Source: Bacillota bacterium (lineage in GTDB: Bacteria; Bacillota; Limnochordia; DTU087). From it: a DNA stretch of 41,673 nucleotides. Location: NCBI GenBank assembly GCA_012798695.1, contig JAAZMR010000007.1:1-41673 (forward strand). The letters run 5' to 3'. The notes under the pieces were generated by a model. It had not been told where the DNA came from, did not search any database, and saw only the letters and a program-made list of their open reading frames with translations. Position 1 is the first letter of the stretch, and the number at the start of each line of letters is the position of its first letter. Positions 1 through 41,673 of the stretch are shown one piece after another. The translations under genes and the position numbers were made by a program.

Positions 1-260
1 AGAAAGGCTACTCTATCTTTACTGAAAGCCAACAGCAGCGCTGTTTCCGCCAGCCTTACCAAGAGCAGCTGTTTGCCTCCCCCTAGAGGCAAGATATCCA
101 GGACTTCCATGTTGCCGTAGATACTGCGATTGACCGTCATCCGCCGCCCTACGGCCCGCAATATATAGTACAAAAACGGCACTAACACCACTAGGGCAAG
201 AAACACCTTAGACGCATACCACAGCATGTCCCAGGTACCCATCGGTTCCATCTCTGTCAT
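1..260 (-). CDS. fliO: Flagellar biosynthesis protein FliO (partial, C-terminus beyond window)
   Basis: The visible N-terminal 86 residues start at an ATG at 260, preceded by an AGGTGG ribosome site 8 bases upstream. A second in-frame ATG lies three codons later. Residues about 12-33 form one hydrophobic membrane segment, followed by a basic stretch (RAVGRRM) and then a beta-rich part with the motif VLDILPLGGGKQLLLVRL, typical of FliO/FliZ proteins. FliO helps assemble the FliP-FliQ-FliR export gate of the flagellar type III secretion apparatus in the inner membrane. It begins 12 bases after the C-ring gene, as fliO commonly follows the fliM/fliN/fliY genes. The open frame runs off the window edge, so the C-terminal end is not seen. 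The gene is too truncated here to judge its full length. Confidence 0.8.
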   Translation of the reverse strand, partial: MTEMEPMGTWDMLWYASKVFLALVVLVPFLYYILRAVGRRMTVNRSIYGNMEVLDILPLGGGKQLLLVRLAETALLLAFSKDRVAF

Positions 261-272
261 GTTGCATACCAC

Positions 273-1292
273 CTATCCCTGGGCACGTTCCAATCGATCT
301 GCCGGGCTGATGATCTCACTAATGCGTATGCCTAGTTGTTCATCTAGAACTAAGACTTCACCCCGGGCAATGTATTGTCCATTGAGTGATAGCTCCATGG
401 GTTCTCCTGCCATCTTGCCAAGCTTCACTATGTCACCGAGCTTCAGCTCCAAAAGCTCTCCAATCTGTAGTTCGGTCTTGGCCAGTTCTGCTGCAACATC
501 TAGAAGCACATCCTGGACCAGCTCTATGCCATTGGCCTCACTCTCAGCTGCGATCTCCTCCAAAGGCACGAACTCTACAGGCAAGACGGGAGCATACCCC
601 GTTCGGCCAGCCCTCTCTGGACGATAAGTACGAACTACATCCTCCCGCAGACTGCGGTGAACCCCTGGGTCTTGCTGCTTCTCTATTCGGCTCAAACGCT
701 GTGCAACTCTCTGCACCATACTGGCAGGCATGCAGTATTCCAGGAGGATGACCCCACCGTCAGCGAAAGTCCAACCACACGCAAACATGGCTACCGAGTC
801 TCGACCTTCCCACGGCACTACTCCTTCAGGCAGTTCAGAGGCCCTTCCTAAAGCACTGGTATGAGTCTCTATCTGCCAATTCAGCAGTTGAGCGACAGTA
901 GCAAACCATACCCGCGTCCAACCGGCAATAAGAGATGTAAGAGCAGTCTCTGCCTCACCCGCGACCTCTTCCCCCACCAGATACTGCGCATGGGGCTCGG
1001 GTGCCCGCAGAAGCAGTACTTCATTCACATCACCGATCAGTTCCGTCTGCCAGATTTGCATCGGGCGCGGTGTCTCATCCTCCACAAGCTCCACAGTTGT
1101 CTTGGCGAACCGCAAATTTGATGTATCCGCCAAGACCTCCCGGTTCAAAGTCCGTCTTAACCAAGGCTCCACCGCCATAGTCACTGCTTTAGCAAGTTCG
1201 TTGAAAACTGCAGTGTCAGGATCGGGGATCGCTATCCTCGAGCCTCTTAAATCGTCGTCACTTCCGGGTTGAACCAGTGCCGATCTTACCAC
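273..1292 (-). CDS. fliY: Flagellar switch (C-ring) protein, FliY/FliN type
   Basis: This 339-residue protein starts at a GTG preceded by AAGGGGG. Residues about 255-335 are a clear FliN/SpoA domain (LAGEP-like AGEPMELSLNG, then IARGEV and GIRISEIISP). The first about 200 residues are divergent and look like a pair of degenerate CheC-type repeats, the arrangement of FliY. Neither repeat keeps the ExxN motif of active CheC-family phosphatases, and the N-terminal CheY-binding motif (LSQDEIDALL type) of FliM and FliY is absent. The product should sit in the cytoplasmic C-ring and help set torque and rotation direction. In many Bacillota a fliM gene lies between fliL and fliY, but here this gene directly follows fliL. 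Assignment to the FliN-containing family is firm. The choice between FliY and a divergent FliM/FliN hybrid is an inference. Confidence 0.75.
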   Translation of the reverse strand: MVRSALVQPGSDDDLRGSRIAIPDPDTAVFNELAKAVTMAVEPWLRRTLNREVLADTSNLRFAKTTVELVEDETPRPMQIWQTELIGDVNEVLLLRAPEPHAQYLVGEEVAGEAETALTSLIAGWTRVWFATVAQLLNWQIETHTSALGRASELPEGVVPWEGRDSVAMFACGWTFADGGVILLEYCMPASMVQRVAQRLSRIEKQQDPGVHRSLREDVVRTYRPERAGRTGYAPVLPVEFVPLEEIAAESEANGIELVQDVLLDVAAELAKTELQIGELLELKLGDIVKLGKMAGEPMELSLNGQYIARGEVLVLDEQLGIRISEIISPADRLERAQG

Positions 1293-1314
1293 CGTCTACA
1301 CCCCCTTGCACTGC

Positions 1315-1782
1315 CTATTGCACCACCAGTTCAGTGAAATAGACATTGGCTATGCTTCCTTCCGAAAGCAGTCCAGAAATTGCTCTGCCTAACTCCTGGC
1401 GCAGTTTCTCCATCCCAGCCGCTCCTGATATGTCCTCTTGTGTCTTGGTTCGCAAAATGCTGATCACGGCATCCCGGACCTGTGGATCTCGGCGAGCTAG
1501 CTCTGCTATGCACTTCTTATCGGTTACTTCTACCACCAAACCGGTGCGCACAAATCGAGGCGAGAACCCTTGAGGCACCATCAGGTTAACTGTGAATTCA
1601 CCTACTTGATGAACAGGACCAAACTGGCCCTTATCCGGCTCCTCTTGTCCCACTGCTGCTACTTCCACTGACGAACGTGAAAAAACTAGAAAAGTGACGT
1701 ATGCACTGCCCACAGCAGCAATAATGACGAGGGCCACCGCCATGATAATAACTTTCAGATCAATCTCGAATTTCTCCGCCAC
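1315..1782 (-). CDS. fliL: Flagellar basal body-associated protein FliL
   Basis: FliL is a single-pass inner membrane protein that surrounds the stator units and supports motor torque. The protein has a short cytoplasmic N-terminus, one membrane helix (roughly residues 10-32, rich in I, V and A) and a periplasmic or external domain. That domain includes the FliL-like stretch GEFTVNLMVPQG and a C-terminal region ending in VYFTELVVQ. At about 155 residues it is of normal length. The GTG at 1782 is preferred because GAGAGG lies 9 bases upstream. The ATG at 1791 directly abuts that ribosome site and is less likely. It sits between motB and the C-ring gene, so stator, FliL and switch are encoded consecutively. 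Confidence 0.9.
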   Translation of the reverse strand: MAEKFEIDLKVIIMAVALVIIAAVGSAYVTFLVFSRSSVEVAAVGQEEPDKGQFGPVHQVGEFTVNLMVPQGFSPRFVRTGLVVEVTDKKCIAELARRDPQVRDAVISILRTKTQEDISGAAGMEKLRQELGRAISGLLSEGSIANVYFTELVVQ

Positions 1783-1796
1783 TCGGGACATCCTCT

Positions 1797-2615
1797 CTAG
1801 TCCATCGGTAAGTCCTTGTGATCACCATTTTCAGCGGTCTCTTCCGCCCTGTTAGCCTGTGTTTCTACAGGACGAGGTTCAGCATAGGCAAGCCCCAATC
1901 GCAGTATCACTAGATCGACACGCCGGTTGCGAGCCTTCCCGACCACAGTTTCATTTGTATCTACAGGCCTGTATTCGCCATACCCAGCTGCCGAGAGCCG
2001 CTCTGGATCTAAGTGCATCTCTTCGACCAAAAAGCGAATCACGCTAGTTGCCCTAGCAGTAGATAGCTCCCAGTTGGAGGGAAAACGCTCTGTGTGGATG
2101 GGTAGATTATCGGTATGGCCTTCCACCCGCACGTGGTTGGGCAATGGCCTAAGAATTTCCGCTACCTGTTTGAGTATCGGCAAGGCGTCAGCTCGGATAT
2201 CTGCCTTACCCAGATCAAAAAACGCCCGATCGGCAAATCTGACTACCAAACCCCGCTCTTCGGTAAACAGTTCCACTGTACCAGGCAACTGACCCTCTGC
2301 AATGAGGGACTGTACTTCCTCGTACAAGGCTTGTATTTGCTGTATCTCTTTCTCCGAAATATCGAAGGCACTATCAATATCGATGGTTCCTTCATTGACC
2401 GCTGGCATATTGCTAATTGTCTTCCCGCCATCGAGAACTCCCAAAGTACCTTGGAAAGCAGCGATAATAGCCCGAAACTTCTGCACATCCACGGTAGAGA
2501 AAGAGTACAGAAGCACGAAGAAGGTCAATAGAAGCGTCACCATGTCCGCATAGGTAGTCATCCACGCAGGAGCACCTCGCTTTGATGGTTTGGGCCTACG
2601 TCTGTAACTAGACAT
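1797..2615 (-). CDS. motB: Flagellar motor stator protein MotB
   Basis: MotB pairs with MotA to form the ion-conducting stator and anchors it to peptidoglycan. The 272-residue protein has a basic N-terminal tail, then one membrane helix with the motif WMTTYADMVTLLLTFFVLL. Asp24 is in the position of the essential ion-binding aspartate. The C-terminal half (about residues 125-240) is an OmpA-like peptidoglycan-binding domain with VEGHTDN, NWELSTARA and KARNRRVDLVI. The ATG overlaps the end of motA by 8 bases, which indicates translational coupling. A ribosome site (GGTGAG) lies inside the motA end. The pore helix resembles the sodium-type proteins PomB and MotS (FFVLLYSFS) more than classic proton-type MotB, but ion choice cannot be settled by reading alone. 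Confidence 0.95.
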   Translation of the reverse strand: MSSYRRRPKPSKRGAPAWMTTYADMVTLLLTFFVLLYSFSTVDVQKFRAIIAAFQGTLGVLDGGKTISNMPAVNEGTIDIDSAFDISEKEIQQIQALYEEVQSLIAEGQLPGTVELFTEERGLVVRFADRAFFDLGKADIRADALPILKQVAEILRPLPNHVRVEGHTDNLPIHTERFPSNWELSTARATSVIRFLVEEMHLDPERLSAAGYGEYRPVDTNETVVGKARNRRVDLVILRLGLAYAEPRPVETQANRAEETAENGDHKDLPMD

Positions 2616-3429
2616 TGGTTCTCACCGTCCGTCTACCTATCCGCTCAGCTCTTTCTTCCTCTTCTGTTGGCGGTACCTTATTCCTCTGTTGTGGCGGCAA
2701 GAAAGCAGTCAGCTTCTCTTCTACCAAACGCGGATTCTCACCTGCCTGAATCGACAAGATCCCTTCTAACATGATCTGACGATACAGCACCTCTTCGTCA
2801 CTGCGGTTGCGCAGTTTGCCTGCTATAGGCAGAAATACCAAGTTGGCCAGAACCGAACCATACAAAGTGGTGATCAGAGCTAGGGCCATACCCGGAGCGA
2901 TTTTCTCTGCATCATCGATATCGGCCAGCATGTTGATCAGTCCAATCAACGTACCTATCATACCAAAGGCTGGGGCATATGCCCCCATATCCTCGAAAAT
3001 CCCCTGGCCAGCCCGATGGCGTTCTTCTTGGAAGGCCAATTCTATCTCGAGGACATTGCGCACCAAATCGGGGTCGGTACCATCAACTATGAGTTGAATC
3101 CCTTTGCGCAAGAAGTTGTCTTCAAGTTGTGCAGCCTCTTCTTCCATCGCCAACAGGCCTTCGCGGCGAGCTTTCTCTGCCAACGCAACTAATTGATCGA
3201 TTAGCTCTCGGCCCGAATAGCCCCGATCTGTAAAAGCTACTCTGACCATGCCGAACACTCTATAAAGATCAGACAGCGAATGATTGACCAAGGTGGCGGC
3301 TATGGTGCCCCCAAGCACAACCAAAAGAGATGGCACATTCACAAATCCCCGCAAACTGCCGTCTACCGCAATCGCAACTGCCAAGAGCGTAACCCCTGAG
3401 ACGATCCCGATTAATGTCGCTAGATCCAT
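2608..3429 (-). CDS. motA: Flagellar motor stator protein MotA
   Basis: MotA is the membrane subunit of the stator that turns ion flow into torque on FliG. The protein begins MDLATLIGIVSG, the usual N-terminus of Bacillota MotA and PomA. It has four hydrophobic segments, a large cytoplasmic loop between the second and third, and the hallmark AYAPAFGMIGTLIGLI of the third helix. Length from this ATG is 273 residues, normal for the family. A longer frame opens at GTG 3474, but its extra 15 residues have no family counterpart. The ribosome site for the ATG is weak (AAGG only 2 bases away), so the true start is less certain than the identity. An eight-G run lies just upstream on the coding strand. 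Confidence 0.9.
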   Translation of the reverse strand: MDLATLIGIVSGVTLLAVAIAVDGSLRGFVNVPSLLVVLGGTIAATLVNHSLSDLYRVFGMVRVAFTDRGYSGRELIDQLVALAEKARREGLLAMEEEAAQLEDNFLRKGIQLIVDGTDPDLVRNVLEIELAFQEERHRAGQGIFEDMGAYAPAFGMIGTLIGLINMLADIDDAEKIAPGMALALITTLYGSVLANLVFLPIAGKLRNRSDEEVLYRQIMLEGILSIQAGENPRLVEEKLTAFLPPQQRNKVPPTEEEERAERIGRRTVRTNV

Positions 3430-3536
3430 AACCTTCGGACGGATCCAAATGCCGCCCACGCCCCCCCCTGACACGGGGCCTTCCGACGCCTACCCCGCTA
3501 CTTGTGACACACCAAACCCTTAGCTGTTTCGGGTGC

Positions 3537-3568
3537 CCGGGGGAGGGAAATCCCTATCCCTCTCCCGG
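3537..3568 (-). other. Stable hairpin between flgE and motA
   Basis: Two 12-base arms, 3537-3548 and 3557-3568, pair with a single G-U wobble around an 8-base loop. The hairpin starts about 23 bases after the flgE stop. On the coding strand it is not followed by a T run, so it is a poor rho-independent terminator. It could shield the 3' end of the upstream transcript or lower motAB expression relative to the basal body genes. That role is inferred; the pairing itself is visible. Confidence 0.6.
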
Positions 3569-3590
3569 ACAATGAGTTCGCATACTGTTA

Positions 3591-5108
3591 TTAACGCTTC
3601 AAGTTAACCAATTCCTGCAGCATCTCATCTGAGGTTGTAATAATCCGAGAATTAGCCTGAAATCCTCTCTGGGTGATAATCATATCAGTAAACTCCCGCG
3701 ATAGATCCACATTGCTCATCTCCAGAGAACCAGGAGTGAGCTTGCCATTTGCCCCTCTACCTGGCTGTCCCACCTCTGGTTCTCCTGAGTTAGCGGACAT
3801 CACGAAAGTGGTATCTCCGGCTCGCAAAAGCCCACCGGGATTACTGAATACGGCAGTTGCCACCTGCCCCAAGGCTTCAGTTAGTCCATTGGAGTATTCA
3901 CCAATGATAGTCCCGGACTCATCGACACTATAGCCGATCAGTGTTCCTTGCGGATATCCATCCTGGCTCTTAAAGACCAGAGTCCCCTCAGCCGCATTTT
4001 GCACAACCGCCGCTAGATCCGGCATAATCTGCACAGGGTTGGCACCCTCTGGATGAAACTGCAGAGGATCACCGGAAACACTTACCATGTTGCCCCGGGC
4101 ATCGAAGGTGACTGTACCTTCTCCATCAGTACCTGCAGCACCGATCGCCTCCCACTGCCAGGTGCTCGTATCATCGGTGACTCGCGTTTTTGTGAAGATG
4201 AAATTGACTGGATGGGTATTGCCCAAAGAGTCAAAGACATCTACAGTCTGAGTTATCTGGGGTGGCCGCAGTGTGGCTGTTGCCACGGGATCTGTTTTCC
4301 CTGATTCTTCAATTGTTACTGAGCCTATCTTTGTTTGCTCACCGTTGGCAATGATATTGAACGTCGTCGTGCCTGGGCCTGTCAGCAACTGGGCCTCCAA
4401 TTGACCAGCAACATATGACAACTCAAATGAATCGCTCACTGTGGGATCCATCTGTGATGTGATCGCAAGCTTCCATTTGCCAAACTCGTCTTCTTCAGTT
4501 ATCTCTACATCGTATCTTGCATCACTTGTGTCGGTAATCACTGAGTTGTCAAGCTCCCAAAGGCCGTTCAGCCTGGAGTCCAAGTTGCCACCAAATTTGA
4601 CAGTGGTGGTGGCGATGGGATTGATGGTTTTCCCCATAGGTATCTCCAGAGGCTCCAGCTCTCGGTTGATATCGATGATACCACCCGTTGCCTTCCAACC
4701 CATCACCTTCATCCCATTTATACTGCTAATCAGGGAACCATCGCGCTCAACACCGAACAAGCCCGCTCTAGTATAGAAACGCCGAGAGCCGTCAGACAAG
4801 ACAAAAAACCCGTTGCCCTCAATGGACATGTCTGTCTGTCTGCCAGTCACCTCAGGACTGCCCTGGGTGTGATCTGTCTCAATAGCTCCTAGTGCCATGC
4901 CCAGTCCTATCTGCATGGGGTTTACTCCACCCCGCCCCCCTTGGGGGCTGCTCGCTGCCTGCAATGTCTGACTCAAGATGTCTCTAAAAGTGACCTGACT
5001 GCTCTTAAACCCAATAGTATTTACATTGGCTATGTTGTTGCCAATGACATCCATTCTTATCTGGTGATTCTTCAAAGCCGAAACACCGGAAAAGAGGGAT
5101 CGCATCAT
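3591..5108 (-). CDS. flgE: Flagellar hook protein FlgE
   Basis: FlgE polymerises into the hook, the flexible joint between basal body and filament, after export through the flagellar secretion system. The 505-residue protein has the rod/hook N-terminal signature (SLFSGVSALKNHQIRMDVIG followed by NNIANVNTIGFKSS). A central variable part follows (residues about 140-400). The C-terminal signature SLEMSNVDLSREFTDMI then QRGFQANSRIITT is present, with a coiled end rich in leucine. A tandem ATG pair marks the start, with GAGG 5 bases before the first ATG. The gene follows flgD and the TIGR02530-type gene, the order usual in Bacillota. No flbD/swrD gene separates it from motA. Confidence 0.95.
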   Translation of the reverse strand: MMRSLFSGVSALKNHQIRMDVIGNNIANVNTIGFKSSQVTFRDILSQTLQAASSPQGGRGGVNPMQIGLGMALGAIETDHTQGSPEVTGRQTDMSIEGNGFFVLSDGSRRFYTRAGLFGVERDGSLISSINGMKVMGWKATGGIIDINRELEPLEIPMGKTINPIATTTVKFGGNLDSRLNGLWELDNSVITDTSDARYDVEITEEDEFGKWKLAITSQMDPTVSDSFELSYVAGQLEAQLLTGPGTTTFNIIANGEQTKIGSVTIEESGKTDPVATATLRPPQITQTVDVFDSLGNTHPVNFIFTKTRVTDDTSTWQWEAIGAAGTDGEGTVTFDARGNMVSVSGDPLQFHPEGANPVQIMPDLAAVVQNAAEGTLVFKSQDGYPQGTLIGYSVDESGTIIGEYSNGLTEALGQVATAVFSNPGGLLRAGDTTFVMSANSGEPEVGQPGRGANGKLTPGSLEMSNVDLSREFTDMIITQRGFQANSRIITTSDEMLQELVNLKR

Positions 5109-5234
5109 AGTTGCCTCAACTCCTTTTCATCCCCCGGGTAGGGACCGCTTCCATCGCTCCGCGGCTCCTAGAGGCCTCCCTCCGGTCCAGCCCCTTGACC
5201 ATTTCCCCGGGATGACTCAATCTGGTTTTCGTAA

Positions 5235-5630
5235 TCAATCTGTCAGTACCGCACTATCGATCTGTGTGAAGACGTTCTCTTTAGCAGAATCTCTGTCGAT
5301 TACAGTGATTACAGTACGGTTCTTTACACTCACTACAAACACATTGCCTTCCATGACTATCAAAGATTCTCGGGCACCTTTGGCTGCCGCTTTTTCGACC
5401 GCTCCCTCCAGTTTGGTCAGCTCCTCTGGCCCCAAGACGATGTGGCGCTGTCTGAGTCTCGCTTGGGCATGGCCAGAAAACTTCAACTTCGAGGTCGCCA
5501 GCTTATTCTGTAGAACCTCTTGGAAAGTAGTACTATCGGTTGCTCGCTCACGTACAGGCCGCTCTATCCGTCGGTCTGTGACTGGCTGTGGCGGTATGGG
5601 TATACGCAATCCCGGTATCTTATTGGTCAT
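5235..5630 (-). CDS. TIGR02530-type flagellar operon protein
   Basis: This 131-residue soluble protein matches the small conserved family found between flgD and flgE in Bacillota flagellar operons (TIGR02530). Its conserved core runs from KFSGHAQARLRQR through AAKGARESLIVM to VSVKNRTVITVID and ENVFTQIDSAV. The N-terminal 40 residues are proline- and arginine-rich and look disordered. The ATG at 5630 has GAGGTGA 5 bases upstream and is preferred over a GTG three codons earlier. The exact role is not established; its fixed position beside the hook cap and hook genes suggests a function in hook assembly. No signal peptide or membrane segment is visible. Confidence 0.85.
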   Translation of the reverse strand: MTNKIPGLRIPIPPQPVTDRRIERPVRERATDSTTFQEVLQNKLATSKLKFSGHAQARLRQRHIVLGPEELTKLEGAVEKAAAKGARESLIVMEGNVFVVSVKNRTVITVIDRDSAKENVFTQIDSAVLTD

Positions 5631-5669
5631 GTTTATCACCTCTTCCTTTGCCCAATCGGTCCAGCTGAT

Positions 5670-6098
5670 CTAGCTGACTACCTTGATGGTTTGCACTTCC
5701 CAAAGGAAATAGGCTTGTCCGTCGACTACTAGCTGTGGCACCCCATCAGTGAACTGAATGGCACTCACCAAACCCGCGGCCGCCTGCTCAGTATCGGAGT
5801 TGACCACTACTACTTCCTTACCCAAAAGGCTAGTCGCTTGACTGATCAGCCCCATCTTCTCCTGGCTCTCAACGAATTTCTCCATTGCTTGAGCCAGGTT
5901 CTGGGTCTGCTCCAACGCAGTAAACTGAGCAAGTTGAGCAATAAAATCCTGGTCCTTAATCGGATTCATCGGATCCTGGTGTTTTAGCTGTGTTGTCAAA
6001 AGCCGCAGAAAATCATGCTTATCCAGCTGGTTTCTTTCCACAGCGGTCTGAGTTTCATGTCCAGTATATTGTGATGCACCGGTCTTCGCCACGTACAT
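5670..6098 (-). CDS. flgD: Flagellar hook-capping protein FlgD
   Basis: FlgD caps the growing hook and is needed for FlgE polymerisation; it is exported and later discarded. The 142-residue protein contains the family N-terminal block FLRLLTTQLKHQDPMNPIKD and then QDFIAQLAQFTALEQ, followed by a short C-terminal region (LLGKEVVVV). It is short compared with enterobacterial FlgD (about 230 residues), as is common in Bacillota, because it lacks the tudor/FnIII-like C-terminal domains. The ATG at 6098 has an ideal GGAGGT site 6 bases away. The frame is open 13 codons further upstream to 6137, which would almost touch the fliK stop, but that start has no comparable ribosome site. Confidence 0.92.
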   Translation of the reverse strand: MYVAKTGASQYTGHETQTAVERNQLDKHDFLRLLTTQLKHQDPMNPIKDQDFIAQLAQFTALEQTQNLAQAMEKFVESQEKMGLISQATSLLGKEVVVVNSDTEQAAAGLVSAIQFTDGVPQLVVDGQAYFLWEVQTIKVVS

Positions 6099-6137
6099 GG
6101 CCTCACCTCCTACACCTGATCTCACGTGTAAGCTCAT

Positions 6138-8333
6138 CTATACCCTACAATCAATCGTGTTCCCCCAGAGGTATTGCCGGGGGCGGGTAGTTCCAGTGAT
6201 CGTGTCTGCCGCCTCTGCTTGAAGCCAACCTCCAGGCAGATTGTGGTTTGAGCCGCTGCTATAGGGCTCTCTGCCGTGCGAGCTGCCACCGCCTACTTGT
6301 ACAGATACGTCTTGTACATTCAGACCCTGCTGCATTAGTTGCTGCTTCAATTGCGGCAAACCAGCCTCGATCAAGCTCTTGACCGTGTGGCTTTCTGCCA
6401 TGAAGGCAGCTGAGACTATGCCATTATTGGTTGCGATCTTTACCTGCAAATCTCCCAGATGGTCAGGCTTTAGCTGCAAGCGGATCTCTCCATAGTCGCC
6501 CTTCATCTCTAATTGTACCCGATCGACAATCTGCTCTACTACTTGTCTTGCACTCACCGGGCCATGGGGTATAGGGTGCCGTGGACGAGCATCGGCCATA
6601 TGAGCCGATTGAGCAGAACGAGTATCCAGAGCCACTCCTGTTTGCCCTGCTTTCTCTGCATCCAGGCTTGTGCCACCTGTCTCTGATCGCTGAGGCGAAG
6701 AACCAATTGGTTCTTTTACATCCGATAGCCCATCATCGGATACCCATTGGCTTGAGGTGAGCACATCTTGGCCGAAACCTTCCAAGGCATGCGACCCGCC
6801 ATGAGAAGTATCTTCGTTCTCTGTAGAGCCCGCAGGAATCGATATCTCGCTAAAGTCCACCCTTGGTGAAACGTTTTGCTCCATCACCCTAATCGATTCC
6901 GGATGATCAGCCTCGGCCTGGGCGCTAATCCCGTCACGCCCTGCTCGAACTCCTGCGGTTGGATGGGACAGTGGTTCCTCTTCATCGGTGGCTTTCAAGA
7001 GTTGCTTCACATGCTCGGGACTAAGTCCACTCATGCTCCAGGAAGCTGCTGAAGATTCGAGGCCGTCTCTCGCAGCTGTGTCTCCACTACCGTAGAAACT
7101 GCCCTCTCCATCCTCCGCGGCATGCAGCAAAGATAGGTCTGGTGTTACATCGTGGGCCATGGTTTTCGCATATGTCATCCCTGCTGCCGCCTCGTCTGCT
7201 GGATATATAGTTTCTGACTTACTGCCTGCATTTGTGGGGTGCTTATCCCCCAACCCCACCACCCTCGCCAGGACCCCCAGCTCCCCAGCAGCTGGGTTAG
7301 CTGCTTCTGGCTGAATTCCCTGGATGAGTATGTCCCCCGGGTCTAGTGCATCTCCAGTCGAGGCCGGATTTCTATCACTCATACCATCTGGCAGAATGGT
7401 CTCACCTCCAAAAGCGGCGGATGCACCCATGCCATCTAGGTTCATCTGCAAAGCCGCTTCCATGGCTGGGTTTGCCTTTATGGAAAACAGCGATCGCCCA
7501 CTGGTCAGTCGGGCTCGACTGTTCAGGTGGTCCCCGGTACCGACCATCAGTCCTCTATAGCTTTCCGCCAATAGCGGCCATCTGGTGCCATCTCGGAAAA
7601 GGCCTTTCAGGTCACCAAGAGAACGGAAGCTGGGAGTAGACATAAAGCCGCGCTCACCTTGGACAGCAGCCACTTGGGACCCAACCATACTCGGAAAACC
7701 GGAGTCTGGTGACAGAATGCTCCCCATTTCCGCCTGCAACGGTTTCTCTAAGCCCAGGGCGGCCAGAATACCGTTTGGTGAGCTGAGTTCATTTAGGGCC
7801 ACATCGGTTCCGCTTTCGACGGATGCAACTGCTTCAATCCCATCCCATGGCATTGGGGTGGCCTGTTGGAGCAACACCTGGCGCATGGCCTCCCAGGACT
7901 CCCGCTCACCATAAAGTGTCTCTAAAGCAGTCAACACTCTTGTGGCGGTCGACAGATCGCTTTCCATACTGTTTACTCTCGAATGTGCCGGATCACCGGC
8001 ATCATTCAAAGGTAGACCAGTGAGCCAGCCCCCCAAGCCCAGGTTGTGCAGCTGCTGCAGGTAGGCCGCCAGATCAGTTGGGTGATCACCATATCGCTTA
8101 GCGACAGCCTCTTTTTCCCTGGTAATTGTCGCCTCCTCGCTTGAGCAAGCCTCTCCTTCGTCATGGATCCCATTACCTGGTGTTGCTTCTGCACGTAGCA
8201 GTTGCATAATCCGTTCAAGCTCGGCTTCAAAAGGATCGGTTCCCAGAGTACCGGCAGTGTCCTTGAATCCCACGGGTTGGAGTGTCCCGCCTGCTTTTGT
8301 GAGATGCGGAACTGCTGAATCTGCTATTATCAC
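6138..8333 (-). CDS. fliK: Flagellar hook-length control protein FliK
   Basis: FliK measures hook length and switches export from hook to filament substrates. The 731-residue protein starts at a GTG with a near-perfect AAAGGAGGTGA site. The first about 590 residues are of low complexity, rich in S, G, A, E and D, with no clear domain, as expected for the secreted ruler part. The conserved C-terminal switch domain lies near residues 600-690 and includes GEIRLQLKPDHLGDLQVKI and a helix ending QQLMQQGLNVQDVSV. It is longer than Salmonella FliK (405 residues), but length varies widely in this family. It sits between the motE/ylxF-like gene and flgD, the conserved order. Confidence 0.92.
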   Translation of the reverse strand: MIIADSAVPHLTKAGGTLQPVGFKDTAGTLGTDPFEAELERIMQLLRAEATPGNGIHDEGEACSSEEATITREKEAVAKRYGDHPTDLAAYLQQLHNLGLGGWLTGLPLNDAGDPAHSRVNSMESDLSTATRVLTALETLYGERESWEAMRQVLLQQATPMPWDGIEAVASVESGTDVALNELSSPNGILAALGLEKPLQAEMGSILSPDSGFPSMVGSQVAAVQGERGFMSTPSFRSLGDLKGLFRDGTRWPLLAESYRGLMVGTGDHLNSRARLTSGRSLFSIKANPAMEAALQMNLDGMGASAAFGGETILPDGMSDRNPASTGDALDPGDILIQGIQPEAANPAAGELGVLARVVGLGDKHPTNAGSKSETIYPADEAAAGMTYAKTMAHDVTPDLSLLHAAEDGEGSFYGSGDTAARDGLESSAASWSMSGLSPEHVKQLLKATDEEEPLSHPTAGVRAGRDGISAQAEADHPESIRVMEQNVSPRVDFSEISIPAGSTENEDTSHGGSHALEGFGQDVLTSSQWVSDDGLSDVKEPIGSSPQRSETGGTSLDAEKAGQTGVALDTRSAQSAHMADARPRHPIPHGPVSARQVVEQIVDRVQLEMKGDYGEIRLQLKPDHLGDLQVKIATNNGIVSAAFMAESHTVKSLIEAGLPQLKQQLMQQGLNVQDVSVQVGGGSSHGREPYSSGSNHNLPGGWLQAEAADTITGTTRPRQYLWGNTIDCRV

Positions 8334-8409
8334 CTAATCACCTCCTTTCAGGGCACATGGCTAATGCCTTGTTTTATATATCAAGGGCTGATCAGCCCCT
8401 GCTGCCAAG

Positions 8410-8982
8410 CTACTTCTTGTTAGTTAAGGCCATGCGGGTGATTTCCGCAGCCAATTTCGGTTCCAAATTGGTAAGAATATCTCCGGCTATTTCCGGATCC
8501 ATTTCCGCCAGAATAAAGGCAATCATCTCCGGTCGCAGTTGGCTCATAATCGCGGCTGCGTCCTTCCCCTTCATCTCCGCATAGATGGATCGCAATCGTT
8601 CAAGCTCCAGAAATCCTGCTCGGGCTGCTTCAATCTCTTGCCTTAGCTTGAGCAGCTGTTCTGTCTCATGATCCACTTCGCTCTTTTGTCGGGCAAGCTG
8701 CTTTTCTCTAGCTGCCAGGGCTTCTGTCCTGGCAGCTAGCTCCAACTCTCTTTGGACAAGTTCTCCCTTTTCTATCTCCAATGCGGCTAGCGCGTCTTCT
8801 ATTTCCTTCTCGACTGCCAACCCCGCATGGTATGTCTCTAGGTAAGGAGCCAATGCCGGTATGGTTTCCATACGCTGCACCACCATAGGCCTCAGATCGA
8901 TGACTCCTGTGGCGTTCAGCATGAAAGCAGCTAGAACGACAGCCATAAGCAAAACTATAATGGCGAGAATCCACTTTCTCAC
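8410..8982 (-). CDS. MotE/YlxF-like flagellar protein with MgtE-N-type domain
   Basis: This 190-residue protein has an N-terminal membrane helix (residues about 4-27), then a long coiled coil (about 55-130) rich in E, A, R and L. It ends in an MgtE-N-like helical domain with the stretches MKGKDAAAIMSQL, IAFILAEMDPEIAGDIL and LEPKLAAEITRM. This is the architecture of YlxF of Bacillus and of the MotE family, which act with stators or with the export apparatus. The start overlaps the fliJ end by 4 bases, and fliK follows, exactly where ylxF lies in the Bacillus fla/che operon. The biochemical role in this organism is inferred from family and position only. Confidence 0.85.
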   Translation of the reverse strand: MRKWILAIIVLLMAVVLAAFMLNATGVIDLRPMVVQRMETIPALAPYLETYHAGLAVEKEIEDALAALEIEKGELVQRELELAARTEALAAREKQLARQKSEVDHETEQLLKLRQEIEAARAGFLELERLRSIYAEMKGKDAAAIMSQLRPEMIAFILAEMDPEIAGDILTNLEPKLAAEITRMALTNKK

Positions 8983-9434
8983 GAAAAAGGCGCCTCCTGC
9001 CGAACAAATCTAGTTGCTGCCACGTCATCAAGCTCTCGCTGTTCCTTGCCCAAGACTTCCTCATGCCACTTGGCATACTCCTTCTCCCGCATTTTCTCTA
9101 GGATCTCACGTTTGCGGCGGGCAGCGAGAAACTCGTCTGTCTGACGTCTCACTGATATTTGCAGCTGATCAACAACAGCCTGTTGTCGGAATATCCCTTG
9201 GTCTAGTACTTCCAACCAGCGCTGATAGGCCTCCAACTCACCAATATCCAGCTCTCCGTGGTTTCTTTCCCGCCACTGAACTAGCTGCTGCTGCCGATGC
9301 TGCTTCTGTGCAGCAAGCTTCCTCCTAGCCTCAGCCTCTCGTGACTGAAGATGCCCTAGTTCCGCCGCGGCCTGCTGCTCGAGGCGTTCCCGAAGTTCAA
9401 GTAACTTCTGAAGAGAAAACTGAAAACGCACCAA
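8979..9434 (-). CDS. fliJ: Flagellar export chaperone-like protein FliJ
   Basis: FliJ is the small coiled-coil stalk that links the FliI ATPase ring to the export gate protein FlhA. The 151-residue protein begins FQFSLQKLLELRERLEQQAA, the typical FliJ opening. It is almost entirely alpha-helical with heptad-like spacing of leucines and many charged residues. The TTG at 9434 has AGGAGG 7 bases upstream; the adjacent GTG is an alternative. It follows fliI after about 30 bases and overlaps the next gene by 4 bases, so the two are probably coupled in translation. Confidence 0.9.
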   Translation of the reverse strand: MVRFQFSLQKLLELRERLEQQAAAELGHLQSREAEARRKLAAQKQHRQQQLVQWRERNHGELDIGELEAYQRWLEVLDQGIFRQQAVVDQLQISVRRQTDEFLAARRKREILEKMREKEYAKWHEEVLGKEQRELDDVAATRFVRQEAPFS

Positions 9435-9465
9435 GGCCTTTCCTCCTGCAAAAGCAAATCTCCAT

Positions 9466-10794
9466 CTACATATTGGTCAGCTCCAGGAGCTGTGAAAGCG
9501 CTGAATCCCAGGCCACACTCTCAGCAATATCTTGCTGTAGGAAGGCTTTGATCGGGTCTATCAAGCTGATAGACCGGTCTACCCGGGGGTTACTACCACT
9601 CCTATACGCCCCGATGTTGATCAAATCCTCCATTTCCTGGTATGTAGCGAGCATCTCCTTCACTTGGGTCGCCACTTGCTGATGCTCCCGAGAGACCACC
9701 TCGGGCATGACGCGGCTAACACTGGCCAAAATATCAATGGCTGGATAGTGCCCCCGATCTGCCAGTCTTCGGGTCAACACTATGTGCCCATCCAGAATCC
9801 CCCGCACTGTATCGGCCACTGGTTCATTCATGTCATCACCTTCGACCAATACTGTATAGAAAGCTGTAATGGTGCCCTCCTTGCCGGGGCCGGTACGTTC
9901 CAGAAGCTGAGGTAGTATAGCAAATACCGATGGCGGATATCCCCTAGTGGCTGGTGGCTCGCCCACGGCCAAACCAACTTCCCTTTGGGCCGTGGCAAAT
10001 CGAGTAACTGAGTCCATCAGGAAAAGCACGTCATAGCCCTGATCGCGAAAATACTCGGCCACCGCCGTAGCAGTATAAGCGCCCTTAAGCCGAATCAAGG
10101 CCGGCTGATCAGATGTAGCTACGATCACGACCGAACGAGCTAACCCATCTGGCCCCAAATCCCGCTCAATAAACTCTCTGACTTCGCGGCCCCGCTCCCC
10201 GACCAAAGCAATCACATTGATGTCAGCATTTGTATTACGAGCCATCATGCCTAGCAGGGTGCTTTTGCCTACACCACTACCAGAGAAAATCCCTAGGCGC
10301 TGTCCCCTCCCACAGGTCAATAGGCCATCGATTGCTCGCACACCGACAGACAGCGGTTCTCGAATTCGCTGCCGCTCCAAAGGCTCTGGTGGCCGATTAT
10401 ACAGCGGATACTGCTGCGCTCCGTCAAGCGGGCCTTGACCATCCATGGGCTGCCCTAAACCATCTAGTATCCTGCCCAGCAGGCTGTGCCCAACCTGTAC
10501 CACGAGCCGCTGCCGACTAGCCTCTACTAGACTGCCTGGACCTACCCCCGCTATATCTCCTAAAGGCATGAGAATCAGCCGCTGATCGCGAAAACCTACT
10601 ACCTCTGCCGGAACACCCTGTCCAGAGCCAGCGAATATGTGACAGATCTCTCCCAGATTAGCCCGGGGGCCGTTGGCTTCAATGGTAAGCCCAATCACTT
10701 GAGTTACCTCTCCGTATTCCATGACATCTTCACAACCCTTGATCCGAGCAAGATATTTGTCCAAGGGGAATTCATAGCCCGACTTCATTTTCAC
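9466..10794 (-). CDS. fliI: Flagellum-specific export ATPase FliI
   Basis: FliI is the ATPase of the flagellar type III secretion system and is related to the F1 beta subunit. The 442-residue length is normal. The Walker A loop SGSGVGKST lies at residues 171-179, and a Walker B strand DVLFLMDSVTRFA lies near 253-265. The family stretch GEPPATRGYPPSVFA is present. The GTG at 10794 overlaps the fliH stop; the ATG two codons later at 10788 is an equally reasonable start with GGTGAG 5 bases before it. Its place between fliH, its inhibitor, and fliJ, its stalk partner, supports the assignment. Confidence 0.97.
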   Translation of the reverse strand: MKMKSGYEFPLDKYLARIKGCEDVMEYGEVTQVIGLTIEANGPRANLGEICHIFAGSGQGVPAEVVGFRDQRLILMPLGDIAGVGPGSLVEASRQRLVVQVGHSLLGRILDGLGQPMDGQGPLDGAQQYPLYNRPPEPLERQRIREPLSVGVRAIDGLLTCGRGQRLGIFSGSGVGKSTLLGMMARNTNADINVIALVGERGREVREFIERDLGPDGLARSVVIVATSDQPALIRLKGAYTATAVAEYFRDQGYDVLFLMDSVTRFATAQREVGLAVGEPPATRGYPPSVFAILPQLLERTGPGKEGTITAFYTVLVEGDDMNEPVADTVRGILDGHIVLTRRLADRGHYPAIDILASVSRVMPEVVSREHQQVATQVKEMLATYQEMEDLINIGAYRSGSNPRVDRSISLIDPIKAFLQQDIAESVAWDSALSQLLELTNM

Positions 10795-11582
10795 TCACCA
10801 TCCAACAGCTGAAGCAGTGACTTACTCACATTGAGGAATCGGGTTTCCAGCCGGGCATCTACTCTCCCGAATGCGGTCTCCAGCAAACACCCTCCTGGTT
10901 CAACACTAGCATCCTCGATCAATTCCCAGCCGGCGCAACCACCATCGGCACCATGCCCTCCATGTTCGGCTAACTCCCCTAAGGACTCCAACACCAGCGG
11001 ATGTACGCGAATCACGATATGGTCTTCACTTTGCACCTGCTGGGTTACATCCCTGACGATATTCATTGTGACTTCAGGAGCTTCCTCAATCTTCTCTGAA
11101 ATGATCTTTTCAGCAATGGCGAGACTTAGTACCACGATATCTCTTTCGGCTTCAGCAATGGTATGGCTGCGTATCTTCTGGCATTCGCGAGCCATCTGTG
11201 CAATGGTCGCCATTTCCTCCTGCAGCTCAGCTTGGACCATGGCCTCAGCTTCGGCCCGCCCTGCAGCATAGCCATCGTCATACCCAGCACTACGGCCTGC
11301 TGCAAAGCCTGCTTTCTGAGCTTCGTCCCGTAAGCGCGCAGCTTGAGCTTCGGCGGCTGTTACCAAATCCACAACCCGCTCTTCGGCCTGACGAAGCAAG
11401 TCTGCAGCTCGGATGCGAGCTGTACGAATTACTGTCGCCGCATCAACAATGGCGGCTGCCGGATCCGGCTCACGGCTGTTGTTTGACTCTGGAGATAGAA
11501 GAGGTGGGCGACCGCTATGTTGATCACTATGGCTATTTCCGGTCAACAGTGGCCGAAAATTGGCCTTAATAATCTTAGACAA
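10791..11582 (-). CDS. fliH: Flagellar assembly protein FliH
   Basis: FliH binds FliI, restrains its ATPase and tethers it to the C-ring. The protein has a long helical N-terminal half rich in A, E and R with GxxxG-like repeats (AGRSAGYDDGYAAGRAEAEA). A C-terminal domain related to the V-ATPase E subunit follows (LSLAIAEKIISEKI, then HIVIRVHPLVLESL and GGCLLETAFGRVDARLETRF). The TTG at 11582, giving SKIIKANFRPL, has GGAGG 9 bases upstream and overlaps the fliG end. An ATG at 11591 abuts the ribosome site and is less likely. The frame opens further to 11681 but that part lies inside fliG and has no family resemblance. Confidence 0.9.
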   Translation of the reverse strand: MSKIIKANFRPLLTGNSHSDQHSGRPPLLSPESNNSREPDPAAAIVDAATVIRTARIRAADLLRQAEERVVDLVTAAEAQAARLRDEAQKAGFAAGRSAGYDDGYAAGRAEAEAMVQAELQEEMATIAQMARECQKIRSHTIAEAERDIVVLSLAIAEKIISEKIEEAPEVTMNIVRDVTQQVQSEDHIVIRVHPLVLESLGELAEHGGHGADGGCAGWELIEDASVEPGGCLLETAFGRVDARLETRFLNVSKSLLQLLDGE

Positions 11583-12588
11583 TAATCTCATCCTCCCCGC
11601 CCCGAGATATGATGATCTCTCCGGTCTCTTCCAGACGTCGAATCGTAGAAACCACTCTTTGCTGGGCTTCCTCCACATCACGCAACCTTACCGGGCCCAT
11701 GTATTCAATATCTTCCTTTAGCATGTCACCGGCTCGTTTGGACATGTTCTTGTAGATACGGCTGGAGACTTCTTCACTTGCAGTTTTCAAGGCCAAGGCC
11801 CAGTCTCTCGTATCCACTTCCCGGATTACCTGCTGTATAGCCCGATCATCAAGTTTCACAATATCCTCAAACATGAACATCCGTTTGCGGATTTCATCTG
11901 CCAGCTCCGGATCTTCTTCTTCCAAGGTATCCATGATCGTTCTTTCAGTCACTCTATCCACACGGTTTAGCACTTCTACCGTTGCCTCAACACCACCCGC
12001 CGCGGTAAAGTCTTGAATCATGAAAGAAGAGAGCTTCCGTTCCAAGGTACCCTCGATCTCTCCCAGCACATCGGGACTTGTGCGGTCTAGGGTTGCCAAA
12101 CGGCGGGCAACATCGGCTTGCCGTTCCGCGGGCAGGGCCGAAAGAATAATTCCTGCTTGCTCTGGCTGTAGGTAAGCCATAATCAGAGCTATGGTCTGGG
12201 GATGCTCATTTTGAATGAAGTTTAGCAATTGTGCAGGGTCAGCCTTGCGGGCAAAATCAAAGGGCCGCACTTGCAGCGAGGCCGTCAACCTAGTAATCAC
12301 TTCATGAGCACGCTCTTCCCCTAATGCCTTCTCCAATACCTCTTTGGCGTAATCGATACCACCTTGAGATATGTACTCACTGGCAAGGCACAATTCATGA
12401 AACTCAGACATGATGGCATCCTTGTATTCAGGCTCTACCCGCGGCAGAGCCGCTATTTCTAAAGTCAGGTCTTCAATTTCATCTTCTCTAAGATGACGAA
12501 ATACCCGGGCGGATACATCTGGACCCAATGTGATAAGCAAGATAGCTGCCTTTTGCTTTCCTGTCAGTTCAGAGAATCTCATTGACAT
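11575..12588 (-). CDS. fliG: Flagellar motor switch protein FliG
   Basis: FliG is the rotor protein that interacts with MotA and is mounted on the FliF ring. The family landmarks are all present: an N-terminal LTGKQKAAILLITLG block, the EHPQTIALIMAYL motif of the middle domain, and MFMFEDIVKLDDRAIQQVI. The C-terminal torque helix region contains the charged residues that face the stator (RAGDMLKEDIEYMGPVRLRD). The ATG at 12588 is chosen because GGAG lies 9 bases before it; the ATG two codons later also fits. Length is about 337 residues, normal for FliG. It follows fliF as in almost all flagellar operons. Confidence 0.97.
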   Translation of the reverse strand: MSMRFSELTGKQKAAILLITLGPDVSARVFRHLREDEIEDLTLEIAALPRVEPEYKDAIMSEFHELCLASEYISQGGIDYAKEVLEKALGEERAHEVITRLTASLQVRPFDFARKADPAQLLNFIQNEHPQTIALIMAYLQPEQAGIILSALPAERQADVARRLATLDRTSPDVLGEIEGTLERKLSSFMIQDFTAAGGVEATVEVLNRVDRVTERTIMDTLEEEDPELADEIRKRMFMFEDIVKLDDRAIQQVIREVDTRDWALALKTASEEVSSRIYKNMSKRAGDMLKEDIEYMGPVRLRDVEEAQQRVVSTIRRLEETGEIIISRGGEDEIIV

Positions 12589-12674
12589 GCCTCTGGGCTC
12601 CAATCCTCGAGCACGGCTTTTGGAGTTCTGCCCTCTTCCCCCTTCTATCTAGTACCGCATCACACAGTTACGTA

Positions 12675-14228
12675 CTATTCCTCGGCCATCCATGCCCGAA
12701 TCAATCTCGCCAAGCCTTCTGGGTCTTCACCCGCCATGCGCTCTATCTCACGTCTCACCCGCAGACGGCGCTCTTCCTCCGGTGATAGCGGCCTTTCCAC
12801 GATTTCCTCTTCCTCTTCAGCCAATGTATCGGCAGGTGGCAGCGGCTCTTCTACGGGTACGGGTTGCCTTGCCCGCCGCCCTATGATGAAGAGCAACAGC
12901 AATAAGGCTGTCGCAACCAGCAAGACCAGCTTCCAGTCCCAACCCCTAGCCCTCACTAATCCTTCCGGTGCTCTGACAGGGGTGTCCCAATCAGCCGCGA
13001 AAGGCATACTTTCCACTTGTACCACATCTCCCCGTTCCGGCTGCAATCCTGCCGCAGAAGACACCATAGCTAACAGTTTCTCTTTCGCATCTTCGGCTAG
13101 TTCGCCATCAACCCAGACGGCCACTGATAGATTCTTTACCTCACCGGGAGCCTTCACTCGGTATTTCTCACTGACACTGATCTCGTAATTGCGAGTTACT
13201 TCTTCTTTTTCATACTCTGACTCCCCGGTGCCCACTGGAGCTGTATATCCCGGTACATTAGAGGTTACGCCTGGGACTCCGCCCCCTCCGGTACCCCGGT
13301 ACATTTCACTGCGGGTTTCCTCACTAATGACTACACCCTTACTGCCCACCACGGGTTCACTACGCTTTTCTCGCAGTTCTTCATAGTTGAAATCCAGGCT
13401 GGCCTTTACTCGCACAACTACCCGGCCGAGCCCGAACACTCGCTCTAACATAGCTTGAATACTGCGTTCTACAGCATTGGCGTAATTGCGCTCAATCTCC
13501 AGTTGCTGCAATACTTGCCCACTATTTACGACTCCCGAAGTCGATGTTAGGCGATCGGACAGCACATTACCACGATTATCTATGATTGTTACATTCTCCG
13601 GGAGCAATCCCTCAACACTGCTGGCTACCAGATGTGCTATACCCCGAATTTGGTTTTCCTGCAAAGTATGGGTCTGTTTCAATACTAAAAAAACCGAAGC
13701 GGTGGCTGGGTTCTGGGCTTCGATGAATAGACTGTTTTCAGGCAAGACTATATGTACCCGAGCATTATCAATGGCTTCCAGGCCCATAAGTGTCCGGGTC
13801 AGTTCACCCTGGAGAGCCCGTAGGAGCCGGATGCGCCGGTCAAAATCAGTCTCAGTTAGGGATGTGTGATCCCAAAGTTCCAGGCCGACAACACCTCCAC
13901 GGGGCACGCCTTCACTGGCCAGCTGCATTCTCACCTCGTGTACCTTTGCTTGGGGGACCAGGACAGCACTGCCTTGCTGGCCAATCTGATAGGGAATACC
14001 CTGGTCCTTTAAGAATTCGATAACCTCTGCCGCATCTTCGGTCTGCATTTTTGTGAAAACCGGAACATAATCAACACTAGTCATGCGTACGATTCCAAAG
14101 ATGAGGAACAGAAGGACTCCTCCCGTTAGGCCGAGTACCAGCCAGCGGCGAGGCTTATCCATCCCCCGCCAAATGTCGGACACCTGCTGCCTCAGATGCG
14201 AGAAAAACTCGTTCACACACGCCACCAT
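12675..14228 (-). CDS. fliF: Flagellar MS-ring protein FliF
   Basis: FliF forms the MS-ring, the membrane base on which the rotor and export apparatus assemble. The product of about 517 residues has a first membrane helix near residue 30 (WLVLGLTGGVLLFLIFGIV) and a second near residue 440 (LVLLVATALLLLLFII). Between them are the PrgK/EscJ-like ring-building motifs (GIPYQIG, LQGELTRTLMGLEAIDNARV, HIVLPENSLF, NYEISVSEKY). The acidic C-terminus binds FliG. The start is uncertain: ATG 14228 is used, and TTG 14252 or a GTG four codons after 14228 are possible, because the ribosome site is diffuse. Neighbours are fliE and fliG. Confidence 0.95.
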   Translation of the reverse strand: MVACVNEFFSHLRQQVSDIWRGMDKPRRWLVLGLTGGVLLFLIFGIVRMTSVDYVPVFTKMQTEDAAEVIEFLKDQGIPYQIGQQGSAVLVPQAKVHEVRMQLASEGVPRGGVVGLELWDHTSLTETDFDRRIRLLRALQGELTRTLMGLEAIDNARVHIVLPENSLFIEAQNPATASVFLVLKQTHTLQENQIRGIAHLVASSVEGLLPENVTIIDNRGNVLSDRLTSTSGVVNSGQVLQQLEIERNYANAVERSIQAMLERVFGLGRVVVRVKASLDFNYEELREKRSEPVVGSKGVVISEETRSEMYRGTGGGGVPGVTSNVPGYTAPVGTGESEYEKEEVTRNYEISVSEKYRVKAPGEVKNLSVAVWVDGELAEDAKEKLLAMVSSAAGLQPERGDVVQVESMPFAADWDTPVRAPEGLVRARGWDWKLVLLVATALLLLLFIIGRRARQPVPVEEPLPPADTLAEEEEEIVERPLSPEEERRLRVRREIERMAGEDPEGLARLIRAWMAEE

Positions 14229-14279
14229 CCCTATCGTACCAGCCCCTACCAAGTGGGGCTGCAGTCATCATGAGCCGCA

Positions 14280-14576
14280 CTAAATCTGCATCCGCATGAT
14301 CTCCTGATACGCCTCCACCAACTTGTTGCGAATGGAAACGGTCAAGTCCAGGGCCAGACGTGCTTTTTCTGCTGCTAATATCACATCATGGATTTCCACC
14401 GAGGCATGCCCGCCAATAAAGGCTTCAGTCAGCTGATCTGCCTCTTCTTGCAGGGCATCGACTGAAAGCAGTGTTTTCTCCAAAATCCTGGAAAAACCCG
14501 GGTGCCCTTGTTTCTGCATAGAATCCAAACCCGATGGGGCGAGTGGCAACTGACTTGTTATGGCCGAAACTTTCAT
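14280..14576 (-). CDS. fliE: Flagellar hook-basal body complex protein FliE
   Basis: FliE is the adaptor between the MS-ring/export gate and the rod. The 98-residue protein contains the typical FliE helix pair: LTEAFIGGHASVEIHDVILA, then AEKARLALDLTVSIRNKLVE and YQEIMRMQI at the end. The ATG at 14576 is preceded by AGGGGTGG and gives the normal family length. The frame remains open to 14621 without support. It lies between flgC and fliF, the conserved position. Confidence 0.95.
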   Translation of the reverse strand: MKVSAITSQLPLAPSGLDSMQKQGHPGFSRILEKTLLSVDALQEEADQLTEAFIGGHASVEIHDVILAAEKARLALDLTVSIRNKLVEAYQEIMRMQI

Positions 14577-14639
14577 CTCTACCACCCCTACGCTCTGACG
14601 TGACTCGACATTAAGCACCAATAAATACCATCTTCACCC

Positions 14640-15062
14640 TTAACCACGACCGATTTCCAGGGCTTTGAGTGCCATATTCCGCGAAGAATTGATGACAGTG
14701 ATATTTGCCTCATAAGCCCGAGTGGCGGTGATTAGATCTACCATTTCTGTTACAACATTGACATTGGGATACTCAACATAGCCTTCTGGATCAGCATCTG
14801 GGTGTCCTGGCTCATAGGCCCGCCTTCCTGGCGACAGATCCGCATGAATCCCGACAACCCGTACTCCGCCTCCCCGAAAACCGGCTCTTGTCGGCTGTCC
14901 TTCTACCCGGGTAGCAAACACGGGAACCTGGCGTTGATACGAGCCCCCCGCTTCAGTGCGTGTACTATTGGCATTTGCTAAGTTGTTCGCAATGGTATCC
15001 ATTCTCAGCCGCTCAGCGGTAAGTGCAGAACCGCTGATCCTCAAAGTCTGGAAGAAGCTCAT
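14640..15062 (-). CDS. flgC: Flagellar basal-body rod protein FlgC
   Basis: FlgC is one of the proximal rod proteins exported during basal body assembly. The 140-residue protein has the N-terminal rod signature SGSALTAERLRMDTIANNLA followed by NANST. The FlgC C-terminal block VEYPNVNVVTEMVDLITATR then AYEANITVINSSRNMALKAL is also present. The ATG has GGGAGG upstream. It follows flgB after about 30 bases. Confidence 0.97.
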   Translation of the reverse strand: MSFFQTLRISGSALTAERLRMDTIANNLANANSTRTEAGGSYQRQVPVFATRVEGQPTRAGFRGGGVRVVGIHADLSPGRRAYEPGHPDADPEGYVEYPNVNVVTEMVDLITATRAYEANITVINSSRNMALKALEIGRG

Positions 15063-15091
15063 GCAATCCCTCCCATCCAGTTAAATCCATG

Positions 15092-15505
15092 TCATCCAAC
15101 TCTCTCGCTGATCACTGTTCTCAGCTGTCTTATCTGCCTGGTAAGCTGCTCTGCTAGAACCTGATAGCGGACAGCTGTCTCCGTAAGAGCAACCATCTCT
15201 TGCTCAATGTCCACATTATTACCATCATACCGCATGGTGGAAGTATTGTCTGTGACAATACGGGGGGTCGCCTCGCTTCCCCCACCCCCGAGATGACGGG
15301 CATGGGTCTTGCGCACCGTAACCGAATTACCCTTTCTCTCCAGCTCACTCGTTAGATGAGCCGCGAAGTCCACATCCTGTCGTTTGTATGCAGGTGTATT
15401 TGCATTAGCATAATTATGAGCCCTAACCTGAAACCTCAGACTTTCCGCACTGAGGGCTTTGTGCAGCAAGTTACCCGTTCTTCCTAAAAGGTTTAACCCC
15501 GCCAC
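15092..15505 (-). CDS. flgB: Flagellar basal-body rod protein FlgB
   Basis: FlgB is a proximal rod protein and here the first gene of the flagellar operon. The protein shows LHKALSAESLRFQVRAHNYA and NANTPAYKRQDVDF in the N-terminal part. The C-terminal FlgB block NNVDIEQEMVALTETAVRYQ is followed by a leucine-rich helix. The GTG at 15505 is preferred, giving AGLNLLGRT after the initiator Met and 137 residues. AGAGGAGGG lies 6 bases upstream, whereas the ATG at 15511 touches that ribosome site. The leader in front of it carries a cyclic-di-GMP riboswitch and a terminator, so this gene and all those downstream are expected to respond to that second messenger. Confidence 0.95.
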   Translation of the reverse strand: MAGLNLLGRTGNLLHKALSAESLRFQVRAHNYANANTPAYKRQDVDFAAHLTSELERKGNSVTVRKTHARHLGGGGSEATPRIVTDNTSTMRYDGNNVDIEQEMVALTETAVRYQVLAEQLTRQIRQLRTVISERVG

Positions 15506-15552
15506 TGCCATCCCTCCTCTCATCCAAGGACATGCAAGTTTATGCCTACCAT

Positions 15553-15600
15553 AAAAACGGGATTTAGGTCAATTACCAAAACCGCTAGACCCAAACCCCG
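15553..15600 (-). terminator. Rho-independent terminator of the riboswitch expression platform
   Basis: On the coding strand the arm CGGGGTTTGGGTC (15600-15588) pairs with GACCTAAATCCCG (15570-15558), a 13-base-pair stem with two G-U wobbles and a 17-base loop. TTTTTAT follows immediately (from 15557). This is a complete intrinsic terminator placed after the aptamer and about 50 bases before flgB. Its formation would stop transcription ahead of the flagellar operon. Confidence 0.85.
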
Positions 15601-15621
15601 ACAACAATCTCCCCAGGTCTA
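15586..15621 (-). promoter_or_regulatory. Antiterminator of the flagellar leader
   Basis: TAGACC (15621-15616) can pair with GGTCTA (15591-15586). The first arm shares three bases with the 3' strand of the aptamer closing stem (15624-15619). The second arm shares four bases (15588-15591) with the terminator 5' arm. The two folds therefore exclude each other. Ligand-bound aptamer should hold the first arm and let the terminator form. The pairing is seen in the sequence; the switching direction is inferred. Confidence 0.65.
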
Positions 15622-15710
15622 TTGGCAGTCCGGCTACCCTAGCCACTTTGGCAGCTTTAGGTCCGCAACTTTGCGTCTCCACCTTTCGATGGATTTGCCC
15701 TTGGCAATAG
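15619..15710 (-). ncRNA. Cyclic-di-GMP class I (GEMM-I) riboswitch aptamer
   Basis: The leader between hslU and flgB matches the GEMM-I pattern. The closing stem is CTATTG (15710-15705) with CAATAG (15624-15619). Then comes GGGCAAA and a short stem TCCATC/GGTGGA closed by a GAAA tetraloop, followed by the hallmark GACGCAAAG. A second stem contains CCTAAAG on one side and TAGGG on the other, resembling the tetraloop receptor, and GTAGCCGGACTGCC closes the fold. All hallmark segments appear in the correct order and spacing. GEMM-I RNAs bind cyclic-di-GMP and in Clostridioides difficile one precedes flgB. The G-rich GGGCAAA suits cyclic-di-GMP rather than the cGAMP-binding variant, but that needs testing. 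Confidence 0.92.
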
Positions 15711-15806
15711 TCTATAGGTAGTCTTTTCCACATACTCATATGAATTCCTGCTTTAGGCCCCTCTCTTTGTCCATAATTCCAAGAAATGCGGCCGGTAAGG
15801 TCCACT

Positions 15807-17201
15807 TTACAAAATGAAGCGACTCAAATCTCGGTCTTCCACTATGTCAGACAATCGTTCGTTCACATATTCCTGATCAATCACAAAACTCGCACCCGGT
15901 TTCTCGGGAGCCTCAAAGGAGATTTCCTCCAACACTCGCTCCAAAACAGTGTGTAAGCGACGAGCCCCGATATTCTCCGTAGTCTCGTTTACCAAAACCG
16001 CTAAGGCTGCTAGTTCGTCGATGGCGTCTTCGGTAAAGGTCAGGCTGATATTTTCGGTCTCCAATAGAGCAATATACTGCTTAACCAGCGCATTTTCCGG
16101 TTCAGTCAAGATCCGGCGAAAGTCGGATTCGGTCAGGCTAGCAAGTTCCACCCTAATGGGAAACCTTCCCTGCAATTCAGGAATCAGGTCAGAGGGTTTG
16201 CTGTTATGAAAGGCCCCGGCTGCAATAAAGAGCATGTGCTCTGTCTTCACTGGGCCGTACTTCGTCATTACCGTGGAGCCCTCAACGATCGGAAGAATGT
16301 CCCGTTGTACTCCCTCTCGGGACACATCAGGCCCATAGCCCCCCTCTTTGGCCACGACCTTATCGATCTCGTCCAGGAAAATAATCCCATCATTCTCTGC
16401 CCGAGAAATGGCCTCTGCTTGCACCTCATCCATGTTGATCAACTTCTGAGCTTCCTCTTGCTGCAACAATCGCCGAGCTTCCCGGATCGTCACCTTGCGC
16501 TTTTTCTTCCGCTTGGGAAGCATGCCGCCAAACATGTCCTGAAGATTAATACCCATTTCCTCCATACCGGAACCACTAAAAACCTCCAGCATCGGGGGAG
16601 CGTTGTCTTCAATCTCGATCTCCACTAGGCTATCCTCAAGTTCTCCTGCCTTGAGGCGCTTGCGCACATCAGCCCTCTCTTGACGAATCCGCTCTATATC
16701 TGATGCCTGAATCGCTTTTTCATCCTGGTCTGGCCTGTGCCCGCCAAACAGCATCTCCAGCGGATTAAAAGCATGCTCTCTGCGGGGCAGCGGTACTAGG
16801 ATATCGACCAGGCGATCCTCTACTCCCCTGGCTGCCGGGGCCTCTACCTCAGACATGCGAACCGCCTTTACCATTCGAATACTAGTCTCCACCAGGTCAC
16901 GAACCATTGATTCCACATCTCGCCCGACATAGCCAACCTCAGTGAATTTCGTTGCTTCCACTTTTACAAACGGAGCCTCAGCCAGGCGAGCTAAGCGTCT
17001 TGCTATCTCTGTCTTCCCAACACCGGTAGGCCCAATCATCAAAATGTTTTTAGGCAACAATTCTTGGCGCAGATCCTCGGGCAGGTGATGACGTCGATAG
17101 CGGTTGCGCAAAGCGATGGCAACTGCTCTTTTGGCCTCATCCTGGCCAATAATGTACTTATCTAGTTCTGCGACTATTTCCCGTGGTGTTAGCACAGACA
17201 T
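15807..17201 (-). CDS. hslU: ATP-dependent protease ATPase subunit HslU (ClpY)
   Basis: HslU is the AAA+ unfoldase that feeds substrates to the HslV peptidase. The 464-residue length is normal. Walker [10 protein letters not shown] lies at residues 57-65, followed by the HslU-specific [20 protein letters not shown]. An inserted I-domain (about 110-240) is followed by Walker B with IIFLDEIDK, and the sensor and C-terminal helices end in LSRFIL, the docking tail for HslV. The ATG has GGGAGGGTGA upstream. It follows hslV by about 20 bases. In Bacillus codY comes next; here the flagellar riboswitch leader does. Confidence 0.97.
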
Positions 17202-17220
17202 GCTGTCACCCTCCCATTGG

Positions 17221-17757
17221 TCAACCGATCTCCTCTACTATAATCTGATCATTTGTAAAGATACAGATCTCAGCAGCTATTGATAGAGCATGTTGCGCAA
17301 TCTCGGCGGCCGAGAGATCAGTATGCTGCAGCAGGGCAGTCGCGGCTGCTTGGGCGTATGGCCCGCCCGATCCGATGCCGACCACCCCAGCATCAGGCTC
17401 AATCACGTCACCGGTTCCGGAAATAACCAGCATCTGCTCAGCATCCATGACTATCATTAACGCTTCTAAGCGCCTCAACACCCTGTCTGTTCTCCATTCC
17501 TTAGCCAACTCCACAGCTGCTCTGACTAGTTGGCCCCCGAATTGCTCTAGCTTGCTTTCAAACCTCTCAAACAATGTGAAAGCATCAGCAGCTGCTCCAG
17601 CAAACCCCACCAATACTTGTCCGTGATACAGCCGCCGGACTTTCTTGGCCCCATGTTTCATAATTATTTTTTCGCCAAAGGTGACCTGGCCATCACCGGC
17701 TAAGGCCCCCTTGCCGTTTCGCAGTACCCCAACAATAGTAGTAGATCGAATCTCCAA
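17221..17757 (-). CDS. hslV: ATP-dependent protease peptidase subunit HslV (ClpQ)
   Basis: HslV is the N-terminal-nucleophile peptidase of the HslUV protease. The protein reads MEIRS and then [20 protein letters not shown], so a short propeptide would be removed to expose a catalytic threonine. The family stretches [38 protein letters not shown] and [17 protein letters not shown] are present. The start is a TTG at 17757 with AGGGAGG 7 bases upstream, giving 178 residues, as usual. The frame extends up to 17853, but that part overlaps topA and is unrelated to the family. The trmFO and xerC (codV) genes often found between topA and hslV are missing. Confidence 0.96.
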
Positions 17758-17779
17758 GTACTTCCCTCCCTGATGAACC

Positions 17780-19891
17780 TCAGGCTTCTTCGACCAAGTC
17801 CACCTGATAACCACACTCCTTGTCGGAACAGACAGCTTGGGGCTGTCGACCACGCCGCTGCTTGAGTACTAGGAAATGACCGCATTGTGGGCAGTCCTTG
17901 CCTATGGGCCGCTGCCAACTAGTAAATTTGCATTCGGGATAGTTGGCACATCCATAAAACGTCCTGCCTCGCCTGCTGCGGCGCTCCACTACCTGGCCTT
18001 TACACTGGGGACAGGCTACACCAATTTCCTTGAGCAATGGTTTGGTATTGCGGCACTCCGGAAAGCCGGGACAGGCCAAGAACCGTCCATAGCGCCCTTG
18101 TCTGATCACCATGTTGCGGCCGCATTTTTCACAGATCTCATCAGTTTCTTCTTCGGCAATCTCCACTTCTTCCATATGAGTCTCTGCCGCTTTCAATTCC
18201 TGTTCAAAGGGTACCCAAAACTCTTCCAATACCCGTACCCAGTCTTCTTCACCTTCTTCGATGCGATCTAACCGCTCCTCCATAGTTGCAGTGAACTCTA
18301 CATCGATGACATTGGTGAAATGCTCTTTGAGAAGCTCGACTACGATATCACCTAATTCCGTTGGGGCAAATCGTTTGTCTTCGACAGTCACATATCCGCG
18401 CCGTTTGATCGTGTCTATGATCTGAGCATAGGTGCTAGGGCGGCCGATGCCCAATTCTTCCAGCGTCTTCACCAACATGGCTTCGGAATACCTAGGTGGC
18501 GGTTGAGTGAAGTGCTGATTAGGAGTCAACTGCAAGAGCTTGAGCACTTCTCCTTTACCTAGCTCTGGCAGCATCTTGTCTTCCTCGTCAGCCTGTTCAT
18601 TATTATCGGTGTTCTCGATGTAAAGGGCCATAAAACCCGGAAACTTAATCGCTGAGCCAGAAGCCCGAAATTGATAGTTTTCGGCCTTGATCAGCACTGT
18701 CACCGTATCCAGAATAGCTGGGGCCATCTGACTGGCTATGAATCGCTCCCAAATAAGCCGGTAGAGACGCTGTTGGTCACGAGTAAGAAAAGACTTCATA
18801 TCTTCAGGTCGTCTCTGCATAGATGTAGGACGAATCGCCTCGTGCGCAGCTTGGGCACCGGCCCGGCTCTTATATACCGGCGGCTTCCCAGGGACGTAAT
18901 CATCTCCATATCGCTCAATTATTGTCTGTCGAGCAGCCTGCTGGGCCTCTGGAGCTACCCTGGTCGCATCAGTACGGATATAAGTAATTAGACCGACTGT
19001 GCCTTCTGCACCTACATCCAATCCTTCATAGAGCTGTTGAGCAACCCGCATTGTGCGCCTAGCTGTGAAACCTAACCGCCGCGAAGCCTCTTGCTGGAGG
19101 CTGCTAGTCGTGAAGGGCGGTGAGGGATTTCTACGTCGTTGTTTGCGCTCTACCGATTGCACAACGAACTCTGCTTGGGTGGCCGCCTTGACCACAGCTT
19201 CAGCTTCTGCCTGATTCTTGATATCCACTTTCTTGCCATCTATCCGATGGAGCTTCGCAGTAAATACGCCTTTTTCTGGTTCTGATTCAGCCGCTGATTG
19301 CAGATCGGCCACAACTGACCAATACTCTTGGGGCTCAAAAGCATTGATCTCAGCCTCACGTTCAGAAATCAACCTCACAGCAACTGATTGCACCCGGCCC
19401 GCACTCAGCCCTTTTTTCACCTTGGCCCACAGCAAGGGGCTGAGTTTGTAACCCACCAGCCGATCGAGGATGCGGCGTGCCTGCTGTGCATTGACCAGAT
19501 CCTGATTGATCGGACGTGGTTCTTTAATCGCGTTCTTAACCGCTTTCTCAGTTATCTCATAGAATTCAATTCGACAAGGGTCTTCTCCGCTCACCTGTAG
19601 AGCTTCGGCCAAATGCCAGGAAATAGCCTCCCCTTCCCGGTCAGGGTCAGTGGCAAATAAGATGCGGTCCGACTTTTTTGCCGCATCCCTGAGCTCCTTC
19701 AAGACAGGTCCTTTACCTCTGATCGTAATGTACTTGGGCTGAAAACCATTGTCAACATCTACTCCAAACTGGCTCTTGGGGAGATCCCGCACATGACCAA
19801 CCGAGGCTTTCACAGTATAACTCCTCCCCAGGAACCTACTGATTGTCTTCGCCTTAGCCGGGGACTCCACAATCACCAAAGATTTAGCCAC
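17780..19891 (-). CDS. topA: DNA topoisomerase I
   Basis: This type IA topoisomerase relaxes negative supercoils. The protein of about 703 residues begins [20 protein letters not shown] (Toprim domain) with the metal-binding DPDREGE at residues 82-88. The catalytic tyrosine is in [13 protein letters not shown], near residue 304. The C-terminus carries three zinc-binding modules: CEKCG with CPGFPEC, CPQCKG with CANYPEC, and CPQCGH with a CSDKEC-type end. The GTG at 19891 has GGGAGG 8 bases upstream; the ATGs further up to 19921 lack this. A 10-base-pair hairpin lies about 30 bases before the start. Confidence 0.97.
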
Positions 19892-19922
19892 ATTTCTGCC
19901 CTCCCGCATAACGTCCATCATA

Positions 19923-19950
19923 AGGGCTAACCCCCCTTTAGGTTAGCCCT
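19923..19950 (-). other. Perfect 10-bp hairpin in the topA leader
   Basis: AGGGCTAACC and GGTTAGCCCT form a perfect 10-base-pair stem around an 8-base loop. It lies between the smg stop and the topA start. On the coding strand no T run follows, so it does not look like an intrinsic terminator. It could be an mRNA processing or stability element, or it could lower readthrough from smg into topA. Confidence 0.6.
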
Positions 19951-20001
19951 CGCGAACATATGAATCAGTGGCGACTTCATCTCACCACTATCAAGAAACA
20001 A

Positions 20002-20481
20002 TCAATTCCACCAGTTACTGGCCTTTTTGTCTGATGAGGACAAGGGAGCTGTCGATAGTAGGAACGATCTGATATCATCGTCAACGACTCGCCCAACGAT
20101 CCACTGTAGTTCCGGAATACCGACTTCCGACACTTGCAGGGCTACAGCTTCCCCTAGCACGTTCTCCAATTCTACTTGATCGATTAGGTTAGCACCGACC
20201 AGACCAATCAAATATCCTTGGGCCTCCAGATCCAGCTTAACCCGCTCTTCCGGAGTAAATACCCGCATCGAGTCACCCCAGACAGGATATTCTATATCTT
20301 CGCTTCCAGTCTGGATGATCTCGGGCAAGGAGAAGACTAGAGCCAAGGCCTGCTCTATTTCGTCAGAATCGTATCCTTCCGCCATCAGCATCGTGATTAG
20401 CTCCGGACCACTGATAGATTCTCTGTCGGTATCCAACACCTCCGCAATTAGCTTTTGGATGATACCTATGATTCGCTGCAA
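20002..20481 (-). CDS. smg: Smg family protein (DUF494)
   Basis: This 159-residue soluble protein resembles Smg of gammaproteobacteria. The best match is SMRVFTPEERVKLDLEAQGY near residues 71-90, which corresponds to the conserved SMRIYTPEE region of E. coli Smg, followed by a helical end. The start is a TTG at 20481 with AGAGGGGG upstream, giving the usual family length (E. coli Smg, about 157). The frame is open to 20553, but that segment contains a strong promoter and is not coding. Smg is encoded beside dprA (smf) and a topoisomerase-related gene in E. coli, and here it lies exactly between dprA and topA. The molecular function is unknown. Confidence 0.85.
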   Translation of the reverse strand: MQRIIGIIQKLIAEVLDTDRESISGPELITMLMAEGYDSDEIEQALALVFSLPEIIQTGSEDIEYPVWGDSMRVFTPEERVKLDLEAQGYLIGLVGANLIDQVELENVLGEAVALQVSEVGIPELQWIVGRVVDDDIRSFLLSTAPLSSSDKKASNWWN

Positions 20482-20515
20482 TGGCCTGCCCCCTCTTCTC
20501 AAGACATTTGCCTTT

Positions 20516-20544
20516 ATTATATTCGTTAGGACAAGCCTTGTAAA
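20516..20544 (-). promoter_or_regulatory. SigA-type promoter upstream of smg-topA-hslVU
   Basis: On the coding strand the -35 box TTTACA (20544-20539) and the perfect -10 box TATAAT (20521-20516) are separated by exactly 17 bases. The predicted transcript begins near 20509, about 28 bases before the smg TTG start. No terminator with a T run is seen until the riboswitch platform at 15553, so this transcript may also reach the flagellar leader. Confidence 0.8.
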
Positions 20545-20576
20545 CATTATCATCCAGAAAATGCAAGCCAGAACTC

Positions 20577-21674
20577 CTAACTTACCCGCTGAAACACCCC
20601 TGTAGCCAGCTCTTCCACCATTCCAGCCAATACAAGTTGAAGTAATGTACTATTCACCTCAGAAACAGACAAACCGGTGATCATAACTAGTTCATCGACA
20701 TCCAACGGCTGACCCAGACATTCCAGCAATTCGTGAGCAAGGCCGGTAAAATCAGCATGGCTTTTCGCCGATTCTGATGGTATCAGGGGCAGTTGCAGTT
20801 GAGAACTGAGCTGCATTTCATCCAATACATCCTGCGCGCCCCGGATAAGGTGGGCACCCGCTTGAATCAGTTTGTTGGGGCCAGCGGCTCCTTGGTTGGC
20901 CGGATCACCGGGAATGGCGTACACATCTCGGTTTTGTTCTACAGCCATGGTGGCCGTAATCAGAGCCCCACTGCGTTCGCCCGCTTCCACTACGATCACT
21001 CCCATACTCAGACCGCTAATAATCCGGTTGCGGGCAGGGAAATTCCCTCGCAGTGGCGGAGTGGCTGGTGGAAATGGGGAGATGAGTACTCCCGAGCGTT
21101 CGATCTGTCTAGCCAGTTTACTATTACACTTCGGATAGGTGATGTCCAGTCCCGTCCCCAAGACCGCTGCAGTCCTGCCAGTCTCCAGGCTGCCTTCATG
21201 CGCGGCCGTGTCAATGCCTAAAGCCAAGCCGCTCACCACTGTAACACCAGCAGCAGCCAAATCTCTGCCCAAGCGCTTGGACCAACCAATTCCCCGAGGG
21301 CTGGCCCGCCTACGCCCTACTATGGCAATCGTAGGGTGCTGCAAGCACGACAGGTCCCCCCGGTAATACAATACTGGTGGTGGATCATAGATATGCTGAA
21401 GCCGCACCGGATAATCACGATCGAGCCACGTAATCAGTTTCACATTATTGTGCCGATACAGCTTTTCCCATTCAGATACGAGATCCAGCTCCATTCTGGC
21501 TCGTACGATTGCATCGACCCTGGTATGGCCGATGCCGGTATAGGCCTGCAACTCTTCTCTAGTCGCGTGGAAGGCCTCTGCTTCGCTTCCCATGGCCTGT
21601 ACCAGCTTCCTAATAGTCACACTGCCTAAATGAGGCAAGAGACTCAGACCCCATAGATACATCCGAGCCAACAC
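20577..21674 (-). CDS. dprA: DNA-processing protein DprA (Smf)
   Basis: DprA loads RecA on incoming single-stranded DNA during natural transformation and is also kept in many non-competent bacteria. The 365-residue protein has an N-terminal helix-hairpin-helix region (about residues 10-60, TGIGHTRVDAI). A Rossmann-like DprA core follows with AIVGRRRASPRG, VVSGLALGIDTAAHEGSL and TPPLRGNFPARNRIISGLS. The C-terminal winged-helix part ends near residue 360. The GTG start has GGGAGGGG upstream. The core usually begins GSR or GxR; GRRR here is an acceptable variant. Neighbours are a zinc-ribbon gene upstream and smg downstream. Confidence 0.95.
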   Translation of the reverse strand: MLARMYLWGLSLLPHLGSVTIRKLVQAMGSEAEAFHATREELQAYTGIGHTRVDAIVRARMELDLVSEWEKLYRHNNVKLITWLDRDYPVRLQHIYDPPPVLYYRGDLSCLQHPTIAIVGRRRASPRGIGWSKRLGRDLAAAGVTVVSGLALGIDTAAHEGSLETGRTAAVLGTGLDITYPKCNSKLARQIERSGVLISPFPPATPPLRGNFPARNRIISGLSMGVIVVEAGERSGALITATMAVEQNRDVYAIPGDPANQGAAGPNKLIQAGAHLIRGAQDVLDEMQLSSQLQLPLIPSESAKSHADFTGLAHELLECLGQPLDVDELVMITGLSVSEVNSTLLQLVLAGMVEELATGVFQRVS

Positions 21675-21698
21675 AAACTCCCCTCCCGTTTGTCCCTG

Positions 21699-21944
21699 CT
21701 AATCAGGATGCCGTTCATCATCTAAGCTCTGCTCTAAACTTCCCAGGATTTGTCTTAGCTCTTCTTCCCAGTGCAGCTGATAAAGGCACAATTCATCATT
21801 TTGCACCAGCGAACCCGTGCCGCAGTTACTGCAAAGCAGGGCTGAAGTTTCGCTTTTTTGACCTTTAATCACATGGGGAGTATCAGCTTGACAGATGGGG
21901 CAATTGTATATTTTGGTCTTGCCTGAATTTTGCTCATGTCCCAA
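21699..21944 (-). CDS. Small zinc-ribbon protein of unknown function
   Basis: This 81-residue protein has two CxxC pairs, CPIC at residues 15-18 and CSNC near residues 38-41. They form a likely single zinc ribbon of about 27 residues, followed by an acidic helical tail (HWEEELRQILGSLEQSLDDE). The TTG start has GGAGG 7 bases upstream and lies about 40 bases after a candidate promoter. It ends 24 bases before dprA, so the two are probably co-transcribed. No signal peptide or membrane segment is visible. I do not recognise the family with confidence. The compact ribbon and charged tail suggest a nucleic-acid- or protein-binding accessory factor, which is inference only. Confidence 0.7.
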   Translation of the reverse strand: MGHEQNSGKTKIYNCPICQADTPHVIKGQKSETSALLCSNCGTGSLVQNDELCLYQLHWEEELRQILGSLEQSLDDERHPD

Positions 21945-21990
21945 GGGGTGTCCTCCCTTTCGCGATCCTAACAGACTCTAGGTTGTCCTG

Positions 21991-22019
21991 ATTCTATCTC
22001 AGAATGCATATACATCCAA
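21991..22019 (-). promoter_or_regulatory. Candidate SigA promoter before the zinc-ribbon-dprA unit
   Basis: The -35 box TTGGAT (22019-22014) and the -10 box TAGAAT (21996-21991) are 17 bases apart on the coding strand. The -10 box differs from consensus at one base; the -35 box matches only in its TTG. The predicted start point near 21984 would leave a leader of about 40 bases before the TTG start. The downstream unit would be the zinc-ribbon gene and dprA. Confidence 0.5.
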
Positions 22020-22039
22020 AACACAGCTGTTTGAGGGCT

Positions 22040-22071
22040 GTTGTCTGCTTTAGCATGGCTTAAAGCACAAC
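22040..22071 (-). other. Inverted repeat after yifB/comM
   Basis: TGCTTTA and TAAAGCA (22046-22052 and 22061-22067) are perfect inverted arms around an 8-base loop. They extend with GTTG/CAAC after a 2-base bulge. The repeat lies between the yifB/comM stop and the candidate promoter of the zinc-ribbon gene. It has no T run on the coding strand. It may be a weak terminator or a protein site. Confidence 0.4.
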
Positions 22072-22126
22072 TTCGTATCCGGCCCCCTCTCGATAGAAGA
22101 ATGGCCAAGGAGGTCTATTACTGCAA

Positions 22127-23596
22127 CTAAAGGGCAAGGCGATAAGTTAGTGCCTCAGCTATGTGGTCCGCCTGGATGGTATCAGCTTGGCTTAGACAAG
22201 CAATCGTCCGGGCGACTCGCTGGGTCCTGGTCACAGCTCTAGCTGAAAGCTGGAATTTCCGAACAGCCCCTGCCAGCACCGCCAACCCTTCTTTGGATAC
22301 ATTTGGCACTGTATTGGTATCTTGGGGCACACCGTTCGCTCTAGCATGCTGCCATGCGTTATAAACTCGTTCGCGTACTGCCTGTGATGGCTCCCCCTCT
22401 GTCAGATAATCGCGGCTCTCCAGAGCACCCATCCATACTTGCAGATCGACTCTATCCAGTAAGGGCCCCGATAGGCGCCGACGATATGATGCCACGTCCC
22501 TTCCGGAGCAGATGCAATCCTTGGCAGTTGAGCCCAAAAAGCCGCATGGACAGGGATTGGCTGCTAATACGAGCTGACAAACCGATGGATAAGTGACACT
22601 ATATCCATGGCGAACTAGCGACACAACACCATCTTCTAGAGGTTGGCGCAAGACATCCAACACTCGCCGTCGGAATTCACCGGCTTCATCCAGAAACAGT
22701 ACACCGTGGTGAGCTAGAGTGACTTCCCCTGGCAGTGGTTGTATGCCACCCCCAATCATGCCTGCTACCGTGGAGGAATGATGGGGGCTCCGAAACGGCC
22801 GGTTCAGACTCAATCTCAGCGGTGCCTGACCCCCTTTGGCCACAGAGTAGATTTGAGCTACTTCAATCGCTTCATCTATGGACAGTGGTGGTAGAATACT
22901 GGGTAGACAACGGGCCAAAAGGGTTTTGCCACATCCAGGAGGTCCCACTAGAAGCAGATTGTGGCGGCCGGCAGCAGCGATCTCCAAAGCCCTTCGAGCT
23001 GATAGCTGGCCTCGCACCTCGAGTAAGTCGTTATGCATTGTAGGTTCTGTATCGAATTGAACTGGACGGGGACGTACGAGCTGCCCAATCCCCTGCAAAA
23101 CCTCAACAGCGTCCCGCAAGTGATTGACAACACCAATATCTATGTCATCTGCCATACCTGCTTCTTGCTCATTATCAGCTGGAACTAGTGCTCGAGAGAC
23201 ACCTCCGGGCACCGCTGCCGTCACCATCGGCAGGACACCGGCTACACCCCGAATGCCGCCATCGAGGGAGAGCTCACCGATGGCCAAGACACCTGTCAGT
23301 TTTTCCGGTTCCACAACTCCACCAGCAGCCAGAATACCAAGGGCAATCGCTAAATCAAAAGCGGAACCCACTTTGCGCAGGTCACCAGGTGCCAGGTTCA
23401 CCGTGACGCGCTGCAGCGGAAATTCAAAACCAGAGTTTTTCAGTGCTGCCCTGACCCGCTGGCGGCTTTCCCGAACTGCCACATCCGGCAATCCTACTAT
23501 CTCAAAACTCGGCAAACCCCGAGAAAGGTCCACCTCCACATCGACCAGAAACCCTTGTATGCCTAAGACCGTAGCAGCCTTCACTGTAGCAATCAT
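22127..23596 (-). CDS. comM: YifB/ComM family Mg chelatase-like AAA ATPase
   Basis: ComM is a hexameric helicase that promotes branch migration during natural transformation in proteobacteria; in Bacillota the same family is usually named YifB. The protein of about 489 residues begins MIATVKAATVLGIQGFLVDV, then GLPSFEIVGLPDVAVRESRQ and an N-terminal Lon-like domain (GDLRKVGSAFDLAIALGIL). The AAA core has Walker A GPPGCGKTLLA, RPFRSPHHSSTVAGMIGGG and Walker B VLFLDEAGEF. A zinc-type cysteine cluster NPCPCGFLG follows, and a C-terminal helical domain ends the protein. The ATG at 23596 has AAAGGTGA 8 bases upstream; the GTG four codons earlier is less likely. It is close to dprA, another transformation-linked gene. 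Confidence 0.93.
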   Translation of the reverse strand: MIATVKAATVLGIQGFLVDVEVDLSRGLPSFEIVGLPDVAVRESRQRVRAALKNSGFEFPLQRVTVNLAPGDLRKVGSAFDLAIALGILAAGGVVEPEKLTGVLAIGELSLDGGIRGVAGVLPMVTAAVPGGVSRALVPADNEQEAGMADDIDIGVVNHLRDAVEVLQGIGQLVRPRPVQFDTEPTMHNDLLEVRGQLSARRALEIAAAGRHNLLLVGPPGCGKTLLARCLPSILPPLSIDEAIEVAQIYSVAKGGQAPLRLSLNRPFRSPHHSSTVAGMIGGGIQPLPGEVTLAHHGVLFLDEAGEFRRRVLDVLRQPLEDGVVSLVRHGYSVTYPSVCQLVLAANPCPCGFLGSTAKDCICSGRDVASYRRRLSGPLLDRVDLQVWMGALESRDYLTEGEPSQAVRERVYNAWQHARANGVPQDTNTVPNVSKEGLAVLAGAVRKFQLSARAVTRTQRVARTIACLSQADTIQADHIAEALTYRLAL

Positions 23597-23713
23597 TAAA
23601 AAAATCACCTTTCCTCAACCCCACCTCTTGGGGCAAGGACTGGTGACATGAAATCAGGTAGTACAGTTTATTCATTCTCCCTACTTATCGCTATTCCTGC
23701 TTATCGAGGCCAT

Positions 23714-24082
23714 TCATAAAGCCCAGCCCTCGAAAGCCCTGATAATGTGCTCAATCTTGTGGCGGTCAGGGGCCGTACTCAAGATCTCAACCACGTCAAA
23801 ACGGCAACTTGCCTCAGCCTGTCCATATGACCATAGAAAATGCTGTGCAGAACGCCAAATACGTCTCTGCTTTCTCTTGTCGACAGTCTCCCTGGGCATT
23901 CCGAACCGAGTACTCTGGCCGCCTTTTACCTCTATGAACACTATGACCTCGCCATCTCGAGCGATCAGATCGATTTCTCCATAAGGACAACGATATTGCC
24001 GGGCTAGGATTGCGTAACCCCGTGCGTGCAAATACTGGGCGGCTAGCGCCTCATACCAGTTGCCTTTGCGCCTGAGATTCAT
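23714..24082 (-). CDS. yraN: YraN family (UPF0102) nuclease-like protein
   Basis: This protein of about 122 residues belongs to the YraN/UPF0102 family, which has a restriction-endonuclease-like fold. Visible motifs are GNWYEALAAQYLHARGYAIL near the start, then CPYGEIDLIARDGEVIVFIE followed by VKGG. The GEIDLI and FIEVK blocks carry the acidic and lysine residues of a PD-(D/E)XK site. FDVVEI lies near residue 98. The cellular role is not established. Start choice is between ATG 24082 and a TTG one codon upstream. It lies between the HD-GYP gene and comM, a neighbourhood where yraN commonly follows rnhB. Confidence 0.92.
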   Translation of the reverse strand: MNLRRKGNWYEALAAQYLHARGYAILARQYRCPYGEIDLIARDGEVIVFIEVKGGQSTRFGMPRETVDKRKQRRIWRSAQHFLWSYGQAEASCRFDVVEILSTAPDRHKIEHIIRAFEGWAL

Positions 24083-24173
24083 CAAAACTGACCACCAATA
24101 CTCCTAGTGGACTGCCAGAAATATGCATCCTGACATCTCCAATCAGTTAAAGCCTGACTTGGAACTAGAAATG

Positions 24174-25226
24174 CTAAACCATTCGAGCAATCCGTTTCCC
24201 TTCATGTTGATTGATATCAATTTCGGTCTGCTTTCCCAAAGGGCGACCCAGAGCATCATACTCCACCTGCACAACCAGAGAGTTGTACCCCCGAGCCTTC
24301 AACACCATTCCTACCTCACCAGTATCTAGCTTCACCTTGCACCCAGGTGGATATGGCACAACACTAGAGAGGAACACACCGACCACGCCATCATCAAGAT
24401 ACCGAGATCTCAACCTCTTGATTTCCTGTAAGGCTTCGAAAGGAGAGACCCCCTTCCGGTATATTCGGTCGGAAGTCATGGCATCATACGTATCGGCTAC
24501 CGCCACAATGCGAGCAAAGAGGTGAATACCACTATCAGCCAAACCTCGCGGATATCCACACCCATTCACCCGCTCATGATGCTGGTACGCAACATGTGCA
24601 GCCCGAGTAGAAAGCCCAGGACACTCTCTTAGCACATCAAAGCCGTAACGGGTGTGCTGCTTCATCTCATCCCATTCAGCGGGGGTCAACCGGGTGGGTT
24701 TTAGGAGAATCTGGTCAGGTATCCTAATCTTCCCCACATCATGAAGTATGGCCCCCATGGCCAGTTCTCGAAGCGTCAAATCGTCTAGTTCAAGAGCAAT
24801 TCCCATCATCACTGACAGGACGCATACATTGACACAATGACCAAAAGTATAATCATCATGGCGTCGAATATCAGTAAGGGGAACAACTACATCACGGGCA
24901 AGTACCACTTCATCTACAATCGAATTCACTACTCGCGCAATCGGTTCGATAACCAAAGTCCCGCCCAACTTCACGGAATCGAAGCTGCTCTTTACTATGG
25001 TAATAGCTCGCTGTCTAGTAGCTTCAGAGACAGCCTCAGGCAGAGCTGCCACCTCGGCAGCGTCTCCGATGTAAACTGCCGGATAACCTAGTGCACGCAG
25101 ACGCGATATGTACCGGTTTTTGAGGATCACCCCGGCATTGAGCAAGATCGTGCCTTCAGCACTATAGACTGCCTTGGCCAGCTGCATACCCGGTTCCAGA
25201 TTTTCAACCCGTACGATCTTCATCGC
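24174..25226 (-). CDS. HD-GYP domain cyclic-di-GMP phosphodiesterase
   Basis: HD-GYP enzymes hydrolyse cyclic-di-GMP. The 350-residue protein has an N-terminal domain (residues about 1-60, starting MKIVRVENLEPGMQLAKAVY). The HD-GYP core spans about 120-270 and has H129, HD at 161-162 in HDVGKIRIPD, H190, HHE at 215-217 and GYP at 223-225. D244 lies in the VADTYDAMTSDRIYR motif. The segment before GYP is HHERVNGCGYP, with N where many members have D, a known variation. The C-terminal about 75 residues form a beta-rich tail. No membrane segment or receiver domain is visible, so it is probably cytosolic. The start is ATG 25226 with AAGGGGTGA upstream, overlapping rnhB by 23 bases. Confidence 0.92.
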   Translation of the reverse strand, partial: AMKIVRVENLEPGMQLAKAVYSAEGTILLNAGVILKNRYISRLRALGYPAVYIGDAAEVAALPEAVSEATRQRAITIVKSSFDSVKLGGTLVIEPIARVVNSIVDEVVLARDVVVPLTDIRRHDDYTFGHCVNVCVLSVMMGIALELDDLTLRELAMGAILHDVGKIRIPDQILLKPTRLTPAEWDEMKQHTRYGFDVLRECPGLSTRAAHVAYQHHERVNGCGYPRGLADSGIHLFARIVAVADTYDAMTSDRIYRKGVSPFEALQEIKRLRSRYLDDGVVGVFLSSVVPYPPGCKVKLDTGEVGMVLKARGYNSLVVQVEYDALGRPLGKQTEIDINQHEGKRIARMV

Positions 25227-26034
25227 CTTCACCCCTTGCTGCAAAGAGACTCTGCCCCGCTAAGCGCACTGGAGTATATGAGTATCGGTGAGCGGGGCAT
25301 GGACCATATTTGCTTAGTGCTTGTAAGTGCTGCCTTGTGGCATAACCCTTGTGAGTAGCGAAACCGTAACACGGATATTGTCTGTCCAGTTCCACCAGCA
25401 AGCGATCTCGTGTAACCTTCGCTATAATGGAGGCTGCCGCCACTACATCACAACGATGATCTCCACCGACAATAGCTCTTTGGGGAAAAGGCAATTCTGT
25501 GATGGCAAAACGTCCGTCTACCAGGCAATAGTCCGGAGCTGGTGATAGAGCAAGTGCTGCTTTGTGCATAGCTGCTAACGTAGCCACGTGAATATTGACA
25601 CGATCAATCTCTTGTGGCTGGACAATGCCGATTCCCACGGCAAGCGCCCAATCCCAGATATCATCATAAAGCTCCATTCGCTTTGACTCAGGCAAGCGCT
25701 TGGAGTCATCCAAACCCAGAGGGATCATTTCGGGAGGGAAAACTACTGCCGCGGCTACTACGGGCCCAGCTAGGGGGCCTCTGCCCGCCTCATCGATCCC
25801 GGCTATATGCTGATAGCCCTGACGATAAAGCACTCGTCGAAACCGGTAAAGCTGCTTCCCGTGGGACAAAGCTCTCTGCTGATCTGCCTGGTGCTTCCTG
25901 ATAGAAACAGCCAGCCTCTGGACCGACACTCGGGAATCAGCCTCTAATGCCGAAATCTCTCCGGGCTCTAAGTCTACTTTGTTTTCCACCCATTCTTTGA
26001 TCTCCGCTACAGTCCATTCTTCCAATTCGAACAT
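25204..26034 (-). CDS. rnhB: Ribonuclease HII
   Basis: RNase HII removes ribonucleotides from DNA and degrades RNA-DNA hybrids. The protein of about 276 residues has an N-terminal extension of about 75 residues like Bacillus RnhB. The catalytic core follows: AGIDEAGRGPLAGPVVAAAV (D and E of the active site), LGLDDSKRL, YCLVDGRF and ASIIAKVTRDRL, ending with GYATRQHLQALSKYGPC. The ATG at 26034 has TAGGTGA upstream; the frame opens 9 codons earlier with no clear site. It follows rbgA, as in Bacillus, and overlaps the HD-GYP gene. Confidence 0.95.
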   Translation of the reverse strand: MFELEEWTVAEIKEWVENKVDLEPGEISALEADSRVSVQRLAVSIRKHQADQQRALSHGKQLYRFRRVLYRQGYQHIAGIDEAGRGPLAGPVVAAAVVFPPEMIPLGLDDSKRLPESKRMELYDDIWDWALAVGIGIVQPQEIDRVNIHVATLAAMHKAALALSPAPDYCLVDGRFAITELPFPQRAIVGGDHRCDVVAAASIIAKVTRDRLLVELDRQYPCYGFATHKGYATRQHLQALSKYGPCPAHRYSYTPVRLAGQSLFAARGEGDEDRTG

Positions 26035-26156
26035 GGTATCACCTAGAAGACAGGCTGGCATGTTCAGCCTATTTCATTACTGATTCTCTCATATGTTGGG
26101 TTTTCCTTCCTGAAGTGGTAGATTTCGACACATATTCTACAAATCCTGAGGGAAGT

Positions 26157-27008
26157 CTAATCTGGAGTCTCAAGAGTAAATCTACCAAGCAGCCCTTGAC
26201 GGAATTCCTGAAGGAGCAGCAAGGCTGCTTTCTCCTCATCTACACGACCTCCGGATAATAAATAACCTCGACGCTTGCCTATAGCTTCCAGTACGACCTC
26301 ACCACTCTCCAGCGACTGAGCTAGACCGTATCTGTGCACTAGAGCCTCCGGCCTGCTTGTCAAGAGGAATTGCGCCAAGCAAGTACTTACCCTCACGAAA
26401 TCAAAAACGTCATCACTAATAGCTCCGGTAATTGCCAGATATAAACCGATATTGGGATCTTCGAATTTGGGCCAGAGCACCCCAGGTACGTCCATGAGTT
26501 GCAGCCAATTACCTACTCGAACCCATTGCTTCCCGCGGGTTACCCCCGGCTGAGCGCCGGTTTTCGTGACCGCTCGCTTAGCTAATCGATTGATGAGTGT
26601 GGATTTCCCTACATTTGGCACACCCACTACAAGCCCTCGTAAACCCCGAGTCTGCCGCCCCCGTTCCTGCAGTCGCTGGCCAACACTCCTGTGTATGGCC
26701 CTGACCATGCTCTCCAATCTGCCCACGCCCCTCCCAGACTTGAGGTCCACAGCCACCGGCCGTAAATCTTGTTTCTCCAGGACCCGCACCCAGGCAGTGG
26801 TAAGTTCCCGATCGGCTAAATCTGACTTGGCCAGCACTGTGATCACCGGCTTGCTGGCCAAAAGCTCGGCTAAATCTGTATTATGACTGCTTGCTGGTAT
26901 ACGAGCATCACGGACCTCGAGGAGGAGATCAACTACCCTCAAATTCTCCTGGAGCTCCCGTTTGGTTCTCGCCATATGGCCTGGATACCACTGAATATCA
27001 ATCGGCAT
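26157..27008 (-). CDS. rbgA: Ribosome biogenesis GTPase RbgA (YlqF)
   Basis: RbgA is a circularly permuted GTPase needed for late assembly of the 50S subunit. The 283-residue protein begins MPIDIQWYPGHMARTKREL. In the permuted order the G4-like motif comes first, at residues 60-63, then G1 GVPNVGKS at 129-136, G2 PGVTRG and G3 DVPG at 173-176. A C-terminal helical domain follows. The G4 motif reads AKSD, not the usual NKxD, so the asparagine that normally contacts guanine is replaced by alanine. The ATG at 27008 has GGAAGGA upstream. It follows lepB after about 34 bases and precedes rnhB, the same order as in Bacillus. Confidence 0.95.
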   Translation of the reverse strand: MPIDIQWYPGHMARTKRELQENLRVVDLLLEVRDARIPASSHNTDLAELLASKPVITVLAKSDLADRELTTAWVRVLEKQDLRPVAVDLKSGRGVGRLESMVRAIHRSVGQRLQERGRQTRGLRGLVVGVPNVGKSTLINRLAKRAVTKTGAQPGVTRGKQWVRVGNWLQLMDVPGVLWPKFEDPNIGLYLAITGAISDDVFDFVRVSTCLAQFLLTSRPEALVHRYGLAQSLESGEVVLEAIGKRRGYLLSGGRVDEEKAALLLLQEFRQGLLGRFTLETPD

Positions 27009-27042
27009 TACTTTACATTCCTTCCACAATCAGCCCTTGCCG

Positions 27043-27585
27043 CTATCGGGCCAAGGATCTTGGTACCCGAATAATGCCTATTGACCCAACTGGCCAATAA
27101 CTAGCCACTGCGCGTCCCATTAGCATCTTGCGTTCAACAAAGCCTACATCGGGGAAACGGCTGTCGTCGCTGTTATTACGGTTGTCTCCCAAAACAAAAT
27201 ACCGGCCTGCCGGGACTTTGCGTGGCCCCCAATCTCCATAGGTAGGAGCATTGATATACGGCTCCTCCAGCGGCTTGCCATTGACGTATACTACGGTATC
27301 TCTGATCATGATCTCGTCACCAGGCACCCCGATAATCCGCTTGATAAACTTCCGCCTAGGATCAGCCGGATAGCGGAAAACAGCAATTTCTCCAGCAGCG
27401 GGAGTTCGAAACCGGTAGGTAAGCTTGTCAACCAGTAATCGCTGCCCATTGTGCAGGGTGGGCTCCATAGAGCGCCCCTGAACCACGAAAGATTGAGCGA
27501 TAAACGTAATTATCAATAAGGCCAAGATGATTGCTATTACGAACGCTTCCAGGTATTCACGCAGCTCCGACTTCTCTGCAACCAT
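27043..27585 (-). CDS. lepB: Type I signal peptidase
   Basis: This enzyme cleaves signal peptides from exported proteins at the outer face of the membrane. The 180-residue protein has one N-terminal membrane helix (residues about 12-34). It is followed by the catalytic serine in QGRSMEPTL and the catalytic lysine in KFIKRIIGVPGD. The later family boxes VPAGRYFVLGDNRNNSDDSR and GRAVASYWP are also present. An ATG at 27585 with GGGAG 9 bases upstream is used; a GTG two codons earlier is the alternative. It lies between a terminator after rplS and rbgA, a common Bacillota arrangement. Confidence 0.96.
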   Translation of the reverse strand: MVAEKSELREYLEAFVIAIILALLIITFIAQSFVVQGRSMEPTLHNGQRLLVDKLTYRFRTPAAGEIAVFRYPADPRRKFIKRIIGVPGDEIMIRDTVVYVNGKPLEEPYINAPTYGDWGPRKVPAGRYFVLGDNRNNSDDSRFPDVGFVERKMLMGRAVASYWPVGSIGIIRVPRSLAR

Positions 27586-27617
27586 TGTCACGTTCTCCCT
27601 TCAACCGTAAATTCGTG

Positions 27618-27645
27618 AAAAAAGGGACTGATCTAGTCCCTTTTT
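27618..27645 (-). terminator. Rho-independent terminator after rplS
   Basis: GGGACT and AGTCCC pair around a 5-base loop, flanked by A and T runs that extend the stem. On the coding strand six T follow the stem. It lies between rplS and lepB and should end the rpsP-to-rplS transcript or reduce readthrough into lepB. The flanking runs make it potentially active in both directions. Confidence 0.88.
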
Positions 27646-27663
27646 CCATTCTGCCCAGCAACT

Positions 27664-28014
27664 TTACCAGCTCTGCCGTTCTCTGATGCGAGCTGCTCTG
27701 CCTACTCGTTGTCGCAAATAGTATAACTTGGCCCGGCGTACCCGGCCGCGCCGAATTACCTCAATCTTATCCACCCGAGGTGAATGTACGGGAAAAGTTC
27801 TTTCCACGCCCACTCCCTGGGTAATCTTTCTCACAGTAAAGGTCTCCCTAAGCCCGCCACCTGAGCGAGCAATGACTACTCCCTCGAAGATCTGGATCCG
27901 CTCACGTTCCGCCTCTACAACCTTTACATGAACCCGTACAGTATCTCCTGCCCGGAAATCAGGAACATTGGTCTTCAGTTGCTCATTCTCAATTGCCTGC
28001 AGAATATCCATGGC
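27664..28014 (-). CDS. rplS: 50S ribosomal protein L19
   Basis: L19 lies at the interface of the two ribosomal subunits. The 116-residue protein shows [20 protein letters not shown], then [20 protein letters not shown] and [20 protein letters not shown], and ends [20 protein letters not shown]. The ATG at 28014 has GGGAGG 9 bases upstream and gives normal length. It follows trmD, the order conserved widely in bacteria. Confidence 0.98.
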
Positions 28015-28037
28015 TTTCTGCCTCCCTTCCATCGATC

Positions 28038-28790
28038 TTAATCCGAATCATCCTCGGACTGGTTTGGTCCTGCTTGAATACTTGCCAAGAACTCTCGCTC
28101 TTTTTTGCTGAGTTCAACTTTGGGCAACAGGTCCGGCCGTCGTTGTAAGGTTCGCCGCAATGACTGCCGCCGTCGCCACTGGGCAATCTTCTGGTGATCA
28201 CCAGAGAGCAATACATCAGGTACATGCATGCCTTCAAAATCCCGGGGCCGTGTGTATTGCGGATATTCCAGAAGCCCCTTGGCAAAGGAATCGGTCTCAA
28301 CAGCGGTAGCTTCCCCTAAAGCTCCTGGCAAGAAGCGCACTATCGCATCAATTACTACCATAGCTGGGAGCTCTCCCCCAGTCAGTACATAGTCACCGAT
28401 AGAGATCTGCCTTGTCACCAGACCCTGTCTGATTCGCTCATCTATCCCCTCATAGTGGCCACAAAGCAGCAGCAATCGTTTCTCCTCCGCGAGCTCCTTG
28501 GCCAATTCGTGAGTAAATGGTTCACCTTGTGGGGTCATTAGAACCACTGGAGCCGGTTCCTGATCCAATACGTGCCTAACCGCCGCAAACACCGGCTCAG
28601 GCTTCATCACCATGCCAGCTCCCCCACCAAAGGGATAGTCATCTACTTGACGATGCCGATCAGTGGCAAAATCCCGGATATCCCAAAGATGGATATCCAC
28701 AAGCCCTGCTGCTTGTGCCCGCCCGATGATACTGGCTTGAAGAGGCCCATAAAACATCTCCGGAAACAATGTGAGTACATCAATCCGCAT
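28038..28790 (-). CDS. trmD: tRNA (guanine-N1)-methyltransferase TrmD
   Basis: TrmD methylates G37 of tRNAs that read codons starting with C, using S-adenosylmethionine, and prevents +1 frameshifting. The 250-residue protein has the N-terminal SPOUT core ([13 protein letters not shown]). The trefoil-knot motifs [35 protein letters not shown] and FLPGALG are also visible. The ATG has GGGAGGTG upstream. It follows rimM by 16 bases and precedes rplS. Confidence 0.98.
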
Positions 28791-28806
28791 AGTATGGCAC
28801 CTCCCA

Positions 28807-29334
28807 CTATAGATCCAGTAACCCGGGGAGCAAACTTACCAGCATTCGACCTCTATCTAAGTCTACGCTAACTATGACTTCCTCGATTGCCGGCAAAAGA
28901 ATATCTTGCTCGCGCGTCGCCGCTTCCACCACATAGACATCATTAGCACCGAGTTGTAATACTTCCTTAAGCCTTCCCAGGTACTCACCAGCCTCAGTAT
29001 AGACAGAGAGACCTACAAGGTCAAAGATGTAATAATGCCCCGGTGGCAAGTCCACTACTTGATCTCGGGGAATCATCAGCAGCAATCCCCGCAACTGCTC
29101 TGCTGCTTCTCTGGATTCAACGCCACCCAGATGACAAATCACCTGGCCCTCTTGGCGCCCGGCTAACGCAAAACTTACTAATTGGGGCTCAGCGTCATCC
29201 CTGCCAACATATACCTCAGCTAAAGAATCAAACCGATGGGGATAGTCAGTATGCATGATCACTTTCACTGCACCCTGTACGCCATGGGGTCTGGTGATCT
29301 CGCCGATGACTACCCAAGCCCTTGAGTCCTTCAC
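28807..29334 (-). CDS. rimM: 16S rRNA processing protein RimM
   Basis: RimM binds ribosomal protein S19 and helps mature the 30S head. The 175-residue protein has the N-terminal RimM barrel ([19 protein letters not shown]) and a C-terminal PRC barrel ([20 protein letters not shown], then GANDVYVVE and LLPAIEEVI). It starts at a GTG that overlaps the ylqD stop by one base. Position between ylqD and trmD supports the call. Confidence 0.96.
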
Positions 29335-29753
29335 TATTCTGGCCGTCCTTCCCGCAATTCGATCACTTCATCATCTCTTGTGACCAGCTCAACATAGAGG
29401 ATTTTGCTGATATCGTCACCCACAGAGACTTCCACCCAACTCTCCAGGGTGCCACGCGCTATCTCTTGGCCTGTCGGCAGATTGCTGACTTCCTGCATCT
29501 GGTCGCCCAGGCGCTCCCGGGTCTCCCGACGTTTTTGCTTTTCATCCTCGAGCTGTTGTCGCATCTCCATAGCTCGCTTCAGATTCTGTCTCTCCAATTC
29601 CGGCAGAATCCGTTTAGCTTGAAATTCCAGTTGCTGAATTTCCATATCCAGGCGATTGATCGCCCGCTCCAATTCCTGGCTTAGCTCTCTCCGCAACCGG
29701 TCAGTGACTATGGATTTCCATACAACTGGTCGATTGATGGTGATTTTCTGCAT
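29334..29753 (-). CDS. ylqD: YlqD family protein
   Basis: This 139-residue protein matches YlqD, a Bacillota protein of unknown function encoded between khpA and rimM. It begins MQKITINRPVVWKSIVTD and continues as a long charged helix (residues about 20-90) with coiled-coil character. It ends in a small beta-rich domain (TLESWVEVSVGDDISKILYV). The ATG has GGAGGTGA upstream. Its setting in the ribosomal assembly cluster suggests a link to translation, but no activity can be stated. Confidence 0.88.
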   Translation of the reverse strand: MQKITINRPVVWKSIVTDRLRRELSQELERAINRLDMEIQQLEFQAKRILPELERQNLKRAMEMRQQLEDEKQKRRETRERLGDQMQEVSNLPTGQEIARGTLESWVEVSVGDDISKILYVELVTRDDEVIELREGRPE

Positions 29754-29808
29754 ACCATCACCTCCCCAGAACCAGTGGCAGCATTAACTCCCATCCGGGG
29801 AAAGTAGC

Positions 29809-30039
29809 CTAATCGATAATCTCTACGTGTACCATTTTACCTTCCTTGGTGGCAGCCGCTCTCACCACGGTGCGAATAGCTTTGGCAATGCGGCCTTGTT
29901 TGCCGATCACCTTGCCCATATCATCTGGCGCCACCCGTAATTCTAGGATGAGGGACCTTTCCCCCTCAACCTGACTTACCTGCACTGCTTCCGGTTGGTC
30001 AACCAGTGCTCTGGCGATAAACTCAACAAGTTCTTTCAT
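29809..30039 (-). CDS. khpA: KH domain RNA-binding protein KhpA
   Basis: KhpA is a small single-KH RNA-binding protein that works with KhpB in several Bacillota and affects cell division and growth. The 76-residue protein begins [19 protein letters not shown]. Its KH core [20 protein letters not shown] contains the GxxG-type loop GKQG. The ATG at 30039 has AGGAGG 9 bases upstream; the longer frame overlaps rpsP and is not used. It sits directly after rpsP. Confidence 0.95.
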
Positions 30040-30052
30040 TTTCTGTGCCCTC

Positions 30053-30328
30053 CTACTGCGCCTGTTTGCGCAATGCCGTAAACTTATCCATGATTCCCAC
30101 TTCGGAAAGTAGGTACTTGGCGGTATCCGAGGGCTGGGCACCTTTCTGCAGCCAATCGATGGCCTTCTCTTCATCGATCACAATTTTGGCCGGTTCTTCC
30201 AAGGGATCGTAATAGCCCAAAGTGTCAATGAGTCGACCATTACGGGCCGCCCGTGAATCAGCTACCACCAAACGATAAAAAGGCCTCTTTTTGGCACCCA
30301 TTCTTCTCAAACGAATTCTCACAGCCAT
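30053..30328 (-). CDS. rpsP: 30S ribosomal protein S16
   Basis: S16 helps fold the 5' domain of 16S rRNA. The 91-residue protein has the S16 signature [20 protein letters not shown] and then [20 protein letters not shown] with DPLEEP. The ATG has a strong GGAAGGAGG site. It follows ffh and precedes khpA, as is common in Bacillota. In the gap before it (30329-30466) only weak hairpins are visible. Confidence 0.98.
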
Positions 30329-30466
30329 AGAATAGTTCCTCCTTCCTTTCTAGTCTTATCTATACTGATCGGCTCTTAAGTTGACTAACTCAAATGCCGC
30401 TCAGTGATTAACCGAGTTTCACCATGCTTCTATGGTAGCAGCAGGGAAACCAGGTTATCAACGCGA

Positions 30467-31813
30467 TTAGCGAAATAGGTTAAATGCTCCTCCCCGCTTG
30501 CGGCGTGCTTTCTGGTCTAAGGCACCCAACTGCCGCAACATCTGACGGGTTTGGCTAAACTGCTTCAGCAACCGATTCACATCTTGTACCCGAGTACCGC
30601 TGCCATCGGCAATGCGCCGCTTCCTGCTGCCGCTAATGATTTCGGGGCGCAGACGCTCTTCTACAGTCATTGATCTAATGATAGCTTCCACCTGAGTAAA
30701 CTGTCTTTCATCCACCTGCATGCCCTGCAAACCCTTCATCCCAGGCACTCCTGGAAGCATATCCAACAGCTGGTCCAATGGTCCCATGTTTCTGACCTGT
30801 TCCAACTGCTCGAGAAAATCTTCAAAGGTAAACTCCGCAGTGCGAAGCTTATCCGCCATCTCCCGAGCCCTTTCCTCATCAATCTGGGCTTCGGCTCTTT
30901 CAATTAGGGTGAGGACATCCCCCATACCCAATATGCGAGATGCCATTCGCTCAGGGTAAAAAGGCTCCAAACCATCCAATTTCTCACCGGTAGCTGCAAA
31001 CTTGATCGGCTTACCGGTAACTGCCTTAATAGATAGGGCAGCTCCTCCTCGGGCATCACCATCTAGCTTGGTCAGGATAATCCCGTCTATGTCCAGCTTT
31101 TCATTAAAACTGCTGGCCACATTCACAGCATCTTGACCGGTCATGGCATCGACCACTAGCAGCACCTGGGGTGATACAGCCCTATCGATAGCACCAAGCT
31201 CTGCCATGAGTTCTTCATCTGTATGCAGCCTTCCAGCAGTGTCCAGTATCACCACATCATTACCATTGCGCTTGGCGTGCTCTACAGCTGCCTTAGCGAT
31301 ATCAACTGGCGTTACCTGATCCCCTAAGCTAAAAACCGGGATCTGCAGCTGTTCTCCCAGGACTTGCAGCTGCTTGATGGCTGCCGGCCGATAGATATCT
31401 GCTGCTGCCAACAGCGGACGATGCCCCTGTTTCCGCAGCAAGTTGGCCAGTTTGGCACAGCCAGTCGTCTTCCCGGCACCCTGTGGTCCTACCAGCATGA
31501 TTATGCTAGGTAGTCGTGAAGCCAACTCCAGCTTGCTTTGAGTGCCCCCCATCAGTTCGGTGAGCTCCTCGTGCACAATCTTGATCACCTGGTGAGCCGG
31601 TGATAGTGAAGTCATTACTTCCTGCCCCACCGCTCGCTCCCGCACTCGGGCTGTGAATTCTCTTACCACTTTGTAGTTAACATCCGCCTCTAGAAGTGCA
31701 AGCCGGACTTCCCGCAGGGCCTCTTTGACGTCCTGTTCTGTCAACTTGCCCCTTCCCCGGAGCTTCCCTAAAGTGTTCTGCAGTTTCTCGGCCAAAGTAC
31801 CGAATACCGCCAT
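30467..31813 (-). CDS. ffh: Signal recognition particle protein Ffh
   Basis: Ffh is the SRP54 GTPase that binds SRP RNA and signal sequences and delivers ribosomes to FtsY. The 448-residue protein has an N-domain helical bundle and a G-domain with G1 GPQGAGKTT (residues 109-117). DIYRPAA, DTAGRLHTDEELM, and TKLDGDARGG follow. The methionine-rich M-domain carries the RNA-binding SGSRKRRIADGSG. The ATG has GAGGAGGG upstream. It follows ylxM within the same promoter unit. Confidence 0.98.
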   Translation of the reverse strand: MAVFGTLAEKLQNTLGKLRGRGKLTEQDVKEALREVRLALLEADVNYKVVREFTARVRERAVGQEVMTSLSPAHQVIKIVHEELTELMGGTQSKLELASRLPSIIMLVGPQGAGKTTGCAKLANLLRKQGHRPLLAAADIYRPAAIKQLQVLGEQLQIPVFSLGDQVTPVDIAKAAVEHAKRNGNDVVILDTAGRLHTDEELMAELGAIDRAVSPQVLLVVDAMTGQDAVNVASSFNEKLDIDGIILTKLDGDARGGAALSIKAVTGKPIKFAATGEKLDGLEPFYPERMASRILGMGDVLTLIERAEAQIDEERAREMADKLRTAEFTFEDFLEQLEQVRNMGPLDQLLDMLPGVPGMKGLQGMQVDERQFTQVEAIIRSMTVEERLRPEIISGSRKRRIADGSGTRVQDVNRLLKQFSQTRQMLRQLGALDQKARRKRGGAFNLFR

Positions 31814-31889
31814 AGTGGGCCCTCCTCAACCGTGATCTATCCAAGGCAATCTCTGCCAACGGCGTTTTCCACACTAAATGATTCCATAT

Positions 31890-32261
31890 CTAAAAGTCTT
31901 CCGTCAATTGTATAATCAATTCCTCTAGATCAGCTACCTGACCTTGCCAAGGTCTGTCTGCAGGTTCACTCGACAGCATCTCACTTAAGTCTTCTATCCC
32001 AGTCTGAAGCATCTCTACAAGTTCCCGCTGCCTAGTATATCGCTGTATTAATCCCAGCTTCTCCTCAAAATTGGCCAAGATCTTTTGGGAACGCCTGATC
32101 ACATCATATACAGCTTGTCGAGTAACCCCATACTGCTCTGCGATCTCACCCAAGGATAGATCATCCTGATGATACAGCGAGAAGAACAGACGTTGTTTAT
32201 CTGTCAGTAATTGACCGTAAAAATCAAAGAGCATACCCATGTGAACGGTTTTCTCGATCAT
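31890..32261 (-). CDS. ylxM: YlxM family helix-turn-helix protein
   Basis: YlxM is a small Bacillota protein encoded before ffh and known in streptococci as an SRP-associated factor. The 123-residue protein opens with MGMLFDFYGQLLTDKQRLF, and then FSLYHQDDLSLGEIAEQYGV followed by TRQAVYDVIRRSQK forms a sigma-region-4-like helix-turn-helix. The rest is a charged helix. The ATG has a GGGG/GGAG-containing leader. A consensus SigA promoter lies just upstream, so ylxM is the first gene of the ffh-rpsP transcript. Confidence 0.95.
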   Translation of the reverse strand: MIEKTVHMGMLFDFYGQLLTDKQRLFFSLYHQDDLSLGEIAEQYGVTRQAVYDVIRRSQKILANFEEKLGLIQRYTRQRELVEMLQTGIEDLSEMLSSEPADRPWQGQVADLEELIIQLTEDF

Positions 32262-32300
32262 GCTCTCCGCCCCTGTTAAGCAAAAATGCTTTACAGCAGT

Positions 32301-32329
32301 AGTATACTAGGCTCTCCCCCCTCTGTCAA
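32301..32329 (-). promoter_or_regulatory. Consensus SigA promoter for ylxM-ffh
   Basis: A perfect -35 box TTGACA (32329-32324) and a -10 box TATACT (32306-32301) are separated by exactly 17 bases on the coding strand. Transcription would start near 32294, about 33 bases before the ylxM ATG. It lies right after the ftsY terminator, so the SRP and ribosomal genes have their own supply. Confidence 0.9.
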
Positions 32330-32332
32330 CAC

Positions 32333-32356
32333 AAAAAACCTGAGTATCTGATCAAG
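32333..32356 (-). terminator. Weak rho-independent terminator after ftsY
   Basis: CTTGA and TCAGG form a 5-base-pair stem with one wobble around an 8-base loop, followed by six T on the coding strand. It begins only a few bases after the ftsY stop. The stem is short, so termination may be partial. Confidence 0.45.
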
Positions 32357-32359
32357 TCA

Positions 32360-33430
32360 TTATGCCTCAAAGAGAGCAGTCACAAATTCATCAGGCTCAA
32401 AATCCCGCAAATCATCATATGCCTCCCCAATGCAAATCAGTTTCACCGGTATGCCCAGCTCAGCAGCAATGGCTACGATAATACCGCCTTTAGCGGTTCC
32501 ATCCAGTTTGGTCAAAACCAAGCCACTGACATCTACTGCCTCACTAAAAAGCTTAGCTTGGGAAAGGGCATTTTGGCCAGCGGTAGCATCTACCACCAAT
32601 AGGACCTCCGCCGATTGACCATCTAGTTCTCGCTCTATCACCCGACCGATCTTGCCCAATTCCCGCATGAGATTGGCTTTCGTCTGGAGCCGCCCCGCAG
32701 TATCGATCATCACTACATCACACTGACGGGCACGGCCGGCTTGGATGGTGTCAAAGGCAACAGCCGCTGGATCCGCACCGGGTTGATGTTTAACCAAATC
32801 AACCCCGACCCGGTCTGCCCAAATCTCCAATTGCTCAGTGGCGGCTGCTCTAAAGGTATCAGCGGCTCCCAAGAGGACTTCTAACCCTTGAGATTTGAAG
32901 CGATATGCTAGTTTACCGATGGTAGTCGTCTTGCCAGCACCATTGACCCCCACCACCATAATCACCGCCGGGGACGTATCAGCAAGTGTCAAAGTGCCGG
33001 TATGGGCCGAGAGAATGTCCAAAATCGTCTGCTGCAAGATCGGCCTTAGTGTGGTAGGATCGGTTACTCTCTCAGTTTCTACCTTTGCCCGCACCTGATC
33101 AACCAGCCGCAGCGTGGTCTCCACCCCTACATCCGCTTGGATCAGCACCTCTTCCAATTCCTCAAATAGGTCTTCATCTATCCTCTTGTGACTGGACAGC
33201 AGATGGTCTATGCGGGCCATAAAAGATGACCGCGTTCTAGTTAGGCCATCCTTAAGGCGGTTGAATAAACCTTGGCCTTGCTCTTCCTGCTGCATTGTCT
33301 TCTCTTCGCTGTTGAGGTCCAGTTCATCTTTGCTGTTTGCATCATCTTTTGCTGCAGACTCTACCTCAACGGGGTGGTTCTTGGTTTTCTCTGTCTTTCC
33401 CTTGCGCCGTAGCCAATTGGAAAATCCCAC
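32360..33430 (-). CDS. ftsY: Signal recognition particle receptor FtsY
   Basis: FtsY is the membrane-associated receptor GTPase for SRP. The 356-residue protein has a short acidic N-terminal A-domain (residues about 20-55, rich in E, D and K) and a helical N-domain. The G-domain shows G1 GVNGAGKTTT (161-170), DTFRAAA, DTAGRLQTKANLM and TKLDGTAKGG. It starts at a GTG with AAAGGAGAGGTGA upstream. It follows smc closely, as in Bacillus. Confidence 0.98.
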   Translation of the reverse strand: MGFSNWLRRKGKTEKTKNHPVEVESAAKDDANSKDELDLNSEEKTMQQEEQGQGLFNRLKDGLTRTRSSFMARIDHLLSSHKRIDEDLFEELEEVLIQADVGVETTLRLVDQVRAKVETERVTDPTTLRPILQQTILDILSAHTGTLTLADTSPAVIMVVGVNGAGKTTTIGKLAYRFKSQGLEVLLGAADTFRAAATEQLEIWADRVGVDLVKHQPGADPAAVAFDTIQAGRARQCDVVMIDTAGRLQTKANLMRELGKIGRVIERELDGQSAEVLLVVDATAGQNALSQAKLFSEAVDVSGLVLTKLDGTAKGGIIVAIAAELGIPVKLICIGEAYDDLRDFEPDEFVTALFEA

Positions 33431-33457
33431 GTCACCTCTCCTTTCTCATCAGGGCTG

Positions 33458-36400
33458 TCAAACCTCTGATGGTGTATCCTCAAAACCGGCCGCCGCTTCA
33501 TCAAGTCGAACCGAGACTGCTTGGGAAATGTTGGAGCGGTCCATGGTAACCCCATATAGCGTATCGGCCACCTCCATGGTGATGGGCCGGTGAGTAATGA
33601 CAATAAATTGTGTGTCCTGGCCAAAGTCCTGCAAGAGTTTAGTAAACCGCTCTAGATTGCTTTCATCTAGAGATGCATCAATCTCATCGAGTACACAGAA
33701 GGGGCTTGGCTTTACCTTCAATAGAGCAAAAAGTAAACTGATGGCGGTCAAGGCTCGTTCACCTCCGGACAAAAGGTTGATATTTTGAGCCTTTTTCCCC
33801 GGAGGTTTTACCGAGATCTCCAGCCCCGCCTCCTCCAGCTGCTCAGCCGCAAGCAAGACGAGTCTTGCAGATCCACCACCGAAGAGTTTAGCAAATACAT
33901 CTTGAAACTCCTTCTGTACCGCGGTTATGGTCTCTCGAAACCGGGCCCTGCTGACACTGTCCATCTCTTCAATGACCTCGGTTAGCTGCTCCCCTGCTTC
34001 CACCAGATCCTGCTGTTGTCGTTGGAGATAATCATAGCGTTCCTTCACCACTTCATATTGAGTGACGGCTTCAGTGTTAACCGGCCCTAATGCCTGAAGC
34101 TGATCTCTGAGAGTCCGGAGCCGGGCACGCATCTCCTCGATGTTTCCGGCCGGTAAGGGCAGATCCGCAACCCGATCCGGCTCTAGGCCAAAGTCTTGCA
34201 TGATCTCGATCAGGCGAGTCTGTTTCAGTGCTACTCTATTGTGTTCTCCTCGGACGTGGGCCAATTCTTGCTGCAGCTCTGCTGTCTTCTGCTGCCTGGC
34301 CTTGTAGGCTTTCTCTGCAATCAGCAATTGCTGTTGCTTCTCTTTGCGTTGCCTTCCATAGGTCAAAAACTTTTCCTCAATTTCGCCGAGACTTATTTCT
34401 GTTTTGTGGACTTCTTGAGCTAGCCGCTCTGCCTCCTGCCGTAATTGGTTCTTTTCCAGCCCCACTGCCTCTTGGGCTTCTTTGATCCTGGTCACAGCCT
34501 GCCTCAGCTGATCTAGTCTTTCACGATACCTAGCCACTTCTCTCTCATCAGCCTGGATCTGACTTTTCAGTGTTGCTACATCCACTTGGGAGGCTGTATA
34601 GCTCTGCGAAGTACTCGCTTGATCTTCGTCCAAGACAGCCAGAGCGGCCTGCATTGCTAAGAGCTTTTCTTGCCATATGGCCGCTTCCTCTTCTAGCTTT
34701 TCCAAGCGCTCCAGCTGCCGCCGCTTTTCCTCGGCTTGTGATGATAGCCTTTGCTCTAATGCTTCTATCTCAGCTCTTACTTGAGTTCCCTCTCGCTCCC
34801 AACGCGCCTCTTCATTCTCCTCTAGGGCAACCTCTTTCTCTAGCTCCTTGAGCTGTAACTCGATTTGATGTAGTTTCTGGGCCAACGCCTTGGCCTGTGA
34901 GTCAGTATTTTGCAGCTCCCTTGCTAAGTTCGCTGCCACCTTGCGCTCTTTGTTCAGGTTGGTCTTACTGACCTGGATAGCCTTAGCTAAACGTGCTACC
35001 TGCTGGTGCCGCTGCAAGAGACCACTTCTGTCGTTTTGTGGCAGGCTGCCACCTGTAATCGCTCCTCCAGGAGAAACGGTATCACCTTCGAGGGTGACAA
35101 TACGGCTGTACCCGCGCAACTTACGGCTCAGGAGCACGGCTGTATCCAGATCCTTGGTTACGATTACTCTACCAAGAAGATATTCGGCGATGCCCCGATA
35201 CTTCGGTTCATACTCGATGAGCTCAGAGGCGATACCTAGTACACCCTCTTGTTCCAGCCCAACTCGCTCCCGTGATGGAAACAACTTAGTACGCAACCCA
35301 TCTAGAGGCAAAAACGTGGCCCTACCAGCTTGTTTCTCTTTTAGATAGCTGACTGCCTGGCGAGCGCCAGCATCAGTCTCAGTCACGATATTCTGGAGGC
35401 TGCTGCCTAAGGCTATCTCTACGGCAATTTCCAGCTCTCTCGGTACCCGAATCAATTCTGCTACTACCCCACAGATACCAGATAGCTGCTCTCGGGCCTG
35501 CAATACCGCCCTCACACCACCATAATAGCCTATATAGTCTTTCTCCATCTCTGAAAGAGCCTTGAATCGCGAATTCTGTATTTGCAGCTTCCCCTCCCAG
35601 GACCGTACTATCTCTTCTTGCCTTATCCAATGTGACTGCAACTCTCCCTGCAATTGCTCATATTCATCTAGTGAACCACGCCCTGCCTTCAGCTCCTGCG
35701 CAATCCCTAGCAGAGCTTCTTGCCGCTCCAGGAGGTTAGCACTGATAGCTTCTTGTTGCCGTGCAATTTCTTCTAACCGATGAGCCAGCACAGTGTTCTG
35801 CTCTTGCCAGAGGGCCTGACGACTATGCCCGGCTTCTAAGTCGGCCTGTGTCTCTGACATCATCTGGCGAAGACTATTCTGAACAGCTCCGATCCTTTCC
35901 ATCTCAGTCAACAATGCTGCTCGTTGTGCCTGCCGCTCATTCTGGGTCTGTACCAACCCTTCTATCGTGGCAAGCTCTGCCGCCAGGCGTCGGCGCCTAG
36001 AGCGCAGCCGCCAAAGGTATGCAGCCAAGTCACTGCGCAGCTGACAACGTTTCTCAGTATGCTCACGCAATTCATCCGCCAGCCTGTTACTATCACCTAC
36101 AGTGTGTTTGAGCCGTTCCAGAGCCAGGCCGTGTTGCCGCTGAGTCTCACCCATGGCCTGGATGGACAAAGTGCGCAACTCTTGTAGGCTCTCTCGCTGA
36201 TGCTCAAGCTCCTCGATTTCCTGGCGCAGGGCACCTATCGCATTCTCCTCGAGTTGCCGCTCCTCTTCCAGAACCGCCATTGAGACCAGCAAATCAGATT
36301 CCTGGTCCGAAACCCGCTGACCAGCTTGACTTAGTTTGACCCATTCATGCGCACACATAGCTTGTCCTTTTGCTTGGTATTCTTGGGAAAGGGTTGCATA

Positions 36401-37042
36401 TGTCTTGGCTTTGACAGCAGCTGTTCTGAGAGGTTCTAGCTGTCTAGCCAACTCACTAATAATATCATCCAGGCGAACCAGTTTTGCCTTGGTATCGACA
36501 AGCTTCCTAGTAGCTTCCGTCTTGCGAGTGCGATACTTGCCAATTCCAGCCGCCTCTTCGATGATCAAACGTCGCTCCTCGGGCCTTGCTAAGAGGATCG
36601 CGTCAATTTGCCCTTGGCTGATCAGCCAATACCCCTCGCGACCCAGGCCTGTATCCAGAAAAAGGTCTCGGATGTCCCGCAGCCGACAGGGAGCCTTATT
36701 GATCATGTACTGACTTTCGCCTGATCGATATACCCTGCGGGTTATCATTACTTCATTGAAGTCCAAGCTGAGATTGCCTTCACAATCTCCCAAAGTAAGC
36801 GAAACCGAAGCCATCCCTAGGGGGCCCTTGCCATCACTGCCCGCGAAAATGACGTCTTGCATGGTGTCACCCCGCAAAGAGCGAGCACTTTGCTCACCTA
36901 AGACCCACCGGATCCCATCAGCGATATTGCTTTTCCCAGAGCCATTCGGTCCCACGATGGCAGTAATCCCTTTCCCAAACTCCAATCTGGTCCTTTTCCC
37001 GAAGGATTTGAACCCGTGGATTTCCAATTGTTTGAGAAACAT
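33458..37042 (-). CDS. smc: Chromosome segregation ATPase SMC
   Basis: SMC condenses and segregates the chromosome with ScpA and ScpB. The protein of about 1194 residues has an N-terminal head with Walker A GPNGSGKSN (31-39). Two very long coiled coils flank a hinge near residues 510-670 (GVLGIASELIEYEPKYRGIA). The C-terminal head carries LSGGERALTAISLLFALL and Walker B PFCVLDEIDASLDESN. The ATG at 37042 has GGGAGGGGG upstream; the longer frame to 37081 lacks support. A terminator and a sigma factor gene lie between smc and rnc, which are usually adjacent in this phylum. Confidence 0.97.
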   Translation of the reverse strand: MFLKQLEIHGFKSFGKRTRLEFGKGITAIVGPNGSGKSNIADGIRWVLGEQSARSLRGDTMQDVIFAGSDGKGPLGMASVSLTLGDCEGNLSLDFNEVMITRRVYRSGESQYMINKAPCRLRDIRDLFLDTGLGREGYWLISQGQIDAILLARPEERRLIIEEAAGIGKYRTRKTEATRKLVDTKAKLVRLDDIISELARQLEPLRTAAVKAKTYATLSQEYQAKGQAMCAHEWVKLSQAGQRVSDQESDLLVSMAVLEEERQLEENAIGALRQEIEELEHQRESLQELRTLSIQAMGETQRQHGLALERLKHTVGDSNRLADELREHTEKRCQLRSDLAAYLWRLRSRRRRLAAELATIEGLVQTQNERQAQRAALLTEMERIGAVQNSLRQMMSETQADLEAGHSRQALWQEQNTVLAHRLEEIARQQEAISANLLERQEALLGIAQELKAGRGSLDEYEQLQGELQSHWIRQEEIVRSWEGKLQIQNSRFKALSEMEKDYIGYYGGVRAVLQAREQLSGICGVVAELIRVPRELEIAVEIALGSSLQNIVTETDAGARQAVSYLKEKQAGRATFLPLDGLRTKLFPSRERVGLEQEGVLGIASELIEYEPKYRGIAEYLLGRVIVTKDLDTAVLLSRKLRGYSRIVTLEGDTVSPGGAITGGSLPQNDRSGLLQRHQQVARLAKAIQVSKTNLNKERKVAANLARELQNTDSQAKALAQKLHQIELQLKELEKEVALEENEEARWEREGTQVRAEIEALEQRLSSQAEEKRRQLERLEKLEEEAAIWQEKLLAMQAALAVLDEDQASTSQSYTASQVDVATLKSQIQADEREVARYRERLDQLRQAVTRIKEAQEAVGLEKNQLRQEAERLAQEVHKTEISLGEIEEKFLTYGRQRKEKQQQLLIAEKAYKARQQKTAELQQELAHVRGEHNRVALKQTRLIEIMQDFGLEPDRVADLPLPAGNIEEMRARLRTLRDQLQALGPVNTEAVTQYEVVKERYDYLQRQQQDLVEAGEQLTEVIEEMDSVSRARFRETITAVQKEFQDVFAKLFGGGSARLVLLAAEQLEEAGLEISVKPPGKKAQNINLLSGGERALTAISLLFALLKVKPSPFCVLDEIDASLDESNLERFTKLLQDFGQDTQFIVITHRPITMEVADTLYGVTMDRSNISQAVSVRLDEAAAGFEDTPSEV

Positions 37043-37100
37043 GCGACCCCCTCCCTTCTCCGCTTGATCGCCTCTATTCACCTATTCGGTTTCTTTCAGC

Positions 37101-37131
37101 AAAAAGCCCGGCTGGGATGCCGGACCCTTTT
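37101..37131 (-). terminator. Rho-independent terminator after the sigma factor gene
   Basis: GTCCGGC and GCCGGGC pair around a 6-base loop, extended by further wobble and A-T pairs, and five T follow on the coding strand. It lies between the sigma gene and smc. It should end the sigma transcript and isolate it from smc. Confidence 0.8.
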
Positions 37132-37184
37132 GTTATTCGCTAAATAGCCTGTCTATCCCTTTTCCCCGTTTCATTTTCCCACCA

Positions 37185-37886
37185 CTATTCTGCCCGCAGG
37201 TGCAAGGAAGGAATCTTAAGGTACAAATCTTCGCGACGGCGACCTCTAACGGGCACTCTCGGGTTGAGCAGTGATCCATGTTCTGTGAGAATCCGCCGCA
37301 GCTTCAACCTTACGCGCGTGCGAGCATTATCCACCGCCTTGCTGTTGACACCAATAGCAGATTCAATCTCCGTACTCGAATAACCCCGCAAGAATAGTGT
37401 GATCACCGTGTATTCCAGAATCGAGAGATGGTTTTCCAGAACGGCATCTAGCATCTGATTAACCATTCTTTCCTCAACCGCGTCTTCAGGATTAGCCAAT
37501 GGATGGCCACACGCCATAAAGTCCATAACTGTACGGGTCTCTTCCTGATTGACAAATGCATGGATTGATATGGCATCATTTAGCGCCTTATGCTTATTGC
37601 CATTAACTTGCTTGATTACATTATAGATTTTCCGAATGATACATAGATAGGCAAACGATGAAAATTTCACGCGTTTCTCTGGATTATACTCGTCTATGGC
37701 GCTCAATAGGCCAATCAGGCCCTCCTGCATCAGATCTTCAAACTCGAGGAAACTGGCGTAATGGTTACGTACAATATGTTTGACCATGGGGACATATTTT
37801 TGTACAAGCTTCTCCCGTGCTTCTGCATTACCTTCCCTAACTAGTTGGAGCAGCTCCAAATCCAGCTCTTGATTCCTTCCAGCCAA
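37185..37886 (-). CDS. Sigma-70 family RNA polymerase sigma factor, SigH-like
   Basis: This 233-residue protein has sigma region 2 (residues about 10-108) with FEDLMQEGLIGLLSAIDEYN and VKFSSFAYLCIIRKIYNVIK followed by QVNGNKHKALND, closely like the corresponding part of Bacillus SigH (Spo0H). Region 4 (about 145-202) has the helix-turn-helix GYSSTEIESAIGVNSKAVDN. There is no region 3, as in SigH. A basic tail of about 30 residues follows region 4, longer than in Bacillus SigH. The start is a TTG with AGGAGGGG upstream. sigH is normally located near the rpmG-secE-nusG genes, so this position between rnc and smc is unusual. It could be the true SigH or a paralogue. Confidence 0.85.
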   Translation of the reverse strand: MAGRNQELDLELLQLVREGNAEAREKLVQKYVPMVKHIVRNHYASFLEFEDLMQEGLIGLLSAIDEYNPEKRVKFSSFAYLCIIRKIYNVIKQVNGNKHKALNDAISIHAFVNQEETRTVMDFMACGHPLANPEDAVEERMVNQMLDAVLENHLSILEYTVITLFLRGYSSTEIESAIGVNSKAVDNARTRVRLKLRRILTEHGSLLNPRVPVRGRRREDLYLKIPSLHLRAE

Positions 37887-37907
37887 AGGCAGCCCCTCCT
37901 TGTCCAG

Positions 37908-37943
37908 CGATAGATCCCTTTCATATATATTGCTTGTCTATCG
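37908..37943. repeat. Inverted repeat in the sigma gene upstream region
   Basis: CGATAGA (37908-37914) and TCTATCG (37937-37943) are perfect 7-base inverted arms separated by 22 bases. The spacer holds an AT-rich TATATAT segment that could serve as a -10 box. The layout resembles an operator around a promoter, but no good -35 box is visible. The 22-base spacing puts the arm centres 29 bases apart. Confidence 0.45.
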
Positions 37944-37966
37944 AGAATAGAACTGGGTAATATGAA

Positions 37967-37988
37967 AGCTCCCGTGGGAACAGGAGCT
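37967..37988 (-). terminator. Possible weak terminator after rnc
   Basis: AGCTCC and GGAGCT form a 6-base-pair stem, extended by one wobble, about 27 bases after the rnc stop. On the coding strand TTTCATATT follows, a poor T tract. It may reduce readthrough from rnc into the sigma gene. Confidence 0.4.
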
Positions 37989-38015
37989 GAAGATGTATCA
38001 TCATGCTGCCCATTA

Positions 38016-38732
38016 TTACTTCTTGGCTAGACGTTGTAGAGCATTACGGGCAGCAGCCTGCTCCGCATCCTTCTTGGTCTTGCCCCGCCCTTTGCCTACA
38101 ATTTCCTCCTGCCACTTCACTGCCACATGAAAAGTCTTGTCATGATCTGGCCCTTGTTCGTCATAGACAACGTAGTTAGGAGTCTCCAAACCATACTGCT
38201 GGACTTTCTCCTGCAAGGCACTTTTAGGATCAACAAAATCCTTGCTCAGCCATATGTCTTGAACATCATCTCCGAGGATAGTCAATATGAAAGTCCGACA
38301 GGCATCATAATCCAATTCTAGATACATAGCACCGATCACAGCTTCTAGACTATCACTTAATAGTGAATCAAGATTCCGCCCCCCTGCCTGAGCCTCCCCA
38401 TGACCTAAAAGCAAGTAATCGCCTAGATGCAGTCTGCGAGCTTTCTCCGCCAAAGTATGCTCACATACAACTACTGACCGCACGCGGGCCAGTTCTCCCT
38501 CTGGGGCCTTGGGAAAACACCGATAGGTGTGCTCACTGATCACAAGCTCCAGAACGGCATCGCCGAGGAACTCCAAACGCTCATTATCAAATCCGGCAAA
38601 ACCTTGCTCGTGAGCAAAGGATCTGTGAATCAGCGCTTGATGCAATAGCTCATAAGATGGAAATGCAACACCTAGGTGGGCCTGGAGGTGCTGCAAAGCT
38701 GCAATCCGTTCCTGAGTCAGTGTATTTTCCAT
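38016..38732 (-). CDS. rnc: Ribonuclease III
   Basis: RNase III cleaves double-stranded RNA in rRNA precursors and regulatory RNAs. The 238-residue protein has the catalytic signature NERLEFLGDAVLEL and the second acidic site in DSLEAVIGAMYLE. A C-terminal double-stranded RNA-binding domain begins PKSALQEKVQQYGLETPNYV and ends GKTKKDAEQAAARNALQRL. The ATG at 38732 has GAGGTGG upstream. It lies 11 bases after the fabF stop. Confidence 0.97.
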   Translation of the reverse strand: MENTLTQERIAALQHLQAHLGVAFPSYELLHQALIHRSFAHEQGFAGFDNERLEFLGDAVLELVISEHTYRCFPKAPEGELARVRSVVVCEHTLAEKARRLHLGDYLLLGHGEAQAGGRNLDSLLSDSLEAVIGAMYLELDYDACRTFILTILGDDVQDIWLSKDFVDPKSALQEKVQQYGLETPNYVVYDEQGPDHDKTFHVAVKWQEEIVGKGRGKTKKDAEQAAARNALQRLAKK

Positions 38733-38743
38733 GGCCCACCTCA

Positions 38744-39985
38744 CTACAAGTTCGTTAGTTTCTGAACTACCAGGACAGCATTATGCCCACCAAAACCAAA
38801 GGAATTGCTCATAGCTACTTTGACGTCAGCCTCTCGGGCCTTATTGGGCACATAATCTAGATCACAGCGGGGATCCGGTTCTTCATAATTGATCGTAGGT
38901 GGAATCAGGCTATGTTCCATTGCCAGAAGACAAGCAATCAGCTCCACTCCCCCCGCCGCACCCAAGAGATGACCGGTCATCGACTTCGTAGAACTGATCG
39001 ATACTTGGTCAGCCTGCTTGCCGAATACCCGTTTAATAGCTACGGTCTCAAAATAGTCATTATACTGCGTTGAAGTTCCATGGGCGTTGATATAATCAAC
39101 TTCGTCAGGTCTGAGCCCGGCATCCTGCAGGGCCGCCAACATAGCCCGGGCAGCTCCATCGCCTTCTGGAGCCGGTGTCGTAATATGATATGCGTCACCG
39201 GTTGCTCCATATCCTACCAATTCGCCATAGATCCTGGCACCCCGTGACCGGGCATGTTCTAACTCCTCCAAGATCAATATGCCGCTGCCCTCACCCATTA
39301 CAAAACCATCCCTACCAGCATCAAATGGTCGGCAAGCTCTTTGGGGCGCATCATTGCGGGTTGAAAGAGTTTTGGCTGAGCAAAACCCACCCATGGCCAA
39401 CTGACTGAGAGGTGCTTCAGCCCCGCCGCTAATCATGATATCAGCTTCTCCCCGCTGAATTACGCGAAAAGCATCACCTACCGAATGGGTACCAGAGCAA
39501 CATGCTGTTACAGTACATGCATTATGCCCCTTGGCCCCAAACTGGATAGAAACCTGTCCCGCCGCCATATCGGCTATCATCATAGGGACAAAGAAAGGAC
39601 TAATCCGCCCCACGCCCTTCGTAACCAATGTGACAGCTTGCTCTTCCAGTGTCTCTATGCCTCCCACACCTGAACCAATCAATACTCCTGCCCGTTCCCC
39701 CAGGGGAACCTGTTCACTTAACCCTGCATCAGCTAGGGCAAGGGCGGTAGCAGCTACAGCAAACTGGGAAAAGCGGTCCATGCGGCGGGCGTCTTTTCTG
39801 TCCATGAACTCCAACGGATCAAAATCCGGTACCTCCCCGGCAATCTGAGCAGTAAGTTCGCTGGGATCAAACCGAGTGATACGCCTGACACCGGAACGGC
39901 CATTGGCCAGACCTTGCCAGAATACATCTTTGCCAATGCCTAGGGGTGTAACAGCCCCTATTCCGGTCACAACTACTCGCCTCAT
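38744..39985 (-). CDS. fabF: Beta-ketoacyl-ACP synthase II
   Basis: FabF condenses malonyl-ACP with acyl-ACP in fatty acid elongation. The 413-residue protein starts MRRVVVTGIGAVTPLGIGKD. It has the active-site cysteine in VTACCSGTHSVGDAFR, one catalytic histidine in NAHGTSTQYND and the other in KSMTGHLLGAAGG. The C-terminal SNSFGFGGHNAVLV is typical. The usual ACATGTH is ACCSGTH here, a mild variation that keeps the nucleophile. The ATG has GAGGTGA 7 bases upstream. It sits between acpP and rnc. Confidence 0.98.
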   Translation of the reverse strand: MRRVVVTGIGAVTPLGIGKDVFWQGLANGRSGVRRITRFDPSELTAQIAGEVPDFDPLEFMDRKDARRMDRFSQFAVAATALALADAGLSEQVPLGERAGVLIGSGVGGIETLEEQAVTLVTKGVGRISPFFVPMMIADMAAGQVSIQFGAKGHNACTVTACCSGTHSVGDAFRVIQRGEADIMISGGAEAPLSQLAMGGFCSAKTLSTRNDAPQRACRPFDAGRDGFVMGEGSGILILEELEHARSRGARIYGELVGYGATGDAYHITTPAPEGDGAARAMLAALQDAGLRPDEVDYINAHGTSTQYNDYFETVAIKRVFGKQADQVSISSTKSMTGHLLGAAGGVELIACLLAMEHSLIPPTINYEEPDPRCDLDYVPNKAREADVKVAMSNSFGFGGHNAVLVVQKLTNL

Positions 39986-40010
39986 TTACGTCTCACCTCA
40001 ATTGGGCCGC

Positions 40011-40043
40011 CCCCAGAGGGGATGAGTCCCGCGCACGGGACTC
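40011..40043 (-). other. Two GC-rich hairpins between acpP and fabF
   Basis: GAGTCCC (40024-40030) and GGGACTC (40037-40043) form a perfect 7-base-pair hairpin with a 6-base loop. CCCC/GGGG (40011-40014 and 40018-40021) form a second, smaller one. Neither is followed by a T run. They could protect the acpP 3' end or reduce flow into fabF, which would give more carrier protein than synthase. Confidence 0.5.
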
Positions 40044-40054
40044 AAATCCACAGC

Positions 40055-40288
40055 CTATTCAGTCTTCGCCTTGATATACTTGACTGCATCTCCCACGGTG
40101 CCGATTTTCTCAGCATCCTCGTCAGGGATTTCCAGTTCAAATTCCTCTTCAAAAGCCATCACTAGCTCCACAATATCTAGTGAGTCAGCACCCAGATCGT
40201 CAACAAAGGATGCTTCGTTAGTTACTTCCTCTGCATCCACTCCGAGTTGGTCAACAACTATTTCTTTGACGCGTTCTAAAACATCCAT
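40055..40288 (-). CDS. acpP: Acyl carrier protein
   Basis: ACP carries growing acyl chains on a phosphopantetheine arm. The 77-residue acidic protein has the attachment serine in [19 protein letters not shown] and the usual helices before and after it. The ATG follows an AAGGAGGTGA site. It lies between fabG and fabF. No clear promoter is seen in the 96 bases before it, so it is probably co-transcribed with fabG. Confidence 0.98.
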
Positions 40289-40384
40289 CCTGCCCAGTCA
40301 CCTCCTTATGCTTCCTTAAGGTTGCCAAAGCACTGGCTCCAGGACTGATCTGCCACCTTGGCGGATACAGCATAAATCTAAGAA

Positions 40385-41122
40385 TCAGTCCATAACCAAT
40401 CCACCATCGACGTTAATCGTCTGGCCAGTGATGTAGCGCGCATCGTCACTGGCGAGAAATTCCGCCAATGCCGCCACATCACTTGGGAGCCCGACATCGC
40501 CTAAAGGCACCTGAACCAACAGAGCTTTTCTCTGTTCGTCAGTCAGAGCATCAGTCATCTCTGAAGCAATAAACCCAGGAGCAATGCAGTTCACGGTAAT
40601 CCCACGGCTAGCTACCTCTCGAGCTAGGCTCTTGCTGAAACCAATCAACCCAGCTTTCGATGCAGCATAGTTGCTTTGTCCCGGATTCCCCATCAGGCCT
40701 ACAACAGATGCAATGCTAATAACTCGGCCTTGACGCTGCTTTAACATCGGATGCAGTGCTGCCCGAGTAAACAAGAAAACCCCTTTTAGGTTGACATCCA
40801 AGACGGCATCCCATTCGGATTCCTTCATGCGCAAAAGGAGTCCATCTCTCGTTATGCCAGCATTGTTGACCAGGATATCGATTCTACCCCATTTTGCCAT
40901 AATTGATTCTACGGCTTCCTTTACCTGGGATTCCTGGGTGATATCAACCTTTAGGGCCACAGCAGCTCTGCCAAGCTCCTCTATAAGGGCGACCGTTTCC
41001 TCACCATGTTGGACGTCACAAATAGCGATCTCGGCACCTGCCTGAGCCAGGCGCAGGGCAATAGCTTGACCGATGCCCTGAGCACCACCGGTGATTACGG
41101 CCACCTTCTTTGCTAGTCTCAT
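40385..41122 (-). CDS. fabG: 3-oxoacyl-ACP reductase
   Basis: FabG is the NADPH-dependent reductase of fatty acid elongation, of the short-chain dehydrogenase type. The 245-residue protein has the nucleotide-binding GGAQGIGQAIALRLA and NNAGITRDGLLLRM. The catalytic residues are the Ser in SIASVVGLMGNPGQSNYAAS and the Tyr and Lys of NYAASKAGLIGF. The start overlaps the fabD stop in an ATGA, showing translational coupling. Confidence 0.97.
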   Translation of the reverse strand: MRLAKKVAVITGGAQGIGQAIALRLAQAGAEIAICDVQHGEETVALIEELGRAAVALKVDITQESQVKEAVESIMAKWGRIDILVNNAGITRDGLLLRMKESEWDAVLDVNLKGVFLFTRAALHPMLKQRQGRVISIASVVGLMGNPGQSNYAASKAGLIGFSKSLAREVASRGITVNCIAPGFIASEMTDALTDEQRKALLVQVPLGDVGLPSDVAALAEFLASDDARYITGQTINVDGGLVMD

Positions 41123-41673
41123 ATTACTATATCCCCTTTCGCCATTTCAAGTACTTTTTCCAGCCCTTCCATCTCCTGAAAACCCACTACATCAACTGCG
41201 CGGGAGATGCGTCTAATTAGGCCGGCAAGTACTCTCCCAGGTCCGACTTCCACAAACTTCCGTACGCCATCGGCTAGCAACCGCTCAATTGTCTCCTCCC
41301 AGCGCACTGGGCTGTATAACTGCTGAACCAATACCTTCCGAATAGCAGCAGCATCTCCAGCATAGTCCGCAGTCACATTGGCAACTAGGCGCACTTGTGG
41401 ATCTACCAGGTTCGCCTCAGCCAAATACTTGGCAAAATCATCAGCCGCTGGCCGCATCAGTGAAGAGTGAAAGGGGCCGCTGACTTCTAGTTCCAATACA
41501 CGTCTTGCCCCTCGCTTTTTCCCCAAGGCCATAGCCCTTTGCACTGCAGTTCGGTCACCTGAAATGACTACCTGTCCTGGACAATTGAGATTTGCGGGCT
41601 CGACGACTTCTCCTTGGGCCGCCTCTTGGCAAATCGACGCTACTTGACTCCAATCAAGGCCTAAGAGTACTGC
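41119..41673 (-). CDS. fabD: Malonyl-CoA-ACP transacylase FabD (partial, N-terminus beyond window)
   Basis: FabD loads malonate onto ACP. The frame is open to the window edge and encodes the C-terminal about 184 residues. They include NCPGQVVISGDRTAVQRAM, the catalytic histidine in LEVSGPFHSSLM, and the C-terminal block YSPVRWEETIERLL with VEVGPGRVLAGLIRRI. The nucleophile motif GHSLGE lies upstream of the window. The coding frame continues beyond the Met at 41544, which is an internal codon and not the start. It overlaps fabG by 4 bases. Confidence 0.95.
   Translation of the reverse strand, partial: AVLLGLDWSQVASICQEAAQGEVVEPANLNCPGQVVISGDRTAVQRAMALGKKRGARRVLELEVSGPFHSSLMRPAADDFAKYLAEANLVDPQVRLVANVTADYAGDAAAIRKVLVQQLYSPVRWEETIERLLADGVRKFVEVGPGRVLAGLIRRISRAVDVVGFQEMEGLEKVLEMAKGDIVI

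Follow-up and report, generated by a model that had tools for sequence, protein, structure and literature searches.

The window analysed here is a 41.7-kb stretch of DNA in which a predicted flagellar operon on the minus strand is preceded by a leader carrying a predicted riboswitch. The genes upstream of the leader are hslU, hslV and topA, the immediate neighbour being hslU (15807-17201, minus strand; TIGR00390, 657 bits). The coding region of flgB (15092-15505, minus strand; TIGR01396, 112.9 bits) probably begins with the GTG at 15505, a choice drawn from comparison of the leaders, since the Shine-Dalgarno sequence AGGAGGG at 15518-15512, read directly and kept in relatives, is well spaced from this codon and the frame of the ATG at 15511 is lost in one relative (G001). 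Neither ATG, at 15523 or at 15511, stands at a good distance from the Shine-Dalgarno sequence. Downstream of flgB on the same strand, Pfam matches give the order flgC, fliE, fliF, fliG, fliH, fliI, fliJ, a MotE-like gene, fliK, flgD, flagellar_put, flgE, motA, motB, fliL and a fliM-like gene (273-15062), up to the contig edge. A terminator scan of the flagellar stretch returned 17 weak sites on both strands, compared with 12.2 in shuffles, and no strong internal stop was apparent. It is plausible, and indeed likely, that the co-directional genes from flgB to the contig edge form one transcript, which would place the whole operon under the switch.

No codY gene lies between hslU and flgB in the window. 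The first-pass annotation had set the riboswitch in the place where codY is found in Bacillus, which holds as a statement of position only: codY is present elsewhere in the own genome, on C70 with 92.1 bits, as it is in 9 of the 10 family relatives, so that its loss or replacement by the riboswitch is ruled out by its presence elsewhere in 10 of the 11 family genomes. In UBA3570 the interval from hslU to the riboswitch is about 1 kb long and could hold a codY gene. The displaced codY of the own genome (on C70) has a gene for a GGDEF protein shortly upstream on the same strand.

The predicted sigma-H-type promoter

A block conserved in the family lies 40-70 nt upstream of the aptamer. A reading of the region from hslU to the aptamer as a small conserved ORF (GIHxGMWK-like) was rejected, the frame not being open in all relatives, and a promoter accounts better for the block. 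The motif AGGR-N17-GAA occurs with exact spacing in 17 of 19 flgB leaders (mean of 0.85 in dinucleotide shuffles), and in all 11 when one leader is taken per genus or family (shuffle mean 0.50). Because this spacing was picked after looking at the leaders, an independent test was made with a matrix built from 30 SigH-dependent promoters of Clostridioides difficile (Table 3 of PMC7438776). The matrix reached 16.9 bits at 15751-15724 on the minus strand (GCAGGAATT-N11-GTGGAAAA), more than at any other site on either strand of the window; 0.5% of shuffles reach this score. At least 14 bits were found in 14 of the 17 flgB leaders of the class that were tested, and at most 7.7 bits in the c-di-GMP-I leaders of Tad and secreted-protein genes. 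The site matches experimentally supported SigH promoters in both elements and in spacing (RnAGGAwwW, RnnGAAT); its -10 element GTGGAAAA is without the T of GAAT, as in several C. difficile SigH promoters. No match to a sigma-70 promoter was found near the aptamer in the scan. The flgB leader is thus predicted to be transcribed from a sigma-H (Spo0H)-type promoter.

Other sites on the minus strand score nearly as high with the same matrix (16.0-16.6 bits at 26149, 26109, 37162 and 23700), some of them just upstream of genes. The own genome encodes a canonical sigH (TIGR02859, 377.8 bits). A divergent SigH-like gene is located in the window between rnc and smc (37185-37886, minus strand), with 123 bits to TIGR02859, below the cut-off; counting L211, the genome has two SigH-like factors in addition to the canonical sigH.

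The aptamer and its likely ligand

The leader was earlier noted to hold the hallmark segments of GEMM-I, and a covariance-model check had been proposed; all segments quoted were found on the minus strand, and the Rfam covariance model RF01051 (c-di-GMP-I) matched with a high score at 15709-15621 (79.4 bits with an E-value of 3.8e-14, the model being covered in full from 1 to 87; curated cut-off 35 bits). This aptamer between hslU and flgB is the sole above-cut-off Rfam match in the window. In the RF01051 alignment the ligand-contact segments GGGCAAA, GACGCAAAG and CTGCC, with the ligand-contacting G, A and C, are all present, and the binding-site segments recur, slightly altered, in 11 flgB leaders of the family. 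The aptamer is closed by the P1 helix of 6 bp, formed by CTATTG (15710-15705) and CAATAG (15624-15619).

The base-selecting position, which we take to be that numbered G20 in Vc2, is G in the window aptamer and in the 11 family leaders. An A in place of this G is the mark of cGAMP sensors (GEMM-Ib), and cGAMP cyclases carry Ser in place of the Asp of GxxxGD. Six GGDEF domains were found in the own genome, and each of the five that are readable has an intact GGDEF together with the Asp of GxxxGD. Since the base-selecting G is kept and the GGDEF domains have both of these features, the ligand is likely c-di-GMP rather than cGAMP. Recognition of 3',3'-cGAMP would have a parallel in the Geobacter GEMM-I aptamers, whose ligand is cGAMP although their initial annotation was that of c-di-GMP sensors (PMC9262584), but the G in the window and in all 11 family leaders, and the Asp in five of the six GGDEF domains, make it extremely unlikely here.

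Terminator, antiterminator and predicted switching

The aptamer is followed by an intrinsic terminator, as first claimed, with a stem of 13 bp (15600-15588 with 15570-15558), a loop of 17 nt (15587-15571) and the U-tract UUUUU (15557-15553, read directly). A simple terminator scan did not detect it because the scan takes loops of 3-8 nt only. The hairpin is present in 11 of 11 family leaders, with 89.7% of the cells of its helix paired. Five pairs are changed on both sides across these leaders, a number reached by 2 of 500 shuffles, and the covariation score exceeds those of all 500 shuffles and of every slid version.

A competing helix of 10 bp is formed by TAGACCTGGG (strand A, 15621-15612) with TTTGGGTCTA (15595-15586) and continues by pairing of GCC (15626-15624) with GGT (15583-15581). 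It contains, within a longer helix, the TAGACC/GGTCTA antiterminator that the first-pass annotation had described as having bases in common with the closing stem and the terminator. It takes up part of the 3' strand of P1, the 5' arm of the terminator at 15595-15588 and the loop positions 15587-15586 and 15583-15581, so that it excludes both P1 and the terminator. The loop segment TTGGTAAT can also pair with the 5' side of P1. Another candidate antiterminator partner, the aptamer segment GACCTAAA, was rejected, its complement not being kept in relatives and the segment itself belonging to the aptamer consensus.

In RNA that ends with the terminator loop, the fold with the antiterminator was calculated at -49.8 kcal/mol and that with P1 at -40.7 kcal/mol, a difference of about 9 kcal/mol in favour of the antiterminator, whereas in full-length RNA P1 with the terminator is the minimum (-55.8 versus -50.7 kcal/mol); these secondary-structure energies omit tertiary contacts and the ligand, and P1 has only 6 bp. 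In the nascent window transcript the 3' strand of P1, extended by 12 nt, is expected to form 8.52 pairs with the 5' arm of the terminator, compared with 0.97 for shuffled linker and loop, and 0.7% of shuffles reach the window value. A plain duplex-energy test of the window against shuffled terminator arms was weaker (17% of shuffles as good). Summed over eight leaders with short linkers the pairing amounts to 60.1 (shuffles 32.7, sd 6.4, largest 49.0), which is support and not proof, the eight representing four related genera that are not independent; it is individually weak in G001, G004, G005 and G008 (fraction of shuffles 0.08-0.19). An antiterminator that excludes P1 and the terminator is predicted in 9 of the 11 family leaders. 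In the two exceptions, G006 and G010, pairing of the 3' strand of P1 with the terminator was not above that of shuffles; these leaders may use another antiterminator across their longer linkers, or their expression platform is different or misjudged.

It is considered very probable, from sequence and modelled folds, that the c-di-GMP-I riboswitch switches off transcription of the flgB flagellar operon and is preceded by a sigma-H-type promoter of its own. Transcription would start at about 15718, and RNA polymerase would then make the aptamer. At low c-di-GMP, P1 would not hold and 15621-15612 would pair with the 5' arm of the terminator (15595-15586) as it emerges; with the antiterminator formed, no terminator hairpin would arise and the operon would be read. 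At high c-di-GMP the ligand would hold P1 (15710-15705 with 15624-15619) and hide strand A, allowing the 13-bp terminator to form and the transcript to end near 15553 after about 165 nt. As the P1 favoured by the ligand removes a strand of the antiterminator, we infer that c-di-GMP should raise termination in the cell. The Rfam match, the flgB context, the conserved terminator and the mutually exclusive antiterminator all support the direction first suggested, in which the bound ligand frees the terminator.

The same riboswitch would be an ON switch if c-di-GMP prevented termination. Aptamers of the c-di-GMP-I type work in both directions, depending on the gene, and in the pilM cGAMP riboswitch, which is of the ON type, the strand that stabilises the aptamer belongs to the terminator (PMC9262584). 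Here, however, P1 (15624-15619) and the terminator (15600-15558) do not overlap and co-fold in the minimum-energy structure, the antiterminator alone overlapping P1, and promotion of flagella by high c-di-GMP would be contrary to the usual biology; an ON switch is considered highly unlikely. A decayed aptamer beside an ordinary terminator, serving as an insulator between hslU and flgB with no ligand control, would agree with the stable full-length fold of the terminator alone. This reading is judged exceedingly improbable, as the aptamer is full-length and high-scoring with all binding-site segments, is kept in 11 of 11 genomes and retains the antiterminator complementarity in most of them, and as an insulating terminator would silence the promoter that is conserved between hslU and the aptamer.

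The predicted OFF switch resembles Cd1 (Cdi1_3) of C. difficile, a c-di-GMP-I OFF switch in the flgB leader (PMC6366702, PMC3649979, PMC9262584) that had already been brought up as the comparable case. In C. difficile, c-di-GMP lowers flgB expression and the terminated transcript has about 160 nt (PMC3649979), close to the 165 nt or so predicted here. The aptamer class, the target operon, the position in the 5' UTR, the intrinsic terminator and the predicted OFF direction are alike. The strand order P-A-T-H was measured for Cd1, with the terminator formed by T and H and the antiterminator by T, A and H (PMC9262584). The same order is found here, with an antiterminator drawn from the 3' strand that closes the aptamer and the 5' arm of the terminator, the comparison being one of strand order. 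In contrast to Cd1, the switch of the window follows hslVU, and its leader of about 210 nt has a predicted sigma-H-type promoter, whereas the flgB promoter of C. difficile is SigA-dependent (PMC7438776) and lies 496 bp ahead of the start codon (PMC3649979). The pilM riboswitch of Geobacter metallireducens (GEMM-Ib; PMC9262584) has a homologous aptamer fold and likewise controls transcription, but is an ON switch for cGAMP and differs in its strand logic and selectivity base. Vc2 of Vibrio cholerae, a translational OFF switch of GEMM-I (PMC9262584), has the same aptamer fold with P1 as the switching helix, but controls translation and not a terminator. The leader carries a genuine c-di-GMP-I riboswitch, which most likely switches off by termination and for which C. 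difficile is a clear precedent. This precedent does not extend to the predicted sigma-H-type promoter, the chief departure from the known case, or to the breadth of the association in the class. The C. difficile flgB riboswitch would thereby be extended to a little-studied class of Bacillota with a different predicted promoter input (sigma-H in place of SigA).

Distribution in the class and other c-di-GMP-I loci

Aptamers of the c-di-GMP-I type were found in 11 of 11 family genomes, each with one just before flgB, and in 58 of the 73 genomes sampled from the wider class. The gene directly downstream of the aptamer is flgB in at least five further families as well (G064, G061, G060, G059, G055, G018, G066 and G067) and in UBA3570, and because aptamers adjacent to flgB occur across the family and these further families, the association of riboswitch and flgB appears ancestral in the class. 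The flgB aptamer of G007 is assigned in clan competition to RF03167 (c-di-GMP-I-GGC; 64 bits against 59) in preference to RF01051.

The own genome has four c-di-GMP-I aptamers. A class-wide ancestral flagellar-operon leader with two keys, a sigma-H (transition-phase) promoter and a c-di-GMP-I OFF switch, with Tad pili and a secreted-protein/Wzz locus under the same signal and without a sigma-H site, is a proposal for and against which we see about equal weight. In that case the cell would make flagella only with sigma-H active and c-di-GMP low. A single second messenger, read by RNA sensors, would serve the flagella, the Tad pili and a Wzz-linked locus of one genome, so that the motile-to-sessile switch could be tested compactly in this lineage.

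A c-di-GMP-I leader precedes the genes for Flp pilin and TadE at eight loci, one of them in the own genome (C121). In this Tad leader GAAGGGUUUGCCU, downstream of the terminator, is complementary to the 5' segment AGGCAAACCCUUC of the aptamer over 13-15 nt (G-U allowed) in 7 of 8 family genomes; in the other c-di-GMP-I leaders tested the same complementarity has at most 9 Watson-Crick pairs (11 with G-U). Pairing of GAAGGGUUUGCCU with AGGCAAACCCUUC is a possible second, later switch that would open the aptamer. Tandem c-di-GMP-I aptamers (L004, then L003) are located in the own genome at 28726-29024 of C86, before the genes for a secreted protein of 154 aa and Wzz. A terminator comes after the first, and the second ends directly at the Shine-Dalgarno sequence GGAGGA. 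In this second aptamer a core pair is altered from C-G to U-A (GGTAAAC with GGCACAAAG).
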